From assembly GCA_016787485.1 (NCBI GenBank), contig JAEUUL010000005.1, forward strand, positions 69,588 through 133,587: DNA of 64,000 nt, read 5' to 3'. Both the position numbers and the translations under genes were made by a program. The stretch's first letter is position 1, and every line of letters starts with the position of its first letter. Under the pieces are notes generated by a model, which was not told the DNA's origin, did no database searches, and worked only from the letters and a program-made list of their open reading frames with translations. This DNA is from Bacteroidota bacterium. Lineage in GTDB: Bacteria > Bacteroidota > Bacteroidia > NS11-12g > UBA955. Below are positions 1 to 64,000 of the stretch, piece by piece.

Positions 1-386
1 GTATGAAAGTGGTTGGAATGGCCATGACACCCCACTCCGGCGATGAAATGGGTCGTACCTATATTCAAAATGCGGCTGAACTGTCCGTGTGGAATGTGGC
101 ATTGGGAAACAAGCAGCCCTCATTAACCGGAGGACTTCGTGTTTATCCCAATCCGGTACAAGGCGAATGCGTACTTGAATTCAATACCATGTCACCTGCC
201 ACTGTAAATCTCCAGGTACTTTCTATCACTGGTGTTCAGGTATTGCCGGAAAGGGTTCTGAACACCAGCGCCGGTGAAAACCAGGTGATCATTCCGCTTT
301 CACAAATACCCGCAGGTATTTATCTGATTACATTGCAATCAACAGACGGCAGCCGCAGGCAACAAAAGGTACTGGTTACCCGCTGA
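1..386 (+). CDS. T9SS-sorted secreted protein, C-terminal fragment
   Basis: This is the 3' end of a gene that begins before the window; about 127 residues are visible. The last ~80 residues form a type IX secretion type-A sorting domain: the YPNP motif (LRVYPNPVQGE), a beta-sandwich-like stretch, the GIYLI turn and a final KVLVTR. Such domains direct a protein through the outer membrane via the Por/T9SS translocon and are then removed or attached to A-LPS. The segment before the domain (HSGDEMGRTYIQNAAELSVWNV) is too short to identify the passenger. It ends 8 bp before the convergent gene at 395. Confidence is high for the sorting domain; the passenger function is unknown. Confidence 0.85.
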   Translation, partial: MKVVGMAMTPHSGDEMGRTYIQNAAELSVWNVALGNKQPSLTGGLRVYPNPVQGECVLEFNTMSPATVNLQVLSITGVQVLPERVLNTSAGENQVIIPLSQIPAGIYLITLQSTDGSRRQQKVLVTR

Positions 387-394
387 GGAACAGT

Positions 395-790
395 TTATCC
401 CTTTTTACCTGCAGGCGCTGAAACCTGGGAGGGTTTTTCGGAAGACTTCTGTGCAGGCTGTTTCTCTTTCAGCTGTAATTGTACCAGTACGATTTTGTCG
501 CCTTTGGGTTCAACGATTTGTCCGGCGGAAGCAAAACCTTCGGCATTGGCTTCTACGATGTAATTGCCACATTCGCTGCCTTCAAACTGAAACGTGCCGT
601 TTGGTGCTACTGCAACCTCAAATACCTGATTGAGGCAAACATTGGTGATTTTCACACGGGCACCGCTTACCGACTTTCCGGATTGTGCGGTTACTTCACC
701 CAGGAAAATCAGGTTGTCATTCCGGATGCCGGCCATGGCTGTACCCATGGAGCAAATTGTCACTGCGAGGGAAAAGAATTTTGTTTTCAT
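395..790 (-). CDS. Secreted carboxypeptidase-regulatory-like domain protein
   Basis: A small exported protein of 131 residues. I start it at the ATG at 790 because MKTKFFSLAVTICSMGTAMAG is a clean signal peptide; the longer open frame begins with a non-ATG codon and an implausible leader. The mature part carries one CarboxypepD_reg-like beta-sandwich (EVTAQSGKSVSGARVKI ... GTFQFEG ... YIVEANAEGF), then a lysine/proline/serine-rich tail (KEKQPAQKSSEKPSQ). Three cysteines lie in the mature part or near it (ICS in the leader, VCLN, SECGN). This fold is common in Bacteroidota surface proteins as a structural module. It has no catalytic residues that I recognise, so the specific role is unknown. 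Confidence 0.7.
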   Translation of the reverse strand: MKTKFFSLAVTICSMGTAMAGIRNDNLIFLGEVTAQSGKSVSGARVKITNVCLNQVFEVAVAPNGTFQFEGSECGNYIVEANAEGFASAGQIVEPKGDKIVLVQLQLKEKQPAQKSSEKPSQVSAPAGKKG

Positions 791-891
791 GCAGCAAAAC
801 AAACAAGCATCAGACCATTGGTAAATCACTGAATCGCCGAATGCAAAGTGTTGACGGACAAAAAGTTGAATTGTCGAGGAATGTCTCTTTT

Positions 892-2928
892 TTACGGATG
901 AACGCCCAGCCAGTCCTGTACCAATTCTACGGCATGATCTGTTGAATTCACAGGTTCAAAGCAGGTTTGGTCTGCACAGACATACACCAGCGTTTGACCG
1001 GATTGGCCTTTTCCTGCCAACAGGGGGATTTCAGCAGTTGAAGCCACAACCAGGCACCAGGATGGTACTTTCGCCCTCAATTGCCTGGCATATTCTGCCG
1101 CATCTGGTCCTGTGCAAACCATCTGCACCAGACCTATGGCTTCTATGCTTGCCAGTCTTGCCCAATTGCTGTACCAGCCGGGGTATTGGGTAACTTGTTG
1201 TCTCACTGCTTTTAATTGTCCGGTAGCTATGCGGTTATAACCTGATTTTCCCAGCAAAACACCCATCTTTTGCAGTGCTATTCCCAATATGCTGTTGGCA
1301 CTGTTTATGACATCATCACTCAAATCTGCCTTGCGGATAATCAGACTCTCCCCGTCTCCGGGGGTAAAATAAAATATTTCAGCATCGGCGTCGTAAAACA
1401 GACGAATGCTGGTTTCAAGCAGTGTATCGGCTTTTTCCAGCCAAATGTAGTCTCCGGTGGTTTCAAACAGATTGAGATACCCTTCAGCCACACAGGCATA
1501 GTCCTCAAGAAAACCATGGGTGTGGGCTTTCCCTTGGCTGTAAATGCGAAAAAGTCTGCCTCCGGCCTGCATATTTGACCATATCCAGTGTCCCAGGTTA
1601 CAGGCATCCTCAAGGTATTGGGGTTTGCGGGTAAAGTCTGCCACTTTTGCCAGTGCGGTCAGCATCAGTCCGTTCCATGCAGCAATGATTTTGAAATCCA
1701 GACCCGGCCGGATTCGTTGGTTCTGTGCCGCTGTCAGTTTTGACTTTATCTCCTTGCAAAGCCGGGTATAGGTCACTGCATCCAGGCCGGTTTTTTCAAG
1801 CAGTTGAAGCGGAGCCAGTGGTTTGTGCAAAATGTTAAAACCGTGTTCCCAGTTGCCATTTTCGGCAATGCCATACAGAATGCGGGCAAACTGCAATTCT
1901 TCTTCTGTGAGTGCATGACTCAGTTCATCGAGGGTAAATACATAAAACCTGCCTTCCATACCTTCTGAGTCCGCATCCAGTGCTGCCATATACCCACCTG
2001 TTTCAGCAAGCAGTTCATTTCTGCAAAACGCCCGTGTTTCTTCAGCCACTTCCAGAAAAAGGGGGGCGCCTGTAATGGCATAAGCCCGGCTGTACAAGGC
2101 AGCCAATTGTGCATTGTCGTACAGCATTTTTTCAAAATGCGGGGCAAACCAATGTCCATCGGTGCTATACCTGCAAAATCCACCCCTCAGATGGTCATAA
2201 ATGCCACCGTTTGCCATTTTCAGCAGGGTGAGTTGGGCAAAATCCAGTGCTGCAGGGTTACCGCAGGTTTGATATTCATCCAGCACATACTCCAGAATGT
2301 TTGGCATGGGAAACTTCGGAGCCCGGTTTTGGCCGCCTTCCTCCCAGTCGAACTGCTTTTCCATGGTTTCAAACAAACCAGCCAGAGTGGCGCGCGTAAA
2401 TGTATCCGACGGTAGGGTTTCCACCAGATTCATCTGCCGCAGTCCGTGTTGCATTTGTGTTGCATAGTCCAGTAGTTTGGCCCGGTCGGTTTCATACAAG
2501 GTCTGGATTTGTAGCAAAATATCCTTCCATTTTTCCCTGGGGAAATAGGTGCCGGCATAAACCGGGCGTCCATCGGGCAGGCAAATGGCATTCAGTGGCC
2601 AGCCACCGCGACCGGTCATGAGCTGGCAGGCATCCATATACACCATATCCACGTCGGGCCTTTCCTCGCGGTCTACTTTGATGTTGATATAATGCCGGTT
2701 CATGACGTCGGCTGTGGATGGGTCTTCGAAACACTCATGCGCCATCACGTGGCACCAATGGCAGGCAGAGTAGCCCACACTCACAATTACCAGTTTGTCC
2801 GTGTTTTTGGCTGTGGACCACGCTTCGTCTTCCCATGGATACCAGTCCACCGGATTATGTGCATGCTGCATGAGGTAAGGACTGGTCGAATGGATGAGTC
2901 TGTTGGTGAATTCGGGATTTGTGGTCAC
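892..2928 (-). CDS. Thioredoxin-fold DUF255 protein (YyaL family)
   Basis: A 678-residue homologue of the YyaL/SPATA20 family. The N-terminal ~165 residues are the DUF255 thioredoxin-like domain, with the family signature SACHWCHVM giving a CxxC pair at about Cys56 and Cys59, followed by KVDREERPDVD and GGWPLNAICLPDG. The remaining ~500 residues resemble the alpha/alpha-barrel fold of N-acylglucosamine 2-epimerase-like proteins (GGFCRYSTDGHWFAPHFEKMLYDN). Length is typical for the family. The biochemical role is not settled; a redox or sugar-linked function is inferred from the folds. It is transcribed divergently from the small secreted protein at 2957, only 28 bp apart. Confidence 0.92.
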   Translation of the reverse strand: MTTNPEFTNRLIHSTSPYLMQHAHNPVDWYPWEDEAWSTAKNTDKLVIVSVGYSACHWCHVMAHECFEDPSTADVMNRHYINIKVDREERPDVDMVYMDACQLMTGRGGWPLNAICLPDGRPVYAGTYFPREKWKDILLQIQTLYETDRAKLLDYATQMQHGLRQMNLVETLPSDTFTRATLAGLFETMEKQFDWEEGGQNRAPKFPMPNILEYVLDEYQTCGNPAALDFAQLTLLKMANGGIYDHLRGGFCRYSTDGHWFAPHFEKMLYDNAQLAALYSRAYAITGAPLFLEVAEETRAFCRNELLAETGGYMAALDADSEGMEGRFYVFTLDELSHALTEEELQFARILYGIAENGNWEHGFNILHKPLAPLQLLEKTGLDAVTYTRLCKEIKSKLTAAQNQRIRPGLDFKIIAAWNGLMLTALAKVADFTRKPQYLEDACNLGHWIWSNMQAGGRLFRIYSQGKAHTHGFLEDYACVAEGYLNLFETTGDYIWLEKADTLLETSIRLFYDADAEIFYFTPGDGESLIIRKADLSDDVINSANSILGIALQKMGVLLGKSGYNRIATGQLKAVRQQVTQYPGWYSNWARLASIEAIGLVQMVCTGPDAAEYARQLRAKVPSWCLVVASTAEIPLLAGKGQSGQTLVYVCADQTCFEPVNSTDHAVELVQDWLGVHP

Positions 2929-2956
2929 AATAAAAGGCTGTTAATTTGAACAACTG

Positions 2957-3472
2957 ATGGGCAAAGTTCGTTTGTGTCTTTTGAGTTTTCTCTTTTTTGC
3001 ATGGGTTTCTCCCATCTTCGGACAAACAGATACTTTTCCACGGCAAGGATTCAGGCTGCCTTCTGATGCTGCCGACACAATCTGGTCAGCACTTACAAAT
3101 AAAAAAACCACAACACTGAAGGCTTTTACTGTATCAGAAGACGTATTTAAAGCAGAAGTCCGCAGGCGGGGAGATACGATAACTCCAGACCAGATTGTGC
3201 ACGGGCAATGGCTCGCTTATGCTTACAAGGTGGACAAAGGGTTTTCAAAGACCAGAAAAGTCCTGAAAAAGAAAAAAGTAAACCTTAAAAAAAGCTTGAG
3301 GGATACCGTACTGACTTATTCCAATCCGGAAATGCCATATAACCGCAGAATGGAAATGTACTTTACCAGAGGGAAAAAAACCGGGGTTATCCGTTTTGAA
3401 TTGTGGCGTGTGGCCGACCTGTGGTACCTGATGGGGAAGATGGAATACCGGGAAGAGAACGGGAAAATTTAA
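2957..3472 (+). CDS. Hypothetical secreted protein
   Basis: A 171-residue protein that I do not recognise. The first ~23 residues (MGKVRLCLLSFLFFAWVSPIFGQ) are a signal peptide, so the product is probably periplasmic. The mature protein is rich in lysine/arginine, with KKKKVNLKKSL near the middle and several aromatic residues toward the end (FELWRVADLWYLMGKMEY), resembling a small lipocalin- or NTF2-like single domain, which is only a guess. It diverges from the YyaL-type gene and its stop codon overlaps that of pyrD on the other strand by 4 bp. No paralogue is present in the window. Confidence 0.65.
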   Translation: MGKVRLCLLSFLFFAWVSPIFGQTDTFPRQGFRLPSDAADTIWSALTNKKTTTLKAFTVSEDVFKAEVRRRGDTITPDQIVHGQWLAYAYKVDKGFSKTRKVLKKKKVNLKKSLRDTVLTYSNPEMPYNRRMEMYFTRGKKTGVIRFELWRVADLWYLMGKMEYREENGKI

Positions 3473-4479
3473 TCCAGCAGATCTTTCACTATCCAGGGTC
3501 CCTGATAGATAAACCCTGTATAAATCTGAACAAGTTGTGCTCCGTCCTGCTGTTTTTTGCGCCGGTCTTCCGCCGTGAAGACACCTCCTACACCCACCAA
3601 GGGGTATTGGTCGCCTAAATGCTGTCTCAGATAACGCAGTACTTCATTGCTGCGGTCGAAAACGGGTTTCCCACTCAGCCCGCCGGCGCCTATGGTTTCC
3701 AGTTCCGTCTTACGGGTTTTCAGTCCATCTCTGCTTATGGTGGTATTGGTGGCTATGAGTCCTTCAATATGATGCTGTTTTACGGTTTCTATGATTTCAT
3801 CCAGTCCTTCCTGTGCCAGATCCGGGGCGATTTTCAGCAGGATGGGTTTTTGAACCTCATACCGGTTGCGCATGTCATGCAGGGTGTCAAACAAATTGCC
3901 CAGAAATGCCTTGTCCTGCAGTTCGCGCAACCCCGGTGTATTCGGGCTGCTCACATTCACCACAAGATAATCCACCCAGGGGTATAATTTTTCAAAACAG
4001 TGCAGATAATCGTCGATAGCCTGCTCATTGGGTGTGACCTTGTTCTTTCCGATATTGCCACCGACAATCAGTCCTTTGGGTCTTTTTTTCAACCGTTCCA
4101 CCATGGCATCCACTCCTTCATTGTTGAATCCCATGCGGTTGATCAATGCCAGATCCGGCTTTAAACGGAACAATCTCGGTTTGGGGTTTCCATCCTGAGG
4201 TTTAGGAGTAACCGTACCCACTTCTACATGCCCGAATCCCAGTGCTTTCAGCAAACGGAGCCAACGCGCATTTTTATCGAACCCGGCTGCCAGTCCCACC
4301 GCATTTGGAAATGAAATCCCCAGGAATTCCACGGGATGTGCATTTTTGGGTTTGAAACTGCTGTGAAGCCAGGAGTTCAGTCCCGGAATTTTCAACGCAA
4401 TGTTGAGCAAATCCATTGCCAGGTAGTGGGCTTTTTCCGGAGAAAACAGGAAGAAGATAAATCGGATGGCTTTGTACAA
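3469..4479 (-). CDS. pyrD: Dihydroorotate dehydrogenase (quinone), class 2
   Basis: Class 2 dihydroorotate dehydrogenase, the membrane-peripheral FMN enzyme that oxidises dihydroorotate to orotate with a quinone acceptor in pyrimidine synthesis. Visible family features: the N-terminal amphipathic helix typical of class 2 (MYKAIRFIFFLFSPEKAHYLAMDLL), the FMN/substrate loops VGLAAGFDKNARW, LINRMGFNNEGVDAM and VNVSSPNTPGLRELQ (with the catalytic serine region), IATNTTISRDGL, and GAGGLSGKP. At 336 residues it has the normal length. It is the last gene before a convergent overlap with the secreted protein at 2957. purH lies 91 bp upstream on the same strand, so a nucleotide-synthesis pair is possible. 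Confidence 0.97.
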   Translation of the reverse strand: MYKAIRFIFFLFSPEKAHYLAMDLLNIALKIPGLNSWLHSSFKPKNAHPVEFLGISFPNAVGLAAGFDKNARWLRLLKALGFGHVEVGTVTPKPQDGNPKPRLFRLKPDLALINRMGFNNEGVDAMVERLKKRPKGLIVGGNIGKNKVTPNEQAIDDYLHCFEKLYPWVDYLVVNVSSPNTPGLRELQDKAFLGNLFDTLHDMRNRYEVQKPILLKIAPDLAQEGLDEIIETVKQHHIEGLIATNTTISRDGLKTRKTELETIGAGGLSGKPVFDRSNEVLRYLRQHLGDQYPLVGVGGVFTAEDRRKKQQDGAQLVQIYTGFIYQGPWIVKDLLD

Positions 4480-4570
4480 GGGAGTCTGGGTTTTGGGTTA
4501 ATTATCGGGTTTGGGATTAAGCATTGCAGCCATGATTCCCTGCAGTCAATCCGTATTTTTTCTGATTATT

Positions 4571-6067
4571 TTAGTGTTTAAAATGCCTTATCCCTGTCAT
4601 TACCATTGCGAGCCCATTTTCGTTGCAGTAGTCAATGCTGGCCTGATCTTTAATACTGCCCCCGGGCTGAACGACCGCACGTATACCTGCTTTGTCGGCA
4701 ATTTCCACACAGTCTGGAAACGGGAAGAATGCATCTGATGCCATGACCGCACCTTCAAGGTCGAAACCAAAACGGTTGGCTTTTTCTATGGCCTGGTTCA
4801 ATGCATCTACGCGACTGGTCTGACCCGTGCCGCTGGCAAGCAGTTGGTTGTTTTTTGCCAGTACGATGGTGTTGCTCTTGGTATGTTTTACCAGTTTCAG
4901 GGCAAATTCCAGGTCACTGAGTTGTCCGGCTGTGGGAAGCGTTGTGGTAACCGGATTCATATCTGCAGACTGTTCCAGTGCGCTGTCGCGATCCTGCACC
5001 AGTTCTCCGTTCAGCACGGAACGTGTAAGGGTTTGCCGGAATGGGGCATTGTGGGTTTGCAGGATGATGCGGTTCTTTTTGGCTTCCAGCAATTCCAGTG
5101 CTTCGGGAGAATATCCGGGTGCCAGAAGAACTTCAAAAAAGAGATCATCAATTTTGCGGGCTGTTTCCAGGTCTACGCTGTGGTTTGTGGCCAGTATACC
5201 CCCGAATGCACTCACCGGGTCGCAGGCCAGTGCATCCGTCCATGCCTGCAGCACTGTGGGCCGGGTGGCGACACCGCAAGCGTTGTTGTGTTTTACAATG
5301 ACAAATGTTGCACCATTTTCAGGGTTGAAATCGCGCAGCAGACACAGGGAACTGTCTACATCCAGCAGGTTATTGTAGCTTAGCTCTTTACCCTGCAGTT
5401 TGGTGAAAACGGCTTCCAGATTGCCCCTGAATTCTGCTTTCTGGTGCGGATTTTCTCCATAGCGCAGCGGGTAACTTTTCACTCCGTTGAACCAGTCAGC
5501 AATCTGACGGTCGTATTCGCCGGTGGTGGCAAAAGCCCTGGCTGCCAGATTGCGCCGAACCGCGGCAGAAATTTGCCCGTTACCGGTTTGGTATTGCTCC
5601 AGAAAGTAGCTGTAGTCTGATTTGTTGGCGACAATGCAGGTATGGGCGAAGTTCTTCGCTGCCGCACGAATCAGGCTTACACCGCCTATGTCTATTTTTT
5701 CAATGATATCCTGTTCAGTGCCTCCTGCTGCCACGGTTTCGGCAAAAGGATAGAGGTCTACTATGACCAGGTCATACAGTGGGATTTCATATTGCGCCAG
5801 TTCTGCCAGGTCTTGTGCATTTTCCCGGCGGGCCAGAATTCCTCCAAATACTTTTGGATGCAGGGTCTTTACCCTGCCGCCAAGGATACTGGGGTATCCG
5901 GTTACGTCTTCCACAGCGACACAGGGAATGCCCAAATCCTCAATGAATTTGCGGGTTCCTCCTGTGCTATACAGGGTTACACCATTCTTGTGGAGTGCTT
6001 GAATCAGGGGTTCCAGTCCATCTTTGTAAAAGACAGAAACGAGGGCAGATTTCAGGGTCGTATTCAC
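4571..6067 (-). CDS. purH: Bifunctional AICAR formyltransferase/IMP cyclohydrolase
   Basis: Catalyses the last two steps of de novo purine synthesis: formylation of AICAR and ring closure to IMP. The N-terminal ~200 residues are the MGS-like cyclohydrolase domain (LYSTGGTRKFIEDLG, GGRVKTLHPKVFGGIL). The rest is the transformylase domain (LRYGENPHQKAEF, IVKHNNACGVA with the catalytic Lys-His pair, QTSRVDAL, SDAFFPFPD, and the usual C-terminus GIRHFKH). The start codon is GTG at 6067; only 4 bp separate it from a TACCTTTG promoter box, so the transcript is probably nearly leaderless. At 498 residues it is somewhat shorter than the E. coli enzyme but in the family range. Confidence 0.97.
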   Translation of the reverse strand: MNTTLKSALVSVFYKDGLEPLIQALHKNGVTLYSTGGTRKFIEDLGIPCVAVEDVTGYPSILGGRVKTLHPKVFGGILARRENAQDLAELAQYEIPLYDLVIVDLYPFAETVAAGGTEQDIIEKIDIGGVSLIRAAAKNFAHTCIVANKSDYSYFLEQYQTGNGQISAAVRRNLAARAFATTGEYDRQIADWFNGVKSYPLRYGENPHQKAEFRGNLEAVFTKLQGKELSYNNLLDVDSSLCLLRDFNPENGATFVIVKHNNACGVATRPTVLQAWTDALACDPVSAFGGILATNHSVDLETARKIDDLFFEVLLAPGYSPEALELLEAKKNRIILQTHNAPFRQTLTRSVLNGELVQDRDSALEQSADMNPVTTTLPTAGQLSDLEFALKLVKHTKSNTIVLAKNNQLLASGTGQTSRVDALNQAIEKANRFGFDLEGAVMASDAFFPFPDCVEIADKAGIRAVVQPGGSIKDQASIDYCNENGLAMVMTGIRHFKH

Positions 6068-6071
6068 AGGG

Positions 6072-6079
6072 CAAAGGTA
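6072..6079 (-). promoter_or_regulatory. Predicted -7 box of purH
   Basis: The minus strand reads TACCTTTG, a full match to the Bacteroidota -7 consensus TAnnTTTG, ending 4 bp before the purH GTG codon. A good -33 TTTG is not evident at the usual distance, so the call rests on the -7 box and its position. Confidence 0.5.
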
Positions 6080-6122
6080 GACCCGACCTGTATGTCCGAA
6101 GCCCCGCTGTGAGGAAAGGTTT

Positions 6123-6320
6123 TTACAATTTGTTCACAACGTTCACATTGTTGGCAATGGCAGTATTTCCCTTCACATGTCTTGGACTATAGGGACAATG
6201 CCGGCAACCGCTGCCGCAGCAGAAACCACGCTTGCGCAGATAGGATTCAGTCCATACCCGGAAACCGTGTTCCAGGTAAAAATCGGCTTCATCCGCTGTT
6301 TCTTTCTTTGGGTCTTCCAT
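6123..6320 (-). CDS. DUF5522 cysteine-rich small protein
   Basis: A 65-residue protein from the ATG at 6320; the longer frame adds eight residues before the conserved MEDPKKE start. The hallmark is the cluster GFCCGSGCRHCPY, preceded by DFYLEHGFRVWTESYLRKRG, which matches the DUF5522 family found mainly in Bacteroidota. Four cysteines and one histidine packed in eight residues suggest a metal site (zinc or Fe-S), but no function is established that I know of. It lies between secA and purH on the same strand, 79 bp after secA. Confidence 0.8.
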   Translation of the reverse strand: MEDPKKETADEADFYLEHGFRVWTESYLRKRGFCCGSGCRHCPYSPRHVKGNTAIANNVNVVNKL

Positions 6321-6399
6321 CGTGTGAAGCATTCTGCATAGCACGGATTAACGCATAACCAGCCGGTGGAATCCCCACGTCACTTCAGATTATCTGCAA

Positions 6400-9300
6400 T
6401 CAACCTTCCTGCCCATGGCAGTTTTTGAATTTCTTGCCACTTCCGCAGGGACATGGATCATTGCGGCCCACTTTCACCTCGCTGCGAATGGGAGCCTGCG
6501 GAATACGTTCAAGTTCCTCCGGCATAGGCGGTCTTTCCATGCCGCCAGCCATTACCGGGCCACCACTGATGTCTTCCCTGCCCGCTTTTACACGGTTGTT
6601 TTCCTTGCGCGGTGCCGGTTTGCGGGCTTCTTCCACCGAATCACCGGTATCTATGCCACTGCGGAACAGGAGTCCCAGAACACGTGTATGAAGCCGGTTC
6701 AGCATCTGGCCAAACATCTCAAAACTCTCAATCTTGTAAATGAGCAGCGGGTCTTTTTGCTCATACTGGGCGTTACCGGTGCTTTGCTTCAGTTCGTCCA
6801 GTTCGCGGAGATGTTCTTTCCACTCATCATCAATGACCTGCAGGGTGGTGTTTTTCTCCAGTTCATGAATCATTTCACGGCAATCGGTCTGAAGTGCTTT
6901 TTCCATGTTCACCATCAACTGGAAAGAGTGAATGCCATCGGTAAACGGCACCACCACATTTTCTATTTTATCCCCTTGCTCGGTGCGGATCTGGCGGAAC
7001 ACCGGCATGGCCTGCTGAGCCATTTTTTCACATTTGTCTGTATAACGTGCCTGCAACTCGTCAAACAAGGCATCGGCCAGTTTGTCTTCATTGGTTTTGG
7101 CAAACGTATCTGCATTGAAGGGGAGGGGTGCTGCCAGTGTACGCAGCACTTCCAGTTCCAGTTCCTCGTAGGAGTTGGTGTCTTTGCAGCGGGCTACCGT
7201 TTCTGAACACCAGTTGAACAGCATATTGCGCAGGTCTATACTCAGCCTGTCTCCATAAAGTGCATTGCGGCGTGTGGTATAAATGTTCGTACGCTGTTTG
7301 TTCATCACATCATCATACTCCAGCAGGCGTTTGCGTATGCCAAAGTTGTTCTGCTCCATCCGTTTCTGGTTGCGTTCAATGGTTTTGGACATCCAGCTGT
7401 GCTCAATCACATCCCCTTCCTTATAACCAAAGCGATCCATGAATTTGCTCACCTTTTCTGAACCAAAAATCCGCATCAGGTCGTCTTCCAGACTTACAAA
7501 GAACCGGCTGGTACCCGGGTCTCCCTGACGTCCTGCACGACCTCGCAACTGACGATCTACCCGGCGGCTGTCGTGGCGTTCTGTACCAATAATGGCCAAA
7601 CCACCGGCAGCTTTAACTTCGTCACCAATCTTAATGTCTGTACCACGTCCTGCCATGTTCGTGGCAATGGTCACGGCTCCGGGCTTACCTGCTTCGGCTA
7701 CGATTTCAGCCTCACGCTGGTGTTGTTTAGCATTCAGTACGTTGTGTTTGATGCCACGCAGTTTCAGCATACGGCTCAGCAACTCACTCACCTCTACACT
7801 TGTGGTACCTACCAGTGTGGGTCGGCCCTCGCTGCTGAGTTTTACGATTTCATCAATTGCCGCATTGTATTTTTCACGCTTGGTTTTGTACACCAGATCT
7901 TCCAGGTCTTTGCGAACGGCCGGTTTATTGGTGGGTATAACCATTACGCCCAGCTTGTATATGTCCCACAATTCCTGAGCTTCCGTTTCGGCAGTACCTG
8001 TCATACCGCAGAGCTTGTGGTACATTCGGAAATAGTTTTGCAGGGTAATGGTGGCGTAGGTTTGGGTCGCGGCTTCTACGTTTACATTTTCTTTGGCTTC
8101 AATCGCCTGGTGCAATCCGTCACTATAACGGCGCCCATCCAGCACACGGCCGGTTTGCTCATCTACAATCTTTACTTTGTTGTCCTGCACAATGTATTCC
8201 ACGTCGCGTTCGAACATGGTATACGCCTTCAGCAGTTGCTGCACACTGTGGATACGTTCACTCTTAATGGCGAAGTCACGCATGAGTTCGTCTTTTCGCT
8301 GCAGTTTTTCCTCTTCAGTTGCAGCCGTACGTTCAATATCAGCCATTACCGAACCCACGTCGGGCAGCACAAAGAAGTGCGGGTCTTCCCCAGCACCGGT
8401 AATGAGTTCAATGCCCCTTTCAGTAAGATCTACACTGTTTGTTTTTTCTTCTATGGTAAAGTACAGGGGCTCATCGGCTTTGGGCATTTCTTTTTGCTGA
8501 TCCTGCAGGTAGTGGTTTTCTACCTTGGTGAGGATGCTGCGGTTGCCCGATTCGCCCAGAAGTTTGATAACCGCTTTGTTTTTCGGCATACCTCGGTGGG
8601 CGCGCAACAATGCAAGTCCGCCTTCCCCTTCTTTATGGCCGGTGTTGCCTTCAGCAAGTAACTTTTTGGCGTCGTTCAGCGCTGTATTTACATATTTTTT
8701 CTGTGCCTCCACCAATTTCTGAATCCGTGGTTTCAGGAATACAAATTGCTGGTCGTCGCCCTGCGGTGTGGGTCCGCTTATGATGAGGGGAGTCCGGGCA
8801 TCGTCTATCAATACGCTGTCCACCTCATCCACCATGGCAAAATGATGTTTGCGCTGCACCTGTTCTTCAGGTGTGTGTGCCATATTGTCACGCAGATAGT
8901 CAAAGCCAAATTCATTGTTTGTACCATAGGTAATATCCGCCAGATAGGCCTTGCGGCGATCTTCACTGTTTGGCTGATGGTATTCCAGACAGTCAACAGT
9001 AAGTCCCAGGAAATTGAAAAGGGGACCGTTCCATTCACAGTCACGGCGGGCCAGGTAATCATTCACTGTTACGATGTGCACGCCGCGTTTGCCCAGAGCA
9101 TTGAGGTAGGCCGGGAGTGTACTCACCAGGGTTTTACCCTCACCGGTTGCCATCTCGGCGATTTTACCGCGATGCAGTGCTATACCTCCAATGAGTTGTA
9201 CATCGTAGTGCACCATATTCCAGCGGATATGACCGCCGGCAGCCGACCATTCATTGGCATAAACAGCCTTGTCACCCTGTATCTTCACATTCGGTTTGGA

Positions 9301-9738
9301 CACGGCCAGTGTGCGGTCCAGATCGGTGGCACTCACTTCCAGGTAGGCGTTTTCGCTGAATCTGCGGGCAGCATCTTTAACCACGGCAAAGGCGTCAGGC
9401 AGAATTTCAGCCAATACTTCTTCCAGTTTTTTGTCTCTGGCCTTTTCCAGTTCATCCAACTGGTGGAAAATACCATCTCTGGCATCGGTTTCAGTTTCGG
9501 GGGTGGAATCCAGCCGTGCCCTGGCTTCGGTGATTTCCTCGTCTATCTGGGTGAGGTAGGCGTTTATGCGTTGTATCAGTTCCTGTGTTTGTCCGCGCAA
9601 TTCATCGTGCGACAGGGATTGCAGTTCAGCGAAGCGCTGGTTGATGGCATCCACAATGGGGGCCATCTCTTTCAGGTCCTTGTCGGCTTTGTTGCCGCCC
9701 AGTACCTTGCTTACACCAGCAATTATTTTAGCTATCAT
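6400..9738 (-). CDS. secA: Preprotein translocase ATPase SecA
   Basis: Motor of the general secretory pathway, driving unfolded preproteins through SecYEG. The 1,112-residue length is usual for Bacteroidota and longer than the ~900-residue E. coli protein. Visible elements: Walker A MATGEGKT at about 196-203, the DEAD-like box region [19 protein letters not shown], the preprotein cross-linking domain, motif [13 protein letters not shown] in the second nucleotide-binding domain, the [16 protein letters not shown] motif, and the C-terminal zinc/SecB-binding site [14 protein letters not shown]. It is preceded by a convincing promoter (9751-9780). All five T9SS cargo proteins and the other exported proteins of this window depend on Sec for inner-membrane passage. 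Confidence 0.98.
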
Positions 9739-9750
9739 AAATCAGGGTTG

Positions 9751-9780
9751 CGAAATTAGGCTTTCAATAGGCACGCCAAA
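9751..9780 (-). promoter_or_regulatory. Predicted secA promoter
   Basis: On the minus strand TTTG (9780-9777) is followed after 18 bp by TAATTTCG (9758-9751), close to the Bacteroidota -33/-7 pair TTTG and TAnnTTTG (one mismatch). The -7 box ends 12 bp before the secA ATG. Confidence 0.55.
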
Positions 9781-9929
9781 AGTGCAAAAACCGAAAAAAG
9801 CAGACATTTTGGCTGAAGTATGGGGATTTTAGGCATGTTTTGCCCGGGTATCGTCAGATCCGTTGTTTTTGATCCTGGATAGTTTTGTCCGGTGGCCTGA
9901 ATAATTTGGGTTATCAGGCATTCCGGATT

Positions 9930-11564
9930 TTATTTCTTCATCAACTTGCAATTGAAAATGCCAGACTCTGTCTTCAGCAGGGCTATGTATAGCCCTGCAG
10001 GCATGTCCTGCAGATGAATCTGGTTAACAGGATTAGCAGATTTCTTCAATATCTTGCCGCTGAAATCAGACAAAACATAGGCAGCAGGTTGACTAAAAGA
10101 CACGTAGTTTTCTGCAGGATTCGGATAAACCGTAATGCCGGGTTGGCCGGAAGTTTTATGAACCGCCAAATCCGGCAGCGTATAGGCATACAACTCCGAA
10201 CCTGTGGTGCCGTTTGTGGCTGCCAGCCATATTTTTGCGGCACCTGCAAAAATCCACGTGATTCCGGCACTGCAAGTGGCATCGCAAATCTGAGCCATCA
10301 TTTCTGTTCCTGAAATAGTGCCATTGGTTCGCCACAACTCTATGCCATTTACACCATCGTTTCCTGCAAAATAATAATACCCGTTGATGATGTATGGGTT
10401 TACAATAAATCCCGAAGCCGGTTTTGCATAGGCTTCTGAGTTTAACGAATTTACACCGGCTCCGCTGTTAACATACAAATCCTGCAGCATATGGGTACCT
10501 GTATCTGTTCCGTCAGTGGACCAGATTTCATTGCCATAGGCCGATGTGGTTGCGCTGAAAAGCAATCTGTTATTCAGTTCTCCCAGCAAAGACATCGCTG
10601 TTCCTGAGCTGCCGGTATTGATTTCGTGAACCATACGTGTGCCGGCCTGCGTTCCGTCGGTAAGCCACAGTTCGCGCCCGGCATTGCCGTCATCTGCAAC
10701 AAAGAACAACTTGCCGTTGGCTTTCATAAAATCAGAAGGATTGCTGCTGGCATTGGCACCCGTGTTGATATTCTTAAGCATTTCAGTAGTGCTGCCGTTG
10801 GTACGCCACAATTCTGTGCCACTGGCTATGGATGATGTCCCTCCGAAGTAAAGCCAGCCATTGTATTCATACCCGTTGGTAGATACACCATTGCCTCCGC
10901 CGGGGTTGATATCAGCCAGAAGGTGTGTGCCTGTGTCCGATCCGTCGGTAGACCACCATTCCATACCATATCCGGGAACCAGTGCCTGAAAAAACAACCG
11001 GTTTTTAAATACCACCATATTCTGCGGATAGCTGCCATTGTCATTGCCGGTAAGGTCTTTCACCAGTCCTGTGCCTGCATCAGTGCCGTCAGAGCTGCTC
11101 AGTTCCTGCCCGTTGGTCATGTCAAAAGTCTGAAAATACACTCTGCCCTTGTAAACAATAAACTGGGAACCAGACAGTCCGGATGCTGCGCCGGGAATAT
11201 GGTCCTTAACCATTTTTGTGCCAGGGGTGGTGCCGTCAGTTACCCAGAGTTCCTTGCCATTGGTACCGTCATTGGCCGGAAAATACAGTTTCCCGTTCAT
11301 TATTGCCGTTGTTGCATAAGCAGCACCAGACCCGGCTGGATTGATGTCGGCAAGCATTTTGGTGCCTGTTGCTGTTCCATCGGAAATCCATATTTCGCGA
11401 CCATGGGTGCCGTCATCAGCAAGGATAAATGTTTTATCCGCACCTATGGAGGCAATAATCATCGGGGTGGAGGAACCCGCACCTGCATAGATGTCTTTCA
11501 CAAGAGATTGTGAGGAAAGCGCAAATGTGGGAAGGGCGAAAACAAAGAGTAATGTTTTTTTCAC
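9930..11564 (-). CDS. ELWxxDGT-repeat T9SS cargo protein
   Basis: A 544-residue exported protein with a GTG start at 11564 and the signal peptide MKKTLLFVFALPTFALSSQS. The body is made of about eight ~50-residue repeats of the ELWxxDGT/GTxML type (EIWISDGTATGTKML, ELWVTDGT, ELWRTNGS, ELWLTDGTQAGT, EIWSTDGTDTGT, ELWRTNGT), usually taken to form a beta-propeller-like surface module. The last ~80 residues are a T9SS type-A sorting domain (ITVYPNPAENY ... LPAGLYIALL ... KLMKK). It is expected at the cell surface or in the medium. A ligand cannot be inferred. A GTAATTTGC string lies 14 bp before the start, similar to -7 boxes elsewhere in the window. Confidence 0.9.
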   Translation of the reverse strand: MKKTLLFVFALPTFALSSQSLVKDIYAGAGSSTPMIIASIGADKTFILADDGTHGREIWISDGTATGTKMLADINPAGSGAAYATTAIMNGKLYFPANDGTNGKELWVTDGTTPGTKMVKDHIPGAASGLSGSQFIVYKGRVYFQTFDMTNGQELSSSDGTDAGTGLVKDLTGNDNGSYPQNMVVFKNRLFFQALVPGYGMEWWSTDGSDTGTHLLADINPGGGNGVSTNGYEYNGWLYFGGTSSIASGTELWRTNGSTTEMLKNINTGANASSNPSDFMKANGKLFFVADDGNAGRELWLTDGTQAGTRMVHEINTGSSGTAMSLLGELNNRLLFSATTSAYGNEIWSTDGTDTGTHMLQDLYVNSGAGVNSLNSEAYAKPASGFIVNPYIINGYYYFAGNDGVNGIELWRTNGTISGTEMMAQICDATCSAGITWIFAGAAKIWLAATNGTTGSELYAYTLPDLAVHKTSGQPGITVYPNPAENYVSFSQPAAYVLSDFSGKILKKSANPVNQIHLQDMPAGLYIALLKTESGIFNCKLMKK

Positions 11565-11657
11565 AGTAATAAAGGTGCAAATTACAGTGCAATAAACTGA
11601 AACAAAATTATCAGACAGAATTATGACATCCTGCTGTTTGAGAGTAAGGTCAATTAT

Positions 11658-12134
11658 CTATTGAACCACTTTGTTTGCGCAACTGCTGCTGGCAAATGCA
11701 TCGGGCTTGGCCTTGAACTGAAAGCCCATGCCCAGGATATACCCCATGGCTTCTTTCAGCGCCACATTGCTCATAAAGTGCGGGTCCTGGTTGATGTCCG
11801 CATGCACTTCCATGGGAATGTCGTACCGTTCGAGCATGGGACAGAGTTGGTAAGCTATTTCGATGCTGCGGCTCACTTCGTCCAGCATGCGTTGTTTCAG
11901 TCCTCCCTTGTACGAAAGTACTTCTTTTCTAACCAGTAGAAATCCACCCCGTTTTTCCCGCAGAAAAACAATGGCTGTGGCAAATTCAACAAGCGCCGCG
12001 TGCCATTGGCTGTCGGTACCGATACAAATTTTAATCCGGTTTCCTTCTGCAAGTTCCCGCAGAATGATGGTTTCAGTTTCGGAAATAATATCCGAAATGG
12101 GTTCTCCGTTGAGTCTTCTCCACTGGTTGTTCAT
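11658..12134 (-). CDS. RNase H-like YkuK family protein (DUF458)
   Basis: A 158-residue cytoplasmic protein matching the YkuK/DUF458 family, which has an RNase H-like fold. The characteristic start of the fold is IKICIGTDSQWH, with the acidic residue in GTDS and a later acidic position (MEVHADINQDP). The C-terminus GMGFQFKAKPDAFASSSCANKVVQ is also typical (AFASSxxADKxV). Length is normal. The catalytic activity of the family is not well established. A TACATTTG promoter box lies just before its ATG, and it is divergent from the TonB-dependent receptor at 12250. Confidence 0.88.
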   Translation of the reverse strand: MNNQWRRLNGEPISDIISETETIILRELAEGNRIKICIGTDSQWHAALVEFATAIVFLREKRGGFLLVRKEVLSYKGGLKQRMLDEVSRSIEIAYQLCPMLERYDIPMEVHADINQDPHFMSNVALKEAMGYILGMGFQFKAKPDAFASSSCANKVVQ

Positions 12135-12142
12135 AGGCTATA

Positions 12143-12150
12143 CAAATGTA
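12143..12150 (-). promoter_or_regulatory. Predicted -7 box of the YkuK-family gene
   Basis: The minus strand reads TACATTTG, a perfect TAnnTTTG match, 8 bp before the ATG at 12134. Nearby TTTG strings are at non-ideal spacing (15 bp), so the -33 element is uncertain. Confidence 0.5.
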
Positions 12151-12249
12151 TCTTTCCAGTATAACCAAAAAATAACCAACCGTATTTTTCATGGAATGAT
12201 TTGAACAAGAAATGAACATTTCTTTTTTTCAGATGTTTCTTTGCATCAG

Positions 12250-14649
12250 ATGAGAATTATAGGATTTTGTTTTTCAATCATTTTTTGCATTTCACTTCAG
12301 GCACAAGATATTGTGATACGGGGTGTGGTGCGGGATGCCGGTACAAACAAGGGAATCTCAGGTGCAACTGTGAAAATTTTAAAAGGGAGCAGTACCGTCA
12401 GCGATTCTGCAGGGGCTTTTTTACTGAGCCTTGGTGAGCCCGGCTTTTTTATTTTATCTGCGGAGGCTGCTGGCTATCAATTGGGCTATTCTCCCGAAAT
12501 GCTGTTCACTTTTGATAAATCACCTCTGGTGCAGATCAATCTGGAACCAGTTGCTTCTTCCATAGGGCAGGCCAATGTGGTGCGCAGCGGACTGCAGAAC
12601 CGCAAAGCGGAAAGTCCGGTTAGTGCCCAGCAACTCAGTATCAGGGAAATAGAACGCAATCCCGGTGGTAACCGCGATATCAGTAAAATTGTGCAGTCAC
12701 TTCCCGGTGTTATCAGCATACCCACTTTTCGGAACGACATCATCATACGCGGAGGTTCGCCGGGTGAAAACAAATTCTATCTGGACGGAATAGAAATTCC
12801 AGTGTTAAATCATTTTCAAACCCAGGGCAGCACGGGTGGGCCGGTGGGTATTTTAAACGTCAATTTCATCAAGGAAGTCAATTTTTATACGGGTGCTTTC
12901 CCCCTGAATCTGGCCAATGGAATGAGTGCGGTTCTGGATTTCAGACAGATGGAAGGCAATCTTGAAAAACCCAAATTCCGGTTTACCCTGGGCAGTTCCG
13001 ACCTGGGGTTTACAGCGGATGGTCCTCTGGGGAAAAAGAAGAAAACCACCTACATTGTTTCTGCCCGTCAAAGCTATTTGCAGGGTTTGTTTACCCTTCT
13101 GAAACTGCCTTTTCTTCCCAATTTTATAGATTATCAGGCCAAGGTAAAAACACGGCTGAATGACAAGGAGGAATTGAATTTTATCATGCTGGGTGCCGTG
13201 GATTATTTCAGACTGAATGAGAAAGTAAATGACGGGGTGACCGACAGCCTTACCCTTAAAAACAACAAGTACATTCTGGGTTACCTGCCTGATTTCAGCC
13301 AGTGGAATTATACAGTGGGTGGGTCATACACGTATTTCGGAAGGAGCAAACATCAGGTATTCCTTTCCCGCAATATGCTCAGTAACCGCACCGTGAAGTA
13401 TCAGGACAATGATGAATCAAATCCTGCTGGTAAAATACTGGATTATAAAAGCACAGAGGAAGAGAACAAACTGCGCTATGAAAACTCAAGACGCATGGGT
13501 CAGTGGACTTCCCTGAACGGGGGAGGATTGGAATTTGCCCAGTACGGTGTAAAAACGTTCAACCGCATAAGTACCCCCGGCGGTCCGCTTACGGTGGATT
13601 TCAGCAGCAGTCTGAATGTGTTTAAATACAGCCTGTTCAGTCGCTGGAGCCGCGCACTCAGCAATGGAATTCTTCTTGCAGGCGGATTGCGTTTGGATGG
13701 CACCGGGTACAATAAATCCATGCAAAATCCATTGAATCAGCCTTCTCTCTCCGTTTCGGCGTCCCTGCCTTTAGCCAGAAACCTGTTTTTCAGTGCCAAT
13801 GCAGGGCAGTTTCATCAGTTGCCTGCATACACACTGCTCGGTTACCGCGCCAACGACGGAACGCTGGCAAATCAGGCTGTGGCCAAATACCTGCGCAACC
13901 GGATGGCTGCTGCCGGCTTCCAATACAATTATGGAACAGAAACCAAAATCACAGCCGAAGGTTTTTACAAACGGTATGCAAACTATCCGGTAACCACAAG
14001 GGATAGTCTGAGTCTGGGTAATCTGGGTGCAGATTTTGCAGTGGTAGGTAACGAGCCGGTAATGAGCAATGGCACCGGTGAGGCGTACGGGGCAGAATTC
14101 CTGGTTCAAAGGCGCAGCCGCACCGGCCTGTATGGGATATTGAGCTATACCCTGGCATGGAGCAGGTTTGCCGATAAAAACGGGAAAATGTTGCCCAGTG
14201 CCTGGGACAGCCGTCACACACTCAGCTTAACAGGGGGGATCAAGCTGAAACGCAACTGGGAAGTGGGGGCCAAATGGAGATTTGTTACCGGCAGGCCTTA
14301 TACACCGGTAGATACGGTTCGCAGCCTGCTCAAACAGAACTGGGACGTTACCAATCAGGCACTGCTCAACTACAACCGGCTGAACAGCGGCAGATTGGGC
14401 AGTTTCAACCAATTCGACATACGCATAGATAAAGTATGGTATTTCCGCCGCAGTTCCCTGGATCTGTATCTGGATATACAGAATGTATTCAACTACCAGT
14501 TTGTGGGTCCGAACACGCTGATAGCGGCACAAAACCCAAACGGGACTCTGATAACCGATCCGGGCAATCCCGGTAGTTACAGGGCAGATTATCTACCCAA
14601 TACTTCAGGTACCATTCTGCCCACCATCGGTATTATTCTGGACTTCTGA
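12250..14649 (+). CDS. TonB-dependent receptor with carboxypeptidase-regulatory N-domain
   Basis: An outer-membrane receptor of 799 residues from the ATG at 12250; the open frame begins three codons earlier at TTG. After a signal peptide (MRIIGFCFSIIFCISLQAQ) comes a CarboxypepD_reg-like domain (~20-100: IRGVVRDAGTNKGISGATVKI). Next is a plug domain (~110-220) with the typical LPGV, DIIIRGGSPGENKFYLDGIEIP and NFYTGAFP strings, then a ~22-strand-type barrel ending in LDF with a terminal aromatic residue. Receptors of this type import siderophores, cobalamin, or oligomers together with SusD. No SusD-like gene is adjacent, so the substrate is unknown. A bidirectional terminator follows at 14656. 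Confidence 0.94.
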   Translation: MRIIGFCFSIIFCISLQAQDIVIRGVVRDAGTNKGISGATVKILKGSSTVSDSAGAFLLSLGEPGFFILSAEAAGYQLGYSPEMLFTFDKSPLVQINLEPVASSIGQANVVRSGLQNRKAESPVSAQQLSIREIERNPGGNRDISKIVQSLPGVISIPTFRNDIIIRGGSPGENKFYLDGIEIPVLNHFQTQGSTGGPVGILNVNFIKEVNFYTGAFPLNLANGMSAVLDFRQMEGNLEKPKFRFTLGSSDLGFTADGPLGKKKKTTYIVSARQSYLQGLFTLLKLPFLPNFIDYQAKVKTRLNDKEELNFIMLGAVDYFRLNEKVNDGVTDSLTLKNNKYILGYLPDFSQWNYTVGGSYTYFGRSKHQVFLSRNMLSNRTVKYQDNDESNPAGKILDYKSTEEENKLRYENSRRMGQWTSLNGGGLEFAQYGVKTFNRISTPGGPLTVDFSSSLNVFKYSLFSRWSRALSNGILLAGGLRLDGTGYNKSMQNPLNQPSLSVSASLPLARNLFFSANAGQFHQLPAYTLLGYRANDGTLANQAVAKYLRNRMAAAGFQYNYGTETKITAEGFYKRYANYPVTTRDSLSLGNLGADFAVVGNEPVMSNGTGEAYGAEFLVQRRSRTGLYGILSYTLAWSRFADKNGKMLPSAWDSRHTLSLTGGIKLKRNWEVGAKWRFVTGRPYTPVDTVRSLLKQNWDVTNQALLNYNRLNSGRLGSFNQFDIRIDKVWYFRRSSLDLYLDIQNVFNYQFVGPNTLIAAQNPNGTLITDPGNPGSYRADYLPNTSGTILPTIGIILDF

Positions 14650-14655
14650 CCCAAC

Positions 14656-14687
14656 AAAAAAGCCTGACGCAACCGACAGGCTTTTTT
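14656..14687. terminator. Bidirectional intrinsic terminator
   Basis: A perfect 11-bp stem, AAAAAAGCCTG (14656-14666) pairing with CAGGCTTTTTT (14677-14687), with a 10-base loop. The A-run and T-run flanks allow termination in both directions, serving the TonB-dependent receptor (plus) and the universal stress protein (minus), which converge here. Confidence 0.85.
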
Positions 14688-14703
14688 AAGGGATATTTCT
14701 GGT

Positions 14704-15570
14704 TTAATAATCGTAGGTATAACCTGTTTCGCGCGGATGAATGCACATTACAGGTGTATTGCTGCGATTCACAATCTGCTGGGTATACGTTCCGCGAATC
14801 ATGTCTGTAAGTCCGATTTCAGTGTCGGTCATTACCAGAATCAGGTCCGCATTTGTTTTTTCAGCAAAATTCATCACCTCTGTTGCGAAGTTTTCAAGCA
14901 ACTTGTCTTCGATTTCAGTACATACAAACCGCACGCCATTGCGTCCCAGTTCATGCTCCACAGCTTTTGCATTGGCCACAATGCGGTTGTGTGTAAATTC
15001 ATCAGAGCTCCCCTGGTATACCACATGTACTTCAGAATTGAATTTTTTCGCCAGGTGAATGCCCCAGCCCACCTTTTGGCGGCTTTCGGGTGATAAATCC
15101 ACCGGCATCAGAATTTTCTTATACCCTTCACCGATAGGGTTGTTTTTCACCACCACAACCGGAACCTCTGCCAACTGAATGGTGCGGCTGGCGTTGGAAC
15201 CAATCACCTGCTCCAATCCATTGGCACCATGGCTGCCCATAATGATGGAATCGAAATCTTCGCTGTTTGCGATATGGCTGATAACTTTATAAATACGGCC
15301 ACTTTCGATGCGTTTGTGAACTTTGATTCCGTATTGGGAAGAGATTTCTTCAGCCAACTTACTCATGCGGTTGTCCACAGCTTCTTTCACCAGCTCGGTT
15401 TGGTTGCTGCCACCAAAGAGTCCGCCAAAAAGGCCTTCATCTACAATGTTTAACAGTGTGATTTCATTTTTGTAGGACTGGGCCACTTTTACAGCATGGT
15501 TGAGTGCGTTGGTCGCCACGTCTGAAAAATCGGTAGGCACCAGAATATTGTTATTTGTCTTACGGTCCAT
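14704..15570 (-). CDS. Tandem-domain universal stress protein
   Basis: A 288-residue cytoplasmic protein with two UspA folds. I use the ATG at 15570 (MDRKTNNNILVPTDFSDVA); the frame extends four codons upstream from a TTG. Domain one covers ~1-145 and has the ATP-binding loop GSHGANGLEQVIGSNASRTI, a G-2x-G-9x-G(S/T)-like pattern. Domain two starts at KKILMPVDLSPESR and ends with IRGTYTQQIVNRSNTPVMCI, where the nucleotide loop looks degenerate. Universal stress proteins help survival in stasis or stress. A TACCTTTG -7 box lies 9 bp upstream of the chosen start, which supports it. Confidence 0.93.
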   Translation of the reverse strand: MDRKTNNNILVPTDFSDVATNALNHAVKVAQSYKNEITLLNIVDEGLFGGLFGGSNQTELVKEAVDNRMSKLAEEISSQYGIKVHKRIESGRIYKVISHIANSEDFDSIIMGSHGANGLEQVIGSNASRTIQLAEVPVVVVKNNPIGEGYKKILMPVDLSPESRQKVGWGIHLAKKFNSEVHVVYQGSSDEFTHNRIVANAKAVEHELGRNGVRFVCTEIEDKLLENFATEVMNFAEKTNADLILVMTDTEIGLTDMIRGTYTQQIVNRSNTPVMCIHPRETGYTYDY

Positions 15571-15579
15571 AATTGGGTG

Positions 15580-15587
15580 CAAAGGTA
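15580..15587 (-). promoter_or_regulatory. Predicted -7 box of the universal stress gene
   Basis: The minus strand reads TACCTTTG, matching TAnnTTTG exactly, 9 bp before the ATG at 15570. A TTTG lies 23 bp further upstream (15611-15614), slightly longer than the ideal spacing. Confidence 0.5.
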
Positions 15588-15650
15588 CGCTGACTGTCTG
15601 AATCTTACCACAAATTCCGATAAGGTGGGCTAGGCGAACTGCGTGAAAAT

Positions 15651-15679
15651 AAAACAGGCTGCCGGGGGCAGCCTGTTTT
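15651..15679 (-). terminator. Intrinsic terminator after the PKD protein gene
   Basis: A perfect 13-bp stem: AAAACAGGCTGCC (15651-15663) pairs with GGCAGCCTGTTTT (15667-15679) around a 3-base loop. It lies 35 bp after the stop of the minus-strand PKD gene and upstream of the universal stress gene, so it most likely ends the PKD transcript. Confidence 0.8.
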
Positions 15680-15714
15680 GAAGGAGAGAGAAAATGAACC
15701 CCTATTTCATGGTT

Positions 15715-18699
15715 CTATCTGGTAATCACCACGCGGGTGGTGTAGTACCCTTGTTCAGTTTGCAGTCGTACGGTATATACACCTTCAGACCATCCTGCGG
15801 TATTTACAGCGGCTTCGCTGCCTGCTGCTTTTGCAGTGTAAACGGTGCGGCCCTGCATGTTCAATACTTCGTACTGAGTGGCAATTCCATCCCAGGAGAG
15901 GTAGAATGTACCTGCAGTTGGGTTGGGGTATACTTTGAAGCTACCGTTTACAATGCCATTCACTCCGGTGCTGCTGCGTGTTTTGTACACTTTTATCACC
16001 AGGCAATAGGTGGCGCTGCATTTTGCCACAGTATCATATACGGTTAGGCAAATGGTATCTACACCTGAACTGCTGTATTTGTGATAGCCGGGATTCTTGT
16101 CTTTGCTGGTGGTTTTGTCACCCCAACTCCACAGGTAGGTATGTCCACCGGTGCTCAGGTTGCGCACATAGGCCACACCTGCACTGCTCACACTGTCTAC
16201 TACAAAATTGGCTTTTACATTGCAGGGTGTGCAATCCACTTTCACGGTAATGCACAGCGTGGTATCGCAGTTTTTGCAGGTATTGGTCCACTTCACGCAA
16301 ACTGTATGGTTGCCGGTTGTGAGGAAGCTGTCTATCATATACTTGCTTGCACTGCCGCTGCCATAGGCTGATTTTGCCTTGCCATCAACGGTCCAGGTAT
16401 ATTTGATACAGGTATCTGTAGATCCGGTGGTGTAGAAACTATACTTGCGGCAGTTGTTCTGATAGCCAAGGGTAGGTTTCATGTTCCACCAGGTACAACC
16501 TGTAATGCCATCAACCTTGATTTCTTTGCACATCACAGTATCGCATTTTTTGCAGGTATCTATCAGTTTCATGCACACAACATAAGAGCCATTTTTTGTA
16601 ACTGTATATGTCATACCTGCAGCCTGTGTGTATGCACCACCGGCCAGAGACCAGTAGGTTTTCACACAACCATTCTGGTTGTTGTTATACACCGAGATGG
16701 TGCCTCCTTTGACTGAGCTGATAATTGTGGGATTTTGTTTCCACCAGCGGCAGGGTTCTGTGTTGTTGATACAGGTAATGCTGCGTGTGCTGCAGAAAGT
16801 GGTGTCACATTTGTTGCATGTGTCATAGACACCCACACAGAGGGTGTAAGTGCCGTTTTTGGTAACCGGGTAGGAGATTTGGCGGCCATAACCTACAACC
16901 GCACCATTCACCATCCATTTGAATTTCCAGCATCCGCTGATGTTGGTTCCAAATCCGATGTAACCATTGATACTGTTGTTTTTATTGCTGCCCATACAGC
17001 TGTCCCAGAAGTATACGGCCGGCTTTTTGGCAGCCCAGTTGCATTTATTGCAGTTTACTGTGATGGTCTTGCATACTTTGGTTTCGCATTTGAGGCAGGT
17101 GTCCACCACGGTCATACAAACGTTGTATGTTCCATTTTTAAACACATGGTCGGCTACTTTACCCGTTGCCTTTGAGCCATCTCCGAAATCCCAAGAGTAT
17201 TTGTGACAGGGATTTGTATAAATGGTGCCATTGCTGCCTGTTACTTTGTAGCCGTCAAAGATGTATTTGTTGCAATCGGTAATGGTTTGTGACCAGCCTG
17301 TAGGCAGCACACAACCTTTGATTTCGATTTTCTTGCAAATCTGGATTTTGCAACGCTTGTTGGCGGAATAGATAGTAACACATACTGTGTAAACACCTGG
17401 TTTGGTGTAAGTGTGAACAGGGTCTTTGCCGGTTCCTGTGCTGCCATCACCAAAACTCCATTCATAGAAAGCACCATTTGTGCTATAGGCATAGAATTTT
17501 ACGCTGTTGTTGTTTCCACCTGTGCCTTGTTTCCAGGTAAAGTCACCGGTCACTTTGCATGGGTTTTCAATCACAACGGTTTTGCAGATTTTCACCACGC
17601 ATTTGCGGGTTTTATCGCTGATTTTAACACATACTGTATAGGTGCCCGGTTTCTTATAGGTATGGGTCAGGTTTTGGCCGCTGCCAGTAGTTCCGTCTCC
17701 AAAATCCCACTCATAATAATAACCTCCACCTGTGCTGCTTGCTCCGAATTTTACCACCCCGTTTGGAGTAGCAGAGAATTTGAAATCACCTTTCAGTTCG
17801 CAGGGTTTACCGCAATTGATTTTGATTTCTTTGCAGATTTCCTTTTTACAGGTTTCACCTGAATTGGGATCCGTCCATGTGGCCACTGCACATACTTTGT
17901 AAACACCGTTTTTCACATAGGCATGGTATGGGTCTGCTCCGGTACCAGTGCTGCCGTCGCCAAAGTACCAGGTCCATTTCACTCCGCTGGAGTTTATGGT
18001 GCCGTAGAATTTCACTTTAAAACAATCTGCTTTCCAGCTGAATTCAGGTTTCAGGTCACACGGGGTGCAGGATACCGTAATTGTTTTGTAAACGAAAGTG
18101 TCACAACCCTTGCAGGTGTCACGTACCGACATTTTTACAGTATAGGTTCCGTTTGACGGGAATGTGTAACTGCCGGTGCGGCCCGGAGACAATGTCACTA
18201 CCTGGTTGGTGCCTGAATTGTAAACATAAAACTGATACTTCAGGCATCCATTGTTGAAGTTCTTGCCTTCATAGTTCAGCGTTTTGCACTTCAGACCCCA
18301 GGAATAATCCATTCCGGTCCAGTTGCAGTTGGTACTGCAGTTTACTGTCAGTGTCTTATAAAAAACGGTGTCGCACTTGTTGCATGTGTCAGAGGCGGAA
18401 AGCCTTACAGTGTAGTTGCCATTTGCGGTGAAGGCCTGTGCAAATGTCCGGCTGTTTGACGTTGTAATCAGGGTGCCTGCAGAATTGTAAATTTTCCAGG
18501 AAAATTTCAGGCAACCGTTCAGGGTATTGCCATTGTAGGCACCTGCAGCCTCAAAATTGTAGGTGTTGCACTTGCTGGTATTGCTCCATGCAATAGACAC
18601 CTTGCGGGTAGACGCACAGGCGGCTTCTGCCTGCTTTGCAGAGAATCCTGCGGTAAGCAGCAAAAGAATGCCGAGTGCCAGATTGTATAACTTTTTCAT
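15715..18699 (-). CDS. Cysteine-rich multi-PKD T9SS cargo protein
   Basis: A 994-residue exported protein. I start it at the ATG at 18699, which begins a clear signal peptide (MKKLYNLALGILLLLTAGFS); the longer frame runs into the upstream gene's stop. The body consists of about ten modules of ~85-95 residues. Each ends in a pattern like NGTYTVxxxxxDTCxKCDTxxxKTITVxC, and several carry PKD cores (WDFGDGSTGTG). Cysteines recur at the same places in nearly every module, notably the CxxC in DTCNKCDT, DTCKGCDT, DTCLKCET, DTCKKCDT and NTCKNCDT. A T9SS type-A domain (FKVYPNPTAGTF ... VVITR) ends the protein. It is expected to be a disulphide-stabilised surface stalk or adhesin; no enzyme domain is visible. 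Confidence 0.9.
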   Translation of the reverse strand: MKKLYNLALGILLLLTAGFSAKQAEAACASTRKVSIAWSNTSKCNTYNFEAAGAYNGNTLNGCLKFSWKIYNSAGTLITTSNSRTFAQAFTANGNYTVRLSASDTCNKCDTVFYKTLTVNCSTNCNWTGMDYSWGLKCKTLNYEGKNFNNGCLKYQFYVYNSGTNQVVTLSPGRTGSYTFPSNGTYTVKMSVRDTCKGCDTFVYKTITVSCTPCDLKPEFSWKADCFKVKFYGTINSSGVKWTWYFGDGSTGTGADPYHAYVKNGVYKVCAVATWTDPNSGETCKKEICKEIKINCGKPCELKGDFKFSATPNGVVKFGASSTGGGYYYEWDFGDGTTGSGQNLTHTYKKPGTYTVCVKISDKTRKCVVKICKTVVIENPCKVTGDFTWKQGTGGNNNSVKFYAYSTNGAFYEWSFGDGSTGTGKDPVHTYTKPGVYTVCVTIYSANKRCKIQICKKIEIKGCVLPTGWSQTITDCNKYIFDGYKVTGSNGTIYTNPCHKYSWDFGDGSKATGKVADHVFKNGTYNVCMTVVDTCLKCETKVCKTITVNCNKCNWAAKKPAVYFWDSCMGSNKNNSINGYIGFGTNISGCWKFKWMVNGAVVGYGRQISYPVTKNGTYTLCVGVYDTCNKCDTTFCSTRSITCINNTEPCRWWKQNPTIISSVKGGTISVYNNNQNGCVKTYWSLAGGAYTQAAGMTYTVTKNGSYVVCMKLIDTCKKCDTVMCKEIKVDGITGCTWWNMKPTLGYQNNCRKYSFYTTGSTDTCIKYTWTVDGKAKSAYGSGSASKYMIDSFLTTGNHTVCVKWTNTCKNCDTTLCITVKVDCTPCNVKANFVVDSVSSAGVAYVRNLSTGGHTYLWSWGDKTTSKDKNPGYHKYSSSGVDTICLTVYDTVAKCSATYCLVIKVYKTRSSTGVNGIVNGSFKVYPNPTAGTFYLSWDGIATQYEVLNMQGRTVYTAKAAGSEAAVNTAGWSEGVYTVRLQTEQGYYTTRVVITR

Positions 18700-18763
18700 A
18701 ACGGTTTGATTTGTTTGTGGTTTAATGTTTTGTCTGCGTTTGGTTAAAAGGGTTGCATCTGGT

Positions 18764-21256
18764 TTAGTTTTTTTCAAATATTCCTTTTTCAATCATCCCA
18801 AACTTTGATTTTGCGGTCCAAATATACAACCCGGGTTTTAAATTCATCGTATTCATTTTCAAAGCATTACCCTCGGAATTCTGCTCCATCACTTTTTGGC
18901 CGGTCAGGGTAAAGACTTCTGCCTGCGACAGGGCAGCCACTCCCTGCAGTGTAAGCAAACCGGAGCAGGGGTTTGGGTAAGCTGCAATGGTGTTCCGGGA
19001 AAAGACAGGAACCTGGACATGGTTTGCAATGGCTTTTGCCACCACCGTATTGGTGAGCAGGGGGCTTCCGTAATCCTGATAAATACTGGCCCGGTTGCGT
19101 ATACTGGTGCTTACAGGAATCAGATTGGGATCTATGCCGAGTCTGAAACCGATAAACCCGGTGGATGCGGATACTTCCGGATTGCCGTTGGGGTTCGGTG
19201 GCAGCTTGATGTTGCTGAAGGTATATACCAGGATGGCTTTGCCAGGCATATTGGGATTGCTGTATACGTTTCGGGTAAAATTGTGACTGGATCCGGTTTC
19301 CTGAACATAGGATACGTAGTCAGGTATATTCACCGTATCCCTCACCACCACTGTGTTAAGGGTATCCGTTCCGGTATTCGTGAATCGGATAATGTAATCC
19401 AGTTTGCCTGCAGCAGGATTAAACCAGGCAAAACTGTCGCCCGTCGCTATGGGTGGATCCTGGAATTTTGCAGCCGGTGGCAAGTATTGGGTCAGTTGTT
19501 GCTGCAAACTGTCACTGTTGTTCTCATTGTTGTCATCAGCTGCGGGCACGGCTTCGGCACTGAAAAGAACCTGCTGGCTGTTGCTGAAATCTGCAGAAGA
19601 TGCAGTCATTTTTATTTTTACGGTTTTTTCTTCACCCGGATTCAGTGTTCCGGATTTCCAGGTAAGTTTTCCGGCATTGATTACATCGGCCGGAGGATCC
19701 GTTACGATATTTTTGATTTTGCTGTTGAAATGCAGATCAATATTTGCTGAATTGTTGGTGATACCTGTATTTGCTACCGTTACATAATAGTATTCACTGG
19801 TATCGCGGCGCATCAGCCAACCATTGGGTGAGGTAAGTGTAAGCCGCATATCGCTGAAATTGGATTTGCGGAATTGGCACGGAAAATCTACCAACCTGTC
19901 TCCGAATGTGTCAGTGCGGAATGTGTACACAAAATTGTTTGAAAACTGATTGTCGGTATTTTCAATTTTTAAACTGAAGGTACTGGCTGCACTGCGCGAG
20001 AACAAGAGGGTGAAGTATCCGTTTTTATCTACGGGTATTAAATTTTTGGAAGGAGAAATCCGCACCATTCTGCCCGGTAGTTTCTGTTCGTTGAATGAAT
20101 AAGTCCCACTGTTGTCCTTGTCATGAAATACACGGCCTGTGAATCTCACGGCATCTGTATTTATTCTGGCAACTGTAAAACTTTCCGTGAAATTTGTGAG
20201 AAAATTGAAAAATGCACCACCGGTGTACAATTCACCATTAAACAGTTCACAGTAATCCAGCCTGGAAAGCTTTTCAAGGTCACTCACGATTTTGGATCCT
20301 GTATAATGAAACAATCCCTGTCGCCTTGTAGTTCCCGCTGGCCTGGATGAACCGCAGAAATAGGCCATTTTATTCAAAAAGAACAGACTGTTTACAGCAA
20401 ATATGGTGTCATTTGAACTCTGAATGCTGGCTTTTTGCAATACATAATTGTACACACAGATTTTACGCAGTTTGTTGGTGTCATCTTCCACCACCATGGC
20501 CAGAATTCCACCCATCACCGCCAGTTTATTTATGCTGTTGAAGCTCTTGCTTACATCTTTCTGAATAACTGTATCCTTTAAATACGCGAGTCCTCCGCGG
20601 CTTGTTCCCAGCGCCTTGTCGAATCTGCCAGCAATGAACAACCCTGCTTGCGAGGAATCAACTGCCAGGTCATTAACCATCCCGTTTACTCCGTTTACAT
20701 TCCCGCTGCGCACGGCTGAAAGGGTATACGTTTTATCCAGTTTTGCCAGATTCAGACATTCGGTTTGGTTTACCTTGTTGAAAAATCCACCGATATACAG
20801 CGTGTTTTGTACAAATGCGAGGGCATTGACAACCGCACCGCTGGAATTGTAGGAAAAGTCAAGGTCGGCTTTCCATCCGTTGGATACATTATTGACATCT
20901 ATCCAGACTACACAGCTTTTGCTGCTGGCAGGCGATTGGAATATACCCGAGAGATAGATTCGGCCTCCGGTAAAGGCAACATCGGTAAATTCCACCTTAC
21001 GGCCTAAGGATTTCATCAGTTTCAGGGAGGGGTAGGGTTTCCATGTGTTGCCGGTTTTGATGGACAACTGATAAGTGCCTCCATCTGTATTTTCATTCAG
21101 TGTCTGAATCACACAAAGTTTTCCCTGTCTGACTTTCATCAGACTTACAGGTTTTAAAAAGGGAAATTCTTCAGGCACCAATGCCTGCGCAGTTGCCTTT
21201 CCCCCCAGCAGGCAGCCGATGATAATGATACCCAGTTGAATTCTCTTCCCTCTCAT
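18764..21256 (-). CDS. Large T9SS cargo with DUF11-like region
   Basis: An 830-residue exported protein with the signal peptide MRGKRIQLGIIIIGCLLGGKATAQ. The first ~370 residues look like a degenerate propeller of delta-60-like or kelch-like strands (LYIGGFFNKVNQT, LFIAGRFDKALG, LYTGGAFFNF). A short SdrD/B-like segment follows (GRVFHDKDNSGTYSFNEQKLPGRMVRI), with a calcium-loop-like DKDNSGTY. Residues ~500-730 resemble DUF11/CARDB repeats (VTVANTGITNNSANIDL, IIRFTNTGTDTLNTVVVRDTV). The end is a T9SS type-A domain (AAYPNPCSGLLTLQG ... GIFEKN). It precedes the PKD gene by 64 bp and follows the sigma/anti-sigma pair by 3 bp, so co-transcription is likely. Confidence 0.85.
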   Translation of the reverse strand: MRGKRIQLGIIIIGCLLGGKATAQALVPEEFPFLKPVSLMKVRQGKLCVIQTLNENTDGGTYQLSIKTGNTWKPYPSLKLMKSLGRKVEFTDVAFTGGRIYLSGIFQSPASSKSCVVWIDVNNVSNGWKADLDFSYNSSGAVVNALAFVQNTLYIGGFFNKVNQTECLNLAKLDKTYTLSAVRSGNVNGVNGMVNDLAVDSSQAGLFIAGRFDKALGTSRGGLAYLKDTVIQKDVSKSFNSINKLAVMGGILAMVVEDDTNKLRKICVYNYVLQKASIQSSNDTIFAVNSLFFLNKMAYFCGSSRPAGTTRRQGLFHYTGSKIVSDLEKLSRLDYCELFNGELYTGGAFFNFLTNFTESFTVARINTDAVRFTGRVFHDKDNSGTYSFNEQKLPGRMVRISPSKNLIPVDKNGYFTLLFSRSAASTFSLKIENTDNQFSNNFVYTFRTDTFGDRLVDFPCQFRKSNFSDMRLTLTSPNGWLMRRDTSEYYYVTVANTGITNNSANIDLHFNSKIKNIVTDPPADVINAGKLTWKSGTLNPGEEKTVKIKMTASSADFSNSQQVLFSAEAVPAADDNNENNSDSLQQQLTQYLPPAAKFQDPPIATGDSFAWFNPAAGKLDYIIRFTNTGTDTLNTVVVRDTVNIPDYVSYVQETGSSHNFTRNVYSNPNMPGKAILVYTFSNIKLPPNPNGNPEVSASTGFIGFRLGIDPNLIPVSTSIRNRASIYQDYGSPLLTNTVVAKAIANHVQVPVFSRNTIAAYPNPCSGLLTLQGVAALSQAEVFTLTGQKVMEQNSEGNALKMNTMNLKPGLYIWTAKSKFGMIEKGIFEKN

Positions 21257-21259
21257 AGT

Positions 21260-22660
21260 TTAGAATTTAAATCCAGCCCTCAGTTGCAGTCCGTACATGA
21301 TGTTCCTTTGATTCCATGGTGTGTTTTTCCAGGTTTGTGATATATAATACAATCCGGTGGTCTGAACCCCCAAATCAAATTTGGGCAAATGGTACTGAAT
21401 GCCCAGATTGACACCTGTTCCTGCCCGAAATTTGCGCAGAAATTCGCTTGCATCTAAAGTCGCTGATGTGTAATCTGCCTGTTTGCCAAGTTTGTATTGC
21501 CAATAGTCTGCCGGCTGACCCAGATACGGATTGGCTACCTGCCTGTTTGACGAGGCCAGAACGCCAAAAGTTGCCTGCAAACCTGTGTTTAAATCCCATT
21601 GATTGTTCAGTCTGATGGTATGACGCACACCCAGCGGTATTTCTGCCCAAAGTTGGGTTTGGCGGTTACCACTGCGGTTACCTATCGTTACAACAGAATC
21701 TTTCCATTGCACCGCAAGGTGGTACAATGTATCGCCCTGCATATTCTGATAAGGTATCCACCGGGTGGCTATTTTTACTTTGTATTCTGTACCCGCCAGA
21801 GTTTGAGCCGAAGCATCTGCCCCGATACCACTGTACAGGTAAATGTTCTTAACTTGGATTCCGGCACCGGCTTCCGCACGGAAGTGAATGGCAGGAATGG
21901 CTGTGGTTAACAATTGTGTGCCTTCCCAATTGCCTGATGGGGTTGAACTGTTCAGTTTACCCGGGCTATACAAAAGGCCGGCCTGGGCATAGCATTCAAG
22001 CCCGGATTTGGGTCCGCCGTCCGGGTTTTTACCTTTAGCAGCTTTCCAGTTGTGCAGGAAACCCAGCATCATATTTTGCAACAGTACCGGCCATTGACGC
22101 AGCGATGCTCCTTTCAGACTGCCAAATCCGGGTTTGGGTTCATGGATTGTGGTTCCTTCGCTTACCCCTTCTTCTGGATCTGCGGGTATGCTTATTCCCC
22201 GTTCTGCAGGTTTTGGCGGAGGATATATATTGTTGACCGGATTGGTGTTATGTGCTACTTTGGTATTGTTTCTTTCCGCAGCCTGTGCAGCCGAGAACTC
22301 CTTGCGCAGAATGCCGGACTCTTTTGTATTGGGCTCCACACCAGTCCCGTTGTCCGCAATTACATTTTCAGGTGTTTTACCTGGTGCCGGTTGTTCCTGA
22401 GCAGTTATTTTACCTGCAGCCGGTAAGCTTTGTTGTGCAGAACCCAACCAGTAAGCGGCGCCACTACCCGCGAGCAAAAGGGCCAGCAAGCCCCAACGGC
22501 GTTTGCGGGAATCTTTGAACCATGCAATGATACCTCTGCGGCGTTCCGGCTTCTGCAATCCGGCCTCTATTGCATTCCAGTCCATGTCCGTAACAGGCAT
22601 CTCAAAGCCTTCGAATGCATTGCGCAGCGAGTCTTCAATATGGTCGAAACGGTTATCCAC
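21260..22660 (-). CDS. Anti-sigma-like inner-membrane segment fused to an outer-membrane barrel domain
   Basis: A 466-residue protein. The N-terminal ~60 residues are cytoplasmic and acidic (MDNRFDHIEDSLRNAFEGFEMPVTDMDWNAI). One transmembrane helix follows (WGLLALLLAGSGAAYWLG), then a proline-rich periplasmic linker (~80-200), then ~250 residues with alternating beta-strand character ending in LQLRAGFKF, like OMP_b-brl families. The stop/start overlap with the ECF sigma gene (8 bp) suggests it controls that factor. This layout recurs in Bacteroidota next to ECF sigma genes. The anti-sigma role is inferred from position and topology; no zinc-binding ASD motif is visible. Next downstream, 3 bp away, is the DUF11 cargo. 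Confidence 0.75.
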   Translation of the reverse strand: MDNRFDHIEDSLRNAFEGFEMPVTDMDWNAIEAGLQKPERRRGIIAWFKDSRKRRWGLLALLLAGSGAAYWLGSAQQSLPAAGKITAQEQPAPGKTPENVIADNGTGVEPNTKESGILRKEFSAAQAAERNNTKVAHNTNPVNNIYPPPKPAERGISIPADPEEGVSEGTTIHEPKPGFGSLKGASLRQWPVLLQNMMLGFLHNWKAAKGKNPDGGPKSGLECYAQAGLLYSPGKLNSSTPSGNWEGTQLLTTAIPAIHFRAEAGAGIQVKNIYLYSGIGADASAQTLAGTEYKVKIATRWIPYQNMQGDTLYHLAVQWKDSVVTIGNRSGNRQTQLWAEIPLGVRHTIRLNNQWDLNTGLQATFGVLASSNRQVANPYLGQPADYWQYKLGKQADYTSATLDASEFLRKFRAGTGVNLGIQYHLPKFDLGVQTTGLYYISQTWKNTPWNQRNIMYGLQLRAGFKF

Positions 22661-23201
22661 GGACTACTCCTTTTTTTACCAGTGCATCGAAAATGAATTT
22701 CTTGGCCCTGGCATACTGACTTTTGCTTGTACCCTCCGAAATGCCCAGGGTTTCTGCTATCTGCCGGTGGGTAAATCCTTCCAGACAGTATAAGTTGAAG
22801 ATGACCCTGTATCCTTCCGGCATCTGATCCATCACCAGCAGCACTTCTTTTGCATTACAGGGAAATGAATTGTCTTCATACACTTCGTCCTCAGCCTCTG
22901 CATTGTCAGGCAGGGAATCGAACATTTTGCCGTAGGTACTTATTTTTTTATACTGGTCAATGGCCGTATTGATAAAAATCCGGCCCATCCAGGTGTCCAA
23001 AGCACTATCGCCACGATATTTTTCCAGACTGTTAAACACTTTGATGAATCCCTCCTGAAGGGCGTCGTGAGCATCGTCCTCCGATTTGCAGTAGCGACGA
23101 CACAATCCCAGCATTTTCGGGCCTGCCAGCCTGAAAAGTTGCTGCTGGGCAAGTCTGTCCCCCGCAATACATTTCGCTATGATTTCCTGTATAGCTGTCA
23201 C
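22653..23201 (-). CDS. ECF-type RNA polymerase sigma factor
   Basis: A 182-residue sigma-70 family factor of the extracytoplasmic-function type. Region 2 (~20-90) is visible as LCRRYCKSEDDAHDALQEGFIKVF, and region 4 (~125-178) has the helix-turn-helix GFTHRQIAETLGISEGTSKSQYARAKKFI. The start is GTG at 23201: an in-frame TGA lies immediately upstream and no ATG is available before region 2. It overlaps the anti-sigma-like gene by 8 bp. Its likely targets include the block downstream, because sigma, anti-sigma-like protein and two T9SS cargoes are consecutive on one strand. That regulon is inference. Confidence 0.93.
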   Translation of the reverse strand: MTAIQEIIAKCIAGDRLAQQQLFRLAGPKMLGLCRRYCKSEDDAHDALQEGFIKVFNSLEKYRGDSALDTWMGRIFINTAIDQYKKISTYGKMFDSLPDNAEAEDEVYEDNSFPCNAKEVLLVMDQMPEGYRVIFNLYCLEGFTHRQIAETLGISEGTSKSQYARAKKFIFDALVKKGVVRG

Positions 23202-23294
23202 TCACGATACCCTTTTGTCTGCATCCGTTCAAAAGGGTTGCACCATTTTACGGATTTTTTTGCAAGTTAACTGATTTGCTGCTTTTTCGGGAAA

Positions 23295-24416
23295 TCAGAG
23301 CATCCAGTCCGCTGTAATCCCGTCAGCCAGCAGTCGGCCTTCCAGGGTCAGGGTGCAGCGGGTGCCCTGCCTGATCACCAGTCCCTGTGATTCGGCCCGG
23401 CCTATCAATTCTTCCAGGGTTGCCGCATCCGTGAGGCCAAACGCCAGTAGTTCCGGCAGGTCCACGCCTTCCGTGGTGCGGATGCGGGTGAGCAGGTACT
23501 CGTTGTACATGTCGCGGTTTTCCAGTACTTCCTGCGTAAAACAGGGTTGCAGTTCCTGCCATGCCAGGGTGTACTTGCGGTTGTCTGATACGTTCCAGCG
23601 CCGCAGTCCGGGGATATAACTGTGCGCCGAGGGCCCTATGCCAAGGTAGGGCCGGTTTTTCCAGTAGTTGCTGTTGTGCACCGCCCTGTGTCCCGGTTTG
23701 CTCAGGTTGCTGATTTCATAAAAATCCCAGCCATGTTCTTCCGCATAACGATACAATTTCCGGTATTGTTCCGATTGCCGCTTGTCGTTCACTTCAGGCC
23801 ATTCGCCTTTTGCAATTTTCTTGTTCAGAAAGGTTTTGGGTTCTACCGTGAGGGCATAAGCAGAAATATGGTCTGCTCCGCTGTGAAAAGCCCAGTCCAG
23901 CGTTTCTTCCCACAGGGCATCCGTTAGCCACGGTGAACCGAAGATGAGATCCAGGTTTACTGAGCTGAATCCTGCTTCCAGAGCACGGTCTACAGCTCCC
24001 AGGGAGTCTGCGGCAGTGTGGTTGCGGTGCATATGGTTCAGGTCTTCCTCCCCGAGACTCTGCACTCCTATGCTCAGCCGGTTGATTCCGCTGCGCTTCC
24101 ATGTTAACATTTTTTCCGGCTCCAGATCTTCGGGGTTTGATTCCAGTGTAATCTCCGCACCGGGCACCACATCAAACCACTGGTTCACATCCTGCAGCAA
24201 CTGATCTAGGCCTTCGGCAGGCAGGAGGGAGGGAGTGCCGCCACCGAAATAAACAGATTCCAGACGACGGGTACCCATGAAATCCTTTTCGGTTTCCAGT
24301 TCCTTTCGCATGGCCTGCAACAAGGGTTCCATGTCCCGTGTATTGGTGCTGAAATGAAAATTGCAATAAGAACAAACCCTTCGGCACCAGGGAATGTGGA
24401 AATAGAGGCCGGCCAT
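23295..24416 (-). CDS. hemW: Radical SAM heme chaperone HemW
   Basis: A 373-residue protein of the HemN/HemW family, formerly called oxygen-independent coproporphyrinogen oxidase-like. The start at 24416 gives the canonical opening MAGLYFHIPWCRRVCSYCNF, in which Cys11, Cys15 and Cys18 form the CxxxCxxC site for the SAM-bound 4Fe-4S cluster; the extra 52 upstream codons overlap the divergent gene and are not conserved. Other features are YFGGGTPSLLP, SIGVQSLGEEDL and LIFGSPWLT, plus a C-terminal HemW-like domain. The family is thought to deliver heme rather than oxidise coproporphyrinogen. hemD lies 2.7 kb away on the other strand. Confidence 0.93.
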   Translation of the reverse strand: MAGLYFHIPWCRRVCSYCNFHFSTNTRDMEPLLQAMRKELETEKDFMGTRRLESVYFGGGTPSLLPAEGLDQLLQDVNQWFDVVPGAEITLESNPEDLEPEKMLTWKRSGINRLSIGVQSLGEEDLNHMHRNHTAADSLGAVDRALEAGFSSVNLDLIFGSPWLTDALWEETLDWAFHSGADHISAYALTVEPKTFLNKKIAKGEWPEVNDKRQSEQYRKLYRYAEEHGWDFYEISNLSKPGHRAVHNSNYWKNRPYLGIGPSAHSYIPGLRRWNVSDNRKYTLAWQELQPCFTQEVLENRDMYNEYLLTRIRTTEGVDLPELLAFGLTDAATLEELIGRAESQGLVIRQGTRCTLTLEGRLLADGITADWML

Positions 24417-24420
24417 CTGC

Positions 24421-26148
24421 GTGCAAAATTCGATATTTGCAAGGGACTTGCCACACCGGATACTGCTAATCTCTCTTTTCCTGTATTTCCCGTTTCTGCG
24501 GTCCCAGTTGTCTTGTCCCTGCAGCCCGTCTTCCGGCCAGGTTTTAAAACCGATACAACTGAATGCCGGCAAGGATTCTGTTTCCCTGAATAAGCTGATT
24601 CTTCACTACCAGACCAGAGGATATCTGGGTGCATCAGGGCAAAGGGACAGTGCAGGACAACTGTTTCTCTTTCCTGGTCCTCAATACGCAGTCGTAAGAA
24701 TTTCGGATCCCGGGCAAGTAGCAGGAGACACCCTGTGCTTACCGCCAGCCGATTTGTATACGCTGGCAACTGCCTGGCTGCAGGAAATGGATAATTCAGG
24801 CTATCCGTTTGCAAGATTCCAGTGGTTTGTCTCTAACATCGGTGAGTGCTTGTTATTTCAGCCCCGCAGGGACAAAGGCTTATTCGTTGCTTTTGATTCC
24901 GTCTTGTTTTCGGGTCTGGATTTGAGCCCGGGTGCCATGCGCAGAATCGCAGGAATAAAACCGGGTGAACCCTACAATCAGAGCAAAGTGGATTTGCTCA
25001 GACTGAGGCTGCCTGCCTGTCAGGGAATCATGGCTTCAGCTGCGCCGGCCCTCGAAATCCGGGATGGACGCCTGAGGCTTACTCCCGGAATTTTCAGTAC
25101 AAACCGGGACAGGCTTAGCCTGCTTGCGGGCCTTGCCACCAGTGAAGTGGGGAGGCCGGTATTTACCGGTGAGGCCGATGCTCATTTTTACAATCTTTTC
25201 CGCAATCCTTACTCAGCCTGGCTGCAATGGCGTGGGTTCAGGGCCAGATCTCAGGAATTGCATCTGGGTACAGAATTACCGTACCTTTTTGGTTTGCCCT
25301 GGGTAACGTCTCTTCAGGCGGGGATGGAAAAACTGGACACCTTGTATACAAGGTTTGCCCAGTCGGTGGCATTCCGTATTCCGGTTACCCGTCAATTCAG
25401 AATATCCGTAATTGCTGATTTTGTGACCCGTCGCGGTATTTATGCCGATGTAAATCATGTGCAACAGTTTCGCAATCTCCCTGAGAACCCCGACAGCCGC
25501 AATGCTTTGTATGGCATGGGGCTGGAATGGAACTCACTGAATGACTTGCGTATGCCGGTAAAAGGTCTGTGGATTTCAGGCAAAGCCTCGGCCGGGCAAA
25601 GAACCATCTTGCGTGACAGCCGTCTGGAAACAGTGCAATGGACCAGCAGTGCCGGAAAACTGGAAAATGTGTACGACAGCCTGGCCCGCACCGGCGGATT
25701 AAAAAGCAATCAGTACCGCACGGATGTGCAGGCTGAGTGGTACCTGCCGGTCAGCCGGGTGTGTGTTGTGAAATGGTCTGCGGAATCGCACTGGTTGCAT
25801 CTGCCGGTAATCTATTTCAATGAGTTGGGCCGGTACGGTGGGATAAAAAACATGAGGGGATTCAATGAGCAGAGTATTTTTGCAAACCAGTTTCATATGG
25901 CTACGGCAGAGGCAAGACTTTTATTGGCAGGTTCCGGATTTGCAGGCGCTTTTGTCTCCGCAGGCTATTGGAAAAATGAATCCCGTACCGGTGCTGCCTA
26001 TGGGAACCCGGTGAGTACCGGGATTTCAGCGGCAATTCAAACCCGTGCCGGCATTCTGCAACTCGTTTGGGCGGTAGGTTCTGGAAACGGCCAGTCTATG
26101 AATCTGAACAATTCCAAGTTTCACCTGGGTATAGCCAACCGGTTTTGA
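24421..26148 (+). CDS. BamA/TamA-like outer-membrane protein
   Basis: Up to 575 residues. The GTG at 24421 is 4 bp from the divergent hemW start; a TTG at 24448 would give 566 residues. Neither is clearly better, since no ATG occurs before residue ~122. A hydrophobic leader follows (RILLISLFLYFPFL). Two POTRA-like stretches are visible: LNKLILHYQTRGYLGASG (~55-100) and FDSVLFSGLDLSPGAMRRIAGIKPGEPYNQS (~155-210). The C-terminal ~330 residues look like an Omp85 barrel, with a GGIKNMRGFNEQS string that resembles the conserved (V/I)RG(F/Y) loop-6 motif, and a C-terminal Phe. Roles could be outer-membrane protein insertion or translocation. The TTG start of the DUF4271 gene overlaps its stop codon. 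Confidence 0.8.
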   Translation: MQNSIFARDLPHRILLISLFLYFPFLRSQLSCPCSPSSGQVLKPIQLNAGKDSVSLNKLILHYQTRGYLGASGQRDSAGQLFLFPGPQYAVVRISDPGQVAGDTLCLPPADLYTLATAWLQEMDNSGYPFARFQWFVSNIGECLLFQPRRDKGLFVAFDSVLFSGLDLSPGAMRRIAGIKPGEPYNQSKVDLLRLRLPACQGIMASAAPALEIRDGRLRLTPGIFSTNRDRLSLLAGLATSEVGRPVFTGEADAHFYNLFRNPYSAWLQWRGFRARSQELHLGTELPYLFGLPWVTSLQAGMEKLDTLYTRFAQSVAFRIPVTRQFRISVIADFVTRRGIYADVNHVQQFRNLPENPDSRNALYGMGLEWNSLNDLRMPVKGLWISGKASAGQRTILRDSRLETVQWTSSAGKLENVYDSLARTGGLKSNQYRTDVQAEWYLPVSRVCVVKWSAESHWLHLPVIYFNELGRYGGIKNMRGFNEQSIFANQFHMATAEARLLLAGSGFAGAFVSAGYWKNESRTGAAYGNPVSTGISAAIQTRAGILQLVWAVGSGNGQSMNLNNSKFHLGIANRF

Positions 26149-27092
26149 AATTCAGGTATTTTCTGTGTCTGTTGCTTTGCTTTTCCATCACAGGAACGGC
26201 TCTGGGATTGCCAAGGCCTGCTCCGCAGCAGCAGGCTGAACCCGAAGGGGATATTGTGGTTTCAGACAGTGGTGATATCAGATATGTAACAAAGCACCAT
26301 CCGTTCAAAGACAGTTTACTAACAGATACACTGCGCACACAGTTGTTCAAACCGTTTACAATCCGGTTGCCGGAATCGAAACTGGGCCGGCAGAAAGACC
26401 CGTTTGATCCGTTTGTGCACCCCACCTACTACAGGGTAGGTATGGGCAAATTCTGGTTTTTTGTGGTGAGTCTCATCATTCTCGGGCTCATGCTCTACTA
26501 CCGCAATGCCTTTCCCAAGCAGTTCAATCAACGCCTGAGGGGTATATTTAATGAATATTACTTCAAGGAGTTGCTGTCGGACTTCAGTTTGTCCTTTGCC
26601 TCAGGATCCATAGTGGCTGCCGTATTTACCAATATGGTACTGGCCCAGCTTTTCGTACTGGTGGTGCTTTACTTCAAGTTTGTGCAGCTCAATCTAATTA
26701 TCTTCTATGTGCTGGTTTTGCTGGCCGTGTTTGCATGGAAGGGGCTGCTTTTTCTTTTACAGGGCATACAGGCATGGGTTTTGAACCTGGGTGAGACCAC
26801 CCGGCAACACACCCAGCGGCATATCAATGTGGATACGGCCATGTCTTTGCTTGTTTTTCCATTGGTGAATGTATTGTACTATAACAGTGGCAGATTGCAG
26901 GGATTTCCGGTGGGGGCATGGCTTGCAGGTTTGTTCATCTTATGGGTTGCCGTGCGTATTCTGATTGAGTTTTTCACGATGATTCGCGAAAGGGGTACAT
27001 CTGTGGCAGGTATTTTGTATTTTTGCGCCTTCGAAATTTTGCCGCATGCCGTCCTTATCACGGCGCTGCTTAGAACGTATCAGCTGAAATGA
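26145..27092 (+). CDS. DUF4271 membrane protein
   Basis: Starting at the TTG at 26145, the product is 315 residues. The TTG overlaps the previous stop codon as TTGA and immediately begins a signal/anchor sequence (LKFRYFLCLLLCFSITGTALG), while the longer frame reads through the preceding barrel. After a periplasmic or linker stretch (~25-115) come about six or seven membrane helices, beginning with FWFFVVSLIILGLMLYY and including LAQLFVLVVLYF, IIFYVLVLLAVFAW and GAWLAGLFILWVAV. DUF4271 is a Bacteroidota membrane family of unknown function, and it is commonly placed directly before a uroporphyrinogen-III synthase gene, as here with an ATGA overlap. Confidence 0.82.
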   Translation: MKFRYFLCLLLCFSITGTALGLPRPAPQQQAEPEGDIVVSDSGDIRYVTKHHPFKDSLLTDTLRTQLFKPFTIRLPESKLGRQKDPFDPFVHPTYYRVGMGKFWFFVVSLIILGLMLYYRNAFPKQFNQRLRGIFNEYYFKELLSDFSLSFASGSIVAAVFTNMVLAQLFVLVVLYFKFVQLNLIIFYVLVLLAVFAWKGLLFLLQGIQAWVLNLGETTRQHTQRHINVDTAMSLLVFPLVNVLYYNSGRLQGFPVGAWLAGLFILWVAVRILIEFFTMIRERGTSVAGILYFCAFEILPHAVLITALLRTYQLK

Positions 27093-27859
27093 ACGAAAGA
27101 GAAAAAAAGGTTAAGAGCATCCTCATCACGCAGCCACCGCCGGAACCCGGCAAGAATGTGTATGAGGAAATGGCCAAAAAGAACAAGCTCAAAATTGATT
27201 TCAGGGCGTTTATCCACATCGAACCTCTTACCGCCAAGGAAATCAGGAAACAAAAAATTTCCTTCCCGGATTTCACCGCGATTATCTTCAATGCCAAGAA
27301 TGCCGTAGACAACTTTTTCAACATCGCGGCTGAGATGAAGGTAGAGATGCCGCCCGATACGAAGTACTTTTCCATCAACGAAAGCGTGAGCAACTATGTA
27401 CAGAAGTACATCGTACCCCGCAAACGCAAAATGTTCCATGGCAAAGGCACTGAAAAAGATTTCCTTACCCTGTGTAAAAACCACAGCGGGGAAAAGTTCC
27501 TGTTTCCCTGCTCAGACATACGGAAACCCAGCATCCCGGAGTTTTTCGAGAAGAACAAACTCAACATGCGGGAGTGCATTATCTACCGCACCGTGAGTTC
27601 AGACCTCAGCGACCTGAAGGAAGTGTTTTACGACATTCTGGTTTTCTTCAGCCCGGCAGATATCAAATCCCTGTACGACAACTTTCCGGATTTTGTGCAG
27701 AACAATACCCGCATAGCCGGTTTTGGTGAAAGCACACAAAAAGCCATTCTGGAGCACAACCTCATTCTGGATATTCCAGCCCCTGCAGCGGATTCTCCCA
27801 GTATGCTTGCCGCACTGGAAAAATATGTAGTGCGTGCCAATTCCGAGAAAAAAGGCTGA
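27089..27859 (+). CDS. hemD: Uroporphyrinogen-III synthase
   Basis: A 256-residue protein of the HemD family, which closes hydroxymethylbilane to uroporphyrinogen III with inversion of ring D. HemD is poorly conserved. Recognition rests on the start (KVKSILITQPPPEPGKNVYEEMAK), the two-domain alternating pattern, FTAIIFNAKNAVDNFF near residue 65, YRTVSSDL at the second domain junction, and the C-terminal VFFSPADIKSLYDNF and RIAGFGESTQKAI. The last corresponds to the usual IGxxTxxA motif. The ATG overlaps the DUF4271 stop by 4 bp, indicating translational coupling. No other porphyrin synthesis gene is adjacent except divergent hemW upstream. Confidence 0.88.
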   Translation: MNEREKKVKSILITQPPPEPGKNVYEEMAKKNKLKIDFRAFIHIEPLTAKEIRKQKISFPDFTAIIFNAKNAVDNFFNIAAEMKVEMPPDTKYFSINESVSNYVQKYIVPRKRKMFHGKGTEKDFLTLCKNHSGEKFLFPCSDIRKPSIPEFFEKNKLNMRECIIYRTVSSDLSDLKEVFYDILVFFSPADIKSLYDNFPDFVQNNTRIAGFGESTQKAILEHNLILDIPAPAADSPSMLAALEKYVVRANSEKKG

Positions 27860-27880
27860 TTTCTCCGCAAAGGCTGCCTT

Positions 27881-29068
27881 TTATTCCTTCCTGCAAATAA
27901 AGCAGCGCTTACTGCTGTCCCTGCCCGTAAAGAACAAATACCAGTCACCTCCGTCTTTCAATCCCAGTTTTTTGCGCACCTCCTCTGCACCCAGCGTATA
28001 GTTGCGGCTGCTGATGTTAGCCCGGTCTATTCCCTGCTCCTGCAGCCATTTTTTTACCGTCTGCAGGCCGCCATCCAGTTCCTGCACAAGCCGGAAACTC
28101 CGGAACAAAGGCCTTGGCAGGTTTGCTGTTCCGGTAAAGAAGGTAAAATTCCCTGCTGCATCCTGCAAGCCCGCAGATTCTGCCAGTGCCTGCGCCAGTC
28201 CGCTTTTGATGAGCCCGGGCGTAGCTTCGTAAAACTGCCTGTGTGCTGTGTGAATGAGTGGAATGGGTTCACCACCCCACACAAAGGCTTCATGCCCGCT
28301 GTCAATGTCCACCACCCGCACTGTATCCGATACATCTGTCCCCAATTCCACCAGCAATTCTTTTATTTCCTGTCCATGGCTGATTACATAGATTCCCGCA
28401 GGTTCATTCAGTTTGCGGCGCAGCCAGCTCAGGTCCACCATCGGACTCAGTTTAATCAGCCAGCGCCGCCCTTTTTGCCGGTGTTCAGCCAGCAACTGGA
28501 AAATATCCGGACTCCATTGCCCGGCATCGGTGTTGCTGCGGGATTTTCCTGCCCTTCTGTCAGGGTCGGCGTATATCAGGTCAAATACCTGGTCTGTGGA
28601 GGATAAATACTGCTCTGCGGTGGTGGTCAGCCGTTGCACATTGTGTGCCGACAGGCACCCGGCATTGTAATCAAACAGGCAGTTGAGGCCGGAATCCGGG
28701 TCCAGACTTGTGATTTCGTCAAATCGGCTGCTGAAAGCCAGGTCGTCCACACCCAGTCCACCGGTGAGGCTGAGCAGGGTTTTGCCGGAAAAAAGGGATG
28801 CTTTCCAGCAGGCCACAGCCCAGGAGGTGGATTGCTCCAGCGGGATCCGTGAAAAAAGGCAACCTTTTTCCCACAGGTGCGGTAGTTTCTCTTTGGCCCT
28901 CACTTTCAGTGCCAATTGTTCGGCCAGCAAAGGGAAAAATTCCCCGAATTCTGACTTTAAATTGTGCACAAGGGCAACGTTTGCAGAATAAATATGTCTG
29001 TAAAATCGTTCTGACAAATGAACATTGGCACGCAATTGGTTTAATTTGCAGTAAATATCACTTATCAT
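27881..29068 (-). CDS. Class I SAM methyltransferase with THUMP-like domain
   Basis: About 395 residues if the ATG at 29068 is used. That codon overlaps the start codon of the divergent lipoprotein gene (CATG at 29066-29069), so an internal TTG a little downstream (before RANVHLSERFYRH or before SERFYRHIYS) is a real alternative. The SAM site is LLSLTGGLGVDDLAFS, the acidic residue after strand two is in ITSLDPDSG, and the catalytic-like motif is LIYADPDRR. The C-terminal ~100 residues (RNYTLGAEEVRKKLGLKDGGDWYLFFT) match the THUMP_like domain of a family known from Bacteroidota and Firmicutes. A nucleic-acid substrate is likely but unproven. Confidence 0.87.
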   Translation of the reverse strand: MISDIYCKLNQLRANVHLSERFYRHIYSANVALVHNLKSEFGEFFPLLAEQLALKVRAKEKLPHLWEKGCLFSRIPLEQSTSWAVACWKASLFSGKTLLSLTGGLGVDDLAFSSRFDEITSLDPDSGLNCLFDYNAGCLSAHNVQRLTTTAEQYLSSTDQVFDLIYADPDRRAGKSRSNTDAGQWSPDIFQLLAEHRQKGRRWLIKLSPMVDLSWLRRKLNEPAGIYVISHGQEIKELLVELGTDVSDTVRVVDIDSGHEAFVWGGEPIPLIHTAHRQFYEATPGLIKSGLAQALAESAGLQDAAGNFTFFTGTANLPRPLFRSFRLVQELDGGLQTVKKWLQEQGIDRANISSRNYTLGAEEVRKKLGLKDGGDWYLFFTGRDSSKRCFICRKE

Positions 29069-29198
29069 GAAAAAGGCAAAAGTAATTCTGGCAGCACTCA
29101 TTCTGATGACCGCGGCCTCCGGGTGTGGGATTTTTCAGAAAAAAGACAGATGTCCGTCCGTGGGCCAGGCAAACTGGGGCATGACCGAACGGAAATGA
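29067..29198 (+). CDS. 43-residue predicted lipoprotein
   Basis: A short ORF coding for 43 residues with a textbook lipoprotein signal: MKKAKVILAALILMTAASGC, where ASGC is the lipobox with Cys20 as the acylated residue. The mature part is only ~24 residues (CGIFQKKDRCPSVGQANWG...), with a second cysteine, and ends in MTERK. Its stop overlaps the ATG of ytxJ as ATGA, so the two are probably co-translated. Its ATG overlaps the most upstream ATG of the divergent methyltransferase. It is easily missed because of its size. Function unknown; a lipid-anchored thiol peptide next to a bacilliredoxin is suggestive only. Confidence 0.65.
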   Translation: MKKAKVILAALILMTAASGCGIFQKKDRCPSVGQANWGMTERK

Positions 29199-29545
29199 GT
29201 CTGCACTGGCAGCACCTGGAAACCACGGAACAGGCAGCCCGGATCCGGGAGGAATCCTTCCGCGTACCGGTATGGATTTTCAAGCACAGCAACCGCTGCA
29301 GCCTGAGTTCCATGGCACTGGGCCGGATGGAGAAAATCAGTCCGGTGCTAACCACCCACGCTGCCTGGTACCTGCTGGATGTGGTGCAGGCACGCCCCGT
29401 TTCCCAATGGGTGGCAGACACATTTCAGGTACACCACGAATCTCCCCAGTTGTTGCTCATCCGCGACGGGGAGTGCATTTACGAAGCATCACACCTCGAA
29501 ATCAGCCCGGCAGAGGCTGAAGAACAGGTAAGCCCGCGCATCTGA
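29195..29545 (+). CDS. ytxJ: Monothiol bacilliredoxin YtxJ
   Basis: A 116-residue thioredoxin-fold protein starting at the ATG at 29195, which overlaps the lipoprotein stop by 4 bp; the longer frame reads backwards into that gene. The active-site string is WIFKHSNRCSLSSMAL with a single cysteine at about residue 35, as in the YtxJ (DUF2847) family assigned to the bacillithiol system. The rest is consistent with the fold (WYLLDVVQARPVSQWVADTF, ESPQLLLIRDGECIYEASH, where the cis-proline region is HESPQ). Such proteins remove bacillithiol from mixed disulphides. Bacillithiol synthesis genes are not in the window. Confidence 0.9.
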   Translation: MSLHWQHLETTEQAARIREESFRVPVWIFKHSNRCSLSSMALGRMEKISPVLTTHAAWYLLDVVQARPVSQWVADTFQVHHESPQLLLIRDGECIYEASHLEISPAEAEEQVSPRI

Positions 29546-29576
29546 AGCGCCCGGCACATTTCAATTCCATTTTCCC

Positions 29577-29978
29577 ATTAAAAACGTATTTTCCATAGGA
29601 GATCATAAAATCATCCGTCACACAGTGGTGGAGGCAGATTTGGCAGCTTTTGAAACCGGAGTTGTGCACCCCTTCTATGCCACTTTTGCCCTGGGCCGCG
29701 ACGCAGAGTGGGCCTGCCGGCAATTTGTGCTGGAAATGCTGGAGGATGACGAAGAGGGAATAGGTACCTTTCTCAATATCACCCACCGTTCACCAGCCAT
29801 GTTGGGTGACACCGTGGATATTACCGCTGAAATCATCCGCCTGGATGGCAATGCCATAGATTGTAGTTTTGCTGTAAAGGTGGGAGACAGAATGGTGGCA
29901 GATGGCACCCAGGGACAAAAAATCCTGAAAAAAGAAAAAGTACAGCGACTCATCAGTAACCTGAGCCATGGCGGATAA
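29577..29978 (+). CDS. FlK-like hotdog thioesterase, probable ATT start
   Basis: A thioesterase of the fluoroacetyl-CoA-thioesterase-like hotdog family. Conserved strings are VHPFYATFALGRDAEW (the family has a V(H/Y)P(V/M)YATF motif), VLEMLEDDEEGIGTF and ITHRSPAMLGDTVDI. The first standard start codon is GTG at 29625 (117 residues), but the reading frame upstream encodes KNVFSIGDHKIIRHTV, which matches the family's usual N-terminus (start followed by I/V-F-x-x-GD). The codon at the expected start position is ATT at 29577, giving 133 residues. I therefore propose an ATT start; if wrong, the gene begins at 29625 and lacks its first strand. It precedes smpB with an 11-bp overlap. Confidence 0.8.
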   Translation: MKNVFSIGDHKIIRHTVVEADLAAFETGVVHPFYATFALGRDAEWACRQFVLEMLEDDEEGIGTFLNITHRSPAMLGDTVDITAEIIRLDGNAIDCSFAVKVGDRMVADGTQGQKILKKEKVQRLISNLSHGG

Positions 29979-30414
29979 ACGGATAGAAATCACCAACCGC
30001 AAGGCAGGTTTCCAGTTTCATGTGGAGCAGAAATACACGGCGGGCATTATGCTCACCGGGTCTGAGGTAAAGAGCATTCGTGCCGGCAGCATCAATATGG
30101 GCGATGCCTATTGTTTTATTGAAGCCGGTGAACTCTTCATACGGCACCTGCATATCTCAGAATACAACAGGGCGGGTTACAGCAGCCACGAGGTGATGCG
30201 CGACCGCAAACTGCTGCTTGGCAAACAGGAATTGCAACGGGTGGAGCTCAAGGTGAAATCGAAAGGCTATACCATTTTTCCCATACGCCTGTTCGAGAAT
30301 GAAAGGGGCATCTTCAAACTGGAAATCGGCCTGGGCCAGGGCAAAAAACTCCACGACAAACGCGACGACCTGAAGGAAAAGGATGTGAAGCGGGAGATGG
30401 AGAGGTATAAATAG
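29968..30414 (+). CDS. smpB: SsrA-binding protein SmpB
   Basis: The 148-residue partner of tmRNA in trans-translation, which rescues stalled ribosomes. The oligonucleotide-binding fold and the basic tail are both visible: NRKAGFQFHVEQKYTAGIMLTGSEVKSIRAGSINM, AYCFIEAGELFIRHLHISEYNRAGY, HDKRDDLKEKDVKREMERYK. The start overlaps the thioesterase end by 11 bp, so the two are coupled. No tmRNA (ssrA) gene is recognisable in this window. It marks the left edge of the accessory defence island, which begins after its stop codon. Confidence 0.97.
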   Translation: MADKRIEITNRKAGFQFHVEQKYTAGIMLTGSEVKSIRAGSINMGDAYCFIEAGELFIRHLHISEYNRAGYSSHEVMRDRKLLLGKQELQRVELKVKSKGYTIFPIRLFENERGIFKLEIGLGQGKKLHDKRDDLKEKDVKREMERYK

Positions 30415-30493
30415 TGGATAGTGGTGAGGCTTACTTTCGATTGCAGGTATAGTCAGGCAATTGACTGTAGGCTGAAATTTATCGGTAGACTCC

Positions 30494-30817
30494 TTAGTAA
30501 ATCGTTTGCTTCTTCAACGCATTGATTAAGACTAATAGATTCGCGTACTGATTGTCTACACCCTGTATGTACTGTGGGAGCAACTTTTCATCAATGGGCA
30601 CAGTTTTGATGGCCTCATGCTGCTTCTGTGAATATTCTACATCGGTAGTTCTTACAAACAAATCATAGAATTTTTGATGTGTGATGCCGGAGTCTGTAAA
30701 AGCAGGCTTAGTGCCATTGTTTGATGATTTTAAGTAATCTGAATATAAAGAACGTATTTCAAATACCAACTGCATATTGCGTTCATATTTGACGATCAGG
30801 TCTTCTCTCAGTGTCAT
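30494..30817 (-). CDS. Hypothetical protein in the defence island
   Basis: A 107-residue protein that I do not recognise. It has no signal peptide and no membrane helix; the sequence is mostly helical with charged ends (MTLREDLIVKYERNMQLVFEIRSLY ... LLVLINALKKQTIY). It begins 20 bp after the AAA ATPase stop on the same strand, and that ATPase begins 22 bp after hsdM, so the three form one probable operon. The tight linkage suggests a partner or regulator of the AAA protein. It is the leftmost gene of the island, next to smpB. Confidence 0.6.
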   Translation of the reverse strand: MTLREDLIVKYERNMQLVFEIRSLYSDYLKSSNNGTKPAFTDSGITHQKFYDLFVRTTDVEYSQKQHEAIKTVPIDEKLLPQYIQGVDNQYANLLVLINALKKQTIY

Positions 30818-30837
30818 GAGCAGTTTATAATAAAGAA

Positions 30838-32238
30838 CTACATTTTCATTTGAAGATGAACCGGGATGTCGCCTTCTTCAATGGTGGTGAGTATCTCTTC
30901 AGAAATATCAGGGATGTGAATGATTCTGTTGGCCTGATTGCTCACGGTTGACTCAAATATATTTCTGGCCAGTCTGCCATTTCCAAAAGTTTCATTCTTT
31001 GTCTCACATAAAACCCTGAAAATACTTAATGCCTTGGTCGTTGCATCTTCAGTGAGAATGAATCCGCCTTCAGTTGCAAAATGGATAAAAATAAGCTGCA
31101 ACTGCTCCGGAGTATAATCTTCAAAATAAAAATATTTATTAAAGCGTGAACGCAAACCCGGATTGGAGGCGAGGAATCCCTGCATTTTATCGGTATAGCC
31201 TGCCACAATCACAATCAGATCATCCCGGTTGTCTTCCATGAGTTTGAGCAGAGTGTCAATTGCTTCTGACCCAAAATCACTGCCTTCGCCTGTTAAGGTG
31301 TACGCTTCATCTATGAATAGTACTCCACCCAGCGCTTTGTTTACCACCTCATGCACTTTCAATGCAGTCTGGCCCACATAGCCTGCCACCAGACCGGCAC
31401 GGTCTGTTTCTACAAACTGGCCCTTGCTGAGTAAATTCATGGACTTATATATTTCTGCCAGCAAACGTGCAACAGTGGTTTTACCTGTGCCGGGATTTCC
31501 ATAAAAAACCAGGTGTCTGGAAACTGGTGTATTTGTCAGGCCGCGTTCTTGCCGCATCTTTTGGACTTTCAGTAAATTCACCATTTCCTGTACATCCTTT
31601 TTTACATTTTCCAGACCTATTAAAATGTTCAATTCCGCTAATAAATCCTCCAGTGATTTAGAACTTTCTGTAACGACACCCTGGATGTCCGATTTCTCTT
31701 GCTCCGTGGTGGATTGAGATATTACAGCAGGATAAAACAGCGATTTCAAATTTTCCATTGCTGCAATCTCCTCCTTGGTTATGCGGCCATCAGCGGAGAC
31801 AAAATCAGTGGCGAACTTGTAATACATGGTGCGGCAAATGTCCCCATAATTGGTGCCGTGCATTTGATCATAATCATCTAGACAGACAATTGCAAATGGG
31901 AGGGAGAAATCATCATACATGCCATTGCTGTCTTGATAGTGCTTTTTATAAAAGTCCAGTATTTGCTGTTTGGTTAAATTTTCTATATGGTACGAAGGAT
32001 CAAAAATGGCCTGAATATCACGCATATAATCCAATTCATCCATTGAAAAATCCTTGTCAACATTGGCAATATGCATACTTATCACTACGAAGCCCAATGC
32101 GATGATGTTTCCTGCATCTATCTCTTCATCCAGATTATACTTCCTTTTATTCAGCACTTCTTCAATCGGTGCAATCAATTGAGGATAACATTCCTGTATG
32201 TATCGAACCATGGGTGCTGATTCGTCGTGGTACCGCAT
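30838..32238 (-). CDS. CbbX/SpoVK-type AAA ATPase with TerB-like N-terminus
   Basis: A 466-residue protein. Residues ~190-460 form a CbxX/CfqX-class AAA module: NILIGLENVKKDVQEMV, Walker A GNPGTGKT at about 247-254, GYVGQTALK, Walker B GGVLFIDEAYTL at about 304-315, sensor-1 region VIVAGYTDKM, and arginine-finger region NPGLRSRFNKYFYF. The N-terminal ~175 residues contain two acidic EF-like helices (ANVDKDFSMDELDYM and SADGRITKEEIAAM), a pattern seen in TerB-like domains. The class remodels other proteins, as CbbX does Rubisco. Here it lies 22 bp after hsdM, so I infer a role tied to the restriction system or a separate defence function. It is not a standard Hsd component. Confidence 0.82.
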   Translation of the reverse strand: MRYHDESAPMVRYIQECYPQLIAPIEEVLNKRKYNLDEEIDAGNIIALGFVVISMHIANVDKDFSMDELDYMRDIQAIFDPSYHIENLTKQQILDFYKKHYQDSNGMYDDFSLPFAIVCLDDYDQMHGTNYGDICRTMYYKFATDFVSADGRITKEEIAAMENLKSLFYPAVISQSTTEQEKSDIQGVVTESSKSLEDLLAELNILIGLENVKKDVQEMVNLLKVQKMRQERGLTNTPVSRHLVFYGNPGTGKTTVARLLAEIYKSMNLLSKGQFVETDRAGLVAGYVGQTALKVHEVVNKALGGVLFIDEAYTLTGEGSDFGSEAIDTLLKLMEDNRDDLIVIVAGYTDKMQGFLASNPGLRSRFNKYFYFEDYTPEQLQLIFIHFATEGGFILTEDATTKALSIFRVLCETKNETFGNGRLARNIFESTVSNQANRIIHIPDISEEILTTIEEGDIPVHLQMKM

Positions 32239-32260
32239 GTAATTTATATTTTGAATGTAG

Positions 32261-33748
32261 TTATTTCAACCCCTCCATCACAGCCCTAAAACTCTCCAGT
32301 CCTGCTTCCAGATTCTCAATGATTTCGGCGGCAATGACATCCGGGTCAGGGAGGTTGTCCAAATCAGCCAGGGAGTTGTCTTTGAGCCAGGTGATGTCCA
32401 GTGAGGTTTTGTCGCGCGTGGTGATCTCTTCATAGCTGTATTTTCTCCAGCGGCCTTCAGGATTGGATTCTGACCAGATTTCTTTGCGTTTGTTGCGGTT
32501 GGCCGGGTTGTAGCAATTGATAAAATCGCGGAGGTCCTCCAGTTTTAATGGATTCTTTTTGAGGGTATGATGCACATTGGTGCGGTAATCATAAATCCAT
32601 ACCTCTTTGGTCCAGGGTTTTTTGCTGGCAGGTTTTCCATCAAAAAACAACACATTGGCTTTTACTCCCTGGGCATAGAAAATACCGGTGGGCAGGCGCA
32701 GGATGGTGTGCAGGTCGGTGGTTTCCAGCAGCTTTTTCCTTACGGTTTCACCGGCGCCGCCTTCAAACAGCACATTGTCAGGCAGCACCACTGCCGCCTG
32801 ACCTGTGGTTTTCAGCATGGAGCAGATGTGCTGCACAAAATTCAGTTGTTTGTTGCTGGTGGTGGCCCAGAAATCCTGCCGGTTATAGGTGAGTTCATCC
32901 TTCTCCTGTTCCCCTTCCTCGTTGGTAAAGGTCTGTGAACTCTTTTTCCCAAAAGGCGGATTGGCCAACACATAATCGTAAGTGGCGGGTGATGCTGCAA
33001 TCAGCGCATCGGCAGGAGAAATGAAATTGTCGCTTTCTATATCGCCTATGTTGTGCAGAAACAAATTCATTAAGGCCATGCGGCGGGTGCTGGCTACAAT
33101 TTCGTTGCCGAAAAATGTATTCAGTTTCAGAAATTCATTTTGCGCTTTGTCCAGTTTGTTGTGTTCCACCAAATAATCATAGGCTGCCAGAAAAAAGCCA
33201 CCCGTTCCGCAGGCGGGGTCTGCAATGGTGCGCATGGGTTGGGGCTGCACACATTCTACCATGGCACGTATCAGTGGCCGAGGGGTAAAATATTGTCCGG
33301 CCCCGCTTTTTACGTCCTGGGCGTTTTGTTCAAGTAATCTTTCATAAATATCCCCTTTCACGTCTGCACCCATCACCAGCCATTGTTCGCTGTCTATCAT
33401 GTCTATGATCTTAGCCAGCATGGCAGGGTCCTGTATTTTGTTTTGGCTCTTTGTAAATATCTGCCCCAGAATGCCTTTGGCGGTACTCAGCTCCCGCAAC
33501 AGGGTGGCGTAGTGCAGTTCCAGTTCAGCCCCTTTTTTGTTGGTGAGGCTTTCCCAATTGTATGCGGCGGGTATATGCAATTTGCGGTTGTGGGGCGGTT
33601 TGCTGTATTCATCTGCCATTTTTAAAAATAGCAGGTAGGTAAGTTGTTCCAGATAATCTCCGTAACCCACACCCACATCACGCAGGGGGTTGCAAAAGGA
33701 CCAAACCTTGGAGACTATAGAGGAGGTGTTGAATGATGTTGAACTCAT
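32261..33748 (-). CDS. hsdM: Type I restriction-modification methylase subunit HsdM
   Basis: A 495-residue N6-adenine DNA methylase subunit. The N-terminal helical HsdM_N domain is followed by the SAM site ADPACGTGGFFLAAYDYL (motif I, ~177-184) and the catalytic NPPFGKK at ~263-269 (motif IV, NPPF class), with YFTPRPLIRAMVE before motif I as usual. It needs HsdS for DNA specificity and HsdR for cleavage; both are encoded further upstream on the same strand. Unusually, a plus-strand three-gene cassette separates it from hsdS, so it needs its own promoter; a TAAGTTTG box lies 10 bp before the start. GC content is high compared with the cassette. Confidence 0.96.
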   Translation of the reverse strand: MSSTSFNTSSIVSKVWSFCNPLRDVGVGYGDYLEQLTYLLFLKMADEYSKPPHNRKLHIPAAYNWESLTNKKGAELELHYATLLRELSTAKGILGQIFTKSQNKIQDPAMLAKIIDMIDSEQWLVMGADVKGDIYERLLEQNAQDVKSGAGQYFTPRPLIRAMVECVQPQPMRTIADPACGTGGFFLAAYDYLVEHNKLDKAQNEFLKLNTFFGNEIVASTRRMALMNLFLHNIGDIESDNFISPADALIAASPATYDYVLANPPFGKKSSQTFTNEEGEQEKDELTYNRQDFWATTSNKQLNFVQHICSMLKTTGQAAVVLPDNVLFEGGAGETVRKKLLETTDLHTILRLPTGIFYAQGVKANVLFFDGKPASKKPWTKEVWIYDYRTNVHHTLKKNPLKLEDLRDFINCYNPANRNKRKEIWSESNPEGRWRKYSYEEITTRDKTSLDITWLKDNSLADLDNLPDPDVIAAEIIENLEAGLESFRAVMEGLK

Positions 33749-33758
33749 TTTAACATCA

Positions 33759-33766
33759 CAAACTTA
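33759..33766 (-). promoter_or_regulatory. Predicted -7 box of hsdM
   Basis: The minus strand reads TAAGTTTG, a full TAnnTTTG match, 10 bp before the hsdM ATG. It fits the need for a separate promoter, since the plus-strand cassette interrupts the hsd operon. The -33 element is not clear. Confidence 0.45.
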
Positions 33767-33816
33767 GCTTAAACGAAACAAATTCATGTAAAATGCACTG
33801 GATATGAATCATTTTG

Positions 33817-33824
33817 TATCTTCG
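33817..33824 (+). promoter_or_regulatory. Candidate -7 box of the TIGR04255-HEPN cassette
   Basis: TATCTTCG matches TAnnTTTG with one change and ends 15 bp before the ATG at 33840. The spacing is like other predicted promoters in this window; there is no obvious -33 TTTG. Confidence 0.35.
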
Positions 33825-33839
33825 CGACGTTTCACTCTT

Positions 33840-34571
33840 ATGGCACAAAAGTATTCCAACCCCCCTCTGGTGGAAAGTCTTGTTGAATTTCGTTTTGGAC
33901 TGGAAGATCCAAACGACCCTACATTGCCTGGGCTTTTGTATTCAGAAATTAAAGAACAGTTTCCAAATCGAGCAAACCGGAATATTGCCTTTCCGAGTCC
34001 CAATGGAGATGGTAAAGAAATAGAATTAAAATTGACGCCATTAGCGCAATTCAGGAATACAGACGATTCAATGTTAGTTCAAGTAGGTGGTAATTTATTA
34101 ACTATTAATTGTATCAATAAGTATGTCGGTTGGGATCTGTTCTCTTCGACAATTAAGAATACATATAAACAATATTGTCAGTTAGCCGCACCTTCAAAAG
34201 TTATAAGAATTGGCTTCCGTTGTATAAATAAATTCGATTTTCCTAAAAGTGAAGTCAACCTAAATGACTATTTTGAATTTTTACCAACAAGACCTTCTAT
34301 TTTAACTTCACCCTATAATCACTTTGGAATACATATTGAGTGCCCTGAAAACGATAACCGTGACTTACTCATTATGAAAAATAATAGTGTTGTTTCAAAT
34401 ATTCCAGACAACATAGGCGTAATGCTTGATATGGAATATGCAACTCAGAATGGCATTGTATTAGATACCAATGAAGAAGTTATAATTGACTGGATTGAAA
34501 ATGCACATACGAAGTTGAAGGATGCGTTTGAGAGTTCAATAACTAATATTTTACGTAAAACTTTTGATTGA
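33840..34571 (+). CDS. TIGR04255 family protein
   Basis: A 243-residue protein from the ATG at 33840; the frame extends upstream, but MAQKYSNPPLVESLVEFRF is the typical family start (pattern YxNPPLxEaxxEfrF). The family is sporadically distributed among bacteria and its function is not known. No enzymatic motif is evident. The sequence is AT-rich relative to the flanking hsdM. It leads a three-gene plus-strand cassette in which the next gene starts 5 bp after its stop. The cassette lies between hsdM and hsdS and points against both, a position typical of defence-island cargo. Confidence 0.82.
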   Translation: MAQKYSNPPLVESLVEFRFGLEDPNDPTLPGLLYSEIKEQFPNRANRNIAFPSPNGDGKEIELKLTPLAQFRNTDDSMLVQVGGNLLTINCINKYVGWDLFSSTIKNTYKQYCQLAAPSKVIRIGFRCINKFDFPKSEVNLNDYFEFLPTRPSILTSPYNHFGIHIECPENDNRDLLIMKNNSVVSNIPDNIGVMLDMEYATQNGIVLDTNEEVIIDWIENAHTKLKDAFESSITNILRKTFD

Positions 34572-34576
34572 CTATT

Positions 34577-35092
34577 ATGAATTCTGAAAGTCTTACAGGT
34601 ATTCTAAACATAATTACTATGTTTGCTCCATCACAAGGTAATCTGCCGTCAAATAGTATGGATCTTTCAGTTACCCGCACATCTGCGTATCAGCAAGTGC
34701 AACTCAGTACTAATAGGAGTCAGACATTTCGAAATGATTTATACTATGAAAGTTCAATTTACAATTATACTCATAAGCTAGTTTCAAAAATAAATGAGTT
34801 ATATGTCATAGTTAATTCAGATGAAGTTAACAATTTGCTTTTTAGCAATTTGACAATTGCTGAAGCTTTATTGGATTTGAATCAAGAAATCATTAATGAG
34901 TTTGGGTTTAATGCTTCTCATCTAGAATTAATATGTGATTATGAAGTACCAGATTGGAAAAATATTTTTGTAACGATACATCATTTCGAAGACCCATTAT
35001 TAGCTGATGGAAAATTGAATGAATTGCTTCATAATTGGTCTGTTAAACAAACAAGAGAAGTCAGAAGTTTAGTTACATTGTCAATTTTATAA
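34577..35092 (+). CDS. Hypothetical protein, middle gene of the TIGR04255-HEPN cassette
   Basis: A 171-residue protein from the ATG at 34577 (the frame opens three codons earlier at a TTG). I do not recognise it. It has no signal peptide or membrane helix. The N-terminal ~60 residues are polar, serine/asparagine/threonine-rich and probably disordered (SQGNLPSNSMDLSVTRTSAYQQVQL). The C-terminal half looks like an alpha/beta domain (LTIAEALLDLNQEIINEF, HLELICDYEVPDWKNIFVTI). The order TIGR04255 protein, this protein, HEPN protein, with 5-bp and minus-1-bp junctions (TAATG), indicates one translation unit. Composition is AT-rich: the 60 bases from 34801 contain 16 G or C. Confidence 0.68.
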   Translation: MNSESLTGILNIITMFAPSQGNLPSNSMDLSVTRTSAYQQVQLSTNRSQTFRNDLYYESSIYNYTHKLVSKINELYVIVNSDEVNNLLFSNLTIAEALLDLNQEIINEFGFNASHLELICDYEVPDWKNIFVTIHHFEDPLLADGKLNELLHNWSVKQTREVRSLVTLSIL

Positions 35093-35466
35093 TGGCTAAA
35101 ATTGCATTTAACTGGCAAGATTATATTGATTTTGCTCAAGAGCTGCTAGAAAAAGACATTTCAGAAAAATCATTGCGGAGCTCAGTTAGCAGGGCTTATT
35201 ATGGTGCTTTTATTTGTTGCAGAAACAGATTAGGACTTTCGAACAGAAAAGATAACGAAATTCATAAAATCGTATGTGAAAGATTTAACTCTGATAATCC
35301 GACAAAAGAAGAAATGTCCATTTTTAATAGCCTGAAAGACTTACGAAGGTTCAGAAATACTGCAGACTATGAAAATTTTTGCGATTTTACACCACAACAA
35401 GTTGCCCTTATAGTTGATAAGTCAAAAAATGTAATTTCTTTACTAAATAGCATAGAATTAGATTAA
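35092..35466 (+). CDS. HEPN domain protein
   Basis: A 124-residue all-helical protein of the HEPN superfamily (PF05168-like). Recognisable strings are SVSRAYYGAFICCRNRLGL in helix two or three and SLKDLRRFRNTADYENF near the end. In toxic HEPN RNases the catalytic motif is R-x4-6-H; here the position reads RNTADY with no histidine, so RNase activity is doubtful. It overlaps the preceding stop by 1 bp (TAATG) and its own stop overlaps the convergent hsdS stop by 9 bp. As the last gene of the cassette it may be a toxin-like, regulatory or RNA-binding component; which one cannot be decided from sequence alone. Confidence 0.82.
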   Translation: MAKIAFNWQDYIDFAQELLEKDISEKSLRSSVSRAYYGAFICCRNRLGLSNRKDNEIHKIVCERFNSDNPTKEEMSIFNSLKDLRRFRNTADYENFCDFTPQQVALIVDKSKNVISLLNSIELD

Positions 35467-36612
35467 CCTCCCCTCAAACGCCCTTTTCAATATACTCTGC
35501 CTCAGCATTTCTGATTGTTGCAAGCCTTGGGTTATGGTTTCTTCCATTTTTTCGAGAACTGTGAATTTGTTCACTATTTCTAAAGCTATAATATCCTGTT
35601 CTTCTTTTGAACAAACCAAAATATTCAAATTTTTTATTGGGCCTAAAAATAAATTTGCTTGTGCTGTTGCTTTTTTGCTTTTTTCAATTTGACTTTGAAG
35701 AATAGGTGATTGAAACAAATACTCATAAAACTTGGATGAGTATTTAACCCAATCTAGTTTTATAAGCGCAACACTTCTGACCATTACAAATTTCATATGC
35801 TCTGGAACGTTGCAAACTCGACCAATTGTGCCAGAACAAGAAATAAGAATGTCCCCAGGTTCTGGATTACACCTTTTGACTATCCTCAAATATTCATCTT
35901 CAGGTACATAGTCTACATTATCAAGAGCTAAATAACCATTTTGAATATTTCTTGCAGATAGCAGTAGAAAACCGCTGGAAGTTCTCCTTGGAGTAATATG
36001 CTCTCCATCTGTGATTTTTGTAGCAATGTTCTCAAGTTTCACCCATTTCCACCCCTCCGGCAACTCCCCTTCCTTCAAATTATCATTGGTCAATTTCCCC
36101 TCAAACGCCGCTTTCAGCAAACTCTGACGGTACACTTTCAATTGCTCCTGTGCTTTCAGCAGTTGCCGCTTTCCGCTTTCCAGTTCGCTGAAGATTTCTT
36201 CTATTTTGGCTACGATTGCGGCTTGCTCGGGTAGGGGGGGAATGGGGATTTCTTCTTTTAGTAAAAACTGAAAATGTCGTGCATAGCCTTTGTCAGGTAG
36301 CTTTAGGCTTTTAAGAGCATAATAAAAATATTTATCATTAATATGTTTTTTGGGCTTCAGTACTTTTACGCCATCGGCACCAGCTATGAACTTGAAGGGT
36401 ATATGTTTAATGATTTTAGTATGATCACCAAAAATAATGTATGGAGGTTCTTCTTGAATTACAAGTGTCTCATCGTTGTAAAACCCTCCAATGTCTTCCT
36501 GACTTTGGTCTATTACAGGATATTTACCCAAACTTTTATAATCGCGCTGCTTAATTTTCTTATTTTTGAGTGATATAACTTGACAAATATCTTTAATTAT
36601 ATAGCGCTGCAT
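35458..36612 (-). CDS. hsdS: Type I restriction specificity subunit HsdS
   Basis: A 384-residue specificity subunit. The first target-recognition domain (~1-130) begins directly at the N-terminus. A central conserved helix follows (LPEQAAIVAKIEEIFSELESG ... LLKAAFEGKLT, ~130-175). The second recognition domain starts at LPEGWKWVKLENIA and runs to ~330, and the distal conserved helix ends in ILKRAFEGRLI. The two conserved helices set the spacing between the half-sites of a split DNA target. A 13-bp DNA direct repeat underlies the AFEG motif at both places (35470-35482 and 36097-36109). It converges with the HEPN gene, overlapping by 9 bp. Confidence 0.95.
   Translation of the reverse strand: MQRYIIKDICQVISLKNKKIKQRDYKSLGKYPVIDQSQEDIGGFYNDETLVIQEEPPYIIFGDHTKIIKHIPFKFIAGADGVKVLKPKKHINDKYFYYALKSLKLPDKGYARHFQFLLKEEIPIPPLPEQAAIVAKIEEIFSELESGKRQLLKAQEQLKVYRQSLLKAAFEGKLTNDNLKEGELPEGWKWVKLENIATKITDGEHITPRRTSSGFLLLSARNIQNGYLALDNVDYVPEDEYLRIVKRCNPEPGDILISCSGTIGRVCNVPEHMKFVMVRSVALIKLDWVKYSSKFYEYLFQSPILQSQIEKSKKATAQANLFLGPIKNLNILVCSKEEQDIIALEIVNKFTVLEKMEETITQGLQQSEMLRQSILKRAFEGRLI
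35470..36109. repeat. 13-bp direct repeat pair inside hsdS
   Basis: CCCCTCAAACGCC occurs identically at 35470-35482 and 36097-36109. The two copies encode the AFEG part of the distal and central conserved helices of HsdS. Such repeats are where recognition domains recombine in type I systems. Only one hsdS is present in the window. Confidence 0.6.
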
Positions 36613-36631
36613 TCAAAGTGATTTTAGTTTC

Positions 36632-37357
36632 TTATAGAGTTTCTATTATTTCCGGCATTTCATCCCAGGTCTTACCTTCAAGCACACGCCCTGCTTTCTT
36701 TTTATTTGTACCGCCCCATTGTTTGAAAAAGAAAGCCACATTAGATTGCACACATTGGTTTTTTATATCCGTTACCCATTCTTCTTTCATTGGTCGGGGC
36801 TTACGGCCACTTTCACCACCTACAATGACCCAATCGATTCCATCAAGGGTTAAGTTTTTCAAGGGCCCAATCAGAGGCTCTAGAGATAAGAATTTCACAC
36901 GGGCTTTGGTTTCACGCAACAACTTAATCCTGTTTTCAACTTTTGCATTTTCCACGGAAACTCCCATCCAGATATTGTGGGTCCATTCCAACAAGCCTTC
37001 ACTGTCATAGTATCTCAAAATATCTGCCCTTTTGGTTAATACCTGAAATACATGCTGAGGGTTGTCTTTCATAACCTTAAAGACTCTCTGAATAAATTCC
37101 ACAGGTACATCCTTGTGAAAAAGATCACTCATGGAATTGACGAATACCACTTTGGGTTTCTTCCAGGTATAGGGTGTCTGTAATTCATCTTCGTGCACAG
37201 TTAACTTAAAGTTGTTCTCGTACTTCTCTACACCCATTGCCTTCAATCGCCTTGACATAACCTCTGCGTAACAATGTTTGCAACCTGCAGAAATTTTATC
37301 ACACCCTGTTGTAGGGTTCCAGGTCATTTCGGTCCATTCTATGCTAGATTGTGCCAT
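36632..37357 (-). CDS. DUF5131 (phage Gp37/Gp68-like) three-Cys-motif protein
   Basis: A 241-residue protein of the Gp37/Gp68 (DUF5131) family. Its opening [28 protein letters not shown] holds three cysteines at about 19, 26 and 29 (Cx6Cx2C), followed by [47 protein letters not shown] and WVIVGGESG. The pattern resembles radical-SAM-like Fe-S proteins, but the activity is unknown. The gene starts 4 bp after the stop of the TcmP gene, its usual partner family, and ends 19 bp before hsdS. The pair sits inside the hsd operon, which suggests a defence or DNA-modifying role by association. Confidence 0.88.
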
Positions 37358-37361
37358 TTGA

Positions 37362-38480
37362 CTATACTATTTGAATATAACTTTTAGGTTCTCTTGTTTT
37401 AACATCATCCCACCTAATATAAAAAGATCCTTTTCTTGCGTCCTTTCCATCATTTAGGGTTACTTTCAATTTATTTCGATCTTGAAGGTCCTTGAGAATG
37501 ATATTTGTATGCTTGACAAGGTGTCTATTTAATATTGTAAATCGATGCACTTCAATATTAGTTCTTTTCTCCCTTAAAAAAACTTTTAGATTTTCCTCAA
37601 ATTTATCTAAAACAGGGCTACTGTCCACTGGATTGAACAAATCAATTTGACCTGCTGACTTCGGGCTCCATCCGCGTCCTTGTTCTTCATCTATATCCCA
37701 TTTAGCTTCTAGAAATTTTTCCAATCCATACAAATGATTTGCAAAAAAGAACATTGCAAAATATTGATTTCCTTCTCTTGTAATAATAAACGAATCTACA
37801 TGCTTGGTAATTAATCGATTAGAAAACCCTTGCTGGAGATTATTAATAAAATCAATTCCTGATTTACTTGATTTTAGTTCAATATCTTGCATTGCATCAT
37901 TCAAAAATATTTGTAAGCTATCAGGTGTTGCTTCTTTTTCAAATCGATACATAAACTGTGTAGGTAAAAATAGCAGAACTTCCGTAAAGCCGTCACTTAA
38001 CATTCTTTCAATATCCGTAATTTTAATGTCTTTATATCCATAAGGATCTATAAAAATAAATCTTCTTCTATTACCAGGTGTTTTGGAATCAAGTAAAGGT
38101 ATTTTAATTTCATTATAATCTACGTTTTTGCAAGTAAAGGAACCAAAACCATCTAATGAAATATTATTTTCAGATATATATTTCTGCAACTTGGCTATTT
38201 TATCTTTATTAAAATCATTGAATACACATTTGAAATTTATATCTCCTTGAAAATTTGAAGAGTACTTAAGATAGATGTCCCGAATTAAATTTAAAATAAT
38301 TACTGGACTTCCAGTTTTTCCATTCTCATATATTCCTTCACCACAAAATAAATCGTAAACTTCAACTTCCGATATAAATGGAGAATGTGCAAGAATACTA
38401 ATATATTTTTCCAAATACTTTCTTAGCAGTAGTACTTTAATTTCAGAATGTTCTTGTGGGTTTATTTGAGAGTCTTTCAT
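37362..38480 (-). CDS. tcmP: Three-Cys-motif partner protein TcmP
   Basis: A 372-residue protein from the ATG at 38480; a TTG three codons upstream is less likely. The family is named for its pairing with the three-Cys-motif DUF5131 protein, which follows 4 bp later. Features are [38 protein letters not shown] (like a methyltransferase SAM loop), [18 protein letters not shown], and [16 protein letters not shown], where DPYG corresponds to a DPP(Y/F)-like catalytic position. These suggest a class I SAM-dependent methyltransferase fold, with an unknown substrate. The C-terminal ~80 residues may be a winged helix. It is AT-rich (19 G or C in the 60 bases from 37981) and has tandem repeats upstream. 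Confidence 0.87.
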
Positions 38481-38486
38481 ATAAAT

Positions 38487-38538
38487 CAAATATTAGGTTA
38501 AAACCTTATAATTACCAAATATTAGTTTAAAGCCTAAT
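38487..38538 (-). repeat. Two tandem ~23-bp repeats upstream of tcmP
   Basis: CAAATATTAG occurs at 38487-38496 and 38516-38525, each followed by similar sequence (GTTAAAACCT and TTTAAAGCCT), with a 29-bp period. The repeats lie 6 bp upstream of the tcmP ATG. Read on the minus strand each ends in CTAATATTTG, close to a -7 box with one extra base. They could be an operator or a duplicated promoter. Confidence 0.45.
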
Positions 38539-38648
38539 AATATGCAATTATAAGTGCTGGAGCTAATAAAAATCCGTTATTTAACTTTACGGCACCTAAA
38601 TTTAAATAAAAGGCAGCCTTATTTAACTTTCCTTTGCTAATTTTCATA

Positions 38649-41465
38649 TTATGCTGCCAACACTTCATTGAGTTCTTCCAGGATTCTTTCATAATCGTCG
38701 CGGAACAGCGAATAGAATTTACCCAGCCCGCCAGCAGCATTGAAGGGATTAAGGTCAAAATCTTCCTTGTCAATATGGAAACTGCCGGCCACGTAGTCTT
38801 TAACCATGCGCAGCCATTGCATTTGTTCTTCACTGAACCTGTTGTGCTGTCCGGCATTCTGTTTGAAAATCCATTGCTGAAAATTCCGGTCCACCGTGCT
38901 TTCATATCCTGCAAGCCATTCATCAATGCCAATGACCTTGCGGATGACGGACACCAGCAGAATGAGCTCCTGTTTGGGTTTTTCGCTTCGGGGCAACCGG
39001 TGAACCATTTTGCCTTCAGCTTCCTTGTCTTCCACCTCGGCGCAGGCATCCCACAGGGCAGACATTTTAAGTACCGGCTTTTCTGCTATAAGTAGGTCAT
39101 ACATTTCTTTAATCATTTTATACGTCAGATCCCTCCGGCGGTAGGCCTGTCCGTAAAAAATCTGAAGTGCGGTAATTTCATTTTTATGTTCTTCCATCCA
39201 GGCTTTAAAATCCTGAATCATGCCCATGGCTTTCCCGGTGTTATCCTTTTCCCAGCCCGCATTCAGTAGTGTGTCTGGGTTAATGTGGTCAATCACCTGA
39301 GCATGGGCTTTGCGCACATTCTCAATGTAATTATTCAGGTCTCCGGTAAATACGGCAGCGGCTGCGTCCTGCAGACGGGTTACCTGTTCATTGTATTTTT
39401 CATCTTTCAGCAGCGGGGCTTCACCGGCAAATTGCTGCTCCGTTTGCATGCGTATCTCCTCCAGCGTATCCGGGTCAAAGGCATTCAGCAGTTCTTTTAC
39501 CACCTGGGAGATGGATTTGCCGCCGGATTTTTCTTCAAAAACCGCTTTCTCCTTTTCTGTCACCTGCTTTTCCAGTCGCGCCAGCCGGCCTGCCAGTGAG
39601 GTAAACAATTCCTCATCCCTTGCGCCTACTGCTATTGCACCCAGCAGGTCTTTCAAAGGCACACCGGGCTTTTTCTCCAGTGGCCGGCTGTCGGTTTTCA
39701 AACTCTTGGTTACCCCAATGGCATCCACAATCACAAAATGGTCTTTGGTGAATTTTGCGGTGGGCGTCACTTTTTTCAGTGCTTCCAGATTTATGGTGCG
39801 GGTGCCACGGCCCTTCATCTGTTCGAAATAGTTGCGGCTTTTCACATCGCGCATGAACAGCAGGCATTCCAGGGGTTTTACATCCGTGCCGGTGGCAATC
39901 ATGTCCACTGTTACCGCTATTCTGGGCAGGTAATCATTTCTGAACTGCGCCAGGGTGCCTTTGGGGTCCTCAGTATTGTAGGTGATTTTTTTACAAAACC
40001 GGTTTTCTTCGCCAAATTCTTCTCGTACAATTTGAATGATGTCATCGGCATGAGAATCTGTTTTCGCAAAAATCAGAGTCTTGGGTACTTCAAAAACCCC
40101 CTGGTCATCAAAGCGGTCCGGGAACATTTCCGGCAAATGGTATTTAAATGTTTTGATGATTAAACGAATCTGATTCGGGTTTACTACTTCATCATCTAAT
40201 TGCTTGTTGGAGTATGTTTTGTCTTCATCCAGTTGTTCCCATCGTTTGCGCCGGGTCAGTTTTTCCCGGTGGTCTACATATTCCCCTTTCCAGATGACGC
40301 TGCCTTTTCTGGTGATTTCTGTTTCAATGGTATAAACATTGTATCCCACATTCACGCCGTCGGCCACCGCCTGTTCGTGGGTGTATTCACTTACTACATT
40401 CTGGTTGAAAAAACCAAAGGTTCTGTTATCCGGTGTGGCCGTTAAACCGATGAGAAAACTGTCGAAATAATCCAGCACCTGTTTCCACAGGTTGTAAATG
40501 CTGCGGTGGCACTCATCAATAATAACAAAGTCGAAAAATTCTGCAGGCAAAGTGGGATTGTATACAACGGGAACGGGTTCCCGCTTTTCCCACTTTACTT
40601 CACCCGGATTGGTTTCCTCCGCACTTTCTTCCATCTCTTCTCCTTTTAGGATCGAATAAAAACGCTGAATGGTGGAGATATACACCTGGCAATTGCCGGG
40701 CACGAAAGAAGATTTGAGCCGGGTCACGCCATACAATTCGGTAAATTTCCGGTTGTCGTCATTGGGCAGAAAAGCCATGAATTCCTGTTCGGCCTGTTCT
40801 CCCAAATTTTTAGTATCCACCAGAAACAATATCCGTTTGGCCTTGGCATATTTCAGCAGGCGGTAAATAAATGTGATGGCCGTAAATGTTTTACCGGAAC
40901 CTGTGGCCATTTGTATCAGGGCTTTGGGGCGATTTTCCCGGAAAGAATTTTCAAGTTTGGTGATGGCGTTAATCTGGCAATCCCGCAGGCCGGTAGTGTT
41001 TAATTCCGGCAAATCAAAAAACCTGCCGCGTAGTGTTTTGTCTTCTCTGATCCATTTGGCAAAAGTTTCAGGCCGGTGAAATGTAAACACGCTGCGGGAC
41101 CGGGGTTTGGGATCGCGGTAATCTGTAAAGCGGGAAATCTCCCCGGTGCTTTCGTAAACAAAGGGCAATGGATCGTTGTTCAGGTATTTAAGCTTTGCTT
41201 TGGCATATTCTGTAGATTGATTTTCTACTTCAGTTACCAAAGTAAATCCGGCATCTTTTTTCTTGGCTTCAATCAACCCAACAGGCTTTTTATCTACAAA
41301 TAATACATAATCCGCGGGACCAGCGTCGGTTAGATATTCTCTTACAGCTATGCCTTGTGCGGCATTCAGGTTGATTTGTGACTTGTCCTGAATAAGCCAG
41401 CCACAGTCCAGCAACTGCTTATCTATATGGTCACGGGCTATTTGTTCAGGATTCTGATTGGTCAT
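38649..41465 (-). CDS. hsdR: Type I restriction endonuclease subunit HsdR
   Basis: A 938-residue motor/nuclease subunit from the ATG at 41465; the frame adds 12 unlikely codons upstream. The N-terminal PD-(D/E)xK nuclease is visible as ADYVLFVDKKPVGLIEAKKK (Glu66 and Lys68). The SF2 helicase motor has Walker A MATGSGKT at about 186-193, IIDECHRSIYN (DECH box), LIGLTATPDN, VDMIATGTDVKPLECLLF and QMKGRGTRT. The C-terminus resembles the EcoEI-type R_C domain (AGGLGKFYSLFRDDYERILEELNEVL). It translocates DNA and cuts unmodified sites at random distances. It is the first gene of the hsd locus, at the right edge of the island. Confidence 0.96.
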   Translation of the reverse strand: MTNQNPEQIARDHIDKQLLDCGWLIQDKSQINLNAAQGIAVREYLTDAGPADYVLFVDKKPVGLIEAKKKDAGFTLVTEVENQSTEYAKAKLKYLNNDPLPFVYESTGEISRFTDYRDPKPRSRSVFTFHRPETFAKWIREDKTLRGRFFDLPELNTTGLRDCQINAITKLENSFRENRPKALIQMATGSGKTFTAITFIYRLLKYAKAKRILFLVDTKNLGEQAEQEFMAFLPNDDNRKFTELYGVTRLKSSFVPGNCQVYISTIQRFYSILKGEEMEESAEETNPGEVKWEKREPVPVVYNPTLPAEFFDFVIIDECHRSIYNLWKQVLDYFDSFLIGLTATPDNRTFGFFNQNVVSEYTHEQAVADGVNVGYNVYTIETEITRKGSVIWKGEYVDHREKLTRRKRWEQLDEDKTYSNKQLDDEVVNPNQIRLIIKTFKYHLPEMFPDRFDDQGVFEVPKTLIFAKTDSHADDIIQIVREEFGEENRFCKKITYNTEDPKGTLAQFRNDYLPRIAVTVDMIATGTDVKPLECLLFMRDVKSRNYFEQMKGRGTRTINLEALKKVTPTAKFTKDHFVIVDAIGVTKSLKTDSRPLEKKPGVPLKDLLGAIAVGARDEELFTSLAGRLARLEKQVTEKEKAVFEEKSGGKSISQVVKELLNAFDPDTLEEIRMQTEQQFAGEAPLLKDEKYNEQVTRLQDAAAAVFTGDLNNYIENVRKAHAQVIDHINPDTLLNAGWEKDNTGKAMGMIQDFKAWMEEHKNEITALQIFYGQAYRRRDLTYKMIKEMYDLLIAEKPVLKMSALWDACAEVEDKEAEGKMVHRLPRSEKPKQELILLVSVIRKVIGIDEWLAGYESTVDRNFQQWIFKQNAGQHNRFSEEQMQWLRMVKDYVAGSFHIDKEDFDLNPFNAAGGLGKFYSLFRDDYERILEELNEVLAA

Positions 41466-41710
41466 GCGAATACAGGCTAAATCAACAGGCCAACATTTCA
41501 AAAAAGATCATACGCTTTCAGGAATTCATTGCCATTAATCTGCACCTCTCAAATAAAGTAAACAAGCCACACATTTGCAACCACCAACCACCCTCAACTT
41601 TACCAAACCCCGTTTTGAATTTGTGAATGCGGAGCCTGGCCTCCGTTTCCTCCGTGATCTCTGCGGTTAGATGCCAGGTCCGGCGGTTTGAACAGGCCTT
41701 TTGCAGGGAC

Positions 41711-42346
41711 TCACTGCATCTCCCCGGATGGGATAACATGCACTCCGGATTTAGCCTGCAGGGCATGCTGCAGCATGCTCTGAGCTACTTTTTCTACATG
41801 GATGATTTTGTAGTTTTTGGGGATGAGGAAGTCCAGAGCACGCATGAGGGCCTGGCCTATGCGTTCGCCGGTGCGGTTTTCTGTTCTTGGACCATCCAGC
41901 ATGCTCGGGTGAAAGATGAACAGGCCGGGGTAGTCCAGTTGCCGCAGTTCGCGTTCCAGTTCTCCCTTTATCCGGTTATAGAATATCATGGATTTTTCAT
42001 TGGCCCCCATGGCCGAAATGAGCAGGTAGTGCTGTGCCCCTTGCTTTCGGGCTTCCCGCGCCAGTGCCAGGGGAATTTCCAGGTCTACCCGCCGGAATGC
42101 TTCTTTGCTGCCGGCCGTGGCAATGGTGGTGCCCATGCAGCAAAACACATCTTCGCATTGAAGGTTCAGTTCGGGCAGATCATCAAAACGTGTGATGATT
42201 TGTTCCAGTTTGGGGTGGGTGATGGGCAGCGGTTTGCGAACCAGGGCTTTTACGGCATTGTATTCGGGTGCATCCAGCAACTTCTGTAGCAGAAAGCTGC
42301 CGGTTAGACCGCTGGCACCTGCTATCAGGGCTGTGCGTTGTGACAT
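41711..42346 (-). CDS. NAD(P)H-binding Rossmann-fold protein
   Basis: A 211-residue protein of the NAD(P)-binding/HTATIP2-like group of atypical short-chain reductases. The nucleotide-binding loop is ALIAGASGLTGSFLLQKLL at the N-terminus, followed by FCCMGTTIATAGS (typical CxGTT), HYLLISAMGANEKSMIFYNRIKGELE with the SxMGA...YxxxKG catalytic-like pattern, and IFHPSMLDGPR. The substrate is unknown. It overlaps the end of menD by 22 bp, so it is the third gene of the MBL-menD-reductase operon; a link to menaquinone metabolism is inferred only from that position. Confidence 0.88.
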   Translation of the reverse strand: MSQRTALIAGASGLTGSFLLQKLLDAPEYNAVKALVRKPLPITHPKLEQIITRFDDLPELNLQCEDVFCCMGTTIATAGSKEAFRRVDLEIPLALAREARKQGAQHYLLISAMGANEKSMIFYNRIKGELERELRQLDYPGLFIFHPSMLDGPRTENRTGERIGQALMRALDFLIPKNYKIIHVEKVAQSMLQHALQAKSGVHVIPSGEMQ

Positions 42347-43902
42347 GGTATTTCGATGAGGAGAGGTCCGTTTTGTTGCAGAAGGGTGTTCAGGGTGTCC
42401 GGATTGGATTGAAAATAGGTTAATCCGTAACGGTTTGCCACCGTTTCAAAATTCGTGTGGTGGGTGGTTTGCAGCCAGGGCAGAAGTTCAGGCATGCGGG
42501 AAGGTCCGGCAATGCGGGTAAATATCTGGCCACCCCCGTTGTTCAGAACAACCACTTTCAGGTTTTGGGGTTGTGGATTGCTCCAGAAACCATGTTCATC
42601 GTACAATACCGAGATGTCGCCAAGTACGGCCACAACCGCGCTTTCGGGGTGGGCCAGTGCAAATCCGGCAGCGGTGCTCAGGCTGCCATCAATGCCGCTG
42701 GTACCGCGGTTGCACCAGATGCCGGCTGCACCAGAAAGTCCGGTCTGGTCCGCCCAGCGCACAGCCATACTGTTACCCAGATGAATATGTGTTTGCGGCC
42801 CGGCGGTTTCAAGCACTTGGTTCACCGCACCGGCTTCTGTGTTTGGCCTGAGTGCGGTTTTTGCTTCCCTGCATGCCTGTACCCATTTCACCCGGTACTC
42901 CGGATCCGGGGTAAGTGAAGAAAGGGCTTGTAAAAAAACCGTTTCAGAAACACGCAACGTTTCCGGCATGGACTGGAAAGGGTCTCCCACGGCGCCGCCT
43001 TCGTTGATATGGTAGTGTTTCAGCGGTTTGTGCCGTCGCAGATATTGTTTCAGGTTTTTGGACAGGATAGACAATCCAAAGGTGACAAGAATATCAGGTT
43101 GCAGTTCCGGACCGGCTTTGGCTGCCACTTCGGAGTAGGTGTGCAGAGCCGCAATGCCATGAAGGTTGGAACAAATGTCTGCCAGCAGTGGAAATTTCAG
43201 GGCTGCCGGCCCGGCGGCTTTGGCCCATGCAGCATTCGGTTTGTGTTGGCCTGCCACAATCAGTACTTTTTTGGAATGTTTCAGCGCTTCTGGCAATGAT
43301 ACCGGGTCTGTGACAGCGGGTTTCTGATGAAATTCCAGTTTATCGTGCACCGGCAGGGGCTGGTCCAGCCCTTCGTACAGGGGCTCTGCCAATGGTATAT
43401 TCAGGTGCACAGGTCCGCCATGGGGAATTGTACAGTTCTCCCAGACCAGCTTGCATATTTCAGCCAAAAGTGATTTACCGTCAGACAGATGCAAATTTGC
43501 AGGCGTTTCGAATTCACCGCATACATGGGTATGAAACAGCCCTTTTTGTCGTATCGTTTGTCCGTCCCACTGGTCTATCCATTCCGGTGGCCTGTCAGCC
43601 GTGATCGCGAGCAAAGGAACACGTTGATAATATGCTTCACAAATGGCGGGCAGAAGATTTGCTGCTGCGGTACCGCTTGTACACAGCACGGCTGCCGGCT
43701 TTGCCTGAGCCTGTCCCATTCCCATTGCCATGAATCCGGCGCTGCGTTCGTCAGGTGCAGATACCAGCTGAAAACCACCCACACGCAAAAAAGCGGCAAT
43801 GATGGGTGCGTTCCGCGAGCCGGGACTTACAACCACAGATTCCACGCCCAGGTCTTTCAGATACAGGGCGAGATAATCCAGGTTTTGGCGCAACAGATTC
43901 AT
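42325..43902 (-). CDS. menD: SEPHCHC synthase MenD
   Basis: A 525-residue thiamine-diphosphate enzyme that condenses isochorismate with 2-oxoglutarate in menaquinone synthesis. Diagnostic strings are VESVVVSPGSRNAPIIAAF with SAPDERSAGFMAMGMGQA at the N-terminus (including the ThDP-activating Glu region), LCTSGTAAANLLPAICEA, ADRPPEWIDQWDGQTIRQ, and the ThDP-binding segment NRGTSGIDGSLSTAAGFAL ... AVLGDISVLYDEHGFW. It begins 2 bp after the MBL hydrolase and overlaps the Rossmann-fold gene at its end. Other men genes are not visible in this window. Confidence 0.97.
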   Translation of the reverse strand: MNLLRQNLDYLALYLKDLGVESVVVSPGSRNAPIIAAFLRVGGFQLVSAPDERSAGFMAMGMGQAQAKPAAVLCTSGTAAANLLPAICEAYYQRVPLLAITADRPPEWIDQWDGQTIRQKGLFHTHVCGEFETPANLHLSDGKSLLAEICKLVWENCTIPHGGPVHLNIPLAEPLYEGLDQPLPVHDKLEFHQKPAVTDPVSLPEALKHSKKVLIVAGQHKPNAAWAKAAGPAALKFPLLADICSNLHGIAALHTYSEVAAKAGPELQPDILVTFGLSILSKNLKQYLRRHKPLKHYHINEGGAVGDPFQSMPETLRVSETVFLQALSSLTPDPEYRVKWVQACREAKTALRPNTEAGAVNQVLETAGPQTHIHLGNSMAVRWADQTGLSGAAGIWCNRGTSGIDGSLSTAAGFALAHPESAVVAVLGDISVLYDEHGFWSNPQPQNLKVVVLNNGGGQIFTRIAGPSRMPELLPWLQTTHHTNFETVANRYGLTYFQSNPDTLNTLLQQNGPLLIEIPCHNAQP

Positions 43903-43904
43903 AC

Positions 43905-44540
43905 TCAGAAAAACGGATTGGTTTCTTTTTCATAGCCTATGCTGGTTTCCGGACCATGGCCACTGTAAACGGTATAGTCTTCGGGCAGGGAAAACAACTG
44001 GTGGCGAATGGCATCCAGCAACTGTGCATGGTTCCCGCCGGGCAGGTCGGTGCGCCCGATACTGCCGCGGAATAGGGTATCTCCGCCAATAACCCAACGT
44101 TGGGCGTGGTTTACAAAAACCATATGGCCTGGCGCATGTCCGGGTACAAATCGCACCTCCAGTTCGTCGTTTTCCATTTTCAGCACTTGTCCGTGTATCA
44201 GGTCATGGTCGGGTTCCGGACTCGGATTGTAGTGCAGGTTCCACAACATGGCCATGGCTTCTGCCCGTTCAAAAAGGGGCAAATCGAGCAGGCACATATA
44301 GTACGGGATGTCCCAGGTGTTTTTCACAAATGCATTGCCGAAGATATGGTCAATATGGCCATGCGTATTCAGCAACATTTTGGGCGCCAGTCCTTCTTTC
44401 TCAATAAAATATTTCAGTTCCTGTTCCTCGCTGGCATTGTAGCAGCCAGGGTCAATAATCAAACACTCGCGAAACTCATTGTACAGAACATAGGTATTTT
44501 CAGCCAGCGGACTGAAAGTGAAAGTTTGAACCTGCAACAT
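43905..44540 (-). CDS. Glyoxalase II-like MBL-fold hydrolase
   Basis: A 211-residue metallo-beta-lactamase-fold protein. Metal-binding motifs are clear: LNTHGHIDHIFGNAF (HxHxDH), VPGHAPGHMVF, GGDTLFRGSIGRTDLPGG and VYSGHGPETSIGYEKETNPFF. The form is that of the hydroxyacylglutathione hydrolase-like branch, which in bacillithiol organisms may hydrolyse other thioesters. It is the first gene of the operon with menD (2-bp gap). Upstream a GAACTTTGC string 7 bp before the ATG is a weak -7-like match. Confidence 0.92.
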   Translation of the reverse strand: MLQVQTFTFSPLAENTYVLYNEFRECLIIDPGCYNASEEQELKYFIEKEGLAPKMLLNTHGHIDHIFGNAFVKNTWDIPYYMCLLDLPLFERAEAMAMLWNLHYNPSPEPDHDLIHGQVLKMENDELEVRFVPGHAPGHMVFVNHAQRWVIGGDTLFRGSIGRTDLPGGNHAQLLDAIRHQLFSLPEDYTVYSGHGPETSIGYEKETNPFF

Positions 44541-44705
44541 GGGTATGCAAAGTTCGGGAAAAAGGGGGCAAAGGCTGCAGAATCAGGCTTTAATTCAGTC
44601 TTCAGATTGCTGAAACTGGCAAATGCTTATTGCAGCAGGTATTGTACGAAGCATTCTCTCCGGTCAATCCCTGTCTCTGTTTAACTGACCACTATGGACA
44701 ATCAG

Positions 44706-45683
44706 CTAGGGTTTGCGGGTTTGTATTTCACAATACGGCATCTGGGGCAGGTGGATGAAAAAGAAAATCCGGTCAAACGGAGAAGTTACCTCCAATTTGG
44801 CCAGAAGGTCAATATCGCTGTCATCATACGGTTCTGCTTCAGTATAAATCACCAGCCATAGTGGCGTTGCGGCATTGTTCTCTCTGTAGGTTTTCGCTTT
44901 TTGTGAAGCGGCCTGAATGATTTCATCCAGATATTCCGGCTTCAGGTGCCCACTCCAGAAAGCCCCCATATTGCTTACATGCTGGTCTTCTATGCGGGGG
45001 TCGCAAATGAGTGCTATGCTTTTTACGTATTTGGGGAGTACTGGATATTTGGGGTTTGGCCGGTCCGTTGCTGAGTTGCAGGAAAAAGATTCCCGGTCCT
45101 TGTACATTCCTACCACATCTACGATCCATGCATTGATGTCAGATCCTATTTTTTCTGGGTCAACGGCCGCCCGATAGGGCAAATCAAGAAAAATATTTAC
45201 ATGCAGCGGAAGCGCCAGTTCTTCACGACAGTGGTTTTCAACAACCTGCAATACCTTGTCTATGAGCCCGGTACGGTGCCGGTTCACATTCAATATGTCA
45301 AGGGAACTGACTTCGATTCCTGTGCGTTGATTGGCCTCTATCCACCAGAATTCCGGGCTGGTATCCTCAATCAACTGTCCTTCCTTGCCTGGTAACAGTT
45401 TTTCAATAAACCTGGACAGGTAATATTTATCGTGCAATCGCTGCCGGTTGCTGGCTGCATGGCCTGGATTCACCGTAGGCTCCTTTCGCTGAGTGAAACA
45501 AGGATATGGGCTAAGAGTAAAGTCATACAGTTTGAAAAGAGTCTCAATCCACAAATAAAGGTCTTTTTCTCTTAATCTTTGAAAGAAATCAACCATTGCC
45601 TGTTTTGACTTTGTGAAACCTGATTTTGACTTTTTGTACAGCCGGGACGTCATTTGGTTGAGACTTTTACTCATTTCACGCAT
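44706..45683 (-). CDS. Hypothetical protein
   Basis: About 325 residues if begun at the ATG at 45683 (MREMSKSLNQMTSRLY); further ATGs at 45674 and 45653 are alternatives. The longer frame (to 45794) would overlap the divergent VWA gene and looks unreal. I do not recognise the family. A basic helical N-terminus (KKSKSGFTKSKQAMVDFFQRL) is followed by an alpha/beta protein with strands such as LPLHVNIFLDLPYRA, YVKSIALICDPRIE, PLWLVIYTEAEPY and RIFFFIHLPQMPY. No signal peptide. It is monocistronic between menD's operon and the VWA cargo. Confidence 0.62.
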   Translation of the reverse strand: MREMSKSLNQMTSRLYKKSKSGFTKSKQAMVDFFQRLREKDLYLWIETLFKLYDFTLSPYPCFTQRKEPTVNPGHAASNRQRLHDKYYLSRFIEKLLPGKEGQLIEDTSPEFWWIEANQRTGIEVSSLDILNVNRHRTGLIDKVLQVVENHCREELALPLHVNIFLDLPYRAAVDPEKIGSDINAWIVDVVGMYKDRESFSCNSATDRPNPKYPVLPKYVKSIALICDPRIEDQHVSNMGAFWSGHLKPEYLDEIIQAASQKAKTYRENNAATPLWLVIYTEAEPYDDSDIDLLAKLEVTSPFDRIFFFIHLPQMPYCEIQTRKP

Positions 45684-45785
45684 TTTGCCATTTACCTTTT
45701 GGGGATTTACCGAATTTTGAATGTGTGAATGGCTGTATGGATGCCAGGCGGCACCCATATACCTGAACAAGAAAAAACAACACTT

Positions 45786-47780
45786 ATGAATCAAACAACC
45801 CGACTCTCCCTGCTGGCACTGTTGCTTTTATGCACTGGCAGTGTCTACTCTCAGGCTTATTTCGAAGGCAATGTAAAAGATGCACTCACCCGAAAATCCC
45901 TGAACAATGTAAAAATCATGGTCATCAACAACATGGACACTTCATGGTTTAAAGTGGATGAAACGGGCAATTTCAATATAACGACCAAAGAGGGCAGAAA
46001 CCGCATTTATGCAGTGGGTGAGGGGCTTGTTACAGAACTCAACAGCATTGAAGCAGCCAAAGGTTCAAAGAACCGTGTAGATATCAGTATGGTGCGCACC
46101 GCCGAGGTAGAATCCGGTGGTGAAAAACGCAAAGCGCATAAAACGCATTTCACAGAAACAGCCCCTGCAGGTGCAGCAGCAACATCTTATATGTGGGGCT
46201 TTTCAGGAGGTTCGGGTGCTGCCCGGGGTGGTGACCTGGATGCAAAATCCGTTTTCATATATGACGGGGTTGCGGAGAGAAAAGCTGGTCTGAGCCGCAC
46301 AGCCGGCACCGGCGGACGACTTACCGCGGGTGAAATCAACGATTTTGCCAAATGGACACAGTGGAATGACCTGAATGCCGGTGAATTTGCCAAACACAGC
46401 GGGCACTGGCACATGCAAACCGGTAAGCGCTACGGTGTACAACTGGTGAATCAAAACGGAACCCCGGTGGTGGATGCAAAAGTGAGTCTGTCTAATAATG
46501 GCAAAGTCATCTGGGAATCACGCACCGACAATACGGGCAAGGCAGAATTATGGGCCTTTTTGTTTGCCGGGGAAACCGGAGATTCCAAAAACATGAAAAT
46601 AGGCGTGGAGGCATATAATCAAACCTTGTTTTTTGACAATCCGCAGGAGTTTTACCAGAATGGAATGAACTTTTATAAAATCACAGGTCCCTGTGCCATG
46701 TCTGACCAGCTGGATATTGCATTTGTAGTAGACGCCACAGGCAGTATGGGCGATGAAATCAATTACCTGCAGGACGATCTCGATACGCTGATAAAAATTG
46801 TAAGCCGCACAAACAGCCATATCAATCTGCGCATGGGTTCTGTTTTTTACCGCGACCGCGGAGACAGCTATGTCACCCGGGTATCCCCTTTCAGTTCGAA
46901 TACAAGCATAGCAGATAATTTTATCCTGGACCAGGGAGCTGGTGAGGGGGGCGATTTCCCGGAGGCAGTCGACAGTGCCTTGTCTGATGCGCTGACCAAA
47001 CTGGACTGGAGCAGCACAGCCCGCGCCCGCATTCTGTTTTTGTTTCTGGATGCTCCGGCCCATCCTGAAATGGAAACACAGGTGAAATTGCAACGCTATA
47101 TGAAGCTGGCTGCAGCCAAGGGAATACGGATTGTACCGGTTGCCTGCAGCGGTGCAGACAAAAGCACTGAGTTTCTGATGAGGAGCATGGCACTGGCTAC
47201 CAATGGGAAGTACATATTTCTTACCGACCACAGCGGCCTGGGCGGTGGACATATCGCGCCAAGTACAGATTTTTACAAGGTGGAAACATTGCTTGAAGTC
47301 CTTTCCCGCACAGCCAGAGAATTCAGCACTGTACCTGAGTGCAGCAATGAACTGCCGGTTACAGTGATTACTGCCACCGACACCATACGCATAGCTGAAA
47401 GTCCACTTGGGAAGAAAGACAGTCTGATATCCGCCCTGAGCAAAGACTCCAGTATTCGCAAAAAAGACAGTCTGGCCCTGGGTTCAGATACCAGCCAGCG
47501 TGTACGAGACAGTCTGGCCGCTGCCCGGGAACGCAAGCCCGTGACCGGACTGGTGAAGTTTTATCCCAATCCCACCAGTGGGGCGTTGCATGTGGTCATA
47601 GAGGAGGACATTCCGGAATTCTACATTGCAGACATCGGTGGTAAATTGCTGCAGAGGTATACCTGCAAGCGGGGCGATCACCTGGTGATTCACCTGGAGC
47701 AGTACAGTGCCGGTATTTACTATATCAAGTATCCTACTCCGCGCGGCTGGCTGGCAGAACGGATTGTGCTCAGATATTAA
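45786..47780 (+). CDS. VWA-domain T9SS cargo protein
   Basis: A 664-residue exported protein beginning at the ATG at 45786 with the signal peptide MNQTTRLSLLALLLLCTGSVYS; the longer frame is spurious. Residues ~25-105 are a CarboxypepD_reg-like beta domain (FEGNVKDALTRKSLNNVKIMV), ~210-285 a second beta-sandwich, and ~307-500 a von Willebrand A domain with an intact MIDAS start (VDATGSMG, ~315-322) and the DAPAHP segment. A hydrophilic linker repeats KDSL units (KKDSLISALSKDS, RKKDSLALGSDTS, VRDSLAAARE), and a T9SS type-A domain closes it (FYPNPTSGAL ... RIVLRY). It probably mediates metal-dependent surface adhesion. An intrinsic terminator follows. Confidence 0.92.
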   Translation: MNQTTRLSLLALLLLCTGSVYSQAYFEGNVKDALTRKSLNNVKIMVINNMDTSWFKVDETGNFNITTKEGRNRIYAVGEGLVTELNSIEAAKGSKNRVDISMVRTAEVESGGEKRKAHKTHFTETAPAGAAATSYMWGFSGGSGAARGGDLDAKSVFIYDGVAERKAGLSRTAGTGGRLTAGEINDFAKWTQWNDLNAGEFAKHSGHWHMQTGKRYGVQLVNQNGTPVVDAKVSLSNNGKVIWESRTDNTGKAELWAFLFAGETGDSKNMKIGVEAYNQTLFFDNPQEFYQNGMNFYKITGPCAMSDQLDIAFVVDATGSMGDEINYLQDDLDTLIKIVSRTNSHINLRMGSVFYRDRGDSYVTRVSPFSSNTSIADNFILDQGAGEGGDFPEAVDSALSDALTKLDWSSTARARILFLFLDAPAHPEMETQVKLQRYMKLAAAKGIRIVPVACSGADKSTEFLMRSMALATNGKYIFLTDHSGLGGGHIAPSTDFYKVETLLEVLSRTAREFSTVPECSNELPVTVITATDTIRIAESPLGKKDSLISALSKDSSIRKKDSLALGSDTSQRVRDSLAAARERKPVTGLVKFYPNPTSGALHVVIEEDIPEFYIADIGGKLLQRYTCKRGDHLVIHLEQYSAGIYYIKYPTPRGWLAERIVLRY

Positions 47781-47803
47781 CCTTTCTTTTTCATTGTTAT
47801 CAG

Positions 47804-47834
47804 AGCCTGTATCCGCAAGGGTACAGGCTTTTTT
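47804..47834 (+). terminator. Intrinsic terminator after the VWA cargo gene
   Basis: AGCCTGTA (47804-47811) pairs with TACAGGCT (47822-47829) around a 10-base loop, followed by a run of Ts to 47834. It lies 24 bp past the VWA gene stop. Confidence 0.75.
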
Positions 47835-47934
47835 GTACAAAGGAAAAATTTACCTGCTAGCCGATTTCTTTCTCATGAACTTGATTTTCTGACAATTACA
47901 GTTAATTTCGAATATCTTAATACTATCACAAGCT

Positions 47935-48837
47935 ATGAAAAAAGGACTCAAATGGATTGGAATTATTCTGGGAGTTTTGGCCCTGATCGTCGTCGTGGCC
48001 ATCTTCTTCCTCAATTCCAGTGCTAAAAACAGACTTGACAAAACCTATGATGTGAAACCCACAGCACTGAGTGTTCCCAAGGACTCACTGAGCATTGCCC
48101 GGGGCAAACATCTGGTAGAGGTAATGTGTGTGGAATGCCATGGTCCCGATTTGGGAGGCACTGCCTTCTTCAGCGAACCCAGCCTGGGAACCATCAATAG
48201 TGCCAACCTCACCAGGGGAAAAGGCGGGGTGGCTGCATCCTATAAAGATGAAGACTGGGTGAGGTCCATACGACATGGCATCAATCCTCAGGGAAAACCG
48301 CTGTTCATCATGCCCTCTAAAGAATTACACAATCTTTCTGCCAATGATCTTGGGCAAGTGATTGCTTATTTGAAATCATTGCCGCCTATGGATAGGGAAT
48401 GGTCCAAACCGGAACTGACCACCAAAGCAAGGGTCATTCTTTCGCTGGGCGGATTCGGAGACATAATCAATGCAGAAACCATAGACCATGCCGCTGGATT
48501 TGTCCCGGAGCCGGTTGCCGGACCAACTGCTGCCTATGGTGAATATTGGGTAAAGGCCATGGGATGCCGCACCTGCCACGGTCAGGACCTGAATGGTGGT
48601 AAGGATCCCAACCCCAAAGCACCGTTCAGCCCTAATCTCACTCCGGGTGGCCCCTTGGGCAAGTGGACCGCCGCAGATTTTATCAAAACCATGCGCACCG
48701 GCACCACTCCGGAAGGAAAAGCGCTGAAAGCAGAATTTATGCAATGGCGGGCATTGGGTCGGATGACCGATGACGAACTTACTGCTTTGTACGCTTACCT
48801 GCATTCTGTCCCGGCCAAAGAAACCGCTGCACAGTAA
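47935..48837 (+). CDS. Membrane-anchored diheme cytochrome c
   Basis: A 300-residue electron-transfer protein. Residues ~5-27 are a membrane anchor (LKWIGIILGVLALIVVVAIFF). Two CxxCH heme sites are visible: VMCVECHGPDLGG (Cys65, Cys68, His69) and AMGCRTCHGQDLNGG (Cys211, Cys214, His215). Possible methionine ligands include Met126 in LFIMPS and those in the C-terminal EFMQWRALGRMTDDELTALYAYL. Each half resembles a class I cytochrome c domain as in sorbitol or alcohol dehydrogenase cytochrome subunits. A TAATTTCG box ends 24 bp before the ATG. The DoxX-like gene follows 47 bp later on the same strand; a joint respiratory function is possible but unproven. Confidence 0.92.
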   Translation: MKKGLKWIGIILGVLALIVVVAIFFLNSSAKNRLDKTYDVKPTALSVPKDSLSIARGKHLVEVMCVECHGPDLGGTAFFSEPSLGTINSANLTRGKGGVAASYKDEDWVRSIRHGINPQGKPLFIMPSKELHNLSANDLGQVIAYLKSLPPMDREWSKPELTTKARVILSLGGFGDIINAETIDHAAGFVPEPVAGPTAAYGEYWVKAMGCRTCHGQDLNGGKDPNPKAPFSPNLTPGGPLGKWTAADFIKTMRTGTTPEGKALKAEFMQWRALGRMTDDELTALYAYLHSVPAKETAAQ

Positions 48838-48864
48838 GTCACTGTAATCTGAGCTTTTTTCTTA

Positions 48865-48872
48865 TAGGTTTG
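48865..48872 (+). promoter_or_regulatory. Predicted -7 box of the DoxX-like gene
   Basis: TAGGTTTG matches TAnnTTTG exactly and ends 12 bp before the ATG at 48885. No -33 TTTG is seen at the usual spacing. Confidence 0.35.
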
Positions 48873-48884
48873 CGCCATTATACG

Positions 48885-49298
48885 ATGATGGAATTGTCGC
48901 AAACCCGAAAACTGGTACTCTTACGCATTGCACTGGGTATTGTTTACGTATGGTTCGGAGCCCTTAAGTTTTTTCCGGAAACCAGCCCGGCCGACGGATT
49001 GGCAAAGGACACCATGGATTCATTGTTCTTCGGGCTGATTCCCCGCGAAACTTCTATTCTGCTTCTGGCAACCATGGAGGTACTCATCGGATTGGGTTTC
49101 TTACTCAATTTTCAGGTGCGGCTGGCAGTTTATGTGGCCTTGTTTCACATGGTATGTACTTTTACCCCGCTGTTCTTTTTCCCGGATGTGGCCTATCGGG
49201 GGCCTCTGATATTTACCCTCGTGGGTCAGTATATCATGAAAAATATTGTGTTTGTAGCGGCTATGTTATTGATTTTACCGCAACGCCGGAAAACATGA
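48885..49298 (+). CDS. DoxX family membrane protein
   Basis: A 137-residue four-helix membrane protein, starting at the ATG at 48885 (the next codon is also ATG). The frame opens at a TTG five codons earlier, which lies inside the predicted -7 box and so cannot be the start if that promoter is right. Helices are approximately LLRIALGIVYVWFGALKFF, ILLLATMEVLIGLGFLL, LAVYVALFHMVCTFTPLFFF and NIVFVAAMLLILPQ; the first has the WxxGxxKF pattern typical of DoxX-like proteins. The family includes quinone- or thiosulfate-linked and detoxification proteins; the substrate is unknown. Confidence 0.85.
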   Translation: MMELSQTRKLVLLRIALGIVYVWFGALKFFPETSPADGLAKDTMDSLFFGLIPRETSILLLATMEVLIGLGFLLNFQVRLAVYVALFHMVCTFTPLFFFPDVAYRGPLIFTLVGQYIMKNIVFVAAMLLILPQRRKT

Positions 49299-49341
49299 AT
49301 TGGTTCTGGGAACATGACCCGGCAACAGGAATTCCAGCACG

Positions 49342-50178
49342 TCAATCCAGACTGTAAATGTCCCTTTCACTTGCCAGTTCTACAGGGAAGGAAACATTCA
49401 TTTCTTTTTTTACCTCAGCCAGCATTTCTTCCAGTCGTTCATCTGTATGGTCCGGATCATGGTGGAAGAGGAGGAGTTTCTTCACATCTGCCATGGCGGC
49501 AAACCGCAGTGCATCGGACTGTGAGCAATGTCCCCAGCCCTGCCGCTTTTCATATTCTGCTGAGGTATACTGCGCATCGTGAATTAAAATATCTGCTCCT
49601 TCAGCCACATCCATACCCGATATCCATTCCTTACCCGCTTCCCAGATATCTGAAACCAAAACCGGTTCATGGTCAGGGAAATAGGCGACACTTTTATTGC
49701 CAACAGCCACCCTGAAGGCGAGTGTGGGACCCTGATGACAGATGAAATTGCTGTGAATTCGGAAAGGTCCCAGTGCAAAAGTGTCATGCCCAATCTCATG
49801 CAATTGTATCCGCGAAGGCAAATCGCGGAAATGAACAGGAAACAGTGGTGGCGAAAAATACCTGATCAGCCGGTCTTTGAGAGTTGTATTATATCCCGCC
49901 GGACCCAGTATATGAATGTCATAGGCCGGATTGTACATGGGTTTAAAAAAACCAAGCCCCTGTATATGGTCCAGATGCAGATGTGTGAGCAGAATGGTGA
50001 TTTTATGGCTCCTTTTAAATAGTTCTGGTGGAATACGTAAAATACCGGTTCCGCCGTCCAGTACAAGTACATCGTTTCCTTCACTGATTACCACACAGGC
50101 TGTGTTCCCTCCGTACCTGGAAGCTGTGTCACCTGAAACGGCATAACTGCCACGTGTGCCGTAAATCCGGATTTCCAT
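49342..50178 (-). CDS. MBL-fold metallo-hydrolase
   Basis: A 278-residue protein from the ATG at 50178 (MEIRIYGTRGSYAVSG), five codons inside the open frame. Metal motifs: LLTHLHLDHIQGLGFF (HxHxDH), PDHEP, ILIHDAQYTSAEY (with a metal-ligand Asp) and LLLFHHDPDHTDERL (final His). The arrangement resembles RNase Z/PhnP-like or cyclic-nucleotide phosphodiesterase-like MBL enzymes. It follows a PAS-domain gene with a 1-bp overlap (TGATG), so the two are likely translated together, suggesting a sensory function. Similar Bacteroidota proteins usually lack a defined substrate. Confidence 0.88.
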   Translation of the reverse strand: MEIRIYGTRGSYAVSGDTASRYGGNTACVVISEGNDVLVLDGGTGILRIPPELFKRSHKITILLTHLHLDHIQGLGFFKPMYNPAYDIHILGPAGYNTTLKDRLIRYFSPPLFPVHFRDLPSRIQLHEIGHDTFALGPFRIHSNFICHQGPTLAFRVAVGNKSVAYFPDHEPVLVSDIWEAGKEWISGMDVAEGADILIHDAQYTSAEYEKRQGWGHCSQSDALRFAAMADVKKLLLFHHDPDHTDERLEEMLAEVKKEMNVSFPVELASERDIYSLD

Positions 50179-50567
50179 CAGGTTTCTTTCCAAAATAAGG
50201 CCATTGCACCTAAAAAACGATTACCCCGGCCATGCAAGGGTATGGCAGTTACGGTAAGGGTATACAATTCTCCGTTTAAGCTGCGGATACTGAAACTGCC
50301 ATGGTGTGGATTCTGCGACTGAAGCGTGCATACCAGTGGTAAGTCTTCAGGCGGCATAGGCACACCCTCCAGGGTAAGGGGTTTAAACAGTGTGGCCCAT
50401 ACTTCTACAGGCATAGGTCCGGTGTCCGAAAATTTCTGACCCAGAATTTCCTCTGCCCCTTCGTTGTAATAAACAAGATTACCCGCAGTATCAGTCAGAA
50501 ACATGGCCTGCTTCAGACATTCTGCAAGTTGCCTGCTCAGTATCAATTCTAATTCCTGGGTGGCCAT
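50178..50567 (-). CDS. PAS domain protein
   Basis: A 129-residue single-domain PAS protein from the ATG at 50567 (MATQELELILSRQLAEC). A TACATTCG -7 box 17 bp upstream, with TTTG 20 bp further, supports this start over the longer frame (50681), which would run into the lpd promoter. PAS signature strings are AMFLTDTAGNLVYYNEGAEEILGQKF, HHGSFSIRSLNGELYTLTVTAIPLH and RFLGAMALFW. No effector domain is attached; the MBL hydrolase gene overlaps by one base and may be the output. Confidence 0.82.
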   Translation of the reverse strand: MATQELELILSRQLAECLKQAMFLTDTAGNLVYYNEGAEEILGQKFSDTGPMPVEVWATLFKPLTLEGVPMPPEDLPLVCTLQSQNPHHGSFSIRSLNGELYTLTVTAIPLHGRGNRFLGAMALFWKET

Positions 50568-50584
50568 TCTTATCGGGTTAGTTA

Positions 50585-50616
50585 CGAATGTATAGGGCAA
50601 AAGTGGGAAATCCAAA
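50585..50616 (-). promoter_or_regulatory. Predicted promoter of the PAS/MBL pair
   Basis: On the minus strand TTTG (50616-50613) is followed after 20 bp by TACATTCG (50592-50585), close to the Bacteroidota consensus (one mismatch in the -7 box). It ends 17 bp before the PAS start codon at 50567. Confidence 0.5.
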
Positions 50617-50657
50617 TTCAAACTTTCCATAGTGCCCGCTGTGTGCCCGAAATGATT

Positions 50658-50665
50658 TAATTTTG
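50658..50665 (+). promoter_or_regulatory. Predicted -7 box of lpd
   Basis: TAATTTTG is an exact TAnnTTTG match, ending 18 bp before the lpd ATG at 50684. The -33 position has no clear TTTG. Confidence 0.5.
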
Positions 50666-50683
50666 CCCGCACAATCATCATCC

Positions 50684-52069
50684 ATGAAATTTGATATCGC
50701 AGTCGTTGGCAGTGGCCCCGGAGGCTATGTAGCCGCCATCAGAGCTTCTCAGTTGGGAAAAAATGTGGCCATTATAGAAAAAGCAGAGTTGGGAGGCATT
50801 TGCCTTAACTGGGGTTGTATACCCACAAAAGCCCTGCTGAAAAGTGCACAGGTTTTCGATTATATCAGCCATGCCGCCGATTATGGCATCAGCGTAGCAG
50901 AAGGTAAAGCAGATTTTGACGCCATCGTTAAACGCAGCAGGGGAGTAGCCTCTGGCATGAGCAAAGGGGTGGAGTTTCTCATGAAGAAAAACAAAATCAC
51001 TGTAATCAAAGGCGCGGCCAAACTTGCAGGTAAAGGCAAAGTCGCTGTCACCCAGGACGGGAAAACGGAAACAGTTGAAGCCGATCACATCATTCTGGCT
51101 ACCGGCGCACGCAGCCGTGAATTGCCAAATATAAAAATAGACGGTGTGCGCGTAATCGGTTACCGCGAAGCCATGGTGCTGCCCAAACAACCAAAAGAAA
51201 TGTTGGTTATCGGCAGTGGTGCCATAGGTATGGAGTTTGCCTATTTCTATAATGCATTGGGCACCAAAGTCACCATCGTGGAATTTATGCCGCGCATTCT
51301 GCCCATTGAAGACGAAGAAGTGAGCAAAGCCATGCAGGTGAGCTTTAAAAAGAAGGGCATGGAAATCCTTACGGACAGCAGCGTAGAGAAAGTGGAAATC
51401 ATTGGCGAACGCTGCAAGGTAACCGTGAAAACCAAAACCGGCGAACAGGTTTTTGAGGTAGACAATGTACTCAGTGCTGCTGGTGTTCAAACCAATCTTG
51501 AGAATCTGGGCCTGGAAGAAATGGGGATTAAAACGGACAAAGGCAAGGTGCTGGTGGATGATTTCTACCAAACCAATGTTACTGGTGTATACGCCATTGG
51601 CGATATCGTACCCGGTCCGGCTCTGGCTCACGTGGCCAGTGCAGAAGGCATTATCTGTGTAGAACACATTGCCGGTGTGCATACCGATCCCCTGAATTAT
51701 GGCAACATCCCCGGCTGTACTTACACACATCCCGAGGTAGCCAGTGTGGGACTTACCGAAACACAAGCCAAAGAAAAAGGATATGATATCCTGGTAGGTA
51801 AATTCCCCTTTAGTGCCAGTGGCAAAGCCAGTGCCGGCGGTCATAAGGAAGGATTTGTAAAAGTGATTTTTGATAAAAAATACGGTGAATGGCTGGGCTG
51901 CCACATGGTGGGCGAAGGCGTAACCGATATGATTATCGAGGCAGTAGTGGCCCGAAATCTTGAAACCACCGGCCATGAAATTATTAAATCTGTGCACCCT
52001 CACCCTACCATGAGTGAAGCGGTGATGGAAGCTGTAGCCCAGGCTTACGGCGAGTGCATACACTTATAA
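50684..52069 (+). CDS. lpd: Dihydrolipoyl dehydrogenase (E3)
   Basis: A 461-residue flavoprotein that reoxidises dihydrolipoamide in 2-oxo-acid dehydrogenase complexes and the glycine cleavage system. The ATG at 50684 gives MKFDIAVVGSGPGGYVAAIRA (FAD site); seven extra codons in the open frame are discarded. The redox pair is in GGICLNWGCIPTKAL (Cys40, Cys45), the NAD site is MLVIGSGAIGMEFAYFYNALG, the second FAD contact is GVYAIGDIVPGPALAH, and the C-terminal base is in SVHPHPTMSEAVMEA. Its usual length and all motifs are intact. No E1/E2 genes are adjacent. A terminator follows at 52087. Confidence 0.98.
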   Translation: MKFDIAVVGSGPGGYVAAIRASQLGKNVAIIEKAELGGICLNWGCIPTKALLKSAQVFDYISHAADYGISVAEGKADFDAIVKRSRGVASGMSKGVEFLMKKNKITVIKGAAKLAGKGKVAVTQDGKTETVEADHIILATGARSRELPNIKIDGVRVIGYREAMVLPKQPKEMLVIGSGAIGMEFAYFYNALGTKVTIVEFMPRILPIEDEEVSKAMQVSFKKKGMEILTDSSVEKVEIIGERCKVTVKTKTGEQVFEVDNVLSAAGVQTNLENLGLEEMGIKTDKGKVLVDDFYQTNVTGVYAIGDIVPGPALAHVASAEGIICVEHIAGVHTDPLNYGNIPGCTYTHPEVASVGLTETQAKEKGYDILVGKFPFSASGKASAGGHKEGFVKVIFDKKYGEWLGCHMVGEGVTDMIIEAVVARNLETTGHEIIKSVHPHPTMSEAVMEAVAQAYGECIHL

Positions 52070-52086
52070 AAGATTATGAAGATCAG

Positions 52087-52117
52087 AAAATCCCGGTTTA
52101 AATCCGGGATTTTTTTT
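52087..52117 (+). terminator. Intrinsic terminator after lpd
   Basis: AAAATCCCGG (52087-52096) pairs with CCGGGATTTT (52104-52113), with a 7-base loop and a T-run to 52117, 18 bp after the lpd stop. Confidence 0.85.
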
Positions 52118-52143
52118 GTCCTTAAGTAAATGCATTAAGTTTG
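52115..52143 (+). promoter_or_regulatory. Predicted promoter of the erythromycin-esterase-like gene
   Basis: TTTG (52115-52118), 17 bp, then TAAGTTTG (52136-52143), a full -7 match, ending 6 bp before the ATG at 52150. The -33 element overlaps the T-run of the lpd terminator. Confidence 0.5.
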
Positions 52144-52149
52144 TTCATC

Positions 52150-53382
52150 ATGCTTTTTTCAAGGTTGTGCAGGCGTGTTTTATTGACCATTGTTCTGGTA
52201 CTTCCCCTTTTATTAATTGCTCAGAATCAGGCTGCAGCCCCCGTTTCATTTTCCGATTCTTTTGCCCCAGCAGAATTTGCACAAATAGAACCCTGGCTGA
52301 AAAATTCACGCATTATCGGGGCAGGAGAGGCCACACACGGTACCCATGAATTCGGATTATACCGCAAAAACCTTTTCCGGTATCTGGTGCAAACCGGACA
52401 AACCAGGGCGTTTTTTCTGGAAGCAGACGCAGGCTGTTGCTTCGCCATTAACCGCTATATTCAGGGGGATACCGGCAATCCGGAATCGCTGATAAAGAAT
52501 ATACGTCTCTGGCCATTTATCAATGACGACCTGATTGACATTGTGAAGTGGATGCGCAGCTACAATGATGTGCACCCGACAGACAAACTCAGGTTTCAAG
52601 GCGCTGACGTTCAATTTATACAAGACGACATCGGACTGTATTTTCAATACGGAAGAAATGTGCTGAGTGCAAAAGATTCCCAGTTTCTGACCACTCTGAA
52701 AAAAATTCAAGCAGATACATTGGCCAAACATTTTCCCGATTCTTTTTTCAGTTATGTATCGCAACTCAACCGTATGGAATGCGAACTGAATGATGAAATG
52801 CAAAATGGAGAGATTCTGAGGGGATTTTTGCGGGGTATGAAACAATATATGCATCTGCACTCCCCTGAAAAAACCTATAACACCCGCGATAGTTTTATGG
52901 CAGAAAATATGCTGTACTTCAATTCCATGTACCCGGAAAAGGGTATATTTTATTATGCACACAACGGGCATGTTGCCAAAATCAGGAATGCCCGGTACGG
53001 CATGCGGACGGGGTATTACCTTGGGAAAAAATATCCGGAATATCTTGCCATAGGTGCAGAATGTTTTAGCGGCCAATTCCGTGCCGTAGGCAAGAATTTC
53101 AAAACGAATACTTATACACCCGGCATTTTCACTTTGCCAGAACCCCGCCGGAAAACCCTGTCACACATACTGCATAAAAAATACGGACAAAATCTCGCAT
53201 TGCAAACCGCCGTTTTTCCGAAGTATAAAAAAATGAATGTGACGATGATAGGAGCTGTGTTTTATCAGGAGTTTCCGCACAGAGCCCGGAAAATTCTGTC
53301 TCAGCCTCTCTTCCACTGTTTTGATATAATTGTTTATACAGAAAGAAGCTCACCCATTACCTACCTGGGAAAACAAAAGTAA
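52150..53382 (+). CDS. Erythromycin esterase family protein
   Basis: A 410-residue exported member of the erythromycin-esterase (EreA/B-like) family, starting at the ATG at 52150 with the signal sequence MLFSRLCRRVLLTIVLVLPLLLIAQ; the frame opens three codons earlier at a TTG. Family strings: IIGAGEATHGTHEFGLYRKNLF (catalytic Glu and His), FFLEADAGCCFAINRYI, LRFQGADVQ, and IFYYAHNGHVAKI near residue 275. True macrolide hydrolysis is shown for few members; most, including this one, have unknown substrates. The signal peptide makes it periplasmic or outer-membrane-associated, unlike classical cytoplasmic EreA. Confidence 0.88.
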   Translation: MLFSRLCRRVLLTIVLVLPLLLIAQNQAAAPVSFSDSFAPAEFAQIEPWLKNSRIIGAGEATHGTHEFGLYRKNLFRYLVQTGQTRAFFLEADAGCCFAINRYIQGDTGNPESLIKNIRLWPFINDDLIDIVKWMRSYNDVHPTDKLRFQGADVQFIQDDIGLYFQYGRNVLSAKDSQFLTTLKKIQADTLAKHFPDSFFSYVSQLNRMECELNDEMQNGEILRGFLRGMKQYMHLHSPEKTYNTRDSFMAENMLYFNSMYPEKGIFYYAHNGHVAKIRNARYGMRTGYYLGKKYPEYLAIGAECFSGQFRAVGKNFKTNTYTPGIFTLPEPRRKTLSHILHKKYGQNLALQTAVFPKYKKMNVTMIGAVFYQEFPHRARKILSQPLFHCFDIIVYTERSSPITYLGKQK

Positions 53383-53412
53383 CAGACAACTGTTTTTGCA
53401 TTCATCGGTAAA

Positions 53413-54414
53413 TCAAACAGCAACAATATCTGCCCGTAATTGCTCTGTTTGTTTCAGCAACTCCTTGAAAAACTGAAACCGTTGTTTTTCGGCTACTTTG
53501 CTTATCAGTGTGCTTTTGGCAATGAGATTCTGCATCCAGGCTTTTTCCTGGGTATTAAACCAGGAGTTCAGTGTACGCATGTAGTTAAAGGAGTTGTACC
53601 CGATATAACTGGCTTCCCGTTCCCCGGCCTGTATGATCACACAGTTGCTGCCTATCATCAGGTCGCAGGTATACAATTCATACGTAGTTGTGGTTTGCTG
53701 TCCGCTACCGGGTGAACGTTTGTACCCGTTTTCGCATTGGCTGCGGAGCAGTTCAATAATTTTCACCAGATCGCTGCACACCGCCAGTGCGGTCTCTTTC
53801 TCCCTGATGAATCCGGCTTCCCAGTAATACCGGACCTGACGGATGGTACTTTTCAAACTGTCTTCATTCCATATCTCGGTTGTGTTGAGATGTACGAATG
53901 ACTCAGCAATTTCGCGCATGAGCACAAACCAATGCTCAGGTATGGGAATATCTTCAATGCAGAGGGATTGCAGGCTTTGCACGTTCAATGTGCTTTTATT
54001 CCAGTACCCTACCTTGAACCGGGCCAAAGAAGGAAAGAACAGTGAGTAAAAAACAGGCAGGTCCTCTGCGGCATAGGTTACATGGCTCGAGTCTGCTTTC
54101 AGCAACAATTGAAGGTCGCGGTGCAGGGATTCCAGATACACCGCAAAACCATCCATGGCACCGGTAAACGGATGAACCTGAAAAGTGACGGCCCCGGGTT
54201 GCATGGACCACAGCGAATCCATCGAAATCTGAAAATGCCGGGCCAACTGCATCACTTCATCCAGACTCAGGTCTGTCTCACCCCGCAACCTGCGGTAAGC
54301 ACTGTCCGCACTGATCTTTAAAACCTCTGAAACTTCCTCGGCAAGGCTTATATGCGCTGGCACAGTCTGCTTCAGCAGCTCTACAAACTGTTTCTGGTAC
54401 CCTGCGTTCTCCAT
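53413..54414 (-). CDS. Helix-turn-helix regulator
   Basis: A 333-residue protein from the ATG at 54414 (MENAGYQKQFVELLKQ); the 15 upstream codons are unlikely. Residues ~10-75 form an XRE-like helix-turn-helix (SLAEEVSEVLKISADSAYRRLRGETDLSLDEVMQLARHFQISMDSL). The remaining ~250 residues are a conserved but unnamed C-terminal domain with aromatic and helical segments (YNSFNYMRTLNSWFNTQEKAWMQ). Proteins of this layout are common in Bacteroidota. It is divergent from the FlgO-like gene at 54633 (218 bp between starts), which may be its target. Confidence 0.8.
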   Translation of the reverse strand: MENAGYQKQFVELLKQTVPAHISLAEEVSEVLKISADSAYRRLRGETDLSLDEVMQLARHFQISMDSLWSMQPGAVTFQVHPFTGAMDGFAVYLESLHRDLQLLLKADSSHVTYAAEDLPVFYSLFFPSLARFKVGYWNKSTLNVQSLQSLCIEDIPIPEHWFVLMREIAESFVHLNTTEIWNEDSLKSTIRQVRYYWEAGFIREKETALAVCSDLVKIIELLRSQCENGYKRSPGSGQQTTTTYELYTCDLMIGSNCVIIQAGEREASYIGYNSFNYMRTLNSWFNTQEKAWMQNLIAKSTLISKVAEKQRFQFFKELLKQTEQLRADIVAV

Positions 54415-54632
54415 TTTTCTTTTGCGATTTTCCGTAAACGGTTGGTCAAAGATTGGCATTTTTTGCCAAAATGCAATCTGCTTCTGGTGTTTTTTGCCAG
54501 GTTTTGCCCCAATCGTTTGGCTGAATACCCCATCGTTTCATTTACTGCATGAATTGCAAAACCGCTTGCAGGTATCCGTTTTCGCCGCGGTTGACTCATC
54601 TCCAACTTTGCCGGTACCAAATCATAACAAAT

Positions 54633-55763
54633 ATGAAAAACACAATGAAGAAAATCAGCAGCCTCCTATTTACCAGCCTTGTTTTATTGCAAGGGCAGGC
54701 ACAAAATGGAACCGGCAAACCCCGTGTAGGTATGGCCGACTTTGATTGCAGCGGATATACCATAAACTCCCTGCAGGTAAAACAGTATTTGATCAACGAA
54801 CTCATCCGCACCGGAAAATACCAGGTCATGGACCGGCATGAGACCGAGTTTCTGGCAAAAAGAGATTCATTGCAAAGCGAAGGTTGCTTCAGCCGCGAAT
54901 GTCTCTCGGATTTCGGTAAAAAATTGAATGTGGACTATATGTTTACCGGCGACATCATGCGTATAGGCCAGAACATCAACGTAACGCTGAAACTGCTGAA
55001 TGTGAGTAAAGGCGAATTTGAAAATCAGCATGTGAAAGAATTTCTGTACATCCCCGGAAATGAATTGATGATGTTGCGCATTACGCTGAACGAAATGTTC
55101 GGATTGCCGAATGATGCGGAAACGGTAAAAAAACTGACAATGAAAGAAGATTTTGACAATGCAGTAAACAATCCGTACAAGCTGAGGTTGCGTACCGACG
55201 GTCCCCGCATGGGATTCGTGTTTTTTACAGGTACCAATGCAGACATTCTGATGGATAAAAAATCAGCAGGCGGTTTCGAAAGTGGATATCCTGCCATGTT
55301 TCAATTCGGTTATCAGTTTGAAAAACAGTATTTAAATGAAGGCAATTTTCAGGCTCTTTTCGAATTTATCCCCAATATTTCCGGCATTGACCAGGGCCGT
55401 TTTATTCCCAGTTTCACATTCCTGAATGGACTGAGAAACAACAAAAATGGCTGGGAATTTGGCATTGGTCCCAGCATTACGTTCACAAAAATGGCCGAAG
55501 GTTTTTATGATGCAGACAACAATTGGCACCTCAGCAGTGAGAAAGACATGTTTCCGGGTCTTACCCCCGATTTTGTGACCCGTCCGGATAGCCGTGGAGA
55601 CGTGACCATGACCACAGGACTGCTGATAGGTGTGGGTAAAACCTTTAAAAGTGGCCGGATGAATATACCGGTAAACGGATTTGTGATTCCTGCCAAAAAC
55701 GGACTCCGCTTTGGAGTGAGCTTCGGCTGGAATGCCAAAGGACGATACGACACAGTAAAATAA
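54633..55763 (+). CDS. FlgO/CsgG-like exported protein
   Basis: A 376-residue protein with the start at the ATG at 54633 and the signal peptide MKNTMKKISSLLFTSLVLLQGQAQ; the longer open frame is spurious. The N-terminal ~150 residues resemble the FlgO/CsgG-type alpha/beta domain (VGMADFDCSG, LINELIRTGKYQVMDRHE, LSDFGKKLNVDYMFTGDIMRIGQNINVTLKLLN). This domain in other proteins binds peptidoglycan- or outer-membrane-associated machinery. The C-terminal ~200 residues look like a small beta-barrel (GFVFFTGTNADIL ... LRFGVSFGWNAK). Two unknown envelope genes follow on the same strand. Two cysteines (ECFSREC-like: GCFSREC) may form a disulphide. Confidence 0.72.
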   Translation: MKNTMKKISSLLFTSLVLLQGQAQNGTGKPRVGMADFDCSGYTINSLQVKQYLINELIRTGKYQVMDRHETEFLAKRDSLQSEGCFSRECLSDFGKKLNVDYMFTGDIMRIGQNINVTLKLLNVSKGEFENQHVKEFLYIPGNELMMLRITLNEMFGLPNDAETVKKLTMKEDFDNAVNNPYKLRLRTDGPRMGFVFFTGTNADILMDKKSAGGFESGYPAMFQFGYQFEKQYLNEGNFQALFEFIPNISGIDQGRFIPSFTFLNGLRNNKNGWEFGIGPSITFTKMAEGFYDADNNWHLSSEKDMFPGLTPDFVTRPDSRGDVTMTTGLLIGVGKTFKSGRMNIPVNGFVIPAKNGLRFGVSFGWNAKGRYDTVK

Positions 55764-55827
55764 AACCCTCCCTGCTGCAGTACCGGGTAGTACCGGTGCT
55801 GTGGAATAAAACCAAAATCAATCCAAT

Positions 55828-56379
55828 ATGAAATTTACCATTTGTCTGTTTATCACCCTCATGTTCTGTTCCTGTGGTTCTGTGCAGATTTCCGCCCGCA
55901 GGTACAGCCGGGGATTGCATATCGAAACCGGTTGGCTGCAAAAAAAACAGCCGTATCTGCGTGCGGATTCCAAAAAGCACCGGACTGCCGGTTCAAAGCT
56001 TGATCAAAGCTTAGAAGAGCCCTGTATTTTTATTGAGAAAAAAACAGAAATACAATCGGGTTGCGCTGAAAAAAACGTGCAGTTAATCAATGATAACCAG
56101 GCAGTGGTAAAGACCGCGGACAAAAAGACCTGCGTACAAAACCCACAGAGGCTGTCAGAAAAAAAGAAGAATTTCTGTTCTGTAAAACAAGGCAAAGTTG
56201 CGCATGATTCTGCCCATCCCATTGAAGAAACATCCTTCAGTGCGCTGCATATCATTACCCTTATTTTCTCAGTATTGTTTGTGACCGGATTTCTCCTTTT
56301 TGGTACATGGATAGATGCCTTATTGTTCATTGTGCTGGCCATACTGGCCATAGTGGGTCTGCTTATAACCGGTGTATAA
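55828..56379 (+). CDS. Hypothetical lipoprotein-like membrane protein
   Basis: A 183-residue protein. The N-terminus MKFTICLFITLMFCSCGS contains a possible lipobox (FCSC), and the next part (RRYSRGLHIETG) resembles a motif often seen after the signal in small Bacteroidota envelope proteins. A charged, cysteine-containing middle (~40-135) is followed by two close transmembrane helices (IITLIFSVLFVTGFLLFG and ALLFIVLAILAIVGLLI). The topology with both a lipobox and C-terminal helices suggests inner-membrane localisation. It lies 64 bp after the FlgO-like gene and 2 bp before the next gene. Function unknown. Confidence 0.7.
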   Translation: MKFTICLFITLMFCSCGSVQISARRYSRGLHIETGWLQKKQPYLRADSKKHRTAGSKLDQSLEEPCIFIEKKTEIQSGCAEKNVQLINDNQAVVKTADKKTCVQNPQRLSEKKKNFCSVKQGKVAHDSAHPIEETSFSALHIITLIFSVLFVTGFLLFGTWIDALLFIVLAILAIVGLLITGV

Positions 56380-56381
56380 CC

Positions 56382-57122
56382 ATGAAAAACAGCATTTCAA
56401 TCCTTCTTTGTCTGGGAATTTTACAGAGCAGTTTAAAAGCCCAGTTGCCTTTTTCCCGTCCACTCATGAGCAATGACCTCACGTATCGCCCGGTACGGAA
56501 TCAAACCGGGGTGACAGGCACATTCAGTCCAGGCAATTTTGGGATCAGTCATTTTTATCAGGGACGCATTCAGGGTGCAAACCATATAGCCACAGAAATA
56601 GGGACATTCTCCAACGGCGATACCCTGGATCTGAAACACTACCGCTGGGAGCAATGGTTTGCGGGTGCAGGAATGGGCAGTGAAGTGCGTTTCCAGTATA
56701 TCCATCTGCAAATTCAGTCAGGTATCGGTTATCAGAATATTTACCACAAGCATTACGATACTGGCAGGCAGATACAGCGCATGAAACAGGACCATTTGTA
56801 CGGATGGCTGCAGGGAAGTATCAGCTATTCAAAACCCCGTTTCCAGGCAGGCATTTGTGTGCGGGTTTCCGGTTATTATTCCATTGCCCGGCAGGGTACG
56901 ACACAGGAATTTTCGGAGAATCCGGAGAAATTTCGCACCGGGGTTTTGCTCATGTCCAAATACCCCACGGCAGAACCCGCAATATTTGTAAACAAAACAC
57001 TGAGCAGAGACAGGGGAACCAGCATCGGTATGCAGATTACAGGCAGGGAATTTATGCAGGATAACGGGATTCAGTGGCCTTCGCAATTCAGTGCGAATGT
57101 GAGTGTGAGGTACGGGTTTTAA
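56382..57122 (+). CDS. Hypothetical outer-membrane beta-barrel protein
   Basis: A 246-residue exported protein from the ATG at 56382 ([21 protein letters not shown] signal peptide); the frame extends 25 codons into the preceding gene and is trimmed. Alternating hydrophobic strands ([67 protein letters not shown]) and the final [11 protein letters not shown] with a terminal Phe suggest a barrel of about 10-12 strands. It is the third gene of the FlgO-like group. Its stop overlaps the lolD stop on the other strand by 4 bp. Confidence 0.68.
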
Positions 57123-57769
57123 ATCATCACCCCGTCGCGCATTTTCAGGTTGCGGTCTGCCATGGCAGCCAGTTGCGGGTTGTGGGTCACGATCACAAAC
57201 GTTTGTCCCATTTCGTCCCGCAGTCTGAAAAAATATTTGTGCAGCATTTCTGCATTGGCACTGTCCAGGTTGCCACTCGGTTCATCGGCCAGCACCACAG
57301 CCGGACCATTAATCAGCGCCCTTGCAATGGCCACCCTTTGTTGTTCGCCGCCACTCAGTTGGTTGGGTTTGTGGCTTGCCCTTTCTCTGAGTCCGAGCAA
57401 TGACATCAATTCCTGTGCTTTGGCAGTGGCAGCGGATTTTTTCACCCCGGCAATCCAGGCGGGTATGCACACATTTTCAAGTGCATTAAACTCTGGCAGT
57501 AACTGATGGAACTGGAATACAAAACCAATATGCGCATTGCGGAAATCAGCCAGTTTGTTGCCGCGAAACCCGGAAATAACCTGTCCCTGACAAGTTACTG
57601 TTCCAGAGTCAGGTTTGTCCAGTGTACCCAGGATATGAAGCAAGGTACTTTTGCCCGCCCCGCTTTCTCCGGTTATGCTCACAATTTCGCCGGACTGTAC
57701 CTCCAGACTGATCCCTTTCAGCACCGGAAGTGCGCCATAAGACTTTACAATACCTGTACAACTGAGCAT
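57119..57769 (-). CDS. lolD: LolD-like ABC transporter ATPase
   Basis: A 216-residue ABC ATPase of the LolD/MacB-type (MJ0796-like) group, starting at the ATG at 57769. Walker [11 protein letters not shown]-loop region [13 protein letters not shown], signature [15 protein letters not shown], Walker [13 protein letters not shown] and the switch histidine in FVIVTHNPQ are all intact. In the Lol system it energises release of outer-membrane lipoproteins; membrane subunits are not adjacent, so the gene symbol is by similarity. A TAGTTTTG -7 box ends 15 bp upstream of the start. Confidence 0.92.
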
Positions 57770-57784
57770 AAAAAGAAACCTGCG

Positions 57785-57792
57785 CAAAACTA
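57785..57792 (-). promoter_or_regulatory. Predicted -7 box of lolD
   Basis: The minus strand reads TAGTTTTG, a full TAnnTTTG match, 15 bp before the ATG at 57769. Confidence 0.45.
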
Positions 57793-57865
57793 CAGGGAAT
57801 CGGTCAAATCCGGGCCAGGGTGAAAAATGACTGAAGAAAGCATTCTGAAAGCGCAGAAAAACGGG

Positions 57866-57873
57866 TAATTTCG
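57866..57873 (+). promoter_or_regulatory. Candidate -7 box of sucC
   Basis: TAATTTCG (one mismatch to TAnnTTTG) ends 24 bp before the sucC ATG. The same TAATTTCG octamer precedes secA and the cytochrome gene. Confidence 0.35.
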
Positions 57874-57897
57874 CGACCTCAATTCGAATCAGATTGT

Positions 57898-59124
57898 ATG
57901 AACATCCATGAATATCAGGCCAAAGAAATCCTGAAGAAATACGGAGTAGCCGTGCAGGGTGGCTTTGTAGCCGAGACCCCGGAGCAGGCTTTGGAAGCTG
58001 CCAGAAAAGTAAAAGAAGAATTTAACAGCGACTGGTGTGTGGTAAAAGCCCAGATCCATGCCGGTGGCCGTGGCAAAGGCAAAATTGCCGGCACAGAACA
58101 CCGTGGGGTACAGGTGGCCAAAAACCCGGAACAAGCCTCTGAAATTGCAGGCAACCTGCTGGGCGGCACCCTGGTAACCATACAAACCGGTGCTGCCGGT
58201 AAAGTGGTAAACAAAGTGCTGGTGGCCCAGGACGTGTTTTACCCCGGTGCACAGGAACCAAAAGAGTACTACATGAGTGTGCTGCTGGACCGCCAGACCA
58301 AGCGCAACGTAATAATCTATACCACCGAAGGGGGTATGGATATTGAAGAAGTAGCCGAAAATCATCCGGAAAAGATTCACCGTGAGTGGGTGGATCCGGG
58401 AGTGGGTTTCCAGCCTTTTCAGGCTCGGAAAATCGCCTTCAACCTGGGGCTGGAAGGAAAAGCCTTCAAGGAAATGGTGGCTTTTGTTACCGCACTGTAC
58501 AAGGCGTATGAGGAAACCGACAGCGCCATGTTTGAAATCAACCCCGTGCTGAAAACCAGCGACGACCGCATTATTGCCGTAGACGCCAAGGTAAACCTCG
58601 ACGACAACGCCCTCTACCGCCACCCGGACTATGCTGCCCTGCGGGACCTGGCAGAAGAAGATCCTACTGAGGTGGAAGCCGGTAAGTACAACCTGAACTA
58701 TGTGAAGCTGGACGGCAATGTGGGCTGCATGGTAAACGGCGCCGGACTGGCCATGGCCACCATGGACATCATCAAACTCAGCGGCGGGGAGCCGGCCAAC
58801 TTCCTGGATGTGGGAGGTACAGCCAATGCAGAGACCGTGGAAGCCGGTTTCCGCATCATCATGAGTGACCCGGCGGTAAAAGCCATCCTCATCAACATCT
58901 TTGGGGGCATTGTGCGCTGCGACCGCGTGGCCAACGGTGTGGTGGAAGCCTATAAAAAAATCGGCGATGTAAAAATCCCCATCATTGTGCGCCTGCAGGG
59001 CACCAATGCGGTGGAAGCCAAAAAAATCATAGACGAAAGCGGACTGAAAGTGTACAGCGCCATTGCGTTGAAAGACGCGGCCGACCTGGTAAAACAGGTG
59101 TTGTCTGAAAACAGTGCGGCGTAA
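57898..59124 (+). CDS. sucC: Succinyl-CoA ligase (ADP-forming) beta subunit
   Basis: A 408-residue TCA-cycle enzyme subunit that with SucD converts succinyl-CoA to succinate with nucleotide formation. The ATP-grasp domain is evident ([65 protein letters not shown]), followed by the C-terminal CoA-ligase domain ([49 protein letters not shown]). Length is normal for Bacteroidota. sucD is not in the window; the next gene is mscL after a terminator, so sucC appears monocistronic here. Confidence 0.97.
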
Positions 59125-59147
59125 ATCCCAAACTTTAACCCATATTG

Positions 59148-59177
59148 AAATCCGGTCTGTAATGACCGGATTTTTTT
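59148..59177 (+). terminator. Intrinsic terminator after sucC
   Basis: AAATCCGGTC (59148-59157) pairs with GACCGGATTT (59164-59173), with a 6-base loop and a T-run to 59177, 24 bp past the sucC stop. Confidence 0.85.
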
Positions 59178-59182
59178 ATTTC

Positions 59183-59213
59183 CTTGCATTTTCCCTGTTT
59201 TGGAATAGGTTTG
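59183..59213 (+). promoter_or_regulatory. Predicted mscL promoter
   Basis: CTTG (59183-59186; the consensus is TTTG), 19 bp, then TAGGTTTG (59206-59213), an exact -7 match. The -7 box ends 25 bp before the ATG at 59239. This is one of the best promoter candidates in the window. Confidence 0.55.
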
Positions 59214-59238
59214 CAATACCAACTAAATCAAATTAACC

Positions 59239-59535
59239 ATGGGATTTGTATCAGAATTCAAAGAGTTCATCAACAAGGGCAATGTGATGGACCTGGCCGT
59301 GGCCGTAATCATCGGTAGCGCATTTCAAAAGATTGTAGACAGCCTGGTGAATGACATCATCATGCCCATTATCGCCATGCTGGGTAATATGGACAACATT
59401 GAAAAACTCGTTGCAGGGCCCTTTACCTATGGCAAACTGATGGCAGCGGTCATCAATTTCATACTCATCGCCCTGGTATTGTTTATCATGGTAAAAGCCA
59501 TGAATCGGGCGAAAAGTACGGTGGTGAAGGAGTAA
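59239..59535 (+). CDS. mscL: Large-conductance mechanosensitive channel MscL
   Basis: A 98-residue channel that opens under membrane tension to release osmolytes. The N-terminal helix and first transmembrane helix are highly conserved (FKEFINKGNVMDLAVAVIIGSAFQKIVDSLVNDIIMP), including the GNVxDLAVxVIIGxAF pore region; the second helix is MAAVINFILIALVLFIMVKAMN. The protein is shorter than the ~136-residue E. coli MscL: the periplasmic loop is short and the cytoplasmic C-terminal helix bundle is absent (it ends at STVVKE). Short forms occur in Bacteroidota, so it is probably functional. It has its own promoter and follows the sucC terminator. Confidence 0.95.
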   Translation: MGFVSEFKEFINKGNVMDLAVAVIIGSAFQKIVDSLVNDIIMPIIAMLGNMDNIEKLVAGPFTYGKLMAAVINFILIALVLFIMVKAMNRAKSTVVKE

Positions 59536-59680
59536 TTCCCCCCCCGAATATTTATTAAATGCCGACATTCATTGCCGGTCTGTTTCATCGTGCGCCCTGG
59601 TTTTTACAACACTTAATTATGGTGATATTTCACATTTCCCTTCCGCTTTTTTTACCCGTATTTTGTGACCGCATAACACA

Positions 59681-60616
59681 ATGAAAATACGCAGCTTCTT
59701 TTTCGTATTCCTGATGGCCGGCAGTTTGCTTCGTTTGCAATCCGCTGCCAATGACACCACCAAAATCTGGACCCGCGGCGCGGAAATCGGCCTCAATGCC
59801 TCCCTCTCCGGTACCTCGCCCAACTGGAGTGGTGGCGCAGCCAATAACATCGCCGGCAACGTTTTTTTCAACGGTTTTGCCAATGCCAAAAAACACCATA
59901 GCAGCTGGGACAATGTGCTTAAAATCAATGTGGGGCAACTGAGTACACAATACCTGGATAATTTTGGAACCAAGCACCGCAGCACTAAAAAGAACATCGA
60001 CAACGTATTCTTCGACAGCAAATACGGCTACAGTTTTCAAAAAGTGAAATGGCTGAGTGCCTATGCGGGCCTGAACATACAAACCCAGCTGCTGCCCGGC
60101 TACAGCTATGGCAAAGACAGCAACGGCATAGAAACCCGCAGCCAGATCACCAGCTTCCTCAGCCAGGGACAATCCATGCCCGCCATAGGGCTGGAAGCCA
60201 AACCCCGTGAATGGTTTTTTGCCCGCCTGGGTCTGGGGGCTATCAAACAAACCTATTTTCTGAACCAGAAACTGTATGGTTTGCGGAATGAAACCACAAT
60301 CGCCGGGGTAAAAAAAGGAAAATACATTTACAATGAAGTCGGGTTTCAGTTGCAGGCCGGCCTCAACCGCGATTTCGGCAAGGCAAAACAGTACAATCTG
60401 AAAGTGAATTATCTGGGCTTTGCACCGTACAATTTCGCAAAAAGCAACAGTCCGCTGGATAGTCGTGTTGACGTGGGATTTGTGGCTAAAATCAGCAAAT
60501 ACGTCAATTTCAATTATACCCTCATCTCCATTTTTGACAAGGACCTTTCCAAGCCCGGGCACAACGCCTGGCAAAACAGCTGGATTGTGGGATTGGGATT
60601 TTTGTATAAGCTGTAA
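59681..60616 (+). CDS. DUF3078 outer-membrane protein
   Basis: A 311-residue exported protein with the signal peptide MKIRSFFFVFLMAGSLLRLQSA. It matches the Bacteroidota-specific DUF3078 family: WTRGAEIGLNASLSGTSPNWSGGAANNIAGN near the N-terminus, DNVLKINVGQLSTQ, KNIDNVFFDSKYGYSF, the repeated strand/turn pattern, and a closing WIVGLGFLYKL with a barrel-like final strand. The family is thought to be an outer-membrane barrel of unknown function. It stands alone between mscL and the gene at 60690, both on the same strand. Confidence 0.88.
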   Translation: MKIRSFFFVFLMAGSLLRLQSAANDTTKIWTRGAEIGLNASLSGTSPNWSGGAANNIAGNVFFNGFANAKKHHSSWDNVLKINVGQLSTQYLDNFGTKHRSTKKNIDNVFFDSKYGYSFQKVKWLSAYAGLNIQTQLLPGYSYGKDSNGIETRSQITSFLSQGQSMPAIGLEAKPREWFFARLGLGAIKQTYFLNQKLYGLRNETTIAGVKKGKYIYNEVGFQLQAGLNRDFGKAKQYNLKVNYLGFAPYNFAKSNSPLDSRVDVGFVAKISKYVNFNYTLISIFDKDLSKPGHNAWQNSWIVGLGFLYKL

Positions 60617-60689
60617 GACCGGAATTTTTGCGATAAAAAGCTGACAAGGGGACCTTTTCAGACCTGCCTTTTTTGCCGTAATTTGCCAT

Positions 60690-62519
60690 ATGCGATTTTG
60701 CCTTTTACTGGTGTGTTTGCTTGCGACCTCCCTGGTTGAGGCACAGATGATGCCGGAATATTCTGCCGTACTTAAGAAAATATATAAAGTATACGAAACA
60801 GAAATCATGTCTCCCTTTCAGCTTATGAAAAAGCGTGATGGATGGTGGATTGCAGAACTGGATTATTCCACAGGAACCACTGTGAGAAAAAATGAGAAAC
60901 TCTACTGGAACAAAAAAACAGGCAATTTTACTGCACTGAATTACCCGAAACGGAAAACCCCACTCAATTCACAGGAAGAATTGTATGCCCATGGTTACCG
61001 TGCAACCGATGCATACAATTATGAACGCTGCATCTATTATGGGTACGATGACTGGAGTTCAGATGTCATTCAGGATTTAGGCCACCGCAAGGACCTGAGC
61101 AATGAAGAATTGGAAAGTCTCGCCAGGGCGTATAGCCATTATGCTATGCCTTTTCTGGGCAACAATCAATGGTTGTATGCCGCCAACCCTACAGGGGCCC
61201 ACCGGGATAAAATGAAATATACCGTGTTACCCCAGAACCGGGTAGACAGCTTTTTGAAATATTCAGAAGCTGAATTAATGACTATACAAAAAATCATCGG
61301 CAGAGATCCCAATTATCCGGTGATTGTAGGACATATCCGCAACAAAATGGCCAATGAATGCATGCATATTTATCACCAATTGCATATGGCGGGGCGCGGT
61401 GAATATGCAGAACAATTTCTGTTGAGAGCACAATACGATCCCCTGCGCATAAGCACTGCAAAGAATTTTCTGAACGGATTGCCCGCGAATGCCATATTGT
61501 TTACCAATGGAGACAATGATACATATCCCGTATGGTATGTGCAGCAAGCCCTGAACCATCGCCGGGATGTATGCGTCATGAACATAAGTCTGCTGGGAAT
61601 TAAAAAATATGTTGACCTTACAACCACACCCGGAAGCCCTTTTGGAACAGTGAGAATGAAGTACCGGAATTCCGGTGGGTACAAGAATAAATACATCAAA
61701 AGTGAGGTGGTTGAAAATCGCAGTGAAAAATTACATAGGGTTCAGGATGCAGACACATTGTTGATGCAATTGTATGACGATACCAGCGGAAACCTGACAT
61801 TTTATCTGGACGAAATATACCTGCATAACGGGCAGGATTCAGCTTTCATTCCTGCAAGTCGTTATTATTCGTATACGGATTTTGCACAATGGGAAATTTT
61901 CAATTCAAACAAGCGCCCCGTGTATTACACGTTTTGGGGTGCAGAGGAAAACAATACGTTCCGCCAATTGTCTCTTGAAGGGGTGAATTATCGTTTCCGG
62001 AAAATCAATGATGAAAAACCTTTGCGCATTGATTCCGCAGGCACATCCGGTTTCTGGCTGAATCATTTCACCCCTCCTGAGGCTGACACAATGGACGCTG
62101 CTGTTACCGACTGGTCCATGCAAGCCCTTTTTTCAGAATATTATAAAAGTCTGTCGGCCGCCATACAATATCACTACCACCTGGGTCAGAAAGAAACGGT
62201 GCGCCAACTCATAGACATAGGGATGAATCTGTATCCCGATCACGGATTGCATTACAACAGCGGTTTGGGACCCTTTATCAGGGCCGTGGCGGCTACCGGA
62301 GATATGTCCAAAACAGGTTTATTGCTCCCCCGGTATCTTCAGATGTGCAGGGATGAACATGCTGCGTGGCTCGCAACATCAAATGAAGAGGAAGAAAATG
62401 CCCTGATATTCCATTCAAATCAGCAATATGAAGTGGAAGCCATGAAATACGAGCCTGCATTAGACCAGTTTTTACCGGCCATAGACCAATGCCTGGATGA
62501 ATTGAAGGCAATGAAATAA
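60690..62519 (+). CDS. Secreted protein resembling the soluble tail of DUF2723 proteins
   Basis: A 609-residue protein with the signal peptide MRFCLLLVCLLATSLVEAQ and no further membrane helices. The middle part contains AKNFLNGLPANAILFTNGDND and TYPVWYVQQALNHRRDVCVMNISLLG, which match the conserved soluble region after the membrane part of Bacteroidota DUF2723 proteins (ILFTxGDNDTxPLWYxQ, then R-DVxVxNxSLL). Here no glycosyltransferase-like membrane part precedes it. The C-terminal ~150 residues are helical (TPR-like). The function is unknown. A GTAATTTGC string 4 bp before the ATG resembles -7 boxes of this genome. Confidence 0.72.
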   Translation: MRFCLLLVCLLATSLVEAQMMPEYSAVLKKIYKVYETEIMSPFQLMKKRDGWWIAELDYSTGTTVRKNEKLYWNKKTGNFTALNYPKRKTPLNSQEELYAHGYRATDAYNYERCIYYGYDDWSSDVIQDLGHRKDLSNEELESLARAYSHYAMPFLGNNQWLYAANPTGAHRDKMKYTVLPQNRVDSFLKYSEAELMTIQKIIGRDPNYPVIVGHIRNKMANECMHIYHQLHMAGRGEYAEQFLLRAQYDPLRISTAKNFLNGLPANAILFTNGDNDTYPVWYVQQALNHRRDVCVMNISLLGIKKYVDLTTTPGSPFGTVRMKYRNSGGYKNKYIKSEVVENRSEKLHRVQDADTLLMQLYDDTSGNLTFYLDEIYLHNGQDSAFIPASRYYSYTDFAQWEIFNSNKRPVYYTFWGAEENNTFRQLSLEGVNYRFRKINDEKPLRIDSAGTSGFWLNHFTPPEADTMDAAVTDWSMQALFSEYYKSLSAAIQYHYHLGQKETVRQLIDIGMNLYPDHGLHYNSGLGPFIRAVAATGDMSKTGLLLPRYLQMCRDEHAAWLATSNEEEENALIFHSNQQYEVEAMKYEPALDQFLPAIDQCLDELKAMK

Positions 62520-62552
62520 CTGATTCGTGCGGATTTGTTGTAATTTGCGCCT

Positions 62553-63164
62553 ATGCAGGTTTTCAGGGCACATGAGCACCAACTGAACCATGCGGAGTTG
62601 CAGGAAATTCAGCTGGCACTGAAAAAAGGAGCCGTTGCCATTTTTCCCACAGATTCTGTATATACCATGGCCTGTGCATTCAGCAGCAATCAGGGTATTG
62701 ATAAGCTTTGCAAACTGGTGGGCAAAAAATCTTCCCAGGCCAATTTGTCACTGCTCTGCAGCAGTTTCGAAATGATATCGGATTACACACTCCCTTATTC
62801 AACCGCCGTCTTCAGGTTAATGAAACGTGTATTGCCCGGACCCTACACATTTATTTTAAATGCGGATGTACGCAAATTCCGCGGATATGAAAACCGCCGG
62901 AAAACGGTTGGAATTCGTATGCCGGACGAGGCGTTTCTGATTGAAATGATTGGCATGCTGAATGAGCCCCTTTTTTGTTCCTCTTTGCACAGCGAAGATG
63001 AAATGCTGCAATATTTTACCGATACGGAAGAAATTGAAGAACGCTTTGCCGATACAGTACAGTTGTTTGTGGACGACGGACCCGGTGGGCTGGAACCCAG
63101 CACAGTGATTGACTGCACAGGCGCAGAACCTTCAATGGTAAGGCAGGGAAAAGGAGAAATATAG
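62553..63164 (+). CDS. YrdC/Sua5-family threonylcarbamoyl-AMP synthase-like protein
   Basis: A 203-residue protein of the Sua5/YciO/YrdC family. The family core is visible: LKKGAVAIFPTDSVYTMACAF (substrate-binding), KLCKLVGKKSSQANLSLLCSS, LPGPYTFILNADVRKF, KTVGIRMPDEAFLIEMI, NEPLFCSSLHSEDEM and PSTVIDCTGAEPSMVRQGKGEI. The conserved KxR..P region reads KKSSQANLSLLC, which is more like the YciO branch than classic TsaC, so participation in the t6A37 tRNA modification is likely but not certain. A GTAATTTGC string 8 bp before the ATG may be its -7 box. It converges with the next gene. Confidence 0.86.
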   Translation: MQVFRAHEHQLNHAELQEIQLALKKGAVAIFPTDSVYTMACAFSSNQGIDKLCKLVGKKSSQANLSLLCSSFEMISDYTLPYSTAVFRLMKRVLPGPYTFILNADVRKFRGYENRRKTVGIRMPDEAFLIEMIGMLNEPLFCSSLHSEDEMLQYFTDTEEIEERFADTVQLFVDDGPGGLEPSTVIDCTGAEPSMVRQGKGEI

Positions 63165-63179
63165 GCGTATACCTTTTTA

Positions 63180-63776
63180 TTAAGAAAAATCCGGAGCTCT
63201 GAGAGTATGCTGCTCTATCCAGACTCTGAAATTTTCTAAATCTTTGGAACTGCGCACTCTAACCCTGTGGCTTTCTCCTTTTCTGTCCGCAAGGAAAAGC
63301 ATCTTGTTTTCAGCATCAGTCTTTACAGATTGGATGCGGGAAAACGGCAAGGAAAATGTACTGCTGTTTACATTGAAATATAGTTTGTTTTCGTCGAGGA
63401 TATAAATATCCCTGTACTTCTTAAATCGGTATTCAACAATAAATTGCAGAGCCAGCACACATGAGAAAATGAAAAAAATGGATAATCCGACAGACTGCAT
63501 CTGTGAAAATATAAGCCAGGCAAATATCCCTAATATCAGCACATTGAATATAGCAAACATTTTCAGCGTATCTTCTTTCTTTTTAATGATTTCTATTTGC
63601 TGTTTTTTGAATGCAAAACTCAAAAACATATATGTACCCATACGCATAAGAAGCGAAAGTGAACCAATCCAAATCCACACCCAGATAAAATCACCATGAA
63701 ATATTCTCATGAACAGAAACAGGATAGGAAAAAGGAGAAATATATAAATACGCTGAAACCAGATGACCCTTTTCAT
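63180..63776 (-). CDS. Membrane protein with PH-like C-terminal domain
   Basis: A 198-residue protein. Four transmembrane helices are suggested: IWFQRIYIFLLFPILFLF and FIWVWIWIGSLSLLMRM near the N-terminus, then MFAIFNVLILGIFAWLIF and VGLSIFFIFSCVLALQFIV. The C-terminal ~75 residues (KYRDIYILDENKLYFNVNSSTFSLPFSRIQSVKTDAENKMLFL) have the strand pattern of bacterial PH-like domains. Function unknown. It begins 8 bp after the stop of the DUF3179 protein gene on the same strand, so the two probably form one transcript. Confidence 0.7.
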   Translation of the reverse strand: MKRVIWFQRIYIFLLFPILFLFMRIFHGDFIWVWIWIGSLSLLMRMGTYMFLSFAFKKQQIEIIKKKEDTLKMFAIFNVLILGIFAWLIFSQMQSVGLSIFFIFSCVLALQFIVEYRFKKYRDIYILDENKLYFNVNSSTFSLPFSRIQSVKTDAENKMLFLADRKGESHRVRVRSSKDLENFRVWIEQHTLRAPDFS

Positions 63777-63784
63777 GATGGAAA

Positions 63785-64000
63785 TTATTTATGGTGATTT
63801 TTATGTTTTTCGCTGCTGTATATCATGCAATCCGGGAAAAAAGCCAGGTAGGCAAAAGCAAAATGGTTGCTTTGCGGCAACAGGTACAATTGTTTGCCTT
63901 TCATGCTGCCTTCCCTGCAAAAACCGGTAATGTCCCAGAGTGACCCGGTCTGATCATCTTTGAACCAATGTCCGCTTTTGTGGAAAGTATAATTTACTCC
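63785..64000 (-). CDS. DUF3179 domain protein, C-terminal fragment
   Basis: The last 71 residues of a gene that continues beyond the window edge. Recognition rests on the closing motif of DUF3179: DDQTGSLWDITGFCREGSM, KGKQLYLLPQSNHFAFAYLAFF and PDCMIY, corresponding to the family pattern tGSxWd...G...G.L.G..L......HFxFAWxxFxPdT.iY. The tail HKNHHK is short and basic. The catalytic or structural role of DUF3179 is not known. It lies directly upstream (8 bp) of the membrane protein gene. Confidence 0.75.
   Translation of the reverse strand, partial: GVNYTFHKSGHWFKDDQTGSLWDITGFCREGSMKGKQLYLLPQSNHFAFAYLAFFPDCMIYSSEKHKNHHK

Follow-up and report, generated by a model that had tools for sequence, protein, structure and literature searches.

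Does a gene packed tightly behind hsdM belong to the restriction enzyme, or is it cargo that is carried beside it? The question is raised by the 64,000-nucleotide stretch of Bacteroidota DNA analysed here (the window), in which an AAA ATPase gene and a small ORF follow the methyltransferase gene of a type I restriction-modification (RM) system. The original prediction proposed that the ATPase could control how the type I complex is assembled or released, or that the genes form a separate defence unit. The case therefore separates two readings of a common pattern, hsdM-adjacent cargo and enzyme part.

Organisation of the locus

All three type I subunit genes are present in the window on the minus strand: hsdR for the restriction subunit (38649-41501, family profile matches), hsdS for the specificity subunit (35458-36612, family and PADLOC profile matches) and hsdM for the methyltransferase subunit (32261-33748, HsdM_N and N6_Mtase). 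The order on this strand is hsdR, TcmP (37362-38489), DUF5131 (36632-37357), hsdS and, after three plus-strand genes, hsdM, the 466-aa AAA ATPase (30838-32238, from the ORF list and profiles) and an ORF of 107 aa (30494-30817). The plus-strand gene beyond this ORF is, from its sequence, presumably smpB. The last three minus-strand genes are arranged head to tail, 22 and 20 bp apart, and both the ORFs and their spacing are exactly as originally described. Because the three opposite-strand genes (33804-35466) separate hsdM from hsdS, hsdM, the ATPase gene and the small ORF probably form a transcription unit of their own, as judged from gene order. GC3 is 0.435 in both the ATPase gene and the small ORF and 0.571 in hsdM; the other cargo genes have different values, DUF5131 (0.430) excepted.

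The three plus-strand genes, which according to profiles encode a TIGR04255 protein, an unknown protein of 174 aa and a HEPN-like protein of 124 aa, split the hsd operon and are AT-rich (GC3 of 0.22-0.27 vs 0.51-0.57 for hsdR and hsdM). None of these proteins is encoded in the 36 hsdM loci described below. TcmP and DUF5131, between hsdR and hsdS, were matched by profiles as a PADLOC PDC-M30A/PDC-M30B pair, and locus L168 has the same pair in the same slot (DUF5131 82%, TcmP 43%). As partners of the ATPase they were ruled out, since they occupy a different slot and L168 has both without the ATPase. Within hsdS, a 31-nt direct repeat (84%; 35469-35499 and 36096-36126) probably reflects two similar conserved regions of that gene.

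Domains of the ATPase

Residues 195-458 (30865-31656) hold the AAA core (Pfam PF00004, 2.7e-19) and AAA_lid_6 (PF17866, 1.3e-15), both over the cut-off. The P-loop GNPGTGKT and the Walker B motif LFIDEAY are intact, and the motif columns are invariant in the alignment; with core, lid and both Walker motifs, the protein falls into the CbbX/SpoVK-type AAA superfamily. The best PDB matches are CbbX (3zuh and 3syk) and EccA1 (9lur), with a phmmer E value of 4e-54 to 3zuh over residues 196-459. The NCBIfam models for SpoVK, EccA and CbbX (TIGR02881, TIGR03922 and TIGR02880) all match, with scores far under their equivalog cut-offs (282 vs 423, 233 vs 467 and 220 vs 459, respectively; for TIGR02880, 219.7 bits against the 459-bit cut-off). 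PADLOC gave generic AAA matches only. Judged by its sequence, the protein is a full-length AAA ATPase of the CbbX/SpoVK/EccA type with its lid, and the NCBIfam and PDB matches bear out the CbbX-type label given to it earlier. An identity as Rubisco activase was ruled out by the sub-cut-off scores and by the genome: the Rubisco large chain (PF00016) has no match in the host genome, which is 95.8% complete, and the same search was positive in 5 of 14 control genomes.

The N-terminal region (residues 1-178; 31705-32238) had been described as TerB-like, with two acidic EF-like helices. Two related acidic EF-like halves are indeed present: residues 43-89 and 132-178 align without gaps over 47 columns, with an internal-duplication score that was reached by 24 of 1000 shuffles. 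Both halves contain D-x-x-[FI]-[ST]-x-x-E. The acidic motif D..[IF][ST]..E is the TerB signature, and the N-terminus carries it in duplicated helical halves. On the other hand, Pfam TerB (PF05099) stays under its gathering cut-off of 24.4, with 15.8 bits (E 0.018) for the whole protein and 18.7 bits (E 0.0022) for the first 181 residues alone. The structure model has seven helices at low confidence (pLDDT 63), and Foldseek with this model returned no significant structural match. A TerB-like identity is plausible but weak; given the weak profile match, the low-confidence model and the lack of a significant structural match, we use the label "TerB-like" and not TerB. Among 66 distinct single-AAA relatives, 45 have D..[ILVFMS][ST]..E in the 130 residues preceding the AAA domain, compared to 2.5% in shuffled sequence, and at this level of motif matching the combination of a TerB-like motif with a CbbX-type AAA domain is a common architecture.

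The position behind hsdM in related systems

We collected 36 loci with hsdM relatives of 52-90% identity, from 20 genomes of the class, 5 plasmids and 11 viral contigs. A tblastn search with a threshold of 1e-3 detected neither the ATPase nor the small protein in any of them; in 31 of the 36, the sequence continues for 500 bp or more beyond hsdM. The closest relative (L161, 90%) lacks both proteins in the 2.4 kb covered after hsdM. ORFs were picked mechanically, longest first, which masked hsdM in L171 and L176; the tblastn search covers both loci.

Gene order could be parsed in 34 of the 36 loci, and in 16 of these hsdM is followed at no more than 60 bp by another same-strand gene. Family scans covered ten of the 16 genes (those of L166, L170, L181, L201, L202 and L203 were left out), and five match nuclease families: Mrr in L164, L172 and L207 (with PADLOC PDC-S02 in L164 and L172), an NgoFVII/PLD nuclease in L174 and a YhcG nuclease in L178. 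The others are a DUF4268 protein in L197, an NT5C nucleotidase in L200 and an alcohol dehydrogenase-like ADH_N protein in L184, the latter two not defence-like, while the genes of L165 and L183 have no family match. The order R, S, M is kept in many loci; the R-S gap, the S-M gap and the genes after M differ. In some loci R or S is missing from the stretch, and the order in L178 is R, M, S. The content adjoining the hsd genes thus varies between relatives, as is characteristic of accessory cargo embedded in RM systems, and we read the place after hsdM as a variable cargo slot.

Variation was also seen elsewhere in these loci. Two S-M gaps were scanned (L170, 6206-8358; L177, 5933-7926), and both contain a Schlafen AlbA_2 protein, with a DUF4062 protein too in L170; the S-M gaps of L164, L169, L172 and L175 hold gene pairs of similar size, as judged by length only. 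In the viral contigs L200, L201 and L202, a 148-aa gene lies 17 bp after hsdM, and the L200 copy is the NT5C match.

Since related RM systems hold other genes in this place, often nucleases, the ATPase pair has the look of exchangeable defence cargo rather than of an enzyme component. The proposal that the ATPase acts on the type I complex, by assembling it, taking it apart or releasing it, draws on its gene adjoining hsdM, probably within one transcript, and on the fact that CbbX-type rings remodel partner complexes. Against it, close hsdM relatives up to 90% identical do without the ATPase. The reverse search agrees: in 94 loci around AAA relatives, no relative of the Hsd or cargo proteins of the window was found with probes that would miss RM systems unlike this one. 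We regard a remodelling role as very improbable. Tight packing behind hsdM is not enough to mark a protein as a subunit of the restriction enzyme or as its chaperone, because sister loci with close hsdM genes have different neighbours.

The Hsd complex may instead keep the module silent until a phage anti-restriction protein disables Hsd and sets it free. There is a precedent: according to the available text of PMC3874165 and PMC12707154, the type IC locus ecoprrI contains prrC, whose product is sequestered in the enzyme complex and freed on T4 infection. Accessory genes occupy the same place here. Nevertheless, no nuclease or other effector motif was found in the ATPase or the small protein with Pfam, NCBIfam and PADLOC, and the cargo varies while hsdM stays alike, which argues against a specific docking surface. 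We consider such a guard arrangement quite unlikely. The other half of the original prediction, a separate defence unit, still stands, as several relatives have nuclease or defence-type genes in this slot, with the qualification that the ATPase family itself is mostly found in non-defence settings.

Relatives and origin of the ATPase

In a tree of the AAA domain (99 of 132 rows, with Oscillospiraceae thinned to one in four), the ATPase is sister to a plasmid protein of Methylibium petroleiphilum with support of 99/85 and does not group with its counterparts from the same family or phylum. Since it groups with a betaproteobacterial plasmid protein instead, it was probably acquired horizontally. 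The Methylibium protein lacks the exact TerB-like motif and reads DRFIGPAE at this point. Its gene has neither an hsd relative within 10 kb nor an obvious small partner following it, and annotations within 7 kb include Sir2, an HNH endonuclease and a phosphorothioated-DNA restriction endonuclease. Among 295 genomes of the class, the N-terminus was detected in the host genome alone, apart from two marginal matches (E 0.007 and 0.009). Among the matches listed for 395 genomes of the phylum and 108 of the order, no non-self relative covers the whole N-terminus.

Most TerB-AAA relatives sit in ordinary chromosomal surroundings, and in the same-family relatives L210 and L211 the AAA gene lies beside an ordinary gene. 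By these contexts, the family is used in several settings and is not a defence family as such. Taken as a whole, the family is largely found away from RM or defence genes, an outcome that the original prediction named as refuting it; this is judged from the 94 loci, where RM systems of other types would escape the probes.

These contexts also favour a plainer explanation, namely that chance placed a stress or housekeeping TerB-AAA gene next to hsdM, that it has no part in defence and that the small ORF is unrelated. The sister gene in Methylibium is solitary, and no convincing homologue of the small ORF was found. What speaks against chance is the tight head-to-tail packing with hsdM, the matching composition of the ATPase gene and the small ORF (GC3 as given above) and the nuclease-type genes that relatives have in this place, and we hold this explanation to be unlikely.

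Some further relatives were recorded. L209, from the window's own family (44%; 1172-12753), has a TerB-like AAA protein near an nSTAND1 NTPase, a GIY-YIG protein and look-alike short ORFs. The host genome itself encodes another protein, of 881 aa, in which CbbX-type AAA domains occur twice (contig C36; L123, 7908-10553), and among the Bacteroidota matches to the ATPase there are many frames of about 1300 aa that have three such domains. Scans of viral contigs with the ATPase and the small protein gave nothing useful, while a scan with the ATPase-family alignment gave 8 loci, the best of which (L213, 39%) matches residues 173-458 only.

The small protein

The 107-aa ORF looks coding by its codon usage. 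Its frame scores 0.065 on the codon usage of the island, narrowly above the peak of 0.062 from 500 base shuffles, and it beats its five other frames. The single-sequence model of the protein is all-helical (pLDDT 74), and a structure search with it gave no significant match. No match to Pfam, NCBIfam or PADLOC was obtained at the thresholds used, except for one chance-level Pfam hit. In the 395 phylum genomes no convincing relative was found outside its own genome; plasmid matches had E values of 4 or worse, and no convincing relative was found in viral contigs. Weak Bacteroidota matches (E 0.005-0.01) include L129, a 144-aa ORF that is likely a chance match since it sits beside an RND efflux operon. 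On these searches, the protein is an orphan without a convincing homologue, and the conservation once expected of it largely fails to appear. A HEPN toxin was ruled out on the lack of a family match and of R-x4-6-H by eye. The ATPase and small ORF are known as a pair from one locus only, so a conserved pairing would be hypothetical.

Proposed mechanism

We give about an even chance to the reading that the ATPase and the 107-aa protein form an accessory module of two genes that occupies a variable cargo slot behind hsdM and probably arrived by horizontal transfer. Co-transcription, a defence role, ligand sensing and cooperation of the two proteins are what we infer for such a module. The TerB-like N-terminus would sense a small ligand, a metal ion or a change of state during phage infection, and the CbbX-type ring would then spend ATP to pull on or unfold a partner. 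CbbX frees Rubisco by pulling its C-terminus, and it is by analogy with this that the ring is proposed to act on a protein. The 107-aa helical protein is the obvious candidate for this partner and may serve as effector, adaptor or substrate. The module would share the transcription unit of hsdM yet act beside the Hsd enzyme and not in its assembly.

A bolder version, which we regard as doubtful, is that this is a new two-gene anti-phage module travelling in type I RM operons, in which a TerB-like sensor fused to a CbbX-type ring ATPase frees or unfolds the 107-aa helical protein, an effector belonging to a novel family, perhaps once restriction has been blocked. Should the pair prove to protect against phage, a testable model would become available for rings of the CbbX/SpoVK type with TerB-like sensors, many of which lack an assigned role.

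Comparison with known systems

The literature searched, as far as its text was available, contains no description of the combination seen here. A classical Ter operon was ruled out, as the genome has no TerD match. According to the parts available, TerB-like parts have been proposed as ligand sensors of Ter systems (PMC7824862), and TerB is present in the defence systems Shango and Bunzi (PMC10952713, PMC10250203), the former being a tested anti-phage system of which TerB is a component (PMC10250203). Shango, as described there, resembles the window in combining a TerB-like protein with an ATPase. It differs in having three genes including a DEAD/DEAH helicase, whereas the TerB-like and AAA parts are a single protein in the window, and no helicase other than hsdR was found in the locus. 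The PrrC system, in the text available, likewise has an accessory gene within a type I RM operon. Its product acts as an anticodon nuclease, in contrast to the present module, in which no nuclease motif was found and which is placed after hsdM.

With CbbX (the red-type Rubisco activase), SpoVK and EccA, the ATPase shares the AAA core and AAA_lid_6. It differs from them by its additional TerB-like N-terminus and by a host genome without a Rubisco large-chain match. The genes of the TerB-like, CbbX-type AAA proteins of Oscillospiraceae are chromosomal, for example next to what we take from its sequence to be a tRNA methylthiotransferase-like protein, and their N-termini are only 14-18% identical to that of the window ATPase. 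Nevertheless, these proteins have the same domain order and a similar length, carry D..[IV][ST]..E before the AAA domain, and have residues F111, P114, D124, D150 and E157 in common with the ATPase of the window.
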